A DNA stretch of 64,000 nt. Origin: Dendrophyllia cribrosa. Its lineage: Eukaryota; Cnidaria; Anthozoa; Scleractinia; Dendrophylliidae. Below the pieces are notes generated by a model. The model worked only from the letters and a program-made list of their open reading frames with translations. It did not search any database and was not told the DNA's origin. This document shows, piece after piece, positions 1-64,000 of this stretch. The position numbers and the translations under genes are program-made. The stretch covers positions 14,182,322 to 14,246,321 of the forward strand of contig JAJLRJ010000013.1 of the NCBI GenBank assembly GCA_024195265.1, written 5' to 3'. How positions within the stretch are numbered: the stretch's first letter is position 1; every line of letters starts with the position of its first letter.

Positions 1-154
1 ATAAGTAGAGAATTCTTTGCACACCATTTACTGATGTTCCTAAGATCTTGGTTTACGGCTGCCATAGCACTTGATGAGTCTGATACAGAAAATTTAAAGT
101 GCAATTGGCTATCATCAACATACGCAGCGGGTTGACTGTGGGTAATAACACTGA
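1..154 (-). pseudogene. Non-LTR retrotransposon reverse transcriptase, YVDD segment (relic)
   Basis: Read on the minus strand this gives AAYVDDSQLHFKFS and then a conserved stretch ending SKWCAKNSLL, the catalytic YxDD box and following region of a LINE (jockey/CR1-like) reverse transcriptase. It continues off the left edge of the window. It joins in frame to the fragment at 1565-2262 if the intervening TTAA-flanked element is removed. Confidence 0.8.
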
Positions 155-158
155 TTAA

Positions 159-1560
159 GGTTACTGCAAACCTTTATTGGTCCCATTTTGCATAATTTTA
201 TTTTTTTTAATTTCTGTAAAGATATAACATTAATCTAGAAAATATTGAAAAAAGTTTTGCAAAATCATTAAAAGAACTCGAGATATTCTTAAAAAAGAGT
301 TTCAAGAGAATAGTTGATAAGTAGCTATAGGTGTGATAATCCGATAATCTTTTTCCGGGGTGCAGCCCCTTCTTGTACTTTTCCCGCTAAACTTTATCCG
401 CGGGATCTCGCATTACATGTTATGCATATTTTGTTTGCATCTCAATGCGGAGCGCAATTCGCATCGTCATAGCGTATTCCATTGTAGCGTCATAGCGTAT
501 TCTCCCCGGCCATTTTCTATGTTTCACACCGTCGTCTACGCTTGTTCCAATTCCTGAAGATTTACAATTTGACTATCAAAGCCAAAGTGTACATTTTTGG
601 TTAGCAGAATTGTAGAGATCACGAGTGAAAAGAACCGCGGCGAAGAGTAAAGAATAATAAATGAATAGCTTACTCGCCTGCATTTACTGCTGATACCAGC
701 GCGTGTTTTCGGTCAATTTCCGCGGCCACGTCTGTTGTGTTTTCATTTCTTTGAAAACTCTTACTGGCCCTTTTTGCTCGTTTATTTCCACAACAATTTT
801 GCTGCGTTTTCGTTACGTTCTTTCCGCTCATTTGGGTTTGCAGTTGCGCGAAACTTTGCCGTTTTTTCTATGGTTTTTCCCTTTGAATAACTTGACTAAT
901 CGGCGGTTAATTGAATTCACATATACTGCTGTGTGACGATGCTCTTCAGGGGGTTCTATGTTTCATTTTATTGGTTGGCGGCACGACCACGATGACAGCC
1001 GCTTAAATGAGGTGTGAAAACAGTGAAAATCTTTCGAGGCCAAAAACCTCGAGGTTTGTTTTTGCGAGAATGGCCTCTGTTCAAATGAATTAATAGGGTA
1101 TGTAGATTTGTCAGATTTTCACGAAACTTGGCCAGTATGTTTGCTGGATATTTATGCACCAAAGTATGTGGGGCTTTTACGAAATTCCAAATACTTTTCT
1201 TGTGGCGCCCCAAAGTGTGACGCGCAAAGAACAATTTTCTATTGTCCAACTTCAAAGTGGATTTACTCGGGAACCAATAAAAATATCGAAAAAGCCTCAC
1301 ACTCTTTGTTAGGCCATTAACTCTCGAGTGACACGGACCAGTTTGTTTTGATTTTCGCGCTAACACGGAGACTGGTAATTCAGTTTTGCGTTTAAGGCTC
1401 GCGCACGCTTAACTTAAGGAAAAGCAGGAAAAATAATTTCTATTTTCGGAATCTACAATTTTTTAGCTTTACAGTGATATATAGTTTTCTGGGGTTTCGT
1501 TAAAAATAGCGCGAGTACGAAAGATTTTCGGGAAGGCACCCTCGAAGGTTTACAGTAACC
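159..1560. mobile_element. TTAA-flanked non-autonomous DNA transposon inside the LINE relic
   Basis: A 1402-bp insertion bounded by TTAA at 155-158 and 1561-1564. Its ends are inverted repeats: left GGTTACTGCAAACCTT, right (reverse complement) GGTTACTGTAAACCTT. TTAA target duplications are made by piggyBac and Kolobok transposases; the GG start fits Kolobok better. The interior has only short open frames, none recognisable (for example a 132-codon minus-strand frame at 968-1366), so it looks non-autonomous. Removing it restores the LINE reading frame. Confidence 0.8.
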
Positions 1561-1564
1561 TTAA

Positions 1565-2262
1565 ATCATTAATGTAAATAGTAAAAAGCACAGGACCCAA
1601 GATCGATCCCTGAGGTACTCCATTTGTTAAGGGTAACAATTCTGAGACTGAATCTTCATATCGTACTCTCTGATATCTGCTTGATAGGTAGCTACTAAAC
1701 CAGGAAGTTACAGAAGCTTTGAGGCCCAATTTTCGTAATTTTCTAACAGTAGATTATGATTAAGGCTGTCAAAAGCTTTTGACATATCAAGCAGTACTAG
1801 TAACGAGGCAAATTTTTCATCAATTGCTTCCAAAATGTTGTCTGTGACATTTATGAGGGCAGTTTCTGTCGAATGCATTTTCCTGTTGCCACTTTGATAA
1901 GTCGACAGTTTATCATGCATTGTCAAAAATTCCACAAGCTGCTTGTGTGCCAGTCTCTCACTTACTTTCGATAGGATGGGTAACAATGAGATCGGCCTGT
2001 TGTTGGCTGGTTCTTTCTGGTTTCCTTCTTTGGGTACAGGTATCACCTCAGCAATTTTCCATGCTTTAGGAAAAGCAGCCATCTTAAACGAATTGTTCAC
2101 CAGTCTGGAAATCACAGGTGCGATGCTCTCACAACTGTCTTTCAGGACTCGTGCAGAGATTTTATCATATCCTGGCGCTTTGTTGACAGCTAAACTCTTA
2201 ATAACAGACTTGACGTCAATTTCCAAATATGGTGAATTGTGTGTCACGCAAAATTCGTTGAC
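1565..2262 (-). pseudogene. Non-LTR retrotransposon reverse transcriptase, central domain (relic)
   Basis: The minus strand encodes recognisable LINE RT blocks: KAPGYDKIS, PISLLPILSKVSE, the catalytic block LLDMSKAFDSLNH (about 1768-1800) and [13 protein letters not shown] (about 1591-1622). A frameshift lies near 1745, where the frame ends in a stop while the homologous reading continues in the next frame. No endonuclease or 3' end is attached, so it is a truncated dead copy antisense to the nardilysin gene. Confidence 0.85.
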
Positions 2263-2600
2263 GTGCGGGGGGGGAAGGGGTGTATGACTCGTTACACCAT
2301 AAAACTTTCTTTCGCAAGCGCATAAGTATAGGCTACTTGGGGCCTCTTGTTTAACCGGAACTTGATATGGATTATCAGAGGTTTCCGTGGTGCTGACCAA
2401 AAGGAACGCGGCCACTGGGGACGAGAGAGACCAAGAAGCTAGCCTACGTGTAGCCGTACCATCCCCCCGACAAAACACGGAGGGATGTAACTAGATTGCG
2501 AAGCCTTTGTTGTCTTTCTTGAGTCGTCTTTGTTTACACGAGTGAGCACACACATTTCGCGGAAAATATAATTTATTTACATAAATTGCATAAATTACTG

Positions 2601-2608
2601 TGACGTCA
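2601..2608. promoter_or_regulatory. CRE-like palindrome TGACGTCA
   Basis: A perfect cAMP-response-element palindrome 188 bp upstream of the nardilysin start codon, carried inside the 9-bp-TSD MITE. CREB/ATF binding is known for this octamer in animals; use here is only inferred from position. No TATA box or clear start site was found nearby. Confidence 0.35.
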
Positions 2609-2665
2609 CATAACACGATTCGTGCCAGCTCTTCGTAGACGTTCCCTCCCTCCCGTTTTTTTCTC

Positions 2666-2692
2666 GGGGGGGGGGGGGGGGGGGGGGGGGGG
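2666..2692 (+). repeat. Poly(G) run of 27
   Basis: Uninterrupted G homopolymer inside the MITE just upstream of exon 1. Long G runs can form quadruplex structures and are prone to length error in sequencing. Confidence 0.95.
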
Positions 2693-2795
2693 ATGGTACG
2701 GCTACACGTAGGCTACCAAGAAGCCTGAGGACTCTGGGTACGAGATTGATAATGGGGACGAACAGCTTGGTCAGCGTGCATTTTGCAAAATCAAC

Positions 2796-2839
2796 ATGGC
2801 GGCCGTCGTGAAGCCGCCGAATGACACAAGAGAATACAG
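2796..2839 (+). CDS. NRDC: NRDC exon 1 (start exon)
   Basis: ATG in a good context (CAACATGG) followed by AVVKPPNDTREYR and a GT donor at 2840. It matches the human segment KSPSDPKQYR just before the first beta strand and joins in phase (AG|G, Arg15) to exon 2. This ATG is chosen because no longer in-frame homology is visible upstream. An additional upstream exon encoding a mitochondrial-type leader, as in mammals, cannot be excluded. Confidence 0.8.
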
Positions 2840-5800
2840 GTAAAAACACGAGATCTTGTCCGTATTTCATTATTATTTTTTTGCTAAGTAGCCACAGGAT
2901 AATAATATTTTGAAATCGGAAGGCTAATCGTTTTTATTCCGTTTAGGGGCTCAATGGAAATGTTTTATGTAGTGCGTTCTTTAACCCATTGACGGCCGTG
3001 CCGGCCAAAACCGGCCGTACAATACTCCACAATCGCGCGAACATTGCCTTAACCATCAGTTGTGAGCATTGACTAGAAAGTCCTTCAAATTGAGATACCC
3101 AATAAACACAAAAAAGTTAGCGATTTTTGCAGAATATCAGCGTTTGAATTTGGACAATAACAAAAATGACCGTTTTTAACGTCATAGAAAAACAACAAAA
3201 ATCACATTTTTGCCTTTAGTTTTTTTTATTCAAATCATCATGGCAAACCCAAAAGTCAACATTCACAGCAAAATTCAGTCCTAGTCCTAGCTTAGCAGTG
3301 AATTTTTTTGCTCTTATTCATTGCTCGGGCCAAACTACAGCCTCTCGTTCTAATGCATACCGACCTTGCCTCAATTTTCAATATCACCACCGCACTGCAT
3401 GCTGGGAAATAGCCAAAAATTTTGACAGCATTCGTTTCTTTCCGCACACATTTCATATTTATACTAAGTCCACAGCCACTCCGACCCACCGCCGAAATTT
3501 CGCGCTTGTTGTGTTCTCCTGTGGTCGCAACTTCCAAAATATGCCGCGGTAGGTCGAGAAATTCATCCAGAGTCGAGTCCCAAAGCTACTTCGTTTCCTG
3601 GCGGCCATTTTTCCAGTTCAATGAGCAACGAGCCAAATTCGTAAACGAAGTACAACACCTAACTCGCTTCGTTGAGAAAGTGGATTCTGAACTACCTTCA
3701 AGCTTAATGATGCTCATCAGGCAGCTACTAAAGATGAAAAATGGCTGTGAAGTTACCAAAAGTCGCAGAAACACGATATTGAAGTCTTTATTGAGAACGA
3801 ACGAAGCGAAATGCCAACGTCACAATGACGTTTCCAGTAAACTCGAGCCTTCAGTGTTTTAGAACAGCAGCACTTTCAATGGTAACTCCAAATATGAAGT
3901 CACGAAATCCTATGGGGCGTGTGTATGCAGAAAATCACTCAAAAATGTAAAAATCCTCAGGTGTCAATGGGTTAAATAATTATTCAAATTTTATCTTGCT
4001 AATTAATATGGAGTCATGGCCTAGAACCAGCAGACCGGGTTCGAATCCTGGTGGGACATCAGGGCTGCAAATAACGGCCGGGCAGGCGCCGGTCATGTTG
4101 TCCGGCCAAACATGTTTTTGCTCGGACACGACCTGTTTTTGGCCAGTCACATTGGAACGGTCGTAACTCTTGCAATAGTGAATCCAGATTGCACAGTAAA
4201 CCTTTGTTGCACTCGCTGTCTTTCTTCCACTTAGAATACTTGAAAGACAACCTTATTCTTCCACTTTTTGTGTTTTACGCTCCATCTTTGATTTGCGTCG
4301 AGTGATGCAATCACTAGAAAGCTTAGTAACCAAGCACGTTTTGTAGGGTGTGCCGGAAGTGACATATGGTTTGTTCTTTTTAATTTTTTTTACAAACGTT
4401 ATGGACCTTAAGAGAATATTTTGGAAGGTTGCTTTCTTTAGTTTTAAGCAGAAAGCTAACCCCTAAAAGACAACACAAAAAATAGTAATTTGATATTAAG
4501 TATATAGAAAATATAACGTGAACCTTGAGGCTTCTGTAGTTTTTTGTACGCTACCTTTTCATGTAAGAAAACTATTTAACTAATAGCAAAGTGTTCTGGC
4601 AAGCCGCATTGCAAGACAAGTAAAGGTTAAAAATTATTTTTAGCCAAATGCCAAATGGTACTGCTCTACTCTGCCTTTTATTTTAAAGTTACACTTGTGA
4701 ATTTTTGTTAGAGTAAAAGGGTGGTCGGATTCTCCAGGTATTGAGGCTTTTGTTCGCTTTTCGCACTTTGCAACAAATGCTACGCGGGGTATTCTCGGTG
4801 CAGCAAGATTATTCTTCGTGAGAATGCTTTCCGATCAATCAATCAATCGATCAATCAATCACTTTACTTAAGATCTAGCCGAAGGTAAAACCCTCTACTA
4901 AGTGCACGTTGGAACACTTAAAGTAAACAAAGTAATGGAAGACACGATAATTTGCGGTCGCGACAGGACTTGATGACATCGTGGAATTTGCGACTACTGG
5001 GAATTTCTCAACCACTAATTTGTCTAGCTTTATATTCGTTTTTTTTTTCTTTCGGAAACATGAATGTTGTCCCTCGTGATGATCATGAAAAAGTTAAAAA
5101 TTTAAATTTCTTTGAATGAGTAAATGACCGGACAACATGTCCGGCAATCCAAAGATTTGTCCAGTCAATACCCAATTCTGACCGGACATTGTCTGTTGAC
5201 CGGCCGTTATTTGCAGCCCTGATAGATTGATCATGAGGGAAGAAATGAATCTTGCGACCAAAAAACTGTAAAAACAACTGTATTAGCGTGCTAAAATTGC
5301 GAATTAATCTCACCTTCATAGTCATTTTGAGAAAAAACGATGAATATTATCGAGTTTCTAAATGTAGTAATTTCTCTCAAGTCAGCAATTGCATGGTTGA
5401 AAGAAAAAAAACCTGATAAAGAGCAACCACACACGTCCGGAGTGTGACACTTTGTTTGAGCAATTTTTGAGTGTGTTCTTTTATAACTTGTCAAATTTGA
5501 ATTTTTTCATTTTTGAACTTTAATTAGTACTTTGCCGTCGCAATTTGACGACATTAAATGCGCTATTTTAGCGCGCGCTTATACAGTTGGTTTTTCGTTA
5601 TATAGCGCGGCACCCCTAAAAGTAACCAAAGCCGAGGTTTTGGGTTCTTGCTCGAGGTAACCCATCACATTAATGAGTCTGTAATCGATGTATATGTTGT
5701 GGTTCAAATTTTTCTTTGGTTTAAAAATTTTCAAACCAGTTTGATTTTTGTTTTCCTTTGTCTCAGAATATGATAATGAATCTGATACAAAGGAAAACAA

Positions 5801-8800
5801 AAATTGAACTGGTTTGAAAATTTTTAAACCAAAGAAAAATTTGAACCACAACATATACAAAAAAACAGTAATCATCACAGAGCCTATTGACAATCATTAT
5901 ACATGTAAGTATTGACACTATTTGATGAGTGACATCACAGCACTTCACTGGCTCTCAGCTATTTCTAGTAATAATAATATTAATAAAAACTTTATTTCAG
6001 TGTCAAATGTATTTAGCTGTACAGAGAGACATTAGCTAATTGGAGACACTACACGGTGGTCACAGATTCACTCAAAATCGCTCGCCATTCGCGTGCTAAC
6101 AAAATGGCGGAAATTCCAACTTCGAAATGTCATATCTTTGGATTGCATCAACATATTAACGAACTTTTTTCACTTTTGAAATTATTATGGTGTGTACTTT
6201 CAGAAGCTGTCGTCAGATATCCCATAATACTAATTTCAAATTTTGGCGCCATCTTTGTGACGTCATTTTTCCTGTCAAAATACTTCAATTTAAAAAACAA
6301 AAAAACGTACAATTTTTGCAAATGATAACTTCTGTATTGTAAAATTTCAGCTTCCTAGGTTGAAAACTGTTAAAGTTGAATGAAGCGCAAGTTTTTTAGT
6401 CGATTTGATTCTAAATGACCTTTGACCCCAGCAGAAACCGGGCGGGGAATTCAAATTTTGAAACCTCATATCTTTTGATTGGATCAACGTATTTACGAGA
6501 TTTTTTCAGTTTTAAGATGCTTGTGGCGAGTACTTACAGAAATTGTCATTAGATATCCCATAACACTAAGTTATTTTTTGGCGCCAACTTTATGACGTCA
6601 TTTTCCTGCCAAAAATTTCAAAAATGGAAAAACAAAAAAGATTCAATTTGTGAAAATGTTGAGTTCTGTGCTGTTGTGAAATTTTATGTTAACAACATCA
6701 AAACAGAAGTTATTATATCGCGAAATGGTGAGCGATTTTGAGTGAATCTGTGCCCACCATGCTAAATCTAAAAACTAGACTAAAAAATTAAAAGAAATTA
6801 ACACTAACTATATACATCTGTAGTAAGACTTCCATGTGTATTTGTAGTAAAAATAAATATTGAATTTGAGGTTCATATCTAATTTTAATTTTATGTCCTC
6901 TTTGCTCATTTAAAAGGGTCATCAATTTGGAAAATGGTTTAACAGCCTTGTTAATATCTGATACCCACTCAGTCACTCACCGAACACACCATGACAGTGA
7001 TATGTCAATAACAGATGATGACGAAGACACATGCAGTGAAGACCTTGAAGGAGAGAGTAGTGATGATGATGGTGATGATGGTGATGATGATGATAATGTT
7101 GATGGAGTTATAGGTGCTGATCCTGAAGGTGATCAACAGAATGATGGTGCTAGATCAAGAAAGTCAAAAGATACTAAACTAGTAAGTACAGTGTACATGA
7201 TAGAGTGTACATGTACATGTAAGATGGCAGATGTTACTGTGCCTTTCAATAACACACAAACTCTGAAGTTCAAAGCCCAACTCAGGGCTGTCATTAATTT
7301 TGTAAGTAACAGGCTGAAAATGGAAAGTAAAAGCGGCTTGGCACTCGAACGCCAAAGGCTTCTTCGGCGCAGATGCCATGTTTTTTCCCAGTGATTGCAA
7401 ACCTGGGAACCACCTGTGAAAATGTTCCAGGCGCTACCCACAGACCTTCGATAACTTTGAAAGAGATTGAGTAGTTAAGCCGATAACATCGGCTGCCGAC
7501 GTTTGAAACTGTTGTAATACAGATTAATACATCTTTACTTTGACTAAAAAATTAGAAAAGAATGTCTTACAAGTAATTTTAATGGACTTTTTTATTACTG
7601 TAAGCTTTCTCTTCAACAGTAACAGTTAAATGAAACGAAAGTAGACGGCCGAGGATGGGCAAGTAGCTGGCTGTTTTGGCCAGCTACCGGCCCTTAATGA
7701 CAGCAACTCAGGTTTACATTTTTATACACACTGCCTTCAAACATACTAATTATGGCAAGAAACACTGGACCCCTGAACCCAAAACTGACACCAATCACAA
7801 CTCACAAACATGACCTTTTGACCATTTTGCATTGTTTCCTAAGATGTCCGCTGTGATATTTGTGGCAGTGAAAAAAGAAACTGTTGATTGAGTTTTGAAC
7901 TTTAGAGTTTGCATGTTATTGAAAAGTGCAGTAAAAGCAGTCATGGGTCATGTTAGTTAACTGTATTCAGTTCTGTCTCAAGCATGTGTCATATGTATAC
8001 AACCAGATTTCAGCAGGTCATGAATTCAACACCTGTCAGGACTAACTTAAGGATTTTTCCTTTAAAGTACTCAAACTCAATAAATCATCAAGATTGAAGT
8101 TTGAACAAAGAAAATCTTAATCGTGACCGTGGTTTGGAAACCTGATCTTAATTAGCATAGATTTTGGCTATTTTATTCCTTTGTTTTTTCAATATTTATG
8201 TAATGATCAGTTTGATAACTAGCTATAAACTAACACCTTGAAGTCAGTTAAAATAAACTTGGCTGTGCCTCATTGTTTCAACCCACTTCTCTGTGCTTGG
8301 AAATCCTGATGAAACACTCTTCCTCGTGTTTGATGTACATCTTGTATTACTTCACAGTGCAATGTACATGTAAGTACACTGTACATGTGTCAGTTTATGG
8401 GAATGTCCAACTGACCGTACATGTACTTTAGCCATGAACCAATAATTTTATTGCAACATATGAATACTAAATGTACATGTACAGTAGACAGCATTGCAAG
8501 AAAAAATATCAAATTAGTGCAAAGTAATTTTAATTACATTAATTTTTTATTTCCTTGTCATTTTAGTCTGCTGCGGCCCTTTGTATTGGTGCTGGTAGTT
8601 TTTCTGATCCTGACGACATTCCTGGATTAGCTCACTTCTTAGAACATAGTAAGTAACAGGAAGGTACTGGGATATTTACAGTGCATGAAAAGAGAGAGTG
8701 GGAAACAGAATTCCCAAGTTGTTGGGAAGCACAGGAAATAGGAACATAGGCACGCATTGCGTGCATGAGCTATTTTGAAAATTACCTAAATGATATGAAA

Positions 8801-11800
8801 TGGTGAAAGTAACAAAACAGCGGAAGTTAACTCGCACAAATAACCGCTTGCAGATATACGTTTTTCAAATCCTCCGGCCCGCCCACTACCAAAAAAATAC
8901 CGAGATAACCAACTGGGTCCCGTTTCTCGGCTAGCTTTTTTTCACGGGATTTCCGGAGTTATTTTTTGACGAAACTACGGCCCCAGTGAAATGAGCAACT
9001 TGTTTCAGTAATGAGTGTATTAAATTAAATGTCAACCAGAAAAGTCCTGCACATAAATTTGATGCATCCAAATTGAAGGCTTATTATTTCCTGGAAATTT
9101 GTATCTAGCCTTTTTTTAAAGGTTTCTTTTATTATTCACAAAAGACACGTGGAAAAGGTTCCTTTGGCCTGGAAGACGCAAACTAATTAAATTAAATTGT
9201 TTTCAACTCCAAACCACAAGCTAATTAAATTAGTGACACGAAAATTCTTTGAACCACCTGTTTCTGTAATGTCAACCAGAAAAGTCTTTCACAGAAACTA
9301 AACGCATGAAAAATGAATATAAGTAGTCTCCTAGTAAATTGGAACTAATATTATTTAAACAACTGTTTTTATTCTCCACAAAAAAGTCGTGCAAATAGAA
9401 ACAGAACTAATTAGATTAAATTGTTTTCGACTCAAAACCACAAGCTAATTGAATTACTTACACGAACATTGTTGAGGTTAACATTTGGAACCAAACACCT
9501 TTTCCTGTAATGTCGACCAGCAGAAACTTAGCGCATCCAAAATGAATTTTGCTTGTTTCCTAGTAAATTGCAACTAATATTTTTTAAACAGGCGTTTTTT
9601 AACGCACCATATAAATTAATTACATTACGTTTTCTCGAAAACATGTTGAATTTCATCACGTACCAGTTTCTATAAGGACAAAGTTCAATATTTGCACGTG
9701 CACACAACGTGACTGCTCATACAAAATACAGCCGCTTCTCGCTTATAGTAATCGCTTGAGGCATACAATTAATAACCTACACATCAGCTCACATTAATTC
9801 AAAGAAAGATAAACGTTTTACATACTGTAAATTGTAGATTAATTGCATTACATTTTCTCTGTTGAACTCCATGCATCACGGACAAGTTTCTTTTAGGACA
9901 AAGTTCAACATTTTCACAAATAGTAATCTCTTGAAACCCAGGCTTGAAACATACAATTCATGTTCCGCATCATATTATTTGAAATCGGCTTGCCGTTTTT
10001 GCAATAAAACTATACTCATACTTCAATCAGTATAAGCTCACCTATGAACGTAACCGCAGTCCACATTTTTTGGACGTCTCATCCCCCGCAGACCATTCTA
10101 CTATTCATGCATAGGGCACATTATAGGCGGTATTTCCGAATAAATGTCCTTGATATTGCCAGGTTAGCAAGCCAGTCGGGATTAGAGAACAGTTCCCAAG
10201 CAACAAATTTTCAAAACTTTACACTTTTAGTGTTTGCGGCAACAATCGCGGAGATTCAAGATGGCTGATTTTCAATTCATGTCAAGTGACCTTCTTTGAC
10301 CTTCAGTAATACCATTTTAGAAGCGAAAATTTGATTGGCTGACATAGTACACGGTGTACATACAAGAGGCAATCTGATTGGTGTGACATAACCCAAGACA
10401 TACATACAAACAAACAAACAAACAAACTAACAAACATACTAACATCACAAACCAACCTTTGCGCCTGCTAATGAGCTATTTTTTTCAAAATAGCTCAAAA
10501 AAGTGTTGATTACACGAGCCATACATGTACAATGTACCTAGAACATAGGTGGCCCATATACTGTATGACCGGAGCTCAACCTGGCTTCTGTAGCATGAAC
10601 CAACTAGAAATTTTAGAACGTTTGCCTGTTTCCGGCTTTAAAATGATGAGTTCTGTAACATGCTAATGAGTTTGTAACGTTTTTGTAATGCAATGACTTG
10701 TGTAAACTTTTAATCAATGAAATCACAAATTTTGTCATTTTTTCACCTTTTGCAAATGTTGAAAACTACAGTGCTTAAAGCCATGCTCCATCACGCGTGA
10801 CCAGTAATCCACAAGACTGAAATAAACATTTGAATATTTCTTTGTAACGTCCGAAATTTGAATGAAACCTTGAAGATCTCTCTGGAAAACACTTTGAAAG
10901 TCATGAGTTAACGGAAAAATAACTTTGCTACACACATTAAAAAACAAATATTGTTCAGATACATGTAATGTAACATTTCAAATGAAATGATATTTTGTTG
11001 CTCTTTGTTTCCGAAAATGCAGTAAAATTCTCACAGGAATTCCGAATCTCGGAATGAATTTACAAACCGACGCGTAAACTTGAAAAATCCATTCAAATTT
11101 TCAAAAATACTGGTCACGCGTGACAGAGCATGGCTATAATACTGAAAAACAATCTCGTGAAAATAATTAAACTGTCTGGCTTAAAATGAACTGTGTGACA
11201 AACATCTGGTCTTTGTTTGTACTTTCCTTACACAATTGCACCATGGTATAAACTGAAATTGTTGTTTTATCATGATCAAAATAATGCTTCCTTAACCAAG
11301 TTTTTATCACAAATTACTGTGCACGCCGGCTATAAAATTAATGATTCTGGGCGGACCGTAACATCACTGCTATATTATTATTATTTAATAAAAGTTCACT
11401 TGTGTGCACTGTCCTTGAGGTTTCTACTTTATTCAGATAGCCACTGCATTTATTTTAATTATTTTCACAAGATTTTGATTTTATAGTTGTTTCCAGGTCC
11501 GCAAAGGCGAAACAAAATATTAATGTGTACTTGTCAAAATGATAATAAAAACATGTGATTTGGTTAAGTAAAAAAAAAGGTTCAATTATACAAATTGCAG
11601 CGGTGGTATTCATTTCTTTAAAATGTTAAAAGCTTGTTAGCTTGTTACAGAACTCATCATCATATCAAAAGTACATCATGTAAAACCTGGTTACGGGTAA
11701 ACATGCTATTGCTACTCCCACCCGTGCATGGGATTCATCAGGATTCACACGTCCATCGCAGTATTACCCTCAACATTTTGTCATGATTACTCATTTCTAC

Positions 11801-14800
11801 ACCTGGATGGAGAGAGACCATGTGGAGGACATTTGTTGTAAGGTTTCTTGTCTCTTAGGAAACAGCATGATGGCCAAGACCAGGCATCAAACCACAGACC
11901 TTCACAACTGAAGTTCAACGAGCCAACCACTACACTACTGCACCTCCACAATTAGTTGTGTGTGAACCACATTATTTTGTTAAGTTAAAATTTAAATTTG
12001 CTGCTTTAGATAATGTTTAATTTTCTTTTGATGAAACAAAGTAACCAAATGTATTTTTATTTTCATAGTGGTTTTTATGGGCAGTGAAAAATATCCTGAT
12101 GAAAATTCATTTGATGCATTTATTAAGAAACATGGAGGATCAGACAATGCTTCAACAGACTGCGAGAGGGTACAGATCAATGTCTTGAAATTAATAATAA
12201 TATTTGATATTATTTGTTGAATCTAGACAGACATTTCATTACACTTTAAGACTGATCATGGAATCATAATAAAAAGAAATAAATAGAATCTTTTTAATCT
12301 TTTTGCTCCCAAGAGTGCAAAAATCATTCAGCAAAAATCCCAAAGTTCATTTTGTAAAATATTGAAATGCAAATGGTACCATCAAGGCGCGACAAAAGCG
12401 CTGTCCGATAGCCCGGGGCTAGTGAAGCGACCCATCAGGCTAGTGTCTTTTTGTCGGAGTTTGCCCGACGGGCAAGCAATATTTGTTGCATTTTCTTATC
12501 ATTAAGTTAAGAATTAAAATAAGTAGTGTGTAATAAACAGTTCTCTAGTGAAAGTGAATGTGAGGAACATTTTAAAAATGTAAGAAAATATCAACGGCGA
12601 ACAAAAGAAATGGAATTGAATGATGCGTTTTCGTAAATAATATGTACAATAGCGGCCGTAATTGTGTTCTCACTCCTCTGCTTTTAGGTCTTTAAAATCG
12701 CTGTTGTTTTCATTGTATTAAGTTCAAAGTAAACCAGTTAGGATCTGTCTTGTTGATTAAGACCGTTTTATTTAAACAAGCTAGACCGCTTGAACGTTTG
12801 CCGACACAGTCGTTGATACTGGATAGATTGTTTTTCCCACGAATGGCAAATATTTTTGCCGTCTGCCATTTGCCATTTCCATGAGAAAGTGAGTAGTTTC
12901 ACGTCTCTCAAACTCATGAACATGTGAATTAACTTCGATTTTTCTATTGGATTTATTTTATGATTCGAGGAAAAGTAAGGATAATAAACTGCAAGCTGCC
13001 GTTTGCCGTGTACGCGTAGAACGCCGTGCGTAATACTCGCAAGCAAGTCACATAATATAAAATGTGTTATTTTTGTTGTATCAAACTTCCGAAAGGGCTT
13101 GCAAGATATTTTACGTCATCCAAAGGCGAAAGACTTCGAATAAGAGTACTAGTTTCATTGATCAATCGATCATAACTTTCATAACCAGCGCAAAAATAAG
13201 TTTTTCTCGTAATTTATAATTAATTTTATTCCGCAACATTCGCCGTCGGGAACGAACACAGTTGGAGATTTTTTGCCTCTTGGTGTAATATTCATCCCTT
13301 GTTTAAATTTGTTTGTTTTTAATAATTAATTTACTTTTGGGCTAGCTCTTCAGAGCCCCGGGCTAGTAAACTAAAGTAGCAGCTTGCCCGAAGGGCAAGC
13401 TGATTTTTTCATTTTCATCCCACCCTGTACCATGCAAAAGTACTGCCAAAGAGGTTTCACTTAATGGTCACACCATAGGATTTTGTTGACAGACTCAAAA
13501 GTTACGTGTAGAACTACATTGCATGTCTCATTTACATTATTTTACATTTACCAAAAAGAGCAGTCCTTCTCTTCAAGGCTTATGTGCTCTGGTCACAGTC
13601 AAGTTCTTACAATTCTTAATGTGTCAGCTGACAAACCCCACTCTTAAAAGAGTTAATATTTGGGGACTAGCCGACTCCATAATTGACTCTGTGAGTGAAA
13701 GGGTCAACATGAAGTTGAATAAACTACTTAATACAGTGAATAATTGAAGGGCTTAGAATATAACAGGGGGCTAAGTGACTTTTTGGGTGATTTTTTCATT
13801 TTGCTTGAAAATTGTTAATTTCTCGTGTACAGGCTTGTTTTGGTGTCGTAAACATTGCCGAAGTGTCGAATTGGCACTCACGTTAAGGAATTTGACAAAT
13901 TTTACCTGCAAAAAAAGAAGAGTTCTGGACCCCTAGTGCTTTGACTGTACAATCCGACCGTAGTTCCTTCCAAAACTGCAGCTAGAAGTTTCTAAACGAC
14001 GCCATTACTAAAAGCAGATTGATTGTGAGAATATGCGACCGCAATACTCCTGACCCGCGCCAACGACCTGAACGAACATAACGTTATTTAAGGAGGGCTT
14101 ATCTATGGCGTTTGCCACTTGCGACAACAGGGCTTCTGATATTACGCGATAAAAAAATGGAAATCATGCGATTTTTTTGTGGCAAATTATGCGATAAGCA
14201 AGGACTATTATGCGGAAAATTATGCAAATTATGCAATTTTTTTCTGGAACTTTTTTATGCATGTTTTACTAGGTTTCAGAGGAAGAAAACGAAAATACCT
14301 GTTTTAAAACGGTGCTCGCTATCTTTGTGGGACATTTTGAAGCTTTTAGCTATGAAGGAACATCCAAAACGAATGACAGAATCCAAGAAAAGAGTCTGTA
14401 AACAAGCGGCCATCTTGGTTAACCTTGGTTAACCTTGGTAAACCTTTTTTAGTTTTATTGATGAAAGGAACAACTGAATGAGCGGTTGATTACTGAAACA
14501 AACACTTTGTGCCTTTTTTTAAGTGAAATGGACAACTGTAGTATTTTTCTATTAAGTGAAACAAACAACTTAATAAGCGGTTTAACAGCAGTGAAACCAA
14601 CAAGTTATGAGTGCTTTAAAAGCAGTGAAGCGAACAACTTGCATTTTCCGTGTTTTTTCTAACCCTAACGGTTTTTTAGTTTTATTGATGAAAGGAACAA
14701 CTGAATGAGCGGTTGATTACTGAAACAAACACTTTGTGCCTTTTTTTAAGTGAAATGGACAACTGTAGTATTTTTCTATTAAGTGAAACAAACAACTTAA

Positions 14801-17800
14801 TAAGCGGTTTAACAGCAGTGAAACCAACAAGTTATGAGTGCTTTAAAAGCAGTGAAGCGAACAACTTGCATTTTCCGTGTTTTTTCTAACCCTAACGGTA
14901 ACCGTAACCCTGACCAACTTACGCATTTTTCAATTGAAACGAACAAATTAAGCGGTTTAACAGCAGTTAAACGAACAGCTTGCGGTTTTATCAAGTGAAA
15001 CGAACAACTTGGGCGGTTAAAAAGCAGTGAAAACAGCAATCCCAAGGGGAATGAAGTACACAAAGACAAAGTGCTGCAGTGTTTGTTTGAGATTTTTTAG
15101 CCGACTGCATTTTTGGACCGTTTTCCGTTTTTTCTAGAAAATGAAGCACAAAACCAGTGAAAGACACACAGGGCAATGTTTACAACATAAAAACAAGTCC
15201 GTATGCCAAAAAACGGCTAATTTGGAGAAATGTTTATTTTTTTCCAAAAAGTCACTTAGCTCCGTGTTATTCTGACCCCTTCAATTATATAATTAACCCA
15301 TTGACACCTGAACCGCCCGTAACCGCCCGTACAAGACTCCACTGCTTTAAAAAATTGTAACTTTCTCAATCGTGCGAACATTGCCTTAACTAGCGGTTGT
15401 GAGCATTGAGTAGAAAGTCTTTCAAATTGAGATACCCAATAAACACAAAAAAGTCAGCGATTTTTGCAGAATATCAGCGTTTGAATTTGGACAATAACAA
15501 AAATTACCGTTTTTAACGTCATAGAAAAACAACAAAAATCACGTTTTTGCCTTTAGTTTTTTTTATTCAAATCATCGTGGCAAACCAAAAGTCAACATTT
15601 ACAGCAAAATTCAGTCCTAGTCCTAGCTTAGCAGTGAATTTTTTTGCTCTTATTCGTTGCTCGGGCCTAGCTACAGCTTCTTATACTAGTGCATACTCAC
15701 CTTGCCTCGATTTTCAACATCACCACTGCACTGCATGCTGGGAAATAAACAGATTTTTTGACAGCGCCCATTCCGTCCTCCAAAATTTTCATATATATAC
15801 TAAGTCCACAGCCACTCTGACCCACCGCCGAAATTTCGCGCTTGTTGTGTTCTCCTGTGGTCGCAACTTCCAAAATATGCCGCGGTAGGTCGAGAAATTC
15901 ATCCAGAGTCGAGTCCCAAAGCTACTTCGTTTCCAGGCGGCCATTTTTCCAGTTCAACGAGCAACGAGCCAAATTCGTAAACGAAGTACAACACCTAACT
16001 CGCTTCATTGAGAAGTGGACTCTGAACTACCTCCAAGCTTAATGATGCTCATCAGGCAGCTACTAAAGATGAAAAATGGCTGTGAACTTACCAAAAATCG
16101 TAGATAATTCATATTGGACCCTTTATTGCAAATCAACCAAGCAAAATGAGATCGCCACAATGACGTTTCCAGTAAACTCGAGCCTTCAGTGTTTTAGAAC
16201 AGCAGCACTTTCAATGGTAACTCCAAATATGAAGTCACGAAATCCTATGGGGTGTGTGTATGCAGAAAATCACTCAAAAATGTAAAAATCCTCAGGTGTC
16301 AATGAGTTAAAATAAATATTTTTTAATGAGATGATGCAATCAAAAGCTGATTGCAAGTGTGTGAAATTTGTAAAAATCTTCTGAACTTAATACAATGTAT
16401 GGATGAAAATCAATTGTTCAGCCTCTTGTGATAGCAATATGATTTGGTGCAAATGTACATGTAACCTAGTTGATTTTTTGACAATTTTTTTTGCAGACTA
16501 CCTTCATCTTTGATGTTAGAAGAAAGTATTTTAAAGAAACTTTGGACAGGTCAAGTTGCATATCAACATACAGCTGTATGCCTCTTAATGTATTGGATCA
16601 AGATGATTAAATAATTATTTTGTTTTGTTCCTTGTTTACAGGTTTGCTCAGTTTTTTATTTCCCCTCTTCTCAAAGAAGAGAGTGTGGACAGAGAAATAC
16701 AAGCAGTAGAAAGTGGTGAGGAAATTAAAATAATGGTCATACTGAAATCAGCAACGTGAAATATTATTCAGTAAAACACTCATTGACTTGTGATTCTGAT
16801 ACAATACCATCACTAATCGGCACATCTCTCTTAACAAAAAATAAATTGAACAAATTTATGAGCAAAACTTGGATTTACCCAGCATTTGGATTAACTTACC
16901 GCTTACATAAACGCTGAAAATTGATAACATACATGGACTATAACAGGTAACATAATTACTGTATCTTTAAGGCTTTTACATTGTAAAACATTGAAAAATA
17001 GTGTGCAGAAAAGAGAAGGTTATTGTTTCCTAGTTGCTATTATGTGTTTGGACAATATCCAGAATTTGGGGTGAAATTAAGGTCTCGGAAATGAATGCTC
17101 CATTTAAATAATGTTGCGGAAATTAACGTTCACAAAAATTAACGCTATACACTGTACTTAAATTAACGCAAATTTTGAGAATTCGCATTAATTTCATGCA
17201 GTGTTAATTTCCTATAATAAGGTATGCTGTAGTCTTAAAACGTATGCCTTAAAAATGCTGCATAATATACCATTTTGTTTTTGCATCTTATCGTAATAGG
17301 CCTGTATTCACTGCCTGGTAAAAGCCCTTTTAAACCTGAATATTTTATGTAAAGCATTGAACAATAAAGTTATAACTTACCAGGGGACAGATATGCAAAT
17401 TTTTACTACTTCGTTACTTCCTTCCTTCCATCTTTCGATTGATTGTAAACTTTTCTTGGTAATACCAATGTATAAGGCTTTTGTGGCAAATGCAAAGAAA
17501 TAAAGTATAGAGAATACTTGACCACCAAAAAGAGGATATTGTGGAAGCGCTGATCTGGTGTTTTGCATGGCATTTATAAGCAAATTCCAAACACTTGTGG
17601 ATTCCAGCGTTTATATACACTGTAAGCCTGAAAATTTTCTTTTAATCTTTAATGTTTGCCACAAACTTATTTTGTAATATTGTTCCATTTTCTTCAAAAT
17701 TTATGACTCCAGCAAATTAAAAAAGGAAGAGACTTATATAGTGCACATACATGTATCACACGTCCGTGGTGCTTTACATACACTTATGAAGTTATATAAT

Positions 17801-20800
17801 TACTTATACAGCTTATGAAGGCACCTCAGGTAGCGGCTATCAGTCCATTGTTGATCTCATCTCCCCCACCCCACTCATGAACAATGTATGACACCGAGGG
17901 TGGTCACAGCCAGGGTTTTTTACGTCCTCAGTGATTTATTTACGCCCCCATCGGAAATGTAAAACGGAACCGCCATTTCTACGTGGTCATCCAAGCCACG
18001 TGAAGGTCTAATCTTACGCAGATGAAATAGCAAAGGGACATACTCACCTTCATCCTCAGTTATTATTTTTAAGACCCTGAGTGTTGTACTGGCCGGGATT
18101 CGAACCCACAACCTCCTGCTCTGCAGACTGGTCTCTACCAAGTGAGCTATTAACCAGGTGGTGGTTAGATCCAATTTAGCAAGGGAGAAGTGACAGAAGT
18201 AGCAAAGAGCTAGTTTGTAATATTACAATTTTACTAATAATAAAATAATATTGTTTTACATCAGCACACATGTAAGTATAAAGATGTAGGGGCCACCAAG
18301 GAATGGGTGGGAACTCCAACCCTCCCCCCCCCCCCCCCCCCCCCCCCCACCGCCAACTAATAATTAAAAGCAGGCATGTTATTGATAACATATTTTGAAT
18401 TTCATTCTTACAATTTTCTAGAATTTAGAATGAGTTACCAGAGTGACTCTGTGCGGAAAATGCAGCTTCTTGCATTATTAACTCAAAAGGGGCATCCATT
18501 TGGAAGATTTCTCTGGGGTACGTTTGTGCTTTTGGTAGTTTTTTTATTATCAATGAATAAAATTGTTTCTTCCAAGTTATATTTTGATAATAATACAAAT
18601 CTCATCTCATATCAGTTGTAACCTCCATTGCAAGTCATTATCCTCTGTCTAATATGTACATGTACAGTACATGTATGCAATGTATGTTGAACCAGTTGAA
18701 TTTTTATTTTCCATATTGTCTGAGAATCATTATCATTATCTGAGACAAAGAAAAGCAAAAATCAAACTGGTTTGATTTTTAAACCAAAGAAAAATTTGAA
18801 CCACAGCCTGTATACTAATGTGGTTCTTGTTATAAAGTTAATAGGGGGAGTTAAAATTGGCTTGCAGTTGAGGTTTAAAAAAATTATGACAATACATGTC
18901 ACTACATGTATATAGCCATCAGAGTCCCCCTCAAATCCTCCTGGCAGGGAATATCAGTAGTCTCCCTCATATACAGGTGTATTCTCATATTGTACATGTA
19001 GTTTCCTTATAAATTATAGACAGAACCTCAAAATATTACATGACTGTGCAGTACATGTAGTTGTTATTGTCTTCTTCTAGAAACCATGCTTTTCCATCTA
19101 CATTTAGTTCTGTTGTAGTATGCAGTTTTCTATACAGAACTCCATGTTAAGTTGATCTGCACATGCAAATTGTAGATTTTGAAATTGTGTCCACACATTT
19201 CATTTGATGAGCTATTAAATGCTTTAATTTACACTGTACATTTTTAAAGATGTTTTTCCTTAAAAATTAGGAAATGAAGAGACACTTCAGAAAGTTCCTA
19301 AAGAAAAGGTAAGTTGGTGTATATTTTTTTATAGCTGAAATTTGCACAGTCATTTCACTAGAGAGAATTATCTTAAACATTGTATATACATGTATCAGTC
19401 TGCATTAATTTTCTGACTAGTCAAATTCCTTCTTTCCAATCACAGTGTATTGATGTCAATAAAGCTTTGAGAGATTTCCAAAAACAAATGTACTCTGCAC
19501 AGTACATGACACTTGCTGTTATTTCTAGAGGTGAGTCTTTTCTACACAAATGGTCGATAGCTAATAAGCATTTACATGTACACTAACCAGCTTCCTTAAT
19601 TCTACTATATATTTTGCAGCTAAAATGAAAAGGTACACAATGTATCATCTTGAAGACAGAACTTGAATTCTGAGATTTAACACTGAACAGGCGCCATTTT
19701 GTTCCCGGGAGCCTGCGAGTTTTGCACTCTGAGAAAATTTCTTTTTGGGAAAATATCAGTTCCAAATTATAATAATGTCTGATTTAAACAAGTTACTAAA
19801 CTAGCCTGAGGTCCATATTGGGAAAATCTTGGTTTAAGTGCTATTTCTGCAATTTTGGATCATTCAGGGAACCAATCCAAATGCTCTTTTTTATAACAGA
19901 CCTGAGTTCAGCCATTACAATATAAGTAGAATCTGAACAGCTGTGGTACTCGCAGTTTATCTGATTTTCTGAGTACTGTATGAATGGGTCCACTCTCCCT
20001 GTGTGGAACATTGTTATTCCACTGTAAGGTTATGGTGAAGATTCCCAAACAGTTATTTTTATATGTAACATTATGTACAGTATTTTAAGCTTTTGGGATA
20101 CCAGTATATTTTTATTTCATTCAGAGTCTCTTGATAGCCTTGAAAAGATGATCAGAGAGTCCTTCTCTAAAATACCTAATAAGTAAGTGGATTTTTGTAA
20201 TAACAAAAATATTATTAAAGTTTAAAAGGTGTTTGTTTAATATATAAAATATACAGTCACGTAGATTGCTACTTGCACACACTATCTACATGTACATTGA
20301 GCTAATTTAATAAGATTTATTTTGTATCTTTTCAAATTAAATGAAAGTACATGTATTATTAATTTTTGACTGATACAAAAAAGTTAACCCAAGATCCATT
20401 TACAATTATTCGCCTATTGTAAGTATTATGTACTTTAAGTTATGAGTTTTCAGTTTTTAATTAGAAGTTTCTTCTTAGTTAAATGTAGGTGTCAACAATT
20501 AACACAATAAATAAAATGAGCTAGAAAGCTTTGCCACATAAATATAATAAAAGTTTGATGATGATGATGTACAAGCATCATGTAAAGTATACTATATTAT
20601 TATTAAAAGCCACAATCCTTTTTTTTAGCTCACAACCAAAGCCAACATTTAAAGAGAACGTGGTATGTAGAATTACTATACACCTGTAAGTAGCAAAAGG
20701 TAACCTGAAAACCCCTGCAACTTGATGCACATTCACAATGCACAAAATGTACGTTCCTTTTGGTGACATGTGTTATCCCATATTGCCATCCTGTGCACAA

Positions 20801-23800
20801 ATCAGAATAGATCATCCTCCCAATCCTACATGTACTTTGGTGTAATGCGAGTTGACTGAGTTCATGACAATTTTTGCTGTTTTTTGTCCCACATATTCTT
20901 ACCTGCCTGCAATTGAGAGGACATTATGCTTCCTTCCTTCAGTTGGTATTTTTACTGTTGTCAAACAGCACAGTCAAGTTCCTCCAACTATAAACCCAGA
21001 AGATTCTGAGTTTGCCACAAGGAGTTTTCAATCTGAGAAATAACTATTAAGTACTATTACCTTAATTATGTTTTTTTCAGGATCCCTTTGATCAGTCAAT
21101 TTTCCATAAATTATACAAAGGTGAGATTTTGAAAACTTGCATTATTTCCTGAACTTTGAACCTTTGAACCAGTCAACTTATATTTTTAATCTTAGTTACA
21201 TGTAATATTAAGAAGGAAATGATATTTTTCTTGTTGTGTTTGAAGAACGCAATCCTAATTTCGTGTTGGTTGTCCTGTGGTTTATGTGCCATAAAATTTT
21301 AGATTTTTTGGTGGCCGGTCTTCCAAATGGCCGCCCCTATTGGTTTTTTTCAGGGGCTCATTTCCCCCGGAAATTCCTTTGAACGCGTCTCCATAATCTG
21401 TGATTACTGCTAGTTTTATTATAGACTAGTAAACGACCCCAGCTTAAGCATGTTAATTGCTTTAATTAATTACTGATTGTGTTTAAATAAAGGAACTGCT
21501 TCTGCTACTGCTACTACTCCTACCACTACCACTACCACTACCACTACCACTACCACTACCACTACCACTACCACTACCACTACCACTACCACTACCACTA
21601 CCACTACCACTACCACTACCACTACCACTACCACTACCACTACCACTACCACTACCACTACCACTACCACTACCACTACTACTACATGTACATGTACCAC
21701 TACCACTACCACTACTACTACCACTACCACTACTACAGGTGTACTACTACTACTACTTCTTCTTCTTCTTTGACTCTCGCTACTGGGCCACAGGCTGCTC
21801 ATATGACAGGGATTTAAGCTTAAATAGGTTTTGTAGTGTGAAGCTGTTAGGACTGCTACTCGATCCCCCTAGATGTCTATTGCAGTCCATAACTGCAGCA
21901 TCATGTTAGCTGGTACCTGTTTACACCTACAATAGGCAACAAAAATAGTTGACACTGTATACCAAAAATGGTTTTGGTGCCATATTTATAACTATACATG
22001 TATCTTTCCATTTACTACACTCTGTCACATTAACCCCCGTCCCCCCATTCAATGTTGTAGGATTGTAGTGACAGACCTGACTTAAAGATACACAACACTG
22101 TCTGAGGGGGTGGGGTTGGGAATAAGGCGGGTGGGGCTGAAATGCGTCTCGTCCTGAAAAAAAAGGGGGTTCAAAATGAACATGTGTCAACAATATTGTC
22201 AGCTATTGTAGTTGAAGAAAGAGAATATGGAGGAAAGTTTCTTGTCTAAAGGAAACAACTCAATGGCAGAGACCAGGGCTCCAACTACTTAATACGTTCT
22301 GATAAAAAATGAAATGTGCTAAGCAACTTCCACATGTACATTCACTTAAGCTTGTGAACAGGTCTTCAATGGAGTCACATATCAATCTCTGTTCACTCCC
22401 CCTCTCTTGCTCTGCTCCCTAGTCCACTTAAACCCTACATTACCACTAAGGAGGCTGTTTGCAGTCTACATGTAAATTTACTTCAGGTCAAACAGTATAA
22501 ATTTCAGTGGCCCTTACAGTGTCACCCCCCTGTTCACTCCCCCTCTCTTGCTCTGCGCTCTAGTCCGCTTTATAACTCTACATTACCACTAAGGAGGCTG
22601 TTTGCAGTCTACATGTAAATTTACTTCAGGTCAAACAGTATACGTTTCAGTGGCCCGTACTCCCCCAGTGCAGTATGGATTCACCACTGAGTGAAGAGTA
22701 GTTTCAAAGAATTTAGCCAATTTGTGTGGCTTTAGGAGCTCATTACAGGTGCAAATGCTCTTTTGACTGGCAAAACACCCTTCATGGGGCTTCATATACA
22801 ATGATTGTTTGTTTAAATAATGCATGTGTCGTGGTTCAATTTTTTTTTTGGCTTTGACAATAAATTTTCAAAGCAGTTTAATTTTTATTTTCTTTTGTCT
22901 CAGATTCATTACTATAATCAGAGACAAGGTAGAACAAAAATCCAACAGTACAGCTTTGAAAAGTGTCAAAGCCGGCAAAGACAAAATTGAATCGATACAT
23001 GTACATTTCAAGGTTTCAACATTCACTACACTCTCCAGGTTTATATAATGTTTTATTGTTTACATTGCAGTGGTTCCAGTCAAGGATGTTCATCAGCTAG
23101 AAATAACATGGGTTCTTCCACCGCAGCACCAGCATTACAGGTCTGTAGCTATTTTATAAATTCTGACATAATTAATTTTTAGTTGGGTTATCAAATGTAA
23201 TCGAACCTAATCTAACTTAATTTTCCAATGGATAAATTATGATTAGCAACAATGGCTGTCAAAGGTTTGTGGTTCTTTGGTTATTGTTCAATTATGCTGG
23301 ATTTCCTACTGTAGCGTAATCAAATGTTGGATTACTTATGCCAGGAGAAATAGAATTTAACACTTTCCTTGTTTGTTTAGAGTTCTGTTAAAATGAGTGC
23401 AAGATTGGAAGAAGTAGAAACATTGTTGAAACAATGAGTCAATAACGAGAGTTTCCACTGATAGCTATTAGTTTTGTGTTCTCCTGTTGTGTTGATCTCT
23501 TTTAAGGTGGAATGTCCTTATTTTTACATTTCTGTAGGATTAAGCCGATGCACTATGTATCATGGTTATTGGGACATGAAGGACCAGGAAGCATTTTGTC
23601 TCTGCTTATAAAAAGGTGAGAGATGTTATTTAGATCCTTGCAAGTGACCTACAATCAAGGACAAAAGGGTTGGGACGAATTCGCATTTACGATGTTTTCC
23701 TACGCACGCGACAGAAACACGGTACGTGCAAACGATAAGTGTCCGTTTCCCAACCCCTACCTCCTGACAATTTTGAGCCTGTGTAATAAAAATGATTTGT

Positions 23801-26800
23801 GGATGTCAACATTGTCTCGGGGGGAGGGGTGAGGTTGGTGAGGTGGGCTTCAAATGAAAAACATGACTTCATTGACCCATCACACTAAATTAGTACTTAA
23901 TACTGGAGGACTTTGTTACATTTGTCCCAAGAACTTTTGTCCTTGATTGTACAATGTAGCTGGCCACAAGTGTCCCAGTAGCTCTGTTTGTTAGAGCATT
24001 CAACCTTTTAAGTGACCTAGCTGGCCACAAGTGTCCCAGTAGCTCAGTTGGTTAGAGCATTCAACCTTGTAAGTGACCTAGCTGGCCACAAGTGTCCCAT
24101 TAGCTCAGTTGGTTAGAGCATTCAACCTTGTAAGTGACCTAGCTGGTCACAAGTGTCCCAGTAGCTCAGTTGGTTATGGTTAGAGCATTCAACCTAGTAA
24201 GTGACCTAGCTGGCCACAAGTGTCACAATAGCTCAGTTGGTTAGAGCATTCAACCTTGTAAGTGACCTAGCTGGTCACAAGTGTCCCAGTAGCTCAGTTG
24301 GTTAGACCGTCCAACCGGTTTCCAGAAAGTGTTGGGTTGTATTCCTGTTGGGGACTCGGATTCTTCTTTGCCCCATGCTCGTGACATACTGAACATTTAC
24401 ATCTTTTCTAGATGTTATTGCGTCGACGAAGGAGACGCTTCCTAATCTTGTCGGCTAGGCGGAACGAATCGAGAAAAGTGTCGGTACCAAATCTGCGCCA
24501 TCTTGAAACGTCACAATAGTATCCAGCATTCTTAGCGCGTCGTCTAGGCTAAGCGGAACAAATCGAGAAAAGTGTTGGTACCAAATCTGCGCCATCTTGA
24601 AACGTCACAATAGTATCCAGCATTCCCAGCGCGTGGAAATCAGGCATCATCCTGTGGAGCTGGGGTTCCGAAATGTCACATGTGAATAATCTATTTGTCT
24701 TGATTTAGTTTCGGATATTTTCCCGATTTTGGACCGGTGCAATTCGCTTATGTCTTGTAGCAATAATTCACTGACCGGCCGCGCCAGGCGAACGCAGATT
24801 AACTTTACAGTGCTCGAAATTGCGCCTGTATCGGGCGCATTTGCGACTAAAGATTTCGCAATTTTGTGACTAAAATTTGTCTAGCTAATAAAGGAATTAT
24901 ATTCAACAGTCTTGTGTCTTACTTGCAACTAGTAGTTGTAATTTTATCCGAAAAATCCTGCGAAATTCACGTTGAATGTTGCGTGACTTAAACGTCGATT
25001 TCACGCTCCATTAACGCGGTGTCCAAGAACAGGCTTTCTCAGAAATTTCTCATTTCCGGTTCTGGTATTAGTACATGTACTGAGGAGTATGATTTCAGAA
25101 TCGGAGAAATAACCGAAATGAAATCAAGAGAAATATACTATTTATATGTCGGAAAAATCTGAGACCTTTCGGAGTACACAGCACGGCAGGATTTTGCCAG
25201 ATTCCTCGGCGATAGCGTAAATTTGTTTGATGACGGCCCGACGTTTTTGCCTGCGTGACATATCTCGCGACATAGCCCTTTTAAACAGTGGCTGAATTAA
25301 TTCATGAAACTGAGGTACTAGGTCAAGACGAGGTGCCACGGGATAAGGAGACGTACTATAATCTATGATTACTACTAGTTTAGCTTCTGTGACCCTATCG
25401 CAGTAATTCAACATGCTATGTTCAATACATAAAATGGGTTAAACTAAAATAACAGGGCTGCTCGCTCTCTCTGACTTTCAGTCATTGTTGGTTGGACAGT
25501 TTGACGCTTGTGTAGTAGATAATTCCGTCGACGAAGGAGACGCTTCCTAATCTTGTCGGCTAGGCGGAACGAATCGAGAAAAGTGTCGGTACCAAATCTG
25601 CGCCATCTTTAAACGTCACAATAGTATCCAGCATGCTTAGCGCGTCGTCTAGGCGGAACGAATCGAGAAAAGTGTCGGTACCAAATCTGCGCCATCTTGA
25701 TTAAACATATGCTGAATGACCTGAATGCAACTTCCAGACATTAAAGTATATCTACATTTAATTAGTTGGTAAAATCCTTGCGGATATCACACCAAGTACT
25801 GAGGTGTATCATTTCAGAATCGGAGAAATATAAACCGAAATGAAATCAAGACAAGTATACTATTTATGTCGGAAAAATCTGAGACCTTTCGGAGTACACA
25901 GCACGGCAGAATTGAAGGATTTTGCCCGATTTCACGGCGATAGCGTGAATTTGTTTGACGTCGGCCCGACGTTTTTGCCTGCGTGACATATCTGGTGACA
26001 TAGCCCCTTTCAACAGTGGCTGAAACTGAGGTACTACAGTAGGTCAAGACGAGGTGCTACGGTATAAGGAGACGCACTATAATCTATGATTACTACTAGT
26101 ATTATGTACTTATTTCGCAGTGACCATGTTGTCTGTTTCTGGTTTGTAGATCATGGGCAGTAAGTTTGCTTTGCGGAAATGGAGAGTCTGGACAAGAACA
26201 CAACACTAGTTTTGCTCTGTTCCCATGTTTAATTAGCCTGACAGTAAGTTGTTTGATACGGTGCAGTTTTCTCATTACTTTCAATTCACAAAGTTAAAAC
26301 CAAAGTAGTCACAGAACCAATTGCAGGTTTAGAAACTATGATTCCCCGGGAAAAATTATGATAACCATTGTGAGTCCCAATACATGCCCTGAAGATAATA
26401 AACATCTGTATTTCACGGTCTGGGAAAGAATATATTGTCTGTGCTAAGGCATCTGCAAATGGTTACGAGTAGTCCATCATTTCTCTCATGGATATTCAAG
26501 CAGGAGATCATGTGATCATGCGAGCGCATGCAAAAACCGCCTCCCGCAAGGAGATTTGCACACGAGTGTGGAGCGGGAGGTTATTTCCGTGCGTGCTCAC
26601 TTGATTGCCTTCTCCACTATCCCTGACAGGAAGAATGGACTACTCAGTCTATTTGAATGTGGCTTCTAAACATCTCTGAATTTCGTAATGGCGATCACAT
26701 CTCCAATTTAAGGAAGTAAAAGAACACGAAAGCACGAAACAAACCCCTGCTGTGTTGAATTCATTAGAAAAGGATAATGTGTCATTCGATAACTACGTAC

Positions 26801-28822
26801 ATGTATTGTGTGTTTCTTGTATTGCAGGATGAAGGCATGGACCATATTTATGAGGTAACATTGTAAAGTCTTAAGTGAAACACGCTCTTTTGCCACCCTC
26901 CGTTTTCTATGAAAACAGGCATCTAAACAACAAAGCATCCTTTATTCAGACCACCAAACTACCAGTATTTTCCTGGAAATAACACAATTCATTGGAGTCA
27001 ACTACATGTATATGTTCATGTTTTTACATTCTGCAACCATTGCACCATTGTGTCCGCAACGATGTTCCATCTCACAAAATACAGTGGAACAGAAGAAATG
27101 CCCCCTTACTAGAAGTGTCCCGTTAGTAGAGGTTATAATAACAAAGATTATATGAGCATTTTGCCGACCAGGACCAGGAGAAGTGTCCCGTTGATAGAGG
27201 TGTCCCGAAGTAGAGGTTCCACTGTATACATATCCCAAGACAAACTGATGCATACGTGCATCGGATATCACAAACAGCTCCTTAAGCCCCGATCATGTTG
27301 AGATTTTTGCAGGGATGGCGAGCGCCTCGCCACAGCCCCCCCCCCCCCCCCCTTCCCCTCCCTACCCCGCTTACCCCTACCCCACTCCACCACCAATGTG
27401 TCCCGGATTCGTATGCCAGACTCAGCAATTTGTTAGTTGAGTTTGTTGGCAGGTCTAACCTTGCTCCGAGGGTTTTTGTCCCTATGTGAATACTATCCCA
27501 TTTTTTTCTATATGAATAATTTTATGGAGGACCTCCGTATTATCATGAATATATATTTATTTATTATTTTCATTTATTTGGATTCCAATCTACATGACGT
27601 TACTAAACATGCACTGTTTTCTCTGGCTATGTTATTTTTTGTACTTGCAGATTTTGACAATTGTGTTTCAATACTTGGAATTATTAAGACAAAAAGGACC
27701 ACAGGAAAGGTATGAGTGAACAAATTAACGCTGAAATTCGCAATGTAAATTTCCCTTGCTAAAACAGTTTACGAATCCATTTTCTCTTTATTTGTGTACT
27801 TGTGTCAATTCACTGTTACACCACACAAGTGGCGACGGTAGCAATAAAAGCGGAATCGTAAGAAACTGATGATCTCATGAAAATGGACGTGAGGGAAGGG
27901 GAAATTGAAGCTACTGAAACTTTAATGCTGTATATGTGGAGGCCGCCAAGATTTTTAGTCTTGATCTGCTCTTAAGGGACTGAGATTGAATTTCAGCTTT
28001 CGCTGGCGCTTCCAAATCTGTTCATCTCTCAGGGGCAGCTAGCAAGCTCAGTTCACCAAAGGCTTCAGAAAGTCATGTTAACTTTATGTTTCTTTTGATG
28101 ATTTAATGTCGTTACAATTTTCCATCTGTTTGGATGCCTTAGCTGAAAAAATTAGCTCAAGTATGTGAATTCCAAGAATTTTTTAAGGGAGCTATTTGCC
28201 TCCTGAAATTTTTAGCGGCTGGCTTTCTGAGAACCAAAAAGACGTTTTTCTTGCTCTTATAAATGTTAGGCGTAGTTTTTATTGGGTCCGACAACGTCAG
28301 TTTACATTTCCGGTTTGAGAACCTTAACTTTTCATCTAATTGTAATTTAAAAATCTGAGTGCAGTGTGAGCACTCCTAGACATATGCGGTCCAAGACACT
28401 TATTGTTACTCTTAGAGCACTAGTAGAACAATTTTAAGCAAAAGTAAGTCATTAGTTTTGGGTTTTCACTGATTTAAATATCTTTTAAATCATTAAATGC
28501 CTTTTTTGACCAAACAATTCGTTTGTGCCCCTGATCTTTCTGTAGATCGCAAGAAAACAGAAAGCGAGAAAGTGCAAACGGAAAAAGGGAACCTTTTGAT
28601 CCTTACGTGGAACTTACAATCCCACTTGTATCTTGTTTTCTTATGGGGGCGATGTCATGGGGATTGTTATGTTTTTACAGTTTTTGGGTCAAAACTGTGC
28701 TAAGAAGTAAAACTTAATACGTTTACTTGTAAATAAAATGTTCCTAGAACACTAAGAGGAAGTTATTAAATAAATTTCTAAACGGAGAACTAACCATAAT
28801 CACTTTCAACCTTATTCGGCCT

Positions 28823-28853
<31 letters not shown>

Positions 28854-31800
28854 AAGTTCCCGCGCTAACTTTCAACATTCATAACTTCTTTAATATGTAT
28901 TCAAACGCCATTAAACTTTGTGACTTTTCCTAAAATTTATCTGGCAACAATTTCATATGACAATTTTTTGATCACATGACTTGACGTTTCCATGGCAACT
29001 AGATTTTGACAGCCATGTTTTTGGAAATTTGCATATTTATACCTTTGAATGAAGAAAAACAATGTTTATTGGTATAACTTTTGTATTTTTACGTCATTTA
29101 GCGTTTATTTATTGGTTTTGATTAATTTTGCGTCAATTTTAACGGTTTTTAAGAGGTTTTAAAAAAATGCAGAAATCCAAGATGGCGGATCCAAGATGGC
29201 GGCGTATAACTAATTACCTAATAACTACGTCATATGACGTCATCGTTCCATTGTGCGGACCGCAAAGGAGACAGTTTTGGACGTACTATGCACCCTCTAG
29301 GTTTCATTGTCATAGCCTTAATGTTCTTGAAGTTAAAAAGGCTCAGGAACTCCAAAAAAGCCCAGGCCGAATAGGGTTAAGCCATTTTTCCAAGACACAA
29401 CAGAAGAACTTGAAAAAACTGGCACAATTTTTTTCCAGTTGTAATCCATTAAAATCCTGGACATCCGTCTTACAGTCCTAATACTATAAATTTAACCAAA
29501 ACTGGACTATTATTTTTGGGTTTGCACTGATTTAAATATCTTTTTAATCATTAAATGTCTTTTAGCCACTTTCACTTCAATAGGATGTTTTCCCTACGCT
29601 TCAGACTGCCACTACACTTCTGATTCCATCACTGGTGTAAACGAATCCTAATGGTGTTAATTAAATGGATTCATCCTCTTGCCACACTTATATATGGTCA
29701 TATATAGATTACTTCATGGGCAGTGATGGCGTACGGTATTTACGCGAGTGTGATTTCTGATACAAACCAACGAGTACGTAAATGCCGTACAAAGCACTGC
29801 ACATGCTGTAATTTGTTTATTTTATACATACTGAGAAACGCTTTTTTCACGTGTGAGAAAGTCGTTTCGCCATTCTGATTGGCTGCGAACCCCGAACGGG
29901 GTTTTCACACGCCAAATTTCAATAGAAAATCTCAATAAGTATGAAATAAAACTGTGTTCTCTCTGTCTGTTTTCCAACAGAATATTCAAGGAACTTCAGA
30001 CTATTGAAAATAATGAGTTCAGATTTCGTGAACAGGTAATATATTCCCAGGTTGCGTTCTTTTTGTAGTCTTGCCAATTTCTGATTTAGATAAACCTTTA
30101 ACTCCTAAGAGTCCCGAACATCAAAATTCAAGAAAAATCCTGTAAAATGTTGGAAAATATTGAAAAACAAATGGTACAATGCAAATGAGGTTTCATTTTA
30201 ATGGTCACACTAAGATTTCGTCGACAGACTCAAAAGCTAGAACTACATGTACACTACATTATTGACTCTGGGAGTGACAGGGTTAAAAAAATCCAAATGT
30301 TATTTTTATTTGTACAGTTGAATCATGCATAATTGATTTTGTTTTATTTTCAGTGTGAGCCGTACGACTATGTTGAGGACCTTGTGGAAAATATGCAGGT
30401 ATGTATGCTGTATTCAGATGCATGGGTATTGAGTTCTCAATGGACAGAAACATCAGCCGAGTTACTGAGTGTTACTTTACGACTCTTACACATCAACATG
30501 ACGAGAGGCTTAAATGACAACCTTTGATTTGCTCGTTTCACCGACGAAAAAACACTTGAATTTAGCAGCGAAACTGATCTGAGTGCGAAGATCGGCTGCG
30601 AGTCCAGCACGCTAACGCAGACCCTACTACTTTTAGCTCACACGAAGGCTTGCGCTGTTCTGACAAGACGTATTCTAACGCGTGTAGAGGAAACACGACA
30701 GAAAATCAGTGAAATTATTTAATGGAATATAAATGGAATATCAAACGGAGTGTAACATGATATTGCGATAAAAGCAACAGCTTACAGATTGTTAAGTATT
30801 GAAAATCTAGCAAACTCCAATTTATCGAAAAATATTGATTTGGGAATTGTAAATTACATCAAAAACCCACAATAAAGTCGAAATGTCGTAGTGATAGTAT
30901 AGAGCGTTTCAGTTGAGTGTCGTAAAACCAGAACCAAAGTTAACACTCTGGCCAATCACAACAGACACAGACAATCCAATGAACCAATCAGAACCCATGG
31001 CAAATACATGTAGCCGGTGCCTAGCGCGGGAAAACGTGTACAGCTAAGTCACGAATGGTTTTGGTTTTACTTTTGATTGGTTGAGAAAATGGCGTATTGT
31101 AGCAAATATGCAAAGCAATCAGGAAATTACTTTCGACACTCAATTGACCACCGTTTTAAGGTTCAGAAATTGGAAAACAACAATATTAATGATTGTATCG
31201 TGTTGGTGTTGTAACAGGTTATCCAAGTGTATGTGTATTTCATTTTATAGTTGTATCCATTGGAAGATTATTTAACAGGAGATAATCTGATGTGGGAATT
31301 CAATGAAGAGGTAAAATGCGCCCACAATATCATGTGACAATTATTATAGAAATACTTTTAACCTTCCTGCTTCACACATTAAAGGTGGTGCATTTTGCTG
31401 TTAAATGACAGATTCCGGTATAAAGGTACTGTTCAATCAATTCAACTTACTATCAATCAACCACAAAGCGAAAAGGCGTTGTATTCAATCTGCGTGGCAA
31501 AGAGAAAAGCTCAGCCATATTATAAGTAAACAGTATATTCAGCATGTCATGAGCCTGGAACAAAAAATATAACTAAGCCCCTAAGGGGATTACCTAACTG
31601 AGTTCCACGTTTACCATATTTTTCTTTTTATCGCCACAAGTGACGATTTCGACATTGCTGATCCTTGCAGTATGCAGGACGTATGCGTCACAAATGAATC
31701 TGGTGAATGACCTAGGGTTGTGCCTAAATCACACCGTCCAGTAGGACGTCGGGCATCTTATTGAGACTTATATAACGTAATATCGACACTTAGAATTTTA

Positions 31801-34800
31801 TTTTTCAATAAGTTTTTAAGTGTAAAAAAGAAAATCTAAAATCCCCACTCAGGATTGAACCTGTGACCTCAGCTAGGCTAAGGCTTACATAGCCTACCGT
31901 ACCACTGTACCACCTAGCTTCTCGGGTTGCTTAGTTCTAAATTTAACTATATAAACTGCTACTCCTAACCTCAACTGAAAGCGAACCAATTACTCCGTTA
32001 TATAAGTCTCAATAAGGTGTCCGACGTCCTTCTGATTTGGGCTTGACCCTAGCTTGTCGCGAGTCCCCACGCAGCTGAGTGGTTTGCGCATCCAACCAGT
32101 TTCTTGAAGGTCATGGGTTCGACTCTCATTAGGGAAAGGTCAAGGGTTTGACTCCTGTCGAAGACTCGATTTTTCTGCGCATTTTCATATTCGAAATTCA
32201 TTCCCAGCTATGTGTTTGCAAAATCGGTGGAAAGAGTAAACTTTGTTGGAATTTTTCAACGTTTTACGCTCATTGTCTCAGCTTATTGTTTTATTATTTG
32301 TTTCAACTTTGTTCATTAGGTGATTCAAAATGTCCAAAACCTTTTGACACCGGAAAGGGCCAATATCCTTCTCTTATCAAAGAGTGTGCAGGAGGAGTGT
32401 ACGGATTATGAACCTTGGTTCCAGACTCCATACAACTGTTCTGGTTTGTGCATTGTACAAAATAAGTCATGTTCATATCATAAGTGGGGCAGTACGCAGC
32501 TCTTACAAGGTCTTCTCTGATTTGCTGAGAAAACAATAGAACAAACAACACAACAATGGACCCTAGCCCTGAAAACAATAGAGCTGCGTCCAATGAAATT
32601 AGAGGTTGTAAAGAGCTGCGTGGTATCTGTCATAAGTCATGTTCATATCAGTTATTTCCAGTTATATCATAGTCACAATGATTTTCTACGTTGCAAATTT
32701 AGAAGAATAATAAACTTACATAATCATGAAATAAAGTTAAGTACGTCTTTTGATATGTTCTCTTCATTGAGCAGTCAGTAAAACGGTAATCTCGGAAGGT
32801 AGTCTTGGCATTTTTTTTTTAAGGCCAGTTTCATTACACTTGCGATTTTTGTGCAATTTTTATCGCACTTTTTAATGCAACGTTTGTCGCGATAGAGCTT
32901 GCGATGAAAATCGCAAGATTATACTATTGGGTGCGATTTGTCGCCGCGATGTCGTAGAGGTTTCGAACACGTTCGATACCAGATGCAACTTTTCAGCAAT
33001 TTTTTGGAAAATCACAGCAAATATATATTGCACTCGAATCGCACAGAAATCGCTGCTACTTTACACTTGCGTCAAAAGTTGCATTGGAGAGCACGACAAA
33101 AATCATAAAAAAAAATCACATATGTCAACAGGCCCTTAGTTCAATTTTTTCCGACGTACGTGCACGGTGTGTGTTTTAGTCGCCATTTTAATTCGCAAAA
33201 TGTAGGTTTGGACTGATTTTTGTATTGTAACTGAATGAAAAAAAGTTGATTTTTAGATCTAATGATTATAATGTTTTAAACTCATTTCTTTTTTCTGCTT
33301 TATTTAGATATTGATCCACAGTGGCTTGAAAGATGGAAAAGTAAGATACCCAACTGTGTAGCTTGGATTTGATTTCCCATGGTTTTTTATGGAAGTTATA
33401 TGTTAATACATGTTTTATCCCCTTTGATACCTGAAGTATTCACTGTCAATTTGAAAATAACACACCAACGCTTTTATAGTAGCTAAACTCTACTCTGTTT
33501 CCCATTATTCGCTGGTTAACTATATTACCTTAATTGTTTCAAACAAAGTTGCAACTTTGCCGACGTTTTCGTTCTTTTTTCAGGCCTTGAGCTAAATCCA
33601 GAACTCCATTTTCCTGAAGAAAATAAATTCATAGGTAGGTGCATAGAGAAACTGCTTTGATTCCCCAAAGTATGCCTATACATTCAGGGAAACAACAAAA
33701 CACAACTTCAATATTGCCCCAGTCCTTCAACACCAAATTTGTTTGTGCTCAGCATATGTTTAAGGACGTTCGCGCGAAAATCTTCTAACATTGATTTTTT
33801 TATAAAACTTTTGCTGCAGTTAGGCAATGAGTTACTCGTATCAGAAATGCAAAAAAAATGGGGGGTCACCGACTTCGTTTCGGTGATAAGATATCTGAAA
33901 GGTGACCCTAATTTCGAAAAATCGGCCTTCCCAACTCGATATGGCCCCAATGTCTGTTAGTCCAAAAATATTGTTAATGAATCTCTAAAATGCAATTTTC
34001 TGTGCCAAATTTTGTATGAGTGGGTCTATTAAGCAAATTCGTTCAACTGGTAACGTTCTTTAGAGGAAATCTAATCTGTAAACGACAGCATTTGCAAACT
34101 CTGACAGCCGCAAGTTGCGAGAATTCGATGTCGCGCGGGTAGAAAAATGGAAAAAATTTAAACTTCCTACATTGATTTTTTGTTCATTTTTTTACAATCT
34201 GTCGAGAATTGTCAAAGAAAATTATCTATCAAAAAAAAATTGGGGGTCACCGACCATCCAAGCGAGTTAAATCTAAGCAAAGTTAACAAAACGGCTACCA
34301 GCCCTTCACGTGCTTACATTTCTTCTCTTGCGCGCGCGCTCGTGCATGACGTAGCATGGCGTTGCGACATGAATTGCGTGCGCAGTAAGGATGCGCATAT
34401 ACAATTAGCGCGAACGTCCTTAAATGAGTCTTCATTTTAGTAACTTTAAGGCCCGTTTACACATGCGATTTTTGTCGCGGTCTCCAATGCAACTTTTGTC
34501 GCAAATGTAAACTAGCAGCGATTTCCTGTGCGATTGACATTCGGGTGCGACATTTGCTTTGATTTGCTGTGATTTCCCAAAAATTGCCGCCAAGTTGAAT
34601 GAGATTTCGAAACCTCTGCGACATCGCGCGACAAATCGCGCCCAAATCGGACTGAAATCGCCGCTCGTTTACACGTGCGATTTGAAGATGCAACTAGCGC
34701 GACAAAAATTGCATCGACAAGTGCGACAAAAATTGCACAAAAAAATCGCCTGTGTAAACGGGCCTCTAACCCTTAACTTAACTAAGATTTCGTCGAGAGA

Positions 34801-37800
34801 CTCAAAAGTGAGAACTACACTACATGTCTCCATGATTGATTCTGGCACTAGAAAGGGTTAAATGAGCCTTTCTTTTAAAGTAACTTTAAAGCATATTAAG
34901 CAATATAAAAATGTGATCGCTACATACATCTGTAAGAGTAACTGTTGGCATAAATCTGCTCACTGTACAAATGTAGTTCTTGTGCGTGGGCGGGCTTGTC
35001 TGGCACAAAAAGTTGATGGCGCATTTTTTTTCTCAACAGCAACTGACTTTGAAATTAAGGATCCAGACAGAACGACATCCGAGGTAGTGATCAAGTGAAT
35101 ATTGCTTTATCTAATTTATGTTTTCTTCGTATTTATTAGTTGAGAGACCATTAATAATACATTGACTCGTAAACCATCCATATATTGATAATTTCAAAAC
35201 ACCTTCTCGTTTAGGTGTCTCCCCTGAGGAACACTGCAAAAACCAGGGGTCAATACACCGAATGCAAATATGGCGGCCGATTAATTATTCTTTTATCTGA
35301 ATGTTAATAAGCCTGACTAGCCTCATTTTAGAGTAAACATTCTTTTGAACTTTACACATGCTAACGAGGCCAGTCAGGCTAATTTACATACACATAAAAG
35401 AATAATAAATCGGCAGCCATATTTGCATTCGGTGTATAGGCCATTTCCGAGTTGCCTTTAGCCTCTCTATCAAAGCGAGGCTAGGTGCGAAACCTTTCAT
35501 ATGAAAATGAGTTTTCATTCACAGTGCAAATAAGTTTTTTTTATTATTATTATTATTTATTTATCCAGGGGCATCCAATTTAGCAGAAAATGAAAATGAA
35601 AATGAAACTCATTTTCATATGAAAGGTTTCGCACCTAGCCTCGCTTTGATAGAGAGGTTAAAGACAACTCGGAAATGGCCTATTTAATAATACTTTTACA
35701 AGTGTAGCCATTGTTTCAGAGGTTGAAAACAATAGCTGCGCTTGTAAATTACAAGTGTAAAAGTTTTATTAAATTGACCCCAGCTTAACATTGTAGTTTT
35801 ATTTTCTTGTGTTCTTTACAGTTTCCAGAACTAGTTCACGATTGTGCCCTTGGAAAGGTCTGGTACTTAAAAGACACGAAATTCAAAACGCCACGAGGTT
35901 TGTAAAGAGATGTTTGATACCAAGAGTGTCATCATTTTTCAATAGACCAATTCCGATATATTAAAATTCATACTTGGCTCCGAGGCTTAGGGGAATAAAA
36001 CAAAAGAAATAAATTATTCATACCTGAACCTCGATGTGATTTCTTTTATTTTATTCCCCTAAGCCTCGGAGCCAAGTATGAATTTTAATATATCGGAATT
36101 GGTCTATTGACGCAAATCCTCGGTAGGAAAAAAGATGGCGACTGGTACATTTACCCATAATTCTTAGCGCACAAAAACCTTAACAACGCTCATAAAAATG
36201 TAAAGAAAAGTTATAAAATCTTCAAACCTAGTCTACACATTGTCCTTAGTACTGGAACAAATATTGTAAAAATTTGGCTTTCTTTGTGCCTTATGTGCTG
36301 TGTTAGGTCCGCAAGGTATTGTGGTAAAATGAACAGCCGCCATCTTTTTTCCTACGGTGGATTCTTAAGCCTGGTTTTCAGTAGTGACGTAAGCATAAGC
36401 GGAAGCGTCAGAATTTACTTAAAGTAAAAACGAATATTGACATAAGCATAAAATGGATCCTTATGCTTATTCTTGCTCTTATGCTTATGTTGGGCCCGTT
36501 CTCATTGGACATAGACGCTTTTAAGCCTGGCGGTTTCCATATAATCGTCCCGATCGTTTGAAAAACTATAGCCTGTGAACAGGCCTCCTTGTGGAGGTAT
36601 GACGAAAGTAGACAGCGGCGAAAAGAAAACTCGCGAGGAAAGCCGAGCCGCGGGAAAACTGGGGAGAGGGGAAGAGGCACCCACCCCCTCCCCGTTCGTC
36701 GTTTTTTTTTTCGCCCTATATCCCAACAGAGAGCCTGTTCACAGGCTAGAAAAACTATCGCGATGATTCGGTTTTTAAAAAGAGTGTGAGCGCGCGGCCG
36801 TCAACAAAATTCCTGGGTCCTACAACAGACTTTTGGCGTGAGATTCGCGAATAAAATGTATTTCTTTTTCGCTTCGGCCTTGTCAATGTTGTCAAGTTTT
36901 ATTGCTTTCGCCAGCAATCTAACCTGGTGTACTTGTACGGTTAGCATTAGATCCCATCCGCCTAAACCACCTCGGACACCTTATTTAGACTTATACAACG
37001 GAGTAACTGTTTTGCTTTCAGTTGAGGTTGGGGTTAGCAGTTTATATAGTTAAATGTCGACCTAAACAACCCGAGAAGCTAGGTGGTACTCTGGTACGGT
37101 AGGCTATGTAAGCCTAAGCCTAGCTGAGGTCACAGGTTAAATCCTGAGTGGGGATTTTAGATTTTCTTTTTTACACTAAAAAATTTATTGAAAATAAAAG
37201 TCTAAGTGTCGACATTATTACGTTATATAATTCTCAATAAGTGTCCGAGGTGGTTTAGGCGGATGGGATCTAATGCTGACCTACTTTGTACCTATTTGTA
37301 CTCCATAAATAGTGAAGAGTTCAGCTCACGCGATGTTGCAGCCATTTTGAAACACAGAAAAGTGCTATGAATTCTATGATGCTTTCTGGGATAGATTTCG
37401 ATCGTCTCAATCGTCCCGATCGTCTAAGAGTGTTTCCATTTGATCGCTTCAGATTTTTCACGATCACCCCAATCGTCCGGAAGAATTCCATTTTATCCAA
37501 GTGATCCCAATCGTCCGGGTCGTTTACGATCGTCCGGGTAGTGTTTCCATATGACCGATCGTTTGGACATATTTTGAAACGACTTAGGCCCGGTTCAAAC
37601 GTCGAACTTCACATGTGCCGAATCTAATGCAAATGAGCAAAATCTATTGTTCTTGCTCATTTGCATTAGATTCGGCACATGTGAAGTTCGACGTTTGAAC
37701 CGGGCCTAAGACGATCAGGAAGGTCGAGACGATCATATGGAATCCAGGGCCGAGTTGTTCGAAGGACGATTAGCGCTAATCCAGGGTTAATTACCATGAC

Positions 37801-39638
37801 AACTCATATGTTCTGTTGACAGTTAATGCAGGATTAGTGCTAATCAGGCTTTGAACAACTCGGCCCAGGCTTTTTGCTTTCGCTTATGCTTATAATTGCT
37901 TTTGTAATCGCCGAATTTCCACAAAACTGGTACAGTGGAACCTCGATTTAACGAACCTCTATTTAACGAAGTCCTCGATATAACAAACGATATTCTATGT
38001 CCCGGCAAAAGTTACAGTAAAATGTATGGAATAGAACCTCGATATAACGAATTCCTCGATATAACGAACATAATCCGGAAGCCCAAACGTAAAATCTACC
38101 TCGATATAACGAATTACAATGTCAACACGCGACAGAAGATAACGCTGAACAGATCAACAGTCAACAAATCCTTTAATCCTTATGGTAACGAGACAGCAAC
38201 CTTTCAGTCAACGGCTTATTATATGTCATAGACATTGGCACTATTAAGTATTTCGACATCAATTAACTTCTGCTCTATCTTCTTTGTCTCTTATCAGTTC
38301 TATTAACTTCTTCACTTTCGAAGGCTTCTTGTGATAAAACGAATACGTAGCCGGGATTTCTAGTCCAATGCCCGTTTCCTTGTTTACATAGACAATTTTC
38401 TGTATAACCTCTATGTTGCAACATTTTTAAATCGCTACTCTGAAAGTGTTGTTTTTTTGTAACAAAAGCTGCGCGTCTGCTCAAAAGTGAAAATAATTGC
38501 AACTGAAAGCCACCATGCTTAATGAATTGCATCTCAAAACGCGGCACTTCTGGGCGACGAAAATTGCATTGAATTGCGTGACAGAAGTCACTTGTGTTAC
38601 AAATCAATCATTAACTATGACCTCGATATAACGAACATTTTGGTCGTTTCCCCTCAAGTTCGTTATATCGAGGTTTTCGATACAACGAACCCTCGATTTA
38701 AGGTGGTTCGATACAGTTTTCTGGAGACCATACCAACATTTTTCAATCGGCTTTTAAGCGGTCTTCTCCAAGTCAGATCAACGTGAAATTTTCACCACTA
38801 ACTAGTTTTGAATTGAAGTTTGGTAAGATATATGTTCTGGTAAAATCGATATTACCATGACGACGATAAACAAGAAACTTAGAAATCAGTAAAAGTGAAA
38901 TTTAGCGCGTTTAAGATTTCGCATTGAAAATCCCACTTAGACATCTTAAATTATGGTATATGGCGTATATATTTTGCAAGAATAAAAAAATTCTGCATGT
39001 TTGAATTCAAATAAATCGCAAATAACATTTTAAACCTTACTATTTGTGTACTGGTATTAAATTGATCGAGAGATTAACATTGGTTTTGTGAAATTCCTTA
39101 ATGATAGTGTCAAAAAGCAGCTTGATGTTATGTTTGTAAACCTTCAAAGTTTTGTTTACTTTCTCTTCTGCGATCTTGAGAACTACCATTTTTCCTAACA
39201 TCGCTTCATGTGCAATTTTGGGGTATTTTTCGATTTTAATCGCTTTTTTTTGTATTTTATTGATATTTATTGATATTTATCTCAATTTTACATACAATAC
39301 AATTTTTTTTACTGTACAATTTTTTGTAATACAATACTATACACTTTTAGATACAATTTAAAATACAATACAAGGAAAACAAAAAAGAAAAACTATATAA
39401 CCCTATAATAAACTCTATAAAATACGGAACAAAAATAAAGAACAAGCTTTTGCAAAAATCTGAGAAACGGCTCGATGGATAACGAACAAATTTGGTCGGT
39501 CCCAAGCGACTTCGTTAAATCAAGGTTCCACTGTAGTATCATTTTATAAACATGCGTCACAGTATACTTTAAGATTTTTATCTTAAGCTATTCTTGTCTA
39601 CGTTTTTTCCTTTGAAAACTTAACATTTTTGAAGGCCT

Positions 39639-39669
<31 letters not shown>

Positions 39670-42600
39670 TTGTACTTTTAAGGTACATTTATTTAGCGAT
39701 TACTTTACGTAGCAATTTTTCAATGTAATGGCTGGAAAGTAGTGGCTTAAAATGCTCACCTTAAGGCCTTCGGACATTCGAGTTTCTTTTTTACATCAAT
39801 AAATCAATTTTAATCTTTGTTTCTGTGTCTCCAGCCAGGTTTTATTTCCATCTCATGTCACCTCTTTTAAACGCCAGTCCTGAAAGGTGAGAAGCCTCCC
39901 GTTTTCATCAGGTTTTCAGTAATTTATTTTCTGACACTTTATATGTTGGATTTAAATTACATCCTCAATTTCTCTATTAGTCGCAAGTTGCGCTCATAAC
40001 AGCAGTTTTTAATTGAGTGTCGTGAAACCAAAACCAAAGTAATCACTCTGGCCAATCACAACAGACGCAGACAATCCAATGAACCAATCAGAACGCGAAG
40101 CATATACGTGTAACCGACGTTAAGCGCGGGAAAACACGTGCGAGCAAGCTTTTGCTTCTGATTGGTTGAAAAGGTGGTGCGAGATTTTTTAACCAATCAC
40201 AAAGCGTAGCAATCACGAAATTACTTTGGACACTCAATTGAAAACCGCTCTAGATGGATAATAGATGGGATAATAGATGAGATAATAGATGGGATAATAG
40301 ATGAGATAATAGATGGGATAATAGATGGGATAATAGATAGCTTAGTTGTATAATTAAAAAGCAACTTCTTTAAGTAATGCTTCACATAAGAACTATTAGT
40401 AAACTTCATTGTTCTGCGGCAATGGCTCTTTCCCACATAGAATATCTTTGATTTTAAGAATAGAGGAGGAGCTGATGGTTCATAATTATATTTCATTATA
40501 AAAATACAGAAAATCCATTTGCGTCAAATATATTTTGGAAATGTTCGTGCTTAACCAATCAGAATAGCAGAAGACAATAGCTACTAATTTTGCTTCTTTG
40601 ATGAAGTTCCCCAAATACAATATCTTTTAAAAATTGCATGTTGTGCGACTGGGTCTCAAAATACTTGAAACCTTAAAAACTTTAGACTTAATGCACCTTG
40701 AACCTTAACTTTTTAGCGGTTTTTGAGTCTAGGCCAATGAGATCACTAGTTGTAACAATGAAAATAGTTGACATTCCATCGTGCATTGCCGTTCAGCACT
40801 ATCCTTCTTATGCGGATCATTACTTAATTTGAAATGTGCGCACGCGCAAGGCTGTATTGAAAATATACCGTAGATTACTTCATGGGCAGTGCGGGCGTAC
40901 GGTATTTACGCACGAGTTGGGGGAGCAGGGGTGGTGTAGTGGTGAGAGCACTCGCCTCCCACCAATGTGGCCCGGGTTCGATCCTCGGACTCGGCGCCAT
41001 ATGTGGGTTGAGTTTGTTGTTGGTTCTCTCCTTGCTCCGAGAGGTTTTTCTCCGGGTACTCCGGTTTTCCCCTCTCCTCAAAAACCAACATTCTAAATTC
41101 CAATTCGATCTGGATAGAGGACCTGCATGAAAACCAGCTGCGGCTGATGTGGCTTTTCTCTCTAAATATAGTTATTTATTTAAATGAGCGCACGCGCAAG
41201 GCTGTATTGAAAATATACCGTAGATTACTTCATGGGCAGTACGGGCGTACGGTATTTACGCACGAGTTGGTTCGGTATCAGAAATCGAACGATCGAGGCT
41301 TTGTAAATGCCGTACAAAGCACTGCCCATGCTGTAATTTGTTTATTTTATACATACTGTGAAACGCTTTTTTCACGTGTGAGAAAGTCGTTTCGCCGTTC
41401 TGATTGGCTGCGAACCCCGCACGGGCTTTTCACACGCCAAATTTCAATAGAAAATCTCAATAAGTATGAAATAATGGCTTTTTTCATCAGTCTTGGAAAC
41501 AACTTGCGTCTAGTTGTGAGATTCATTGGCTTCCTAACGCAAGTTTGTCTGCAAGTTAATATTTCCAAAACTTGCACAGATATGCGTTCCCATTTGGTCA
41601 GGGCGTATGGCTAAGGTCAGTCTGAACAGGCATATGGTGAGATAAATCATAAACAGCATGTGTGCTATTCTTTATTTTTGTTTCTCTTTTTTTTTTAGCA
41701 TGGTTCTTTCTGACCTTTTCCTGTGTGTGTTGGAATACAACTTGAAGGAGATTGCCTACGCTGCTGATGTTGCCCAGTTGGAGTAGGTTTTGAATTTCCT
41801 TTTAGATGTTCAATAGCTCTACGTTCTTATAAAAAATTTATAAATACAAGGCTCTGTTTAATAGTGAAAGACAACACTACATTATCGAAAAATCCAAACC
41901 AAAGTAATCACTCTGGCCAATCACTACAGACAAGATAATCCATTATAAAATGGTCAAGGAAATGCGCGCGCTATGATTGGTTAAACCGAGTTCATTATAA
42001 CTCGATTAAGCACGCGCGTGACGTAAGGTTCATGATATCCGTTTTTATTTTATAAAGGAAATAAAAAAACTTGTTCCTTGTGCATTATTGAGTTATATAA
42101 GCACTGGAAATTTTTAAGAACACTCGAGAAGTGCGAGAAGCACTCGCTTTTGGCTCGTGCTTCTTTGCACTTCTCTCGTGTTCTTAAAAATTCCCGCGTG
42201 CTTATATAACTCAATAATGCACTCGGCGCGTTTTTTATTTCTTTAATAAACAATCAGAACCTGAAGCAAGCACTTGTATCCGGCGCCAATTGCGCGAAAA
42301 AAACGCGTGTTGTCGAGCAAGTCACACTTGGTTTTGGCATTTTTCTTGTTTTTTTTATTTTTTTTGAGAAAGTGTGCGAAATTTTTTGGCCAATCACAAA
42401 GCATAACAATGTAATACCAAAACAATCGCGCAATTATTTTAAACGCACAATTGAAAACCGCTCTAAAATCAAATCACGCATTACTAACAACAGTTCTGTT
42501 TTTAGGTACTCCATGACAGTCAGCGAAACAGGAATTGTTCTCAAAATGGAAGGATTTAACCACAAGTTAGCGGTAAGTACTGTAGAAGTCTTAATTCGCT

Positions 42601-45600
42601 AGTTGTAGTACGACTATCTCTTAGTTTTGCTTACGTTCAAGCTTTTGCCAAAAACCCTTAACTCAGTCTATCACTCTAGCGAATTACAATATACTGAATT
42701 CTATGCGCATTTTGATTGGTTATTAATATGGTCTATTAGAGTACAGATCTGTTTCGTCCAACGTAGCGGGCAGTTTTGAAAATGTGGACGAATAATCCCC
42801 TTGATACTGCGCCTTTAAGGTGTTTCCCTCCAGTTTCCATGCAGCCGCACCGACCATTTTTGAGTGGCCGTTTAACTAAGTTTCCTTTATTGAATTAAAA
42901 TGAAACTTACACAAAATATTGTACATAGTTTGAAGTTTATAAAAGTGTAACAAATTTGTAAATCGCATTTAGAATTGCGGAGATAAACGAGAAACATTGA
43001 AATCACTTGAGTCTAAATTCCGAGCGATTGCAATGGCATCTAGAAAAATCAAAACTATTACGATAAACTATGACATATGGCAAACAAAATATCTAAAAAT
43101 TAGAAACTTTTGTCAAGCCGATTTTGAGTAAATAAGAAAAACATTTCGAACTTGTGATTTTGCATGTGTATGAGCACATCCATAAGTTCCTCAATTAATC
43201 TTATAAAAGTTTAATTTCGGTTGAAGGCGCACAAAGACGCTTTAATTAATTCAGGTGAAGCGTAACGCATTTCTGCGTGACCATCATGTTTTGCGAAGTA
43301 ACGTTAGTGGCTGTGTTCCACGTTTAATATTTTTATCATGCTCACGAATTTCAGTAGGGCGTTTATTTGAAAGCAGGTTTTTTTATTCGCATTTGACGTG
43401 CACTGGACACTCGGCATTTTGAATTGTAGGGAAGAGAAAGAAGTCAACGCGATTTGCATAATTCTCAACACGCAGAAATGCGTTACACTTCACCTGAATA
43501 ATTAACGCGTCTTCGTGCGCCTTCAACCGTGTAATCAAAACACAAAGTCTCAATCGCGTTTTAGGTGAACTTTATTATTTTATTTGACCATGTTGCAATG
43601 TTTCAATCAAGATGAAACTTCGAGACATGTTGTTCATATTATAAAGAAACGACCATAAAAGTTTAAAAAAAATCTATCTCGCGGTTTTTAAAATATGTAG
43701 AAAAGCGCTAAAACTACAATATCAAGGACTCAGTAAAAAAACTATGGTTTCCTATAGAAAATCGAATCTCCAAATCTAAAACGAGAAACGCTTTCAAACT
43801 TTCATAGTTTTATCTCATACACTAAACACACATTTTGGCGTAAATTTCAGATTGTGAAATTAAACTTTTATAAGATTAATTGAGGAACTTATGGATGTGC
43901 TCATACACATGCAAAATCACAAGTTCGAAATGTTTTTCTGATTTACTCAAAATCGGCTTGACAAAAGTTTCTAATTTTTAGATATTTTCTTTGCCATATG
44001 TCATAGTTTATCGTAATAGTTTTGATTTTTCTAGATGCCATCGCAATCGCTCGGAATTTAGACTCAAGTGATTTCAATTTTTCTCGTTTATCTCCGCAAT
44101 TTTAAATGCGATGTACAAATTTTTTACACTCTTATAAACTTCAAACTATGTACAATACTTTGTGTAAGTTTCATACTAATTCGATAAAGGAAAGTTAGTT
44201 AAACGGCCGCTCAAAAATGGTCGGTGCGGCTACATGGAAACTGGAGGGAAACACCTTAATCGCAAGTATAACTGAGTGTAACTGAGTATTATAACTGAGT
44301 ATAACTAATTATAACTGAGATAACTGAGTATAACTGATTATAACTGAGTATAACTGAATATCAATGATAATCGAGTATAACTGAGTATAACCGATTATAA
44401 CCTAGTATAACTGAGTGTAACTGTTCCTTGTTGCTGTGTTTTCTCAGCTGTTATTTGAGACAGTCATTGATCACATGGCAAATTTTACTGTCAGCACTCA
44501 GACGTTTGAGATGGTCAAGGTAAGCCAGTTTGCTTGTATTGATTTTGTTTGTAACCAATTCATATGGTTGCAGTTTATCTGTGATGGCTGGGTTTCACTA
44601 GCGATGGAGTCGGAGTCGTAATCAAACACTGCTTTAAACTGTTAGAAAAACGTAACCCTGACAATCACCAGTCTTTGTAGTACGCTTAGTGAAACACTTT
44701 ATTTCTCTGACTCGACACTGACAGGCTGTATTTTGTGCAATTTTTGTTGCACTTTTCGATCCAATTTTTCGTGCGCAAGTTGCATCTTCGAATCGAATGT
44801 GTAAACTAGCGGCGGTTTAAGTACGATTTGGGCGCGATTTGTCGCGCGATGTCATGTTCGAAACCAGATGCAACTCGGCGGCGATTTTTGGCCAATACCG
44901 AATCGCACCCGAATCGCACAGAAATCACCGCTAGTTTTTACTTGAGACAAAAGTTGTATTGGAGAGCGCGACAAAAATCGCATGTGTAAACAAGCCTAAA
45001 TTTAGGATCCTTTTTAAAGCAGAATGTAAACCTATTGTTTTCTTGATATTTGTAGCGCAAGCTAATACGATCCTACCGTAACACCATTATCAAACCACAG
45101 AAGTTAGTCAGGTGAGCCGTACTTCAATCGTTATTTTCCTCACCTTTTCCAGCCGTACAGATGGTGGAGAGCAACGCGAAGGGAACATTGCGAGTGGAGA
45201 AAAAGCGACAAAACTTTGCAGAATGGTAACGCGCTCTGTTTCGCGCCTATCCACCTCCGTCAGCACTCGCAATATTTTTCCTTCGCTCCACTATCTGAAT
45301 GCCTGGAACAGGCTGTATAATTATTATTTAGGCTAAGTTAACCTCGAGCTATTGCGGTCAGTGGTTTCTCCTTGGGTAGCACGTGACGTGCGGGGTGGCC
45401 GATAAAGAGATTCGCGGTCGGCATTAGGTAATATAGGGTGAAGTAGGTCGGACACCTTATTGAGAATTATACAAGGTAATGTCGACACTTGAAATAGGCC
45501 ATTTCCGAGTTACGTTACGCCTCGTTGTCAAAGCGAGGCTAGGTGCACAACCTTTCATATGGAAATGAGTTTTTATTCAAATGCAAATAAAACTCATTTC

Positions 45601-48600
45601 CATATGAAAGGTTGTGCACCTAGCCTCGCTTTGACAACGAGGCATAAGGTAACTCGGAAATGGCCTATTCTATTTTCAATAAAATTTTAAGTGTAAAAAA
45701 GAAAATCTAAAATCCCCACTCATGATTGAACCTGTGACCTCAGCTAGGCTTAGGCTTACATTGCCTACCGTACCACTACACCACCTAGCTTCTCGGGTTC
45801 CTTAGTCCTAAATTTAACTATATAAACTGCTGACCCCAACCTCAACTGAAAGCTAACCAGTTAATCCGTTATATAACTCTCAATAAGGCGTCTAATCTGG
45901 TCTCAGTCGATGTCATCGAACGTTGACCGAGATTCGCAAGGTCTTCACTGTGCATTTGTTCCATGTGCTTTTCGCTGGGGGGATCTTCACATTATTGCCT
46001 TGCCTTTGCAAATCTTTGCGTACTAGAAAATAACTTTCCTTTAGCGTCACTGAACTGTTCTTTAACCCGGAAGTATTTAATCATTTTAGCGAAAGCACAC
46101 TGAACCGTTTTGGTAGACTGTGAGGGTAGTCCAGCACTTGTCCAAACGATGTCTGTGATTCGCTAAGAAAACAATAGATTTGTCCAGCTGGGATAGGGAT
46201 TAGGGATAGAAGCATTGTTCAAGTGATATATCAATTGTCCCGTTCGCTCGACCAATCCCAACTCTTTGCTAAATTGTACGATTTTTTAGGGAAGTACTAG
46301 TGCGTTAACTGAATTGTAATAGACAAATTCGGCTAACGCATTGTTGTACCCAATTCAAACCTTTTGGGATTAGAACTCTTTGTTTGTCTTATTTCCATAT
46401 CAATGAAGCATTGACATGGAAATTATATGGAAATTTTGTGAACAAAGAATCTTATTCCCAGAAGGTTTGAATTGGGTACAACAATGCGTTAGCCGAATTT
46501 GTCTATTATATACTTTGCGAATAATATACCTGCAGTAACCAAAAAAAAAATATTATTAAAAAAAAAAGAAAAGAGAAACTGCTGTTATCCTACAGTTTTT
46601 ATAGACAAGAAGGAGTTTACTACAAGACGACAATGAATTCAAGTACAGTCTATAAAGAAAAACATTTTTAAATCTACCTGTGTTTTGTTCGATTCGATGT
46701 AAAGAGAAAAAGCTTATTTTACAAGTGTCAGCCCTTCAGCCCTCAGTACATTCGCAGCGATGGTAAACCTTTGCGATTAATCATATATCAATAAAAACCG
46801 AGCTTTAATAGAGTTCATGTTCTAGCAATCAACAGGATCTCTGCTTAAGCAGCACGGCAAGAAAGTTTGCATAGACTCGTACCACTGTGCACATCGTTGG
46901 ATTGTAACAGTGTCCATGTTTCTTTCGCTAGCTCCTAAAAGGACTTCTTGACGATAGTCTCCAAGTGGTACTCCTCGACGTCTAGCCTCTTCCCGATTAT
47001 TTAGCTCTTTCTGAATGGCAGGCTGAGAAATATCGGCTACAACTGCCACTTGTAGAGCAGCGAAGGCTTGCTCCACGATGCTTAGAAATGGACTGTAAGG
47101 TGGAAGAACCTTTAACTTTGTGTCGGCTCCTGGATGGACAGCATTTCCATGCACTGGGGCTCTATCGTATATAAAAAACACAAGCTCCTCCGGGTTAAGC
47201 TGTTGTCGCGCTTGTACTAAGAAGTCTTTATATCGTTGTTTGCTCATTCCACCAACTTGCGCTGTGTGATGCACCAGACCATGAACAGGAGACACAGCCA
47301 TGGTAACCGTCACATTTTTACCGCGCTGGCCGCAAACTTGACGGTAAGCTTTCTCGCCATCTCCCCCATGGCTTCTAGGGGTCCATACGTTGAAGCTGCA
47401 TTCGCCTATAAACACGCAGTTATGGCGAAGGCCAGTGGTCACAAACCAGTTTGCATATTGAGCACGTTCGTCGATAACATCAGGGCTGTTGTGGTCAGCT
47501 TGCAATGATCTGGCAAGTTTGATTCGCACCACTATGCCATCAAGAGCTCTTCCAATCGTCCTATCATGCACCAGAGGCTTTGTTGGATGTCTTCTTCGAA
47601 GCTCTTGATTGATTTGACGGAGAGAAAGCCGACAGTTCTCATTAATTATGTCACTGAGGCAATCCTTCATTTCATCGTCTATTTTGACATTATTACTACC
47701 ACCACGTGGCATTTCTTGAATTCGTCCTTCGCGGACATACTTTGCCACAATGCCTCTTGCTGTATTTCTATGTACTTCTAACTCATCTGCAATCAAAAGA
47801 TAGTCTTCGTGCGCGTCTTCAAATGCCCTTACTATTCTTTCACGATGCTCGTTTGAGATGCGGTTACGTTTTCTGTGCGCCATCTATCACTGAGTGACTG
47901 GCACGATTTCGAATCTGCTCCAAAATCCTGCGAGAAAACTACTGCGAAATTGGAAATTTATTCATGTTCTTGTGAATAAACTGACGCTAATGCATATTCA
48001 TTTCCACAAAAGATTGTTATTTGAATGTAAATGAAACTTCATATGCGTTAACGATTGTTCCTTGTGATAAGAGGTTCCATTATGTATATAATTCTTTTTT
48101 TTTCGCTAAATCACGACACGATTCAGTGTTGCTAATGACAATTTAGTTTCTGGTAATTAGGGCATTAGTAACTCCGAACAGAGAGTAAAATAAAACAATT
48201 AATCCTACAAAATAAATCCGCGCCTCTACGCGCTGTTTTGCTCTGCGTTCGTGATCTATACCATGCGCGATTTAGGGGTAACACTTATTCTTTTGTTAAA
48301 ACAATAGAATATTAGAGCACAAAAGAACGACAATACAACAGAATACAATACCATAGAATATATTAGAATACATAATTTTACCTAATACAATGAATGTGTA
48401 CAATGTACAATAGAGCTAACACCCTAAATCGAGCATCATATGTCGTGATCAGGCTAAGCATGTTTCGCCCTCGTGTGAACATAACATTAGACGAAATCAT
48501 GATTCGTGCACTGCACCGCCTGATCAGGCGGTGCAGTGCGCGAATTATGATCGAAACATGCTTATGCCGGCTGAGCATTATTGCAACTACCTCACCAGGT

Positions 48601-51600
48601 ATTTCGATCTAAGCCAAACGAAACACGTTAGCGCAAATGTCTCCTTGGTAAACAATGCATTGCCCCTTCATTAGTGGAAGATCTGTTTATAGCAGATCTA
48701 TCATTGCATTGCTTCAAAAGTGAGATTAAACCACAGAAACATGCAACAACAACTTCGAGCTCCATTTTTCTTGGTTTCAAGTGTAATTATAAAGATTTCG
48801 TGCGAGCTTATGCCTGTTTCGTAAAACAGCATAAATTAAAGAACCAGGTGTAAAACGTGTTTTAAAATAAACGATGAAATTACAAATATATTTACCGGAA
48901 ACGTGTCTCGATAAAACATGTTTACTCTTAGCATGTCTCGGTGCGTGTTTAGCCTGTAATACGGGCGTTTTTTGGTGGGCGAAACCAAACAACTCTAAGA
49001 AATCTGTGAACGAACGAAGAATCAATTGGACAAAATAAAGAACGGACGAGAAAACAAACAAAAGCCATAATTGAATATAAATAATGGCTGCGGTCACATC
49101 TAGGCTACTAACTATATTTAAGACGGGGATAACTACAGTTAGTTTCGGTAATGTGACCGCTTCTCTGTTCGCTCTAACTATAGTTAGAAAATTGACGCCT
49201 CTGTGATCCAAAACAATACAGGCTAACTATAGTTATACCCAAGCAGGGTTCATGGGTTAGTCTTAAGTTTACAAACAACCAATCAGAATGTGACAATTCT
49301 TTTCGCACGTGTGAGATGAGCATATATAAATATGCAAAATAAAAACCAAGCGTGAAGCGAGGGGGAAACCAAAAACAACAAACAAAACATTTACATACAG
49401 CAAGGTAGCAACACGTGTTCCCGGCGTCGAGCATCCGTTAAAATTCTCAGCTTATTTCTCATTTTTCTCCGACGGTTTGCCGCACGAAAAAAATAAATAA
49501 GAAGAAAAACTAGACATACTTTACGTTGGTCAACCATGTTGACATTTCACGGATCAACAATACGGGCCGTCACGAACCTCTTTTAATTCTGACGTCATCC
49601 ATAGGCTAATTAGAACTAACTGTAGTTAACTGCGTGGTGTGACCGCAAAGTCGACCGAAAGCACTAACTACAGTTAGGTATGACGTCACGTAACTTGAGA
49701 CTAACCTGGAGGCTAGATTGCACTAATAATTTGTCACTTTGTAGAGCATATATAAAGAAACCTGCATGCGAAATTTAGGGTCTGAGAAGCAATGCGTTTC
49801 CGAAATATAAACGAACAAAGTTTCGTTTCCAAGGGTCCTTTCGCGGGAAAAACAAAGATGGCATACTGTGCTGGACAAGGTTTCATAGGTCTAAATAAAT
49901 CCCCAAAGAGTGTTGTGTTGACAGATCTGTAAAGTACATGTACATGTGTAAACTGAAAGATGAAACTCTCATTGATAGAAAAGATAAAACCTCTGTGTTC
50001 GCAAAATGAAGCCCTCTTTCACGCCAGACCTTTCAAAATGGAAGAAGCTCTTCAGCGCTTTGATCGAGCTTTCCGCGATAACGGGTAAATGGATAACAAT
50101 AACGGGTAAATGTGTCCGTTGACGAGTCTTTATGCTCTGTAATCCAGTCGTCCAGCCGGCGTTCCGAAGCTTGTCTGAGTCAAGCGAAATTCTCAATGAA
50201 GCACCAGCGCCACGAAAATGATTCAAATCATTTTGTTTTCTTTCACTAGCAGCCATAAACGTTGTCTTCATAATAACTTTGCGCAAAAATATAATCCTCA
50301 ATGCAAGAGCTCGAAAGAGCTGTCAACGCAATGGCAATTTGATCTGTTTGCGGTCGGACAAGGTGGCGTTACCATGCATTGCATCGTTATTTATAATGAC
50401 ATTCTATGATTGGTTTCGCGGGAATAATGGAGTCACGAATAAGGGCATAACAAACAAATTTGGGACAATTCTCTTGTGTTTTTCCGCTGGAAAACGGTAT
50501 TGCAGGCACCAACAACATGGCCGCCAGTGTGTGAGAAAGAAATAGAACGATTGCGGCGAATTTCTTCAAGTTATGCTCGATTTTCCCGGGAAAATTTGCT
50601 TTGAATTTCCGTATTAGTACGCAGTAAATGTGAATTTATGTGAACGATAAATCAGAAGGGTATGAAATTTGGAGGAAAGAAACTAGATGTGTTTACGAAA
50701 GTTTTCACCGGAGTGCGTCATATTTCTGAACGGGGTTGGTAACGTTACCTGACAAATAGGGTCGTCTGACAAATAGGGTCGATTTCGTAACACCCACAGA
50801 TAACACGCGTACGTGACTAGTCACGCTACAGATGAAGGTCGGATTTTGCCTCTGCCGTTTAGCGAGTTTTTATTAATGTTCATTTAAATAAAGCAATCAT
50901 AAGTACGTTTTTTGTGTACACCGAATTTTATTTCTTTATTAATAAATGCTCACTTACATGATTACGACTCCCCTAAAATAAATAAATACAAGCCTCAGCT
51001 TCCTTTCCTAGTGCATTTCTCAAAGTTTTGCTTTAAGTGGGACGGGGTTGGTTTATATAGGGAATTAAATGACGAAAGAGTTTCAATTGTTATCTTCAAA
51101 TGACATGTGCCAGAAATTTCAGCTATTCCTAATATAGCGTCAACGAACAAGACAAAATAGATGAAATTAACTCTACGAAATTTACTGCCTCATTGAATTT
51201 ATTTACTAGTACCACAAGATATTTCTTTAGGGCCTATTTATATGTTCTCGGGTACCCGAGACAACCCTCCCTCCGAGTTACCCTGGCAGAGCTAACTTTT
51301 CACTTATTTCTTTGAAAAATGCAGTCAACTGTTTACATGAGAATCGCAAACTCGTCTCGGGGGGCGAGACAACTCAGTTGGGCGAGTTGTCTCGAGTTGT
51401 CTGGCAGGCGGGACAACTTTTTCTCATATAAACACTTTGGCTCGACTACCCGGGGCAGCTCAAGCCAAGTTTTTAGGTTTAAGAACACAAATTCGCATTA
51501 AAGAAGTAAAATGTAAATCAGAAGCCCACAGATGATCGAATGAATGAAACAAACTCAACAGAACAGGTAAACGATAGCTGGACTCTGCCTGTCACGCTGA

Positions 51601-54600
51601 GACCAGTTTTGGCCAGTTTTCCTTTCCGATTCGAACAAAATATGAATCAAAAAGGAGAATTTGGAATAAAAGAGACCACATTAAAGCAAAAATACAAAGG
51701 GGAACTTTAGATTTGAGTATTCACGCAACGTTGTGAATAATTTAGCAGGGTAAACCTTGACTCGGTCAGCAGGGACAACATTTTAAACCTGTGAAACAAA
51801 TAAGGATTTATACTACTTGAGTTATCTGCGTCAATTTCTGTTACATAATGGCTGCAGCCGCACTTTAACCCGGTTAAAATAACTCGGTGAAAAGTGAAAT
51901 AACCGAGTTTATTTTTTTGAGCGGCCGCACTTCAGAAGGTTGAACTTTTAATGTGAGAGATCATGTTATCATTTGCTAACGAGAGCTGCACAAAACAATA
52001 CGATTAATGAGCGAAAACAATGCCTCTGCACGTGCATTTTACATATTTTACACGACCGTTTTCCTTTCTCTCTTTGAAATTGAAAGTCGTCCCTACGAAG
52101 GTCTACGAATTCAACAGGAAGCTAAAAATTACCGCGTAAGCGAAGATGATTGACAGATCGGGAAAGTTAACCTGCACTAAACTACCTAGCGAGGTGGTTT
52201 AAATAAACCTAACACGGTTAAAAAAATTTATTGTTCTTTAATTAATTTCCATGGGAACCGCTAACACGGTTAAAATTCGGTGAATGCCAAAAATACGTAG
52301 CCTGCGAATACAGCCGCCTCTCATCGCTCCCGGCCGCTAGGGGCGTTCACGCGAGAGAACGCCCCTAGCGGCCGGGAACGATGAGAGGCGGCTGTATTCG
52401 CAGGCTAAAAAATACGCGGCCGCATCAGGAATTTTGTTAAACCAGTTAATTTTAATTAGTTAATTGCAAATAACCGGGTTGACTTAACTCTAGTGCGGCC
52501 GCAGCCAATGGCTCTTCGCGAGCGTGCGTTTCTCGAAAGTCCCGAAAACTTTTCGGACCCGAAAGGCTATGTTACGTGCAGAATATTTACACGGTTTGTT
52601 TTGTTTTTGCTTAACTGAAAGTAAATATTGTGCTATAGCTATACACCTTATTTCAAAATGGCTGCCAATTTATTATTCTTTTATATCCATGTAAATTAGC
52701 CCTCTTGGCCTCGTCACTATGTGCAAAATACAAAAGAATTTTCAAACCAAAATGAGGCGAAGAGGGCTAATTAACATGCATATAAAATAATAATAAATTG
52801 GGCGCCATTTTGGATAGTAAGGTGTATAGCCGATTACAGTGCGACGCGCCTTACCGTAGCCACCCAACCCGATAAAGATTCGGTTTTTGTTGATTTTGAA
52901 GGCCAAGCAATAAAATCTTACGTTTACAGCACAACTTTAGCTGATTTGTGGGCTGAAAACTTCAACGCCTTTCGTTAGAAACTACATTTAAAAAATAGCT
53001 TTCGGGCCCGAAAAGTCTTCGGAAGTTTCGAGAAACGCACGCCTAAGGGCCTGGTCGCACTACAGTCATAAACAAAATCGACCCTATTTGTCAGACGACC
53101 CTATTTGTCAGGTAACGTTACCAACCCAACTGATATTTCTCGAGATATCGAGGACAGGACAAGCTGACAAACTTCATCTAAAGGCGAGTTTATATTATTG
53201 ATCTTTAAATTGTTCCTTTTTGCTTTTCAGTGACGCATTCCGGTGAAAATTTGTCTTTTGCATGTTATCTTTGGGACAATTTTTATTGCAAACGGTTGAA
53301 TCCCCTTTCAGTGGTGGCTGATCCCTTAAAAAAGGACAGTCACACCAACCCCTTAAATCCCTTAAATTCCACGAATTCCTTGAATTATTTCGAACAACTG
53401 AAATTATTTTTACAATCTAGATACAATTCTGTATTAGCTCTGAAAATTTCACTCTTCTGGGGTAAATATTTCTTAATGTTTCTTTCGAAGTAAAAAGTGC
53501 ATAAAATCACCAATTTTGCCTCCAGTACTACCTTAAGTTAAACTTTAGTTACGTCGTAGATGTGACCGCAGCCAAAGCAGATAAGTAATTGTCTAGTCAT
53601 GGCCAAGCTCCTTCATATTTACAAAAACTGTTGATCCACAACAGACCCGCAAGAAAACTTCGCTCTTCATCTGACACGTCTCAACTTCGACATTCACGTA
53701 TGATCTAAAGACTTGTAGATATTGTTCTTTTTCTGTTGCCGTTCCAGAACAATGGAATTTGTTGCCAATGGACATCCGAGCTATTGAGAGCCTAGACATT
53801 TTTAAATCCAGACTAAAGACATTCCTTTTTAAACAAGCCTATAAATAGTTTTAGTTTTATGTGTATATCTGTAAAGCGTATAGAACAGAGTTGATGTACG
53901 TGCGTTATATACCAATGTTAATGTTATGTTAAATGTGTTTTAGGTCTGTACGTCTGTCCATCTTACAACACGTCAAGTGGGCTACTGTGGACAAACGCAG
54001 CGCCATTCCTAATGTCACCGTGGACATGCTAAAGGTTGGGAATAAGTGTGTTTGCGATGTAAAATATAAATTTAGACTTCTTTGGGCCATGGTAACCACA
54101 GAACCTCAGAAGAGTACTGCTTAATTGATCTAGCTTTTATTTGAATGACACACTTTAAGGAGGTTCGACTCAGTTTTATTTGCCGTGGGGTGTATGTTTT
54201 GAAATCAAAATTTCGCAGGGAAGACATGCTTCGATTGTTTTCATGCTTCACCAAGTTTATGACGTGATCAAAGTTTTATGTTTCACTATTTTCCAAGCGA
54301 GAGCGGTTATGAAGTGTCTGACTAGACTTTGAGGGAAAAAGACATTGTTCAAAACAAAGGGCAATAAGCTGATGTTGCTATGGTAACCACTGTCGCTTGA
54401 AAATCGGTGAAACATAAACCTTTAATCACATGTCATTAACTTAGTGAAGCATGAAAGCAATCGAAGCATATCCTCCCTGCGAAATTCAAAACATACACCC
54501 CACGGCAAAAAACCTGAGTCTAGCCTCCTTAATGGGTCTGTCATTACATTAAACACGAAATGCCCATAGAACATTAAAAGGAAGATATCAAGTGAATTTA

Positions 54601-55928
54601 TGAAGAGAGAATATATCATAATCAGAGTTTTAATGAGTTTTCCAAGACACAAGACGATAAACTTGCAACGATCAGCAATCCATTTCCATCCTGGCCATCT
54701 ACCGCCCAAAACACTTATTTTTACTCTTAGGCCCCGTTTACACGGGTCCGGACAAATTTTTGCACGGACAAAAACTTGCACGGTTCCACCTTGCGTTTAC
54801 ACGGGACCGGCGGAACTAGACGAATTTTTGAACGGCTAAGTGTGCAAGTTCCGTGTAAACACCATTGCAATCTGTAACAGAATTTGCACGGATCCATGTA
54901 TACACGTGGTCTAGGAACAAAATTCGTCCGTGCAAAAATTTGTCCGGACCCGTGTAAACGGGGCCTTAGAGCACTAGTAGTAGAATGATTTGAAACAAAA
55001 CTGGACCATTATTTTTGGGTTTCCACTGATATAAATGTCTATCGGCTTTTTAAAGAAACACTTTAGGAGTGGTCACACTTTAGGATTTTATCCACAGACT
55101 CAAAAGTTAGAACCACCTTGTACAGCATAACAAACAGTCTGCAGGAAAGTACCGCTCAATAGCTTTCATTTGAGTGGTCACACTTTAGGATTTTATCCAC
55201 AGACTCAAAAGTTAGAACCACCTTGTACAGCATAACAAACAGTCTACAGGAAAGTACTGCTCAATAGTTATCATTTGAGTGGTCACACTTTAGGATTTCA
55301 TCCACCGACAGTCTCAAAAGTTAGAACCACCTTGTACAGGATAATTAACAGCACCACAGGAAAGTACTGCTCTGTAGCTTTCCTTTAAATGGTAGCACTT
55401 TAGGATTTAATCCACAGACTCAAAAGTTAGAACTACCTTGTACAGCATAACAAATAGTACGTCAAAAAAGTAATGCTCACTAGCTTTCATATGAATGGTA
55501 ACACTTAAGGATTTTATCAACAGACTCACCTAGAACCACCTTGTGCACTGTCATAACCTGTAACCTTGCAATGGACTCGCATCTCATCCAGGGGGGAGTG
55601 GAAATACTCCCAGTTGCTTCATGCTACAGAAACCGGGTTAATCTCCGGCCGTGTAGGCAGTCTGTGGCTCGTGTAGGCTACCTGTGGCTCGTATGCGACC
55701 TGTGGCTCGTATGCGACTTTACCTTACCTTGCATTATAGAGCGGTTTTCATTTGAGTGTCGTAAAACCAAAACCAAAGTAATTACTCTGACCAATCACAG
55801 CAGTCGTAAACAATCCAATGAACCAATCATGATCAGAGCTCGAAGCAATAGGCCATTTCCGAGTTACGTTACGCCTCGTTGTCAAAGCGAGGCTAGGTGC
55901 ACAACCTTTCATATGAAAATGAGTTTTC

Positions 55929-55959
<31 letters not shown>

Positions 55960-56572
55960 TGAAAGGTTTCGCACCTAGCCTCGCTTTGATATAGAGGCTA
56001 AAGGCAACTCGGAAATGGCCTATTACATGTCGGCGGCGCCAAGCGCGGGAAAACGCGTGCGAGAAAGTCACAATTGGTTTTGGTTTTACTTCTGATTGGT
56101 CGAGAAAGTGGCGCGAGTTTTTTTAGCCAATCACAAAGCGTAGCAATGCAAAACCAAAGCAATTGTGTAATTACTTTCGACACTCAATTGAAAACTGCTC
56201 TATAAAGTGAGGTTTGATTCGTGAAGTAAGAAGAGAAAAGTTAACGTGTCCCCTTTTATTTTCTCTTTTCTTTGCACTGCAGTATTTTGTTTGTTCGTTT
56301 AAGTCGAAGCTGTTTGTTGAGAGCTTGATGCAAGGGAATATCACCTGTCAGGTAACTTAATTACAGCGTTAAAATGGTCACTTACGTAAGCTACCACAGC
56401 GAGGTAATGACGCTGATTGCAAACCTTCTTTTGATTTGATATTGAAAAAATTAAATTACGTTATTTGTTGTTCGCTGCAGCATTCGCAACACGCAAAAAA
56501 GAAAGCATATTCGCGTTCAATCTTCTTTTTTTCCTTCCAGGAAGCCATCTCATCACAGGAACAGTTGTACAG
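2796..56572 (+). CDS. NRDC: Nardilysin (M16 zinc metalloprotease), 33 exons, 3' end outside window
   Basis: Nardilysin is an M16 peptidase that cleaves at basic or dibasic sites and promotes ectodomain shedding. The joined exons give 769 codons plus 2 nt with no stop, and every intron is GT-AG with matching phase. Seen in order: a short N-terminus; an Asp/Glu-rich insert (about residues 39-85), typical of nardilysin and absent from insulysin; the zinc site HFLEH (126-130) with the third ligand Glu207, exactly 76 residues after His130, as in insulysin; then GGSDNASTDCER, GHPFGRFLWGN, LLGHEGPGS, GNGESGQEHN and EGFNHKLA, all nardilysin-like. Vertebrate nardilysin is about 1150 residues, so roughly the last third is missing. 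The last exon seen ends at 56572 with an open donor. The span given is the whole coding region including introns; exons are listed separately. Substrate and localisation are family knowledge, not seen here. Confidence 0.95.
2985..3971. mobile_element. TTAA-flanked element, TTAACCCATTGAC family, copy 1
   Basis: A 987-bp insertion in intron 1 bounded by TTAA (2981-2984, 3972-3975) with inverted ends CCCATTGAC / GTCAATGGG. The CCC start is piggyBac-like. A second, clearly homologous copy lies at 15297-16306; both lack a transposase frame. Confidence 0.85.
4008..4059 (+). repeat. tRNA-derived fragment with B-box
   Basis: GGGTTCGAATCCTGGTGGGA looks like the T-arm and 3' acceptor of a tRNA (B-box GGTTCGAATCC), but the 5' half is degraded. 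Probably a SINE head relic; the hAT-like element starts directly after it. Confidence 0.4.
4060..5221. mobile_element. hAT-like non-autonomous element
   Basis: A 1162-bp unit with 22-bp inverted termini beginning CAGGGCTGCAAATAACGGCC; the CAGGG start is typical of hAT elements. Internal motifs with 'ccggcca/accggac' repeat near both ends. No 8-bp duplication is visible at the flanks and no transposase frame remains. Confidence 0.75.
4828..4860 (+). repeat. (ATCA)n microsatellite
   Basis: About eight ATCA units with one ATCG variant, inside the hAT-like element. Confidence 0.8.
5222..5688. other. Intron 1 stretch without recognisable features
   Basis: Both strands were read; only short non-homologous frames are present. 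Nothing supportable beyond intronic sequence. Confidence 0.5.
5689..5859. mobile_element. Foldback MITE (TTCAAATTTTTCTTTGG family), full palindrome
   Basis: A 171-bp near-perfect palindrome: the left arm from TGTATATGTTGTGGTTC is mirrored at the right end. Arms of about 75 bp flank a short loop. Related partial copies lie at 18707-18808 and 22831-22978. Confidence 0.85.
6055..6758. mobile_element. Inverted-repeat element with internal duplication
   Basis: Termini CACAGATTCACTCAAAATCG (left, about 6061) and the reverse complement near 6731-6752 bound a 704-bp unit. Inside, a block of about 190 bp is repeated (about 6110-6275 and 6440-6615), each with ATATCCCATAA, TTTTGGCGCCA and TGACGTCA. Noncoding. 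Confidence 0.7.
6917..7181 (+). CDS. NRDC: NRDC exon 2 (N-terminal strand and acidic insert)
   Basis: Acceptor TTTAAAAG at 6909-6916 after a pyrimidine-rich tract; encodes VINLENGLTALLISD and then an Asp/Glu-rich stretch ending SRKSKDTKL, with donor GTAAGT. The first part matches the nardilysin segment IKLQNGLQALLISD. The acidic insert (about residues 39-85) is nardilysin-specific; part is encoded by GATGAT repeats that could vary in length. Confidence 0.93.
7060..7104 (+). repeat. GATGAT/GGTGAT repeats within coding acidic domain
   Basis: Trinucleotide-rich stretch coding for poly-Asp/Gly within exon 2. In-frame length variation would alter the acidic insert without frameshift. Confidence 0.7.
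7182..8566. other. Intron 2, mostly unique sequence
   Basis: No repeat element or gene recognised. Palindromic TACATGTA/GTACATGTAC words cluster at 7193-7222 and 8335-8480. Confidence 0.5.
8567..8648 (+). CDS. NRDC: NRDC exon 3 (zinc-binding HxxEH)
   Basis: Residues 104-131. Encodes GAGSFSDPDDIPGLAHFLEH: His126 and His130 are zinc ligands and Glu129 the catalytic base in M16 peptidases. Donor GTAAGT; the next Met codon is split A|TG. Confidence 0.97.
8752..10500. repeat. Composite repeat block in intron 3
   Basis: Bounded by ATGAGCTATTTTGAAAA (about 8765) and its reverse complement TTTTTTTCAAAATAGCTC (about 10480). Contains three diverged tandem blocks sharing ATGTCAACCAGAAAAGTC and CCACAAGCTAATTAAATTA (about 9000-9550), and a CAAA-rich tail at 10399-10440. 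No coding homology seen; class unknown. Confidence 0.5.
10500..12068. other. Rest of intron 3, nothing recognised
   Basis: AT-rich unique-looking DNA on both strands; no gene, RNA or clear element. A weak inverted similarity (GGTCACGCGTGA motifs at about 10795 and 11110) was noted. Confidence 0.4.
12069..12169 (+). CDS. NRDC: NRDC exon 4
   Basis: Residues 131-164: MVFMGSEKYPDENSFDAF then HGGSDNASTDCER, near-identical to vertebrate nardilysin. SDNAST is the substrate-binding loop region of the catalytic domain. Phase 0 donor GTACAG. Confidence 0.97.
12297..13705 (+). repeat. Dispersed repeat interrupted by a hAT-like element
   Basis: Sequence before 12382 and after 13428 aligns with 30096-30289 (shared AAATGGTAC..ATGCAAA, GGTCACAC, GACAGACTCAAAAG, GTGAGTGAAAGGGT). 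The hAT-like element sits between the two halves, so the 30-kb copy shows what the site looked like before insertion. Confidence 0.6.
12383..13427. mobile_element. hAT-like element, GGGCAAGC family
   Basis: A 1045-bp unit. The right end reads (reverse complement) CAGGGTGGGATGAAAATG, a typical hAT start; the left end is diverged (CAAGGCGCGACAAAAG). Sub-terminal CCCGGGGCTAG and GCCCGACGGGCAAGC blocks are mirrored. TACCAT occurs at both flanks, a likely remnant of the target duplication. No transposase frame. Confidence 0.7.
13741..15290. mobile_element. 1.55-kb inverted-repeat element
   Basis: Left end TAATTGAAGGGCTTAGAATA with GGCTAAGTGACTTTTTGG; right end mirrors it at 15246-15290. It holds a 227-bp tandem duplication and many 'agtgaaacgaacaa' type motifs, but no recognisable protein. 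It abuts the TTAACCC element that starts at 15297. Confidence 0.65.
14451..14904 (+). repeat. Tandem duplication, 227-bp period, two copies
   Basis: 14451-14677 and 14678-14904 are nearly identical, each starting AGTTTTATTGATGAAAGG and ending around CTAACCCTAACGG. Recent duplication inside the 1.55-kb element. Confidence 0.9.
15297..16306. mobile_element. TTAA-flanked element, TTAACCCATTGAC family, copy 2
   Basis: A 1010-bp copy of the element at 2985-3971, same orientation, bounded by TTAA at 15293-15296 and 16307-16310. Ends CCCATTGACACCTGA / TCAGGTGTCAATGAG. The same internal noncoding features persist in both copies. Confidence 0.85.
16497..16549 (+). CDS. NRDC: NRDC exon 5
   Basis: Residues 165-182: TTFIFDVRRKYFKETLD plus a split Arg, matching nardilysin VFQFDVQRKYFKEALDR. 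Acceptor TTTTTTGCAG. Confidence 0.95.
16642..16715 (+). CDS. NRDC: NRDC exon 6
   Basis: Residues 182-207: FAQFFISPLL then EESVDREIQAVES, ending with the first base of the Glu207 codon. That Glu aligns with the third zinc ligand of M16 enzymes, so intron 6 splits its codon. Confidence 0.95.
17905..18159 (-). repeat. tRNA-derived SINE (minus strand)
   Basis: Reading on the minus strand from 18159: a tRNA-like head with A-box TAGCTCACTTGGTAGAGA and B-box GGTTCGAATCC, then a body to about 17905. Not a functional tRNA; the acceptor stem and anticodon arm do not pair properly. Located in intron 6. Confidence 0.75.
18324..18348 (+). repeat. Poly(C) run of 25
   Basis: C homopolymer about 75 bp before exon 7. 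Confidence 0.95.
18422..18517 (+). CDS. NRDC: NRDC exon 7
   Basis: Residues 207-239: EFRMSYQSDSVRKMQLLALL then GHPFGRFLWG, matching EYQLARPSDANRKEMLFGSL and GHPMGKFFWG of human. Donor GTACGT, phase 1. Confidence 0.96.
18707..18808. mobile_element. Foldback MITE relic (TTCAAATTTTTCTTTGG family)
   Basis: The right half is well kept (TTTAAACCAAAGAAAAATTT then GAACCACA) and the left arm is eroded. Same family as 5689-5859. Confidence 0.65.
19271..19308 (+). CDS. NRDC: NRDC exon 8
   Basis: Residues 239-251, GNEETLQKVPKEK, matching GNAETLKHEPRKN. Only 38 nt, with clean AG and GTAAGT borders and correct phases on both sides. Confidence 0.93.
19446..19530 (+). CDS. NRDC: NRDC exon 9
   Basis: Residues 252-280: CIDVNKALRDFQKQMYSAQY then MTLAVISR. 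YSAQYMTLAV matches YSSHYMTLVV of nardilysin. Confidence 0.95.
19531..20124. other. Intron 9, nothing recognised
   Basis: No gene or element supportable. Confidence 0.4.
20125..20182 (+). CDS. NRDC: NRDC exon 10
   Basis: Residues 280-299: ESLDSLEKMIRESFSKIPN plus split Asn; matches ETLDTLEKWVTEIFSQIPNN. Donor GTAAGT, phase 2. Confidence 0.95.
20629..20662 (+). CDS. NRDC: NRDC exon 11
   Basis: Residues 299-310, NSQPKPTFKENV. Short (34 nt) but phase-consistent, after a pyrimidine tract and TTTTTTTTAG, in the place of human NNGLPRPNFGHLT. Confidence 0.85.
21081..21120 (+). CDS. NRDC: NRDC exon 12
   Basis: Residues 311-324: DPFDQSIFHKLYK, matching DPFDTPAFNKLYR. Acceptor TTTTTTTCAG. Confidence 0.94.
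21505..21740 (+). repeat. (TACCAC)n microsatellite, about 240 bp
   Basis: Nearly pure TACCAC/CACTAC hexamers with a TACATGTACATG interruption at 21683-21697. It opens artificial poly-Thr and poly-Val frames on both strands, which are not genes. Confidence 0.95.
22391..22665 (+). repeat. Tandem duplication, 141-bp period
   Basis: 22391-22531 repeats from 22532; both copies start GTTCACTCCCCCTCTCTTGC and contain TTTACTTCAGGTCAAACAGT. Confidence 0.85.
22831..22978. mobile_element. Foldback MITE relic (TTCAAATTTTTCTTTGG family)
   Basis: Starts GTGGTTCAATTTTTTTTTTG and ends with mirrored CTTTGAAAAGTGTCAAAGCC. Third, diverged copy of the family at 5689-5859. Confidence 0.6.
23071..23140 (+). CDS. 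NRDC: NRDC exon 13
   Basis: Residues 324-347: VVPVKDVHQLEITWVLPPQH then QHYR; matches VVPIRKIHALTITWALPPQQ. Donor GTCTGT, phase 2. Confidence 0.96.
23538..23615 (+). CDS. NRDC: NRDC exon 14
   Basis: Residues 347-373: IKPMHYVSWLLGHEGPGSIL then SLLIKR. YVSWLLGHEGPGS is a conserved M16 block. Confidence 0.97.
23972..24360 (+). repeat. Tandem tRNA-like half units (61-bp period) ending in a SINE head
   Basis: Six units start at 23972, 24033, 24094, 24155, 24222 and 24283, spaced 61 bp (one carries a 6-bp insertion). Each holds GTCCCAGTAGCTCAGTTGG + TTAGAGC, a tRNA acceptor/D-arm with a pol III A-box. Only the last unit continues into an anticodon-like and T-arm-like part ending GTTGGGGACT. Confidence 0.85.
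24424..25705 (+). repeat. Local repeats GTACCAAATCTGCGCCATCT, four copies
   Basis: A block with GGCGGAACGAATCGAGAAAA and GTACCAAATCTGCGCCATCT occurs near 24450, 24550, 25560 and 25650. Part of a segmental duplication within intron 14. Confidence 0.75.
25057..26105 (+). repeat. Segmental duplication in intron 14
   Basis: 25057-25405 and 25796-26105 are homologous: both carry TTTCAGAATCGGAGAAATA, CTGAGACCTTTCGGAGTACA, TTTTTGCCTGCGTGACATAT and ATCTATGATTACTACTAGT. Frames reading PCCVLRKVSDFSDI on the minus strand come from this repeat and match nothing known. Confidence 0.75.
26150..26243 (+). CDS. NRDC: NRDC exon 15
   Basis: Residues 373-404: SWAVSLLCGNGESGQEHNTS then FALFPCLISLT; matches WALALFGGNGETGFEQNSTYSVFSISITLT. 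Confidence 0.97.
26464..26647. mobile_element. Short inverted-repeat MITE (AGTAGTCCATC ends)
   Basis: Ends GAGTAGTCCATC / ATGGACTACTC about 180 bp apart, with a GC-rich imperfect stem-loop (CCGCCTCCCGCAAGG, GCGGGAGG) inside. Confidence 0.55.
26828..26854 (+). CDS. NRDC: NRDC exon 16 (27-nt microexon)
   Basis: Residues 405-413, DEGMDHIYE, matching human DEGYEHFYE. Flanked by ATTGCAG and GTAACA, phase 0 on both sides, so it could be skipped without frameshift. Confidence 0.92.
27082..27224. mobile_element. pogo/Tigger-like MITE
   Basis: A 143-bp unit with ends CAGTGGAAC / GTTCCACTG flanked by TA. CAGTGGAACCTC-type ends and TA duplications are typical of pogo-like Tc1/mariner elements. The longer element at 37933-39533 has the same termini. 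Confidence 0.75.
27300..27480 (+). repeat. Degenerate SINE copy with poly(C)
   Basis: Shares CACCACCAATGTG, GTTGAGTTTGTTGG and TTGCTCCGAGGG with the better SINE at 40925-41160. A run of 17 C lies at 27336-27352. Confidence 0.6.
27651..27709 (+). CDS. NRDC: NRDC exon 17
   Basis: Residues 414-433: ILTIVFQYLELLRQKGPQE plus split Arg; matches VAYTVFQYLKMLQKLGPEKR. Acceptor GTACTTGCAG. Confidence 0.95.
27710..28805. other. Intron 17 first part, nothing recognised
   Basis: Unique-looking apart from TCACTGATTTAAATATCTTT (28466), which recurs at 29527 and, diverged, near 55024. Confidence 0.4.
28810..29376. mobile_element. TTAA-type element, CCYTATTCGGCCTGG family
   Basis: A 567-bp unit with ends CTTATTCGGCCTGGG / CCCAGGCCGAATAGGG. 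The right flank is TTAA (29377-29380); the left is TCAA (28806-28809), probably a mutated TTAA. It contains poly(G) of 27 (28823-28849). Confidence 0.75.
29707..29952 (+). repeat. Dispersed repeat (TAGATTACTTCATGGGCAGT family), copy 1
   Basis: Homologous to 41220-41472 over TAGATTACTTCATGGGCAG, GTGAGAAAGTCGTTTCGCC, TTTCACACGCCAAATTTCAA. It ends about 28 bp before exon 18. Confidence 0.8.
29981..30035 (+). CDS. NRDC: NRDC exon 18
   Basis: Residues 433-451: RIFKELQTIENNEFRFREQ, matching RIFEEIRKIEDNEFHYQEQ. Strong pyrimidine tract then TCCAACAG. Confidence 0.97.
30096..30289. repeat. Dispersed repeat, GACAGACTCAAAAG family, copy 2
   Basis: Ends TTAACTCCTAAGAGT and GGGAGTGACAGGGTTAA are roughly inverted. 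Uninterrupted homolog of the repeat split by the hAT-like element at 12383-13427; a 3' remnant lies at 34770-34861. Confidence 0.6.
30354..30398 (+). CDS. NRDC: NRDC exon 19
   Basis: Residues 452-466: CEPYDYVEDLVENMQ, matching TDPVEYVENMCENMQ. Confidence 0.95.
30900..31158. mobile_element. MITE, GAGCGGTTTTCAATTGAGTG family, copy 1
   Basis: Ends AGTTGAGTGTCGTAAAACC / CGACACTCAATTG; internal GCCAATCACAACAGAC and TTTTGATTGGTTGAGAAA. Ends about 92 bp before exon 20. Other copies at 40002, 41888 and 55737. Confidence 0.8.
31251..31310 (+). CDS. NRDC: NRDC exon 20
   Basis: Residues 467-486: LYPLEDYLTGDNLMWEFNEE, matching LYPLQDILTGDQLLFEYKPE. Confidence 0.97.
31744..32029 (-). mobile_element. MITE with tRNA-like core, copy 1
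   Basis: Inverted ends around GACGTCGG..CTTATTGAGACTTATA and TATAAGTCTCAATAAGGTGT. The core on the minus strand has a tRNA-like A-box (TAGGTGGTACAGTGG) and B-box GGTTCAATCC. Copies at 36943 and 45446. Confidence 0.75.
32062..32200 (+). repeat. tRNA-derived SINE relic
   Basis: Head with CAGCTGAGTGGTTTGCGCA and TGGGTTCGACTCTC, then GAAGACTCGATTTTTCTGCG. Resembles the last unit of the tandem tRNA-like block at 24283. Confidence 0.55.
32320..32443 (+). CDS. NRDC: NRDC exon 21
   Basis: Residues 487-528: VIQNVQNLLTPERANILLLS then KSVQEECTDYEPWFQTPYNC; matches VIGEALNQLVPQKANLVLLS and EKWFGTQYS of human. Confidence 0.96.
32820..33136. mobile_element. MITE, GGCCCGTTTACACATGCG family, copy 1
   Basis: Degraded ends AAGGCCAGTTTCATTACAC and GTCAACAGGCCCTTA; internal GCGATTTTTGTGCAATTT and GAGCACGACAAAAATC. 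Flanked by TTA on both sides, suggestive of a Harbinger-type 3-bp duplication. Confidence 0.65.
33308..33340 (+). CDS. NRDC: NRDC exon 22
   Basis: Residues 528-539: DIDPQWLERWK, corresponding to IEDIENSWAELWN. Only 33 nt but phase-consistent (1/1). Confidence 0.9.
33584..33634 (+). CDS. NRDC: NRDC exon 23
   Basis: Residues 539-556: SLELNPELHFPEENKFI, matching NFELNPDLHLPAENKYI. Confidence 0.96.
33764..34419. mobile_element. TTAA-flanked element, GGACGTTCGCGC family
   Basis: A 656-bp unit with ends GGACGTTCGCGCG / GCGCGAACGTCC, flanked by TTAA at 33760-33763 and 34420-34423. Internal GGGGGTCACCGAC occurs twice. No transposase. Confidence 0.85.
34448..34769. mobile_element. MITE, GGCCCGTTTACACATGCG family, copy 2
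   Basis: Best copy: starts AAGGCCCGTTTACACATGCG with ATTTTTGTCGC and ends GCCTGTGTAAACGGGCCT. Interior full of GCGACAAAAATTGCA-type motifs. Confidence 0.8.
35040..35083 (+). CDS. NRDC: NRDC exon 24
   Basis: Residues 556-570: ATDFEIKDPDRTTSE, matching ATDFTLKAFDCPETE. Confidence 0.95.
35255..35436. mobile_element. Palindromic MITE, TACACC family, copy 1
   Basis: TACACCGAATGCAAATATGG at the left is mirrored at the right end; middle is TTCTTTTAT-rich. It directly abuts the hairpin MITE starting at 35439. Related copy 52642-52826. Confidence 0.8.
35439..35680. mobile_element. Hairpin MITE GGCCATTTCCGAGTT, copy 1 (type A arms)
   Basis: Near-perfect palindrome flanked by TA. Arms read GGCCATTTCCGAGTTGCC..TCAAAGCGAGGCTAGGTGCG; the loop contains an extra TTATTA-rich stretch of about 80 bp. 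Confidence 0.9.
35822..35897 (+). CDS. NRDC: NRDC exon 25
   Basis: Residues 571-596: FPELVHDCALGKVWYLKDTK then FKTPR; matches YPVKIVNTPQGCLWYKKDNK and FKIPK. Confidence 0.96.
35945..36104. mobile_element. Palindromic MITE GACCAATTCCGATATATTAA
   Basis: A 160-bp palindrome flanked by TA (35943-35944, 36105-36106) with about 65-bp arms that carry TTGGCTCCGAGGCTTAGGGG. Starts 46 bp after the exon 25 donor. Confidence 0.85.
36569..36748. mobile_element. MITE TAGCCTGTGAACAGGC
   Basis: Ends TAGCCTGTGAACAGGC / GCCTGTTCACAGGCTA; GC-rich interior. Confidence 0.8.
36943..37277 (+). mobile_element. MITE with tRNA-like core, copy 2
   Basis: Long near-perfect inverted ends (about 37 bp, GCATTAGATCCCATCCGCCT onward). 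The tRNA-like core is here on the plus strand (AGCTAGGTGGTACTCTGG, then TCACAGGTTAAATCC). Opposite orientation to copies 1 and 3. Confidence 0.8.
37584..37709. mobile_element. Palindromic MITE TTAGGCCCGGTTCAAACG
   Basis: A 126-bp almost perfect palindrome with a tiny loop (TGTTC region); arms carry TTCACATGTGCCGAATCT. Confidence 0.9.
37747..37866. mobile_element. MITE GGGCCGAGTTGTTC
   Basis: Ends GGGCCGAGTTGTTCGAA / TTTGAACAACTCGGCCC, with mirrored GGATTAGYGCTAATC inside. Confidence 0.8.
37933..39533. mobile_element. pogo/Tigger-like non-autonomous element, 1.6 kb
   Basis: Ends CAGTGGAACCTCGATTTAAC / mirrored GTTAAATCAAGGTTCCACTG, flanked by TA (37931-37932, 39534-39535). Internal copies of the same terminal motif (ATAACGAA, TTCGTTATATCGAGG) at 38040-38110 and 38612-38700 suggest nesting. 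No transposase. Confidence 0.85.
39639..39672 (+). repeat. (TTTA)n microsatellite
   Basis: About eight TTTA units upstream of exon 26. Confidence 0.9.
39835..39886 (+). CDS. NRDC: NRDC exon 26
   Basis: Residues 596-613: ARFYFHLMSPLLNASPE plus split Ser; matches AYIRFHLISPLIQKS. Acceptor GTCTCCAG at 39827-39834; a second AG four bases on would break the phase. Confidence 0.94.
40002..40252. mobile_element. MITE, GAGCGGTTTTCAATTGAGTG family, copy 2
   Basis: Left AGTTTTTAATTGAGTGTCGT, right GACACTCAATTGAAAACCGC + TCTA. About 250 bp. Confidence 0.85.
40254..40340 (+). repeat. 12-bp minisatellite GATAATAGATGR
   Basis: About seven units of GATAATAGATGG/A adjoining the right end of the MITE at 40002-40252. 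Confidence 0.9.
40832..41270 (+). repeat. 89-bp direct repeats flanking a SINE
   Basis: 40832-40920 and 41182-41270 match at all but about two positions (both contain CGCACGCGCAAGGCTGTATT and TACGGTATTTACGCACGAGT) and bracket the SINE. Confidence 0.9.
40925..41160 (+). repeat. tRNA-derived SINE
   Basis: Pol III-like head GGTGTAGTGGTGAGAGCACT (A-box) and GGTTCGATCC (B-box), then CTTGCTCCGAGAGGTTTTTC, TCCGGGTACTCCGGTTTTCC and a 3' end CTGCGGCTGATGTGGC. Same family as the relic at 27300-27480. Located in intron 26. Confidence 0.85.
41182..41472 (+). repeat. Dispersed repeat (TAGATTACTTCATGGGCAGT family), copy 2
   Basis: Continues past the 89-bp repeat to CTCAATAAGTATGAAATAA, as in the copy at 29707-29952. 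Confidence 0.8.
41699..41782 (+). CDS. NRDC: NRDC exon 27
   Basis: Residues 613-641: SMVLSDLFLCVLEYNLKEIA then YAADVAQLE; matches LFDIFVNILTHNLAEPAYEA and DVAQLE. Donor chosen at GA|GTAGGT so that Glu is completed by exon 28. Confidence 0.96.
41888..42465. mobile_element. MITE, GAGCGGTTTTCAATTGAGTG family, copy 3 (contains a hairpin insertion)
   Basis: Left CCAAACCAAAGTAATCACTC, right CACAATTGAAAACCGCTCTA. A separate palindrome (42052-42248) is inserted within it. The right end is 40 bp from exon 28. Confidence 0.75.
42052..42248. mobile_element. Palindromic MITE nested in copy 3
   Basis: TGCATTATTGAGTTATATAA at the left is mirrored near 42200-42222; arms carry AATTTTTAAGAACACTCGAG. Outer arms GGAAATAAAAAA are also mirrored. 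Confidence 0.8.
42506..42572 (+). CDS. NRDC: NRDC exon 28
   Basis: Residues 641-663: EYSMTVSETGIVLKMEGFNH then KLA; matches EYKLVAGEHGLIIRVKGFNH KLP. Confidence 0.97.
42819..44255. mobile_element. TTAA-flanked foldback element with ~400-bp inverted arms
   Basis: A 1437-bp unit starting GGTGTTTCCCTCCAGTTTCC, ending with its mirror, flanked by TTAA (42815-42818, 44256-44259). Arms 42819-43218 and 43858-44255 are highly similar; the centre has a second mirrored block CACGCAGAAATGCGTTACAC. No coding capacity. Confidence 0.9.
44269..44425 (+). repeat. TATAACTGAG minisatellite
   Basis: Irregular TATAACTGAG/TATAACTGAT units between the TTAA element and exon 29, ending about 23 bp before the exon. 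Confidence 0.85.
44448..44519 (+). CDS. NRDC: NRDC exon 29
   Basis: Residues 664-687: LLFETVIDHMANFTVSTQTF then EMVK; matches LLFQLIIDYLAEFNSTPAVFTMI. Confidence 0.96.
44715..44998. mobile_element. MITE, GGCCCGTTTACACATGCG family, copy 3 (eroded)
   Basis: Right end GCGACAAAAATCGCATGTGT + AAACAAGCCTAAA; left end eroded; interior GATTTGTCGCGCGATGTC as in 34448-34769. Confidence 0.65.
45056..45111 (+). CDS. NRDC: NRDC exon 30
   Basis: Residues 688-706: RKLIRSYRNTIIKPQKLV plus split Arg; matches EQLKKTYFNILIKPETLAKD. Confidence 0.94.
45446..45893 (-). mobile_element. MITE with tRNA-like core, copy 3 (contains a hairpin MITE)
   Basis: Ends CGGACACCTTATTGAGAATT / TATAACTCTCAATAAGGCG; core with GCTAGGTGGTGTAGTGGTAC on the minus strand. 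The GGCCATTTCC hairpin is inserted at 45497-45665. Confidence 0.8.
45497..45665. mobile_element. Hairpin MITE GGCCATTTCCGAGTT, copy 2 (type B arms)
   Basis: A 169-bp palindrome flanked by TA. Arms are type B: GAGTTACGTTACGCCTCGTT and GAGGCTAGGTGCACAACC. Confidence 0.9.
46318..46506. mobile_element. Palindromic MITE AATAGACAAATTCGGCTAAC
   Basis: A 189-bp palindrome with about 55-bp well-matched arms containing GCATTGTTGTACCCAATTCA. Lies between the hairpin MITE and the transposase ORF. Confidence 0.85.
46822..47883 (-). CDS. IS630/Tc1/mariner-type DDE transposase, intact frame, first Asp lost
   Basis: A 353-codon uninterrupted frame antisense in NRDC intron 30. Residues about 5-55 form a helix-turn-helix (RERIVRAFEDAHEDYLLIAD..NTARGIVAKYV) and about 65-115 a second helical DNA-binding part. 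The catalytic core shows FIGECSFNVW (155-167), IYDRAPVH (238-245) and LPPYSPFLSIVEQAF (260-274), the DDE_3-type pattern. Asp240 and Glu271 are present, but the position of the first catalytic Asp is Gly160 (codon GGC at 47406-47404), so the enzyme should be inactive as read. The 240-271 spacing (30 residues between) is shorter than the 34 usual for Tc1-like enzymes. No clear terminal inverted repeats could be assigned around it. Could be a recently dead copy or a retained non-catalytic protein. Confidence 0.85.
   Translation of the reverse strand: MAHRKRNRISNEHRERIVRAFEDAHEDYLLIADELEVHRNTARGIVAKYVREGRIQEMPRGGSNNVKIDDEMKDCLSDIINENCRLSLRQINQELRRRHPTKPLVHDRTIGRALDGIVVRIKLARSLQADHNSPDVIDERAQYANWFVTTGLRHNCVFIGECSFNVWTPRSHGGDGEKAYRQVCGQRGKNVTVTMAVSPVHGLVHHTAQVGGMSKQRYKDFLVQARQQLNPEELVFFIYDRAPVHGNAVHPGADTKLKVLPPYSPFLSIVEQAFAALQVAVVADISQPAIQKELNNREEARRRGVPLGDYRQEVLLGASERNMDTVTIQRCAQWYESMQTFLPCCLSRDPVDC
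47884..49085. other. Intron 30 stretch with one GC-rich palindrome
   Basis: The only clear structure is the stem GCACTGCACCGCCTGA and its mirror at 48508-48539, extended by AAGCATGTTTCG arms (about 48460 and 48553). Otherwise nothing recognised. Confidence 0.5.
51850..52506. mobile_element. MITE GGCTGCAGCCGCACT, nested
   Basis: A 657-bp unit with ends GGCTGCAGCCGCACTTTAAC / AGTGCGGCCGCAGCC, flanked by AAT on both sides (51847-51849, 52507-52509). Contains repeated AACCSGGTTAA-like motifs and the 110-bp palindrome at 52298. Confidence 0.8.
52298..52407. mobile_element. Perfect 110-bp palindrome TAGCCTGCGAATACAGCCGC
   Basis: Arms of about 47 bp with only minor mismatches around a short loop; starts and ends TAGCCTGCG / CGCAGGCTA. 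Nested in the GGCTGCAGCC MITE. Confidence 0.9.
52521..53042. mobile_element. Inverted-repeat element AGCGTGCGTTTCTCGAAAGT, nested
   Basis: Ends AGCGTGCGTTTCTCGAAAGT and mirrored at 52997-53042, with TTTCGG..CCGAAAG sub-terminal blocks. Contains the palindrome at 52642-52826. Confidence 0.8.
52642..52826. mobile_element. Palindromic MITE, TACACC family, copy 2
   Basis: TACACCTTATTTCAAAATGG / mirrored at the right end; TTTATTATTCTTTTAT shared with copy 1 at 35255. Confidence 0.8.
53944..54034 (+). CDS. NRDC: NRDC exon 31
   Basis: Residues 706-736: RSVRLSILQHVKWATVDKRS then AIPNVTVDMLK; matches DVRLLILEYARWSMIDKYQA LMDGLSLESLLSFVK. Confidence 0.96.
54159..54528. mobile_element. TTAA-flanked element with ~110-bp arms, GGAGG family
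   Basis: A 370-bp unit; ends GGAGGTTCGACTCAG / CTGAGTCTAGCCTCC, flanked by TTAA (54155-54158, 54529-54532). Arms carry GGGGTGTATGTTTTGAA and its mirror. Confidence 0.85.
54730..54965. mobile_element. MITE GGCCCCGTTTACACGGG with TTA duplication (Harbinger-type)
   Basis: Ends GGCCCCGTTTACACGGGTCC / mirrored, flanked by TTA (54727-54729, 54966-54968). The flanking repeat ACTCTTAGAGCACTAG exists uninterrupted near 28397-28425 and shows one TTA, confirming a 3-bp target duplication. Confidence 0.85.
55071..55545 (+). repeat. ~105-bp minisatellite, five units
   Basis: Units start near 55071, 55176, 55281, 55391 and 55497 (GGTCACACTTTAGGATTTTA, then CAGACTCAAAAGTTAGAACC). Same core as the dispersed repeats at 12297, 30096 and 34770. 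Confidence 0.9.
55737..56202. mobile_element. MITE, GAGCGGTTTTCAATTGAGTG family, copy 4 (contains a hairpin MITE)
   Basis: Left TAGAGCGGTTTTCATTTGAG, right CGACACTCAATTGAAAACTG + CTCTA. The hairpin MITE at 55851-56020 is inserted inside. Ends 80 bp before exon 32. Confidence 0.85.
55851..56020. mobile_element. Hairpin MITE GGCCATTTCCGAGTT, copy 3 (chimeric arms B/A)
   Basis: A 170-bp hairpin flanked by TA. The left arm has type B markers (GAGTTACGTTACGCCTCGTT, GGTGCACAACC) and the right arm type A markers (GGTTTCGCACC, GAGGCTAAAGGCAACTC). Confidence 0.9.
56283..56351 (+). CDS. NRDC: NRDC exon 32
   Basis: Residues 737-759: YFVCSFKSKLFVESLMQGNI then TCQ; matches SFVKEFKSQLFVEGLVQGNV TST. Confidence 0.96.
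56541..56572 (+). CDS. NRDC: NRDC exon 33 (last exon seen)
   Basis: Residues 760-770: EAISSQEQLY plus split Arg, aligned with human ESMDFLKYVVD. Pyrimidine tract and CCTTCCAG before, GTAATT after. The ORF is still open, so downstream exons must follow. Weak similarity on its own; accepted on phase and spacing. Confidence 0.75.
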
Positions 56573-56639
56573 GTAATTGAATAAGTTGTTTTAATTGTTC
56601 TGTTTTGGGAGATTCCGCAATATTAAGCAGACTCTTGCA

Positions 56640-56850
56640 CGCTCTCAGTGACTCTTGTGCACTCTTGGAGAGTTTGGATCCGCTCAAATTTTCATTGGTG
56701 TCAGTATAGGAATTCTAATCTCTTGCTCTCGTTTGGCCTGCGACTCTCATGCGCTCCTGGAAAATTTGAATCCGCTCGGACTTTCATTGAAGCGAGTACA
56801 GGAATGCTGAACTTTTGCTCTCGTTTGGCCACAATTCTCAAGCACTCTCG
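56640..56850 (+). repeat. Tandem duplication about 105 bp, two copies
   Basis: Both units contain ATTTT..GGATCCGCTC/GAATCCGCTC, TTTCATTG and TTGCTCTCGTTTGGCC. Confidence 0.65.
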
Positions 56851-56877
56851 TAGACGTTCGTCAACTCTCGGGCTTAA

Positions 56878-57033
56878 TTCTCTATTTTCGAATTGCCCAT
56901 AATACACTTTGTTTGCCCCCCAAATTTTGCATAAACTATTGTTTGTAAATGCTGTTGGGAGGACTGCATATTCCCAAGAGCAAAATTTGGGGGGCAAACA
57001 AAATGTATTATGGGCAGTTCGAAAATAGAGAAT
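56878..57033. mobile_element. Palindromic MITE ATTCTCTATTTTCGAATTGC
   Basis: A 156-bp palindrome; arms carry TTTGTTTGCCCCCCAAATTT and mirror. Confidence 0.85.
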
Positions 57034-57177
57034 AGTGAGGTTTACAATACCTTCCCCTTCGCCTTACAATCAACTAAAAAATACATCAATATATTTTTCA
57101 GTTTTTAACAACTTTATTTTTTCCTTTTACTGACTTTATAAAACCAGTAGCGTTCTTTAATTTCCAACCCCCCTTAA

Positions 57178-57699
57178 AGTGCCACTATGATCAAAAATAT
57201 ACATTTTCTGTTCTCATCATATTTTGAAAATATAAGTACTCGTTACTTTTACCTTGCGAAGTTTCAAGTCAAAACTCGTACATTTTAACTTTACATTTCG
57301 AATTCGGATTGCCGCCATTACTCAATTCAAAAATGATCGGGACCGAACCCTGAGTGTTGGATCGAGTTGGCCTAAAGATTTTGTGTCGTCAATGACTCAA
57401 CACGTGCCTTTTGGCTTTGTTGTCTGTGACCCGGAGGGAACCGCGTTGAGTCATTGATGTCACAAATCAAGTCACGTGTACCAGATCGCAAACCAGTAGA
57501 ACGTGGGCTCGGATTTATGAACGGAGTAATGGCAGACGGATTTTACGTGATTTTCGTAGGTTTTCGGCCAGCTATTTCTGGGCTGTGCAAGAATATATCA
57601 ATCTAATTTATAGCAATTCGCATTTGTCTTAACCTATTAGATACATTTGAGTTAAAAAAAGCGGAAAAGAAATACAAAAATTTTCGTCGTAGTGGCACT
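57178..57699. mobile_element. TTAA-flanked element, AGTGCCACTA family
   Basis: A 522-bp unit with ends AGTGCCACTATGA / TCGTAGTGGCACT, flanked by TTAA (57174-57177, 57700-57703). No transposase. Confidence 0.85.
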
Positions 57700-57703
57700 T
57701 TAA

Positions 57704-58092
57704 TAATTTGACGTAGTTACGTATGGAATATTTCAAAGAGATGTTAATATATCACCAACTGCAAACCGGGCTGAAGTTGTCTGCCAATTCACTGCCAATT
57801 CGCCAGCTGCCAATTCACCTCTTAGAAGTATACTGCCAATTCGTTTCCTTTAGGAATTTAGTAAAGTTTATTCAACCATTGTTTCTTATGTCTCGCAAGA
57901 TTACTGAAAATATGATAAGCCTGCCAGCGGAATCTTAGAGCATGTACATTAAATCTAAAATGGTTTCCGATAATTACAAGACATGTAAACAAGAAGGCGG
58001 TAAAATATCTATATTCCTGACTGAATAACTACAAAACAATTCAAGGAATGGAAATCGATACAATTTACAATTGATATCTTTCAGAAGACCAT
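57704..58092. other. Spacer before the satellite
   Basis: Contains CTGCCAATTC repeated several times (57780-57843). No NRDC exon or other gene recognised. Confidence 0.4.
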
Positions 58093-61060
58093 TCCATCTC
58101 TAAATAATTCATTTTGTTCCTTAAAATGTGACTGAATTTTACACTCCCAAAGTTGGCACAGGTTGCCCAAAATTGCCACCATTTTGAGCGGAATAGAACA
58201 TTTGTCATTGAATAAATTATCAAGTGTCATTTAAACGGTAAGAGTAGACAAGCCACGTAAGAGCATCTTTAATCCTTATTCCATCTCTCGATATTTCACA
58301 CGCGTCTCTTCAGCTTTAGGTATAAATTAACGGCCCGAAAATCGCACAAAATAGCCAAAATGGCCACCATGTTGTCACGAAATACAACATTTATCATTGA
58401 ATAACTTATTAACTGTAGCTTAATCGGTAACAAATGACAAACCTTGTTGAAGCACATTCAATCATTATTCCATCTCTCGATATTTCACAACAGTCTCTAT
58501 AACCTTAGGTATAGATTAACGCTCCCAAAAATCGCACAAAATAGCCAAAATAGCCGTCATCTTGTCGCGAAATTCAATATTTGTCATTGAATAACTTATT
58601 AACTCTCACGTAATCGGTAACAAATAACAAACCATGTTAAAGCATCTTCAATCCTCATTCCATCTCTCGATATTTCACACGCGTCTTTTCAACCTTAGGT
58701 ATAAATTAACGGTCCCGAAAATCGCACAAAATAGCCGAAATTGCCGCCATCTTGTCAAGAAATACCATATTTACCATTGAATAACATATCGTCTGTCACC
58801 TAATCGGTAACAAATGACAAACCTTGTTGAGGAATCTTCAATCCTTATTCTGTCTCTCGATATTTCACACCCGTCTCTTTAACGTTAGGTATAGATTAGC
58901 GCTCCCAAAAATCGCACAAAATAGCCAAAACGGCCGCCATCTTGAAGCGAAATACAATACGTAACATTGAAAAACTTATTAACTGTCGCTTAATCGGTAA
59001 CAAATGACAAACCATCTTAAAGCATCTTCAATTCTTATTCCATCTCTCGATATTTCACACGCGTATCTTTGACCTTAGGTATAGATAAACGCTCCCAAAA
59101 ATCGCACACAATAGCCAATTGAAAATGGCCGCCATCTTGTCAAGAAATGCCATATTTACCATAGAATAAATTATTATCTGTCACTTAATAGGTAACAAAT
59201 GGCAAACTATGTTAAAGCATCTTCAATCCTCATTCCATCTCTCGATATGTCACACGCGCCTCTTCAACCTTAGGTATAAATTAACGGTCCCGAAAATCTC
59301 ACAAAATGGCCAAAATGGCCGCAATCTTGTCACGAAATACAATATTTACCATTGAATAACTTATCATCTATCAATTAATAGGTAACAAATGACAAACTTT
59401 GTTAAAGCATCTTCAATCCTCATTCCTTCTCTCGATATGTCACACGCGTCTCTTCAACCTTAGGTATAAATGAACGGTCCAAAAAATCTCACAAAATAGC
59501 CAAAATGGCCGCCATCTTGTAGCGAAATACAATACGTAACATTGAATAACTTATTAACTGTCACTTAATCGGTAACAAATGACAAACCTTGTTAAAGCAT
59601 CTTTAATCCTTATTCCATCTCTCGATATGTCACACGCGTCCGTGAACGTTAGGTATAAATTAACGGTCCCGAAAATCGCACAAAATAGTTAAAATAGCCA
59701 CCATCTTGTCACGAAATACAATATTGATCATTGAATAACTTATTAATTGTCGCTTAATCGGTAACAAATTACAAACCTTGTTAAAGCACTTTCAATCATT
59801 ATTCCATCTCTTGATATTTCACAACAGTCTCTATAACCTTAGGTATAGATTAACGCTCCAAAAATCGCACAAAATAGCTAAAATGGCCGCCATCTTGTCG
59901 CGAAATTCAATATTTGTCATTGAATAACTTATTAACTGTCACGTAATCGCCAACAAATGACAAACCATGTTAAAGCATCTTCAATCCTCATTCCATCTCT
60001 CGATATTTCACACAAGTCTCTTTAACGTTAGGTACAGATAAACGCTCCTAAAAATCGCACAAAATAGCCAAAATGGCCGCCATCTTGTCGCGAAATAGGC
60101 CATTTCCGAGTTGCCTTTAGCCTCTCTATCAAAGCGAGGCTTGGTGCGAAACCTTTCATATGAAAATGAGTTTTCATTCACATGCAAATAGGTTTTATTT
60201 GCATGTGAATGAAAACTCATTTTCATATGAAAGGTTTTGCACCTAGCCTCGCTTTGATAGAGAGGCTAAAGGCAACTCGGAAATGGCCTATTCAATATTT
60301 ATCATTGAATAACTTATTAACTGTCACGTACTCGGTAACAAATGACAAACCATGTTAAAGCATCTCTAATCCTCATTCCATCTCTCGATATTTTACACCC
60401 GTCTCTTTAACGTTAGGTATAGATTAACGCTCCCGAAAATCGCACGAAATAGCCAAAATGGCCACCATCTTTTAGCGAAATACAATATTTACCATTGAAT
60501 AACTTATCAACTGCCAATTTATCGGTAACAAATGACAAACCTTGTTAAAGCATCTTTAATCCTTATTCCATCTCTCGATATTTCACACGCGTATCTTTGA
60601 CCTTAGGTATAAATTAACGGTACCGAAAATCTCACAAATTAGCCAATTGAAAATGGCCGCCATCTTGTCACGAAACACAATATGTATCATTGAATAACTT
60701 ATCAACTGTCGCTTAATCAGTAACAAATGAAAAACCTTGTTAAAGCATCTTTAATCCTTATTTCATCTCTCGATATGTCACACGCGTCTCTTCAACCTTA
60801 GGTATAAATTAACGGTCCCGAAAATCGCACAAAATAGCCAAAATGGCCGCCATCTTGTCACGAAATACAATATTCATCATTTAATAACTTATTAACTGTC
60901 ACTGAATCGGTAACAAATGACAAACCTTGTTGAATCATCTGTAATCCTTATTCCATCTCTCGATATGTCACACGCGTCTCTTCAACCTTAAGTATAAATT
61001 AACGGTCCCATAAGTCGCACGAAATAGCCAAAATAGCCACCATCTTCACAAAACTCATTT
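58093..61060 (+). repeat. ~190-bp satellite array, forward orientation
   Basis: Fourteen clear units plus a degenerate first one. The landmark CCATCTCTCGATATTTCACA recurs about every 190 bp (58281, 58470, 58660, 58850, 59040 and on). Consensus features: ATTGAATAACTTATTAACTG, CAAATGACAAACCTTGTTAA, ACCTTAGGTATAAATTAACG, TGGCCGCCATCTTGT. Confidence 0.95.
60098..60288. mobile_element. Hairpin MITE GGCCATTTCCGAGTT, copy 4 (type A arms), inside a satellite unit
   Basis: A 191-bp palindrome flanked by TA, interrupting one satellite unit after GTCGCGAAA. Only this unit carries it, so it post-dates array expansion. Confidence 0.9.
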
Positions 61061-61631
61061 GAGCTTAAGTTGTACCGATTGGCAAAATTAAATGGAAAAA
61101 CTGAAAATTACTGTATAGCAACACAGCAACAACTTGACGTGGAGCTGCCACTCCTCGTTACCGGCGACGGAGAGAGCGAGTTAATGTTACTGTTTCGATA
61201 AATTCATAAACCCAATGATTTGATCTAAACCTTAAATTAAAAAAGGACCACAAGACACATATGGCGTAATAGGGGGACAACGTTCAGCGATTGGTGCGAC
61301 AGACGACTTCCATTGCATGCAGACCATTTTAAAGCCTCACTTCTCCTGGCACTACGAGCTGAAACCTAATGCGAGCAACGCGCCAAGCCGAGAAGAGTAT
61401 TGACAGCTCTAGAAAAACTAGGGCGCTACGAGCTGCAACCCAGAAACAGCGCAACAGCTACAGCACTAAGAGCTGAAACCTAAGGCCAGCAACGCGCCAA
61501 CTTTAGTAACTTATAATAATGACCTATCGAGCCTCACCTATCTCCCCAGGGGTGCTGGATCGGACCGGAATATTGGCAGGTCGATAATGCGAAAACGATT
61601 GCAAGACTACGCTTGGGGAAGCTGCGCAGAC
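61061..61631. other. Core between satellite arms, left part
   Basis: Contains a direct repeat GAGCTGAAACCTAA..GCAACGCGCCAA (about 61366 and 61471). No gene frame. Confidence 0.5.
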
Positions 61632-62289
61632 TTAACCGCCACAGATACGCGCGAAGCAGGTATCCCCTAAGCAAAAACACAACAAGAAACCTTGAACAGG
61701 TAACATTGCGGGATGAGAAACAATAGCTATCCTAGGAGCTGCGGGCATTAGAATCTGTTGTGGAGTACTTATATATAATTGGTAACAATCTGAAGGCCAT
61801 CTACCCAATACTATAATTAACCTGTCTGGCAAGCCTGCAGCAGCCGCTGTAGAGGCCGCGCCTATGCGAAACCTATGTTCTTTGAGACTGTGATAGGGGA
61901 TCCCGGCGTGACGAGCGGCGTCACGAAGAAGGCAGATAACTGCTAACCCGCTGACTGTGTTGCGGGCTAGCCAGACTGGGGTGAAAAGACATACATTCCC
62001 TACCCAGGTCGAAACGAGAACGAAAATTGCGAACTCCTTGGTAAGTAAATTCACTGCAGCGAAGGAAACCATAAAAGGCGAGCGTAAAGGCGGCCCACAC
62101 CACGGAGAAATCTTTGGGACTCAACCAGGCTCGCAGGAAGGGGCGGATAGCAAGTATAACCTCTGGGGTAACCGGTTGACGGAGGATCCGACCCTGCCCC
62201 TGGTAACTGAGAATACCCCGTAGGACTTTCTTCAGAAGCAGTTTTCTCACCAAATGGTCGCTGTGCCTACACGAGTGAAGATTACGCAC
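61632..62289 (-). pseudogene. Tyrosine recombinase (DIRS/Crypton-like), frameshifted
   Basis: Minus-strand frames 62289-61921 and 62072-61632 together resemble a retroelement-type tyrosine recombinase: LSYQGQGRILRQPVTPEVI, then AFYGFLRCSEFTYQG (the region of the first catalytic Arg), then YHSLKEHRFRIGAAS (HxxR), and LGRWPSDCYQLYIS (W and Tyr nucleophile). The reading switches frame around 62000, so it is broken; no N-terminal half or partner RT is attached. It sits between opposite-orientation satellite arms. Confidence 0.8.
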
Positions 62290-62439
62290 AGCAGCGAGAT
62301 TTTTTTTTTTTTTGGATTTTGTTTATTTATTTTTTTTCATAACGGTTTACATAAAAAAAACAAAAAGTACTGCAAAGAAATATTAAAGACAAGAAGGGAA
62401 ATTACAAAGAATCAAATTTACATACAATTTACAATAAAG

Positions 62440-62726
62440 ATAGAGTGAGATTTGTGATCCTCGCAGTGTGCTCTCAACTTAAGCAGTTGAAAAAGCAACC
62501 TGAAAAAAAATTCAGGCTTGAACGGAATTCGAACCCATGACCTTGCGATACCGGTGCAATGCTCTATCCACTGAGCTATCAAGCCACATGGATAGATGGT
62601 CAATTGTGAGTTCGTTATATACCCGATGATAGAGAATATATGTGAATAAGAATATATGAAACTCATATATTTGAACTGCGGATAAACATGACTGAGATTT
62701 GTGATCCTCGCAGTGTGCTCTCAACC
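62440..62726 (+). repeat. Direct repeat TGAGATTTGTGATCCTCGCA flanking the SINE
   Basis: The sequence TGAGATTTGTGATCCTCGCA + GTGTGCTCTCAACTT occurs at 62445-62480 and again at 62691-62726, bracketing the tRNA-like unit. Either a long duplication or two SINE body copies. Confidence 0.75.
62515..62585 (-). repeat. tRNA-Thr-like sequence (SINE head or tRNA pseudogene)
   Basis: On the minus strand, a 71-nt cloverleaf-like sequence with acceptor GGCTTGA/TCAAGCC, D-arm GCTCAGTGGATAGAGC, and T-loop GGTTCGAATTCC. The anticodon loop would read GGT but has C instead of U33 and a mismatched stem, so it is more likely a SINE head. The sequence downstream on the minus strand (TGAATTTTTTTTCAGG) fits a SINE body. 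Confidence 0.65.
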
Positions 62727-62844
62727 TTATGTACAAATTAACGCTCCAGATAATCGCGGAAAACCTTAGAGTTCTTTCGATTATTATTCCATCTCTCAAT
62801 GTTTAAGTTCCCTTATGAGTGATACTTAGACGGCAACAAATGAC

Positions 62845-64000
62845 GTATCCCGGCTGTTTTGGCTATTTTGTGCTATTTTTGGGAGCGTTAATCTTTACCT
62901 AAGGTGAGAGAGACTGGTTTGAAATATCGAGAAATGGAATAAGGATTGAAGATGCTTTAACAAGGTTTGTCATTTGTTACCTATTAAGTGACTGTTAATA
63001 AGTTATTCAATGATAAATATGGTATTTCTTGACAAGATGGCGGCCAATTTGGCTATTTCGTGCGATTTTGGGAGCGTTAATTTATACCTAAGGTTGGAGA
63101 GACTGGTGTGAAATATCGAGAGATGGAATAAGGATTAAAGATGCTTTAACAAGGTTTGTCATTTGTTACCAATAAAGTGACACTTGATAAGTTATTCAAT
63201 GGTAGATGTTGTACTTCGCCACAAGATGGTGGCTATTTTGGCTATTTTGCGCGATTTTCGGGACCGTTAATTTATACCTAAGGTTAAAGAGACGCGTGTG
63301 ACATATCGAGAGATGGAATAAGGATTAAAGATGCTTTAACAAGGTTTGCAATTTGTTACAGATTAAGTGACAGTTAATAAGTCATTCAATGATAAATATT
63401 GTCTTTTGTGACAAGATCAATATGGCGGCCATTTTGGCTATTTTGTGCTATTTTCGGGATCATTGATTTATACCTAAGGTTGAAGAGACGCGTGTGTCAT
63501 ATCGAGAGATGGAATAAGGATTACAGATGCTTCAACAAGGTTTGTCATTTGTTACCGGTTAAGTGACAGTTAATAAGTTATTCAATGATAAATATTGTAT
63601 TTCGTGACAGATGACGGCCATTTTGGCTATTTTGTGCGATTTTCGGGACCGTTAATTTATACCTAAGGTTGAAGAGACGCGTGTGAAATATCGAGAGATG
63701 GAATGAGGATTGAAGATGCTTTAACATGGTTTGTCATTTGTTAGCGATTACGTGACAGTTAATAAGTTATTCAATGACAAATATTGAATTTCGCGACAAG
63801 ATGGCGGCCATTTTGGCTATTTTGTGCGGTTTTTGGGAGCGTTAATCTATACCTAAGGTTATAGAGACTGTTGTGAAATATCGAGAGATGGAATAATGAT
63901 TGAAGGTGCTTTAACAAGGTTTGTCATTCGGTACTGATTAAGTGACAGTTAATAAGTTATTCAATGATAAATATTGTATTTCGTGACAAGATGGCGGCCA
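62845..64000 (-). repeat. ~190-bp satellite array, reverse orientation
   Basis: At least six units, the reverse complement of the 58-61 kb array (CGAGAGATGG landmarks near 62928, 63118, 63308, 63502, 63692, 63882), running off the right edge. A short + orientation fragment precedes it (62723-62815). Confidence 0.95.

Follow-up and report, generated by a model that had tools for sequence, protein, structure and literature searches.

Facing tandem-repeat arrays in the stony coral Dendrophyllia cribrosa, read as the arms of a foldback-type DNA transposon with a recombinase relic as passenger

The locus examined here poses the question of why two arrays of a ~190-bp repeat should face each other across a broken tyrosine recombinase in the genome of a stony coral. 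The initial annotation of the window (the whole stretch of DNA that was analysed, 64,000 nucleotides) had offered three answers: an element whose inverted ends had amplified, a satellite that a DIRS/Crypton-like recombinase had spread, or a palindromic amplicon inside a gene. The first of these is backed by defined ends, 9-bp target duplications, and empty sites, and the arrays are very probably the arms of one non-autonomous foldback-type DNA transposon, which runs from window position 57765 to 1,158 bp past the window end (C5:14240086-14247479). The second failed, and the third is rendered unnecessary by the transposon anatomy. The puzzling satellite around a central recombinase can be explained as a mobile element that carries a passenger, composed as follows.

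57756..57764, no strand: CAACTGCAA, the left target-site duplication, whose right counterpart follows C5:14247479 directly, beyond the window; an empty site was found
57765..58138, plus strand: left TIR outer domain, starting ACCGGGCTGAAGTTGTCTGCC; inner limit approximate
58139..61046, plus strand: left tandem-repeat domain, ~190-bp units in forward orientation
60098..60289, no strand: MITE, a 192-bp near-perfect palindrome with an apparent TA duplication, nested in one unit and interrupting the forward array
61047..62850, no strand: middle domain (core) of the window copy, lacking about 590 bp found in the core of C1:5862746-5869798
61054..62302, minus strand: passenger, a piece of a separate, dispersed tyrosine-recombinase element; the 62302 end is interpolated
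61719..62298, minus strand: tyrosine recombinase relic, corresponding to residues 66-180 and 241-315 of protein P0007, with a frameshift and 60 residues missing
62303..62585, minus strand: tRNA-derived SINE that cuts the recombinase relic, with its tRNA head at 62585-62514 and its A-tail at about 62303; limits approximate
62851..64000, minus strand: right tandem-repeat domain, reverse units, running on to about C5:14247098
about C5:14247098 to C5:14247479: right outer domain

Both arrays had been described correctly, with at least 14 forward and at least 6 reverse units claimed and about 15 and 6 found in the window. Their Tandem Repeats Finder scores are far from chance, at 3242 for the forward array (58167-61046, 15.1 units, period 190) and 1688 for the oppositely oriented reverse array (62857-64000, 6.0 units). 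The forward array comprises 13 complete or nearly complete units (one shortened, one split by an insert) as well as a divergent outermost and a partial innermost unit. Five complete and two partial units of the reverse array lie inside the window; at full length the right arm has nine complete units and a divergent outermost one, and the element ends beyond the window, at C5:14247479. The limits given for the feature did not hold in the same way, as the start had been placed at 58093 instead of 57765 and the ~375-bp outer TIR domain was overlooked. This conserved domain, starting ACCGGGCTGAAGTTGTC, flanks each array on the outside, and in its left copy CTGCCAATT occurs four times as a direct repeat, at element positions 17, 28, 43, and 69. 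The arms have the foldback architecture of long TIRs made of an outer domain and internal tandem repeats in variable number, with 4 to 20 complete units per arm among the complete copies (incomplete units left out of the count). Aligned with each other, the outer domain and the repeat unit score 65, a value reached by 11 and 13 of 500 shuffles for the two heads, which is no more than suggestive of a kinship between them such as that reported for the foldback element Tetris. The palindromic MITE that interrupts the forward array was found in four of the seven complete copies, and its family occupies four places in the window.

The copies in the coral's own genome show that the element moves as a unit. 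Seven, the window copy among them, are complete (7.0-22.1 kb), and six of these have the 8-10-bp target-site duplication of a foldback transposon: five are perfect 9-bp duplications, one agrees at 8 of 9 bases, and the seventh copy, on C21, has none, the examined stretch there containing 1,431 unread bases. Homology between copies breaks off at the same place at both ends, and the arms face each other in one orientation at every one of the eight two-armed loci. Of 7033 aligned bases, 7018 are identical in the copies C16:2712584-2719616 and C1:5862746-5869798 (20 gap columns); the two lie on different contigs between different perfect target duplications, which indicates recent movement of the whole element. 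The joined flanks of three of the seven copies were matched by empty sites (in comparison with the window and the examined family loci), at one place for the window copy, four for C1:8317755, and two for C3:32443145. All of these are paralogous rather than allelic, and the two for C3:32443145 match at just 81-82%, with 37-42 gap columns, and have 7 of the 9 target bases. A search of the genome with the unit gave 220 matches; the listed ones, a part of these, fall into 12 loci, to which more may be added, and an outer domain was detected at all 12 except C20:10420970 and C22:9143760, the latter a short piece. The near-identical copies and empty sites make this a tractable case for studying the origin and role of tandem repeats inside TIRs.

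The architecture is a known one, and the element is like Tetris of Drosophila virilis in kind. That foldback transposon (PMC4079207) likewise has an outer flanking domain followed by tandem repeats in variable number, with units of ~220 bp against the ~190 bp of the coral element, a middle domain that varies and has no apparent coding capacity, and 8-10-bp duplications, and no transposase was found for it. The coral element differs in its host and in a middle domain that may hold a recombinase relic and a SINE, a Polinton-like element, or a conserved open frame; moreover, Tetris repeats are also reported in long free satellite arrays (PMC4079207), and none were seen here among the listed matches. 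Tm1, a Mutator/Foldback element of root-knot nematodes (PMC3169594), shares the composite TIRs with their changing numbers of tandem repeats and has duplications that are mostly 9 bp long, but it is built of ~14-bp units and one known copy encodes a FLYWCH-MULE transposase, whereas none was found in the coral element. Galileo of Drosophila also has long, internally repetitive TIRs, in whose tandem repeats the transposase binding sites lie, but it belongs to the P superfamily and has a P-type transposase (PMC3688188), unlike the coral element, which makes 9-bp duplications and in which no transposase was found. Similar in being TIR transposons with foreign sequence multiplied by transposition are the Pack-TIRs, for example Ssk-FB4 (PMC8277862); the multiplied cargo here, however, is the relic of another mobile element, and a conserved frame occurs in one copy only. 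Among the titles and abstract starts listed from an open-access library, none described a coral or other cnidarian foldback element whose arms are tandem repeats.

No transposase was recognised in any copy, and the element is presumably moved in trans by one encoded elsewhere. Such an enzyme would bind the outer tip with its four direct repeats, perhaps also the repeated units, and would pair the arms, then excise and reinsert the element, composed at each end of a ~375-bp outer domain and a ~190-bp unit array facing its partner around an exchangeable middle. Arm length may be altered by unequal exchange or slippage among the units, and the middle domain probably acquires whatever lands or is copied there. 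The 9-bp duplications point to a Mutator-like enzyme, and duplications of this length are common for MULEs (PMC3169594), so that the mover is perhaps Mutator-like. MULE matches number 39 in the genome, and many of them lie in long open frames. More than one superfamily has given rise to foldback architecture (Galileo, PMC3688188; Tetris, PMC4079207), and no MULE was found between the element's ends, which argues for a mover from some other superfamily; given the five perfect 9-bp duplications and the MULE matches, this is unlikely, if a serious alternative.

The terminal 21-mer of the element occurs with at most three mismatches at 25 places, 18 of them ends of the element family or its C22 relative. 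The other seven all have three mismatches (a control with the pattern reversed gave four), and the nearest lies about 206 kb from any of the 39 MULE matches; they were rejected as a related family, as the two examined were both a different, GGCTGAAA-rich repeat. The one MULE locus of the 39 that was inspected, at C12:27498452, showed no matching ends over 2.6 kb on each side and was rejected as a partner; a 284-bp, 91% match there involves the insert, and not the TIRs, of the C1:8317755 copy. Viral contigs gave two 17-mer matches without the rest of the element end, and none for the repeat unit.

It is very improbable that the satellite was amplified locally and that its inversion is a chance rearrangement or a palindromic amplicon. 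Arm sizes do vary, the best match lies in the same arm for 17 of 140 units (shuffled mean 9.7, sd 3.7), and in the window copy two pairs of units three apart are 97-98% alike, so some local exchange occurs. Neighbours are not the most alike, however, with a mean identity of 0.845 for adjacent units and 0.843 for units of different elements. For 32 of 119 neighbour pairs, the best matches also lay side by side in a single other element (mean 1.2 and maximum 6 in 500 shuffles), a common unit order far above chance, which means that the arrays travel inside the element. The number of units with their best match in another element (121 of 140, equal to the chance expectation of 121.5) decides nothing alone; the best-match counts exclude the C16 copy, a near-duplicate. 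On unit identity and order, local amplification was rejected as the main cause; the uniform orientation, the transposon ends, and the target duplications also count against it.

The recombinase between the arms is a dead passenger of this element. Pfam and PDB sequence searches of the relic gave nothing useful and it was recognised via its relatives, two minus-strand pieces (62298-61957 and 61943-61719) aligning at 84% and 81% with the 316-aa protein P0007, in agreement with the initial annotation. The adjoining tRNA-like unit was also borne out (62585-62514, minus strand; Rfam 51.9 bits; tRNA-Thr by ARAGORN). Of the 61 listed core matches, 54 lie outside the family and are confined to core positions 39-1838 (40 of 2057 candidates scored), and the recombinase is therefore a fragment of another dispersed element. 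That a DIRS/Crypton-like recombinase at the switch point spread the satellite is very improbable, since the relic does occupy the space between the arms of the window copy and of four sisters but is missing from the other three of the eight two-armed loci (C3:23003844, C3:32443145, and the C17 locus), which already refutes any general rule, it is broken and of dispersed origin, and DIRS/Crypton elements are not known to leave a long target duplication such as the 9-bp one found here.

The middle domains of the copies vary, with a DIRS-like element, a Polinton-like element, and a coral-conserved open frame besides the recombinase fragment and SINE; the Polinton, DIRS, Penelope, SINE, and tyrosine-recombinase features were recognised in part by their look. 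The 17.7-kb core of C3:32443145 was considered as an autonomous form and rejected: it is a Polinton/Maverick-like element nested there, bounded by ~295-bp TIRs of its own and by a target duplication of 5 to 6 bp, and it has an A32 ATPase match above the Pfam cut-off and an integrase match (E 9.6e-7) below it. The sister copy C3:23003844-23015233 has an uninterrupted 263-aa open frame, with 45-94% identity to ten aligned relatives (P0131 left out), of which the one named is from the stony coral Desmophyllum pertusum. Neither a second full copy in the 627-Mb assembly nor a parental gene was found; the other place matched by the protein (52 residues, 48%) looks like part of a different gene. Tentatively, and with some doubt, the transposon may have taken over a conserved coral gene, either relocated with loss of the parental locus or serving as the element's own helper protein. 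In the former case a foldback element would have relocated a gene, and the latter would make it the nearest to an autonomous form. The structure model of the protein (pLDDT 53.6) was too poor for a structure search. Separately, the stony-coral relatives named among the matches were Oculina patagonica, Montipora foliosa, Porites lutea, and D. pertusum.

The window spans C5:14182322-14246321, and its end falls within a foldback-type transposon, which continues for 1,158 bp past it on contig C5 of the Dendrophyllia cribrosa assembly. The ends of this element were placed as follows:

57765, left end of the transposon, preceded by CAACTGCAA
C5:14247479, right end of the transposon, followed by CAACTGCAA

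Both arms have the same layout from the outside in, with a conserved domain of ~375 bp leading into tandemly arrayed ~190-bp units. The left arm comprises ~15 units, with a 192-bp palindromic MITE splitting a single unit, and the right arm nine complete units and one divergent outermost unit. The initial annotation was right in describing inverted ~190-bp arrays around a core, here of 1.8 kb. The MITE is nested in four of the seven complete copies of the element, and its family has four members in the window (35438-35681, 45496-45666, 55850-56021 and 60098-60289).

A single ~190-bp unit, used as query against the 627-Mb assembly, gave 220 matches. Among the matches listed there were 12 loci, eight two-armed (C5, C16, C21 and C17, with two each on C1 and C3) and four one-sided (C20, C22 and two on C1). 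The forward array lay to the left and the reverse array to the right in all eight two-armed loci, the arrangement expected of inverted ends. With the outer domain as query, 22 places were recovered from the same assembly. Of these, 14 are the two ends of each of the seven complete copies; the rest are single ends at three places (two on C1 and one on C17), four fragments and, on C22, a relative at 79%. The C22 relative (C22:22643385) was identical in its terminal 21 bases, had no second end within the 30 kb read, and was followed 3.3 kb inward by an OTU-protease open frame. Just upstream of the C3:32443145 copy, at C3:32435896-32442532, parts of the outer domain have three degenerate relatives (68-73%), perhaps an older family. 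The one-sided copy at C1:14888711 was broken by an open frame (L025:5602-6453 of the extracted locus, minus strand) that by look resembles a Penelope-type reverse transcriptase.

The element family transposes and has moved recently. Homology between copies stops at one and the same place on both sides, and target-site duplications were perfect in five copies (CAACTGCAA, TTGTTTTAC, TTGATGTAT, GTGCGGTCT and TCGCACGAA), differed by one base in another (GGTGGTACA/GGTGATACA) and were absent from the C21 copy. The flanks of all seven complete copies were joined with one target copy and compared with the window and the extracted loci, and for three of the seven, paralogous empty sites aligned through the junction. 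The window copy matches a repeat immediately downstream of the element, at 92% with a single gap column and 8/9 target bases; C1:8317755 matches a dispersed repeat at four places, three of them in the window (90-93%, ungapped) and the fourth in extracted locus L032 (90%); and C3:32443145 matches two local repeats at 81-82%, with 37-42 gap columns and 7/9 target bases. Recent movement is indicated by the C16 and C1:5862746 copies, which share 7018 of 7033 aligned bases and lie on different contigs within different duplications. None of the copies showed a recognisable transposase.

The core of the window copy holds a tyrosine recombinase relic, here compared with P0007, a 316-aa protein relative with an uninterrupted reading frame:

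62298-61957, minus strand, relic part 1, matching P0007 residues 66-180
61943-61719, minus strand, relic part 2, matching P0007 residues 241-315

The relic changes frame between its parts and lacks 60 residues, and its start was lost at the insertion point of a tRNA-derived SINE; named relatives of the relic are from stony corals. This core is common to five of the seven complete copies at ~95-99.7% identity, which is most simply explained by a single acquisition. A comparison of this core with the whole genome, in which 40 of 2057 candidates were scored, yielded 61 matches; the 54 outside the family were confined to core positions 39-1838, which assigns the recombinase fragment to another dispersed element. 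The suggested check, whether a recombinase always lies at the switch point, gave a negative answer, as the complete copies C3:32443145 and C3:23003844 carry other cores and the arms of the C17 locus meet almost directly; no recombinase is thus needed at the switch point. The tyrosine recombinase is a passenger, and its link with the arrays is accidental.

The core of C3:32443145 is a Polinton-like element, with an A32-type ATPase match over the Pfam cut-off and an integrase match under it. The nested Polinton/Maverick-like element (~C3:32444898-32462450, loci L017-L019) has TIRs of ~295 bp, and its duplication reads GCGTT(A). The open frames of a 4.6-kb insert in the C1:8317755 copy (L013 ~4993-9606), judged by look and short matches, resemble those of a DIRS-type retrotransposon that carries a tyrosine recombinase of its own. 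The sister copy C3:23003844-23015233 contains one further frame:

L015:5763-6551, minus strand, uninterrupted 263-aa open frame

It belongs to a conserved family with 11 relatives in the protein collection, the one named being from the stony coral Desmophyllum pertusum, and in its alignment with ten of these, column identity averaged 51% and many residues were invariant. In the assembly, a full copy was found only here, inside the transposon, and the frame could represent either a coral gene that was relocated or the element's own protein.

The arrays travel with the element, the positive evidence being shared unit order: of 119 neighbouring pairs, 32 had as best matches two units that were likewise neighbours within one other element (shuffled mean 1.2, maximum 6). 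Over 155 complete units, mean identity was 0.845 between neighbours versus 0.843 between units of different elements. Best matches, counted on 140 units after exclusion of the near-duplicate C16 copy, fell in another element for 121 (chance expectation 121.5), in the same arm for 17, somewhat above chance (shuffled mean 9.7, sd 3.7), and in the opposite arm for two; from these counts it follows only that adjacent units are scarcely more similar than units taken from elsewhere. Local exchange also occurs, since the window copy contains two unit pairs that share 97-98% identity at a distance of three units.

In structure, 9-bp duplication and absence of recognised coding capacity the element matches foldback elements, the closest being Tetris (PMC4079207) and Tm1 (PMC3169594). 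The mechanism falls within a known type. By analogy, a trans-acting transposase would bind the element tip and perhaps also the units; a Mutator-like enzyme is its likeliest source, because 39 MULE matches exist in the assembly. No MULE was found between the element's ends, either near the places of the terminal 21-mer (up to 3 mismatches) or in the part read of one of the 39 MULE loci, and the element is therefore not filed as a MULE. It represents a clean additional member of the foldback class, recently active and with varied cargo.

Other tandem arrays in the window were (CTACCA)n at 21520-21733 (35.7 copies), a 105-bp unit at 55067-55528 (4.3 copies), and ~61-bp units at 23957-24306 (5.6 copies), which by look read like a tRNA 5' half.
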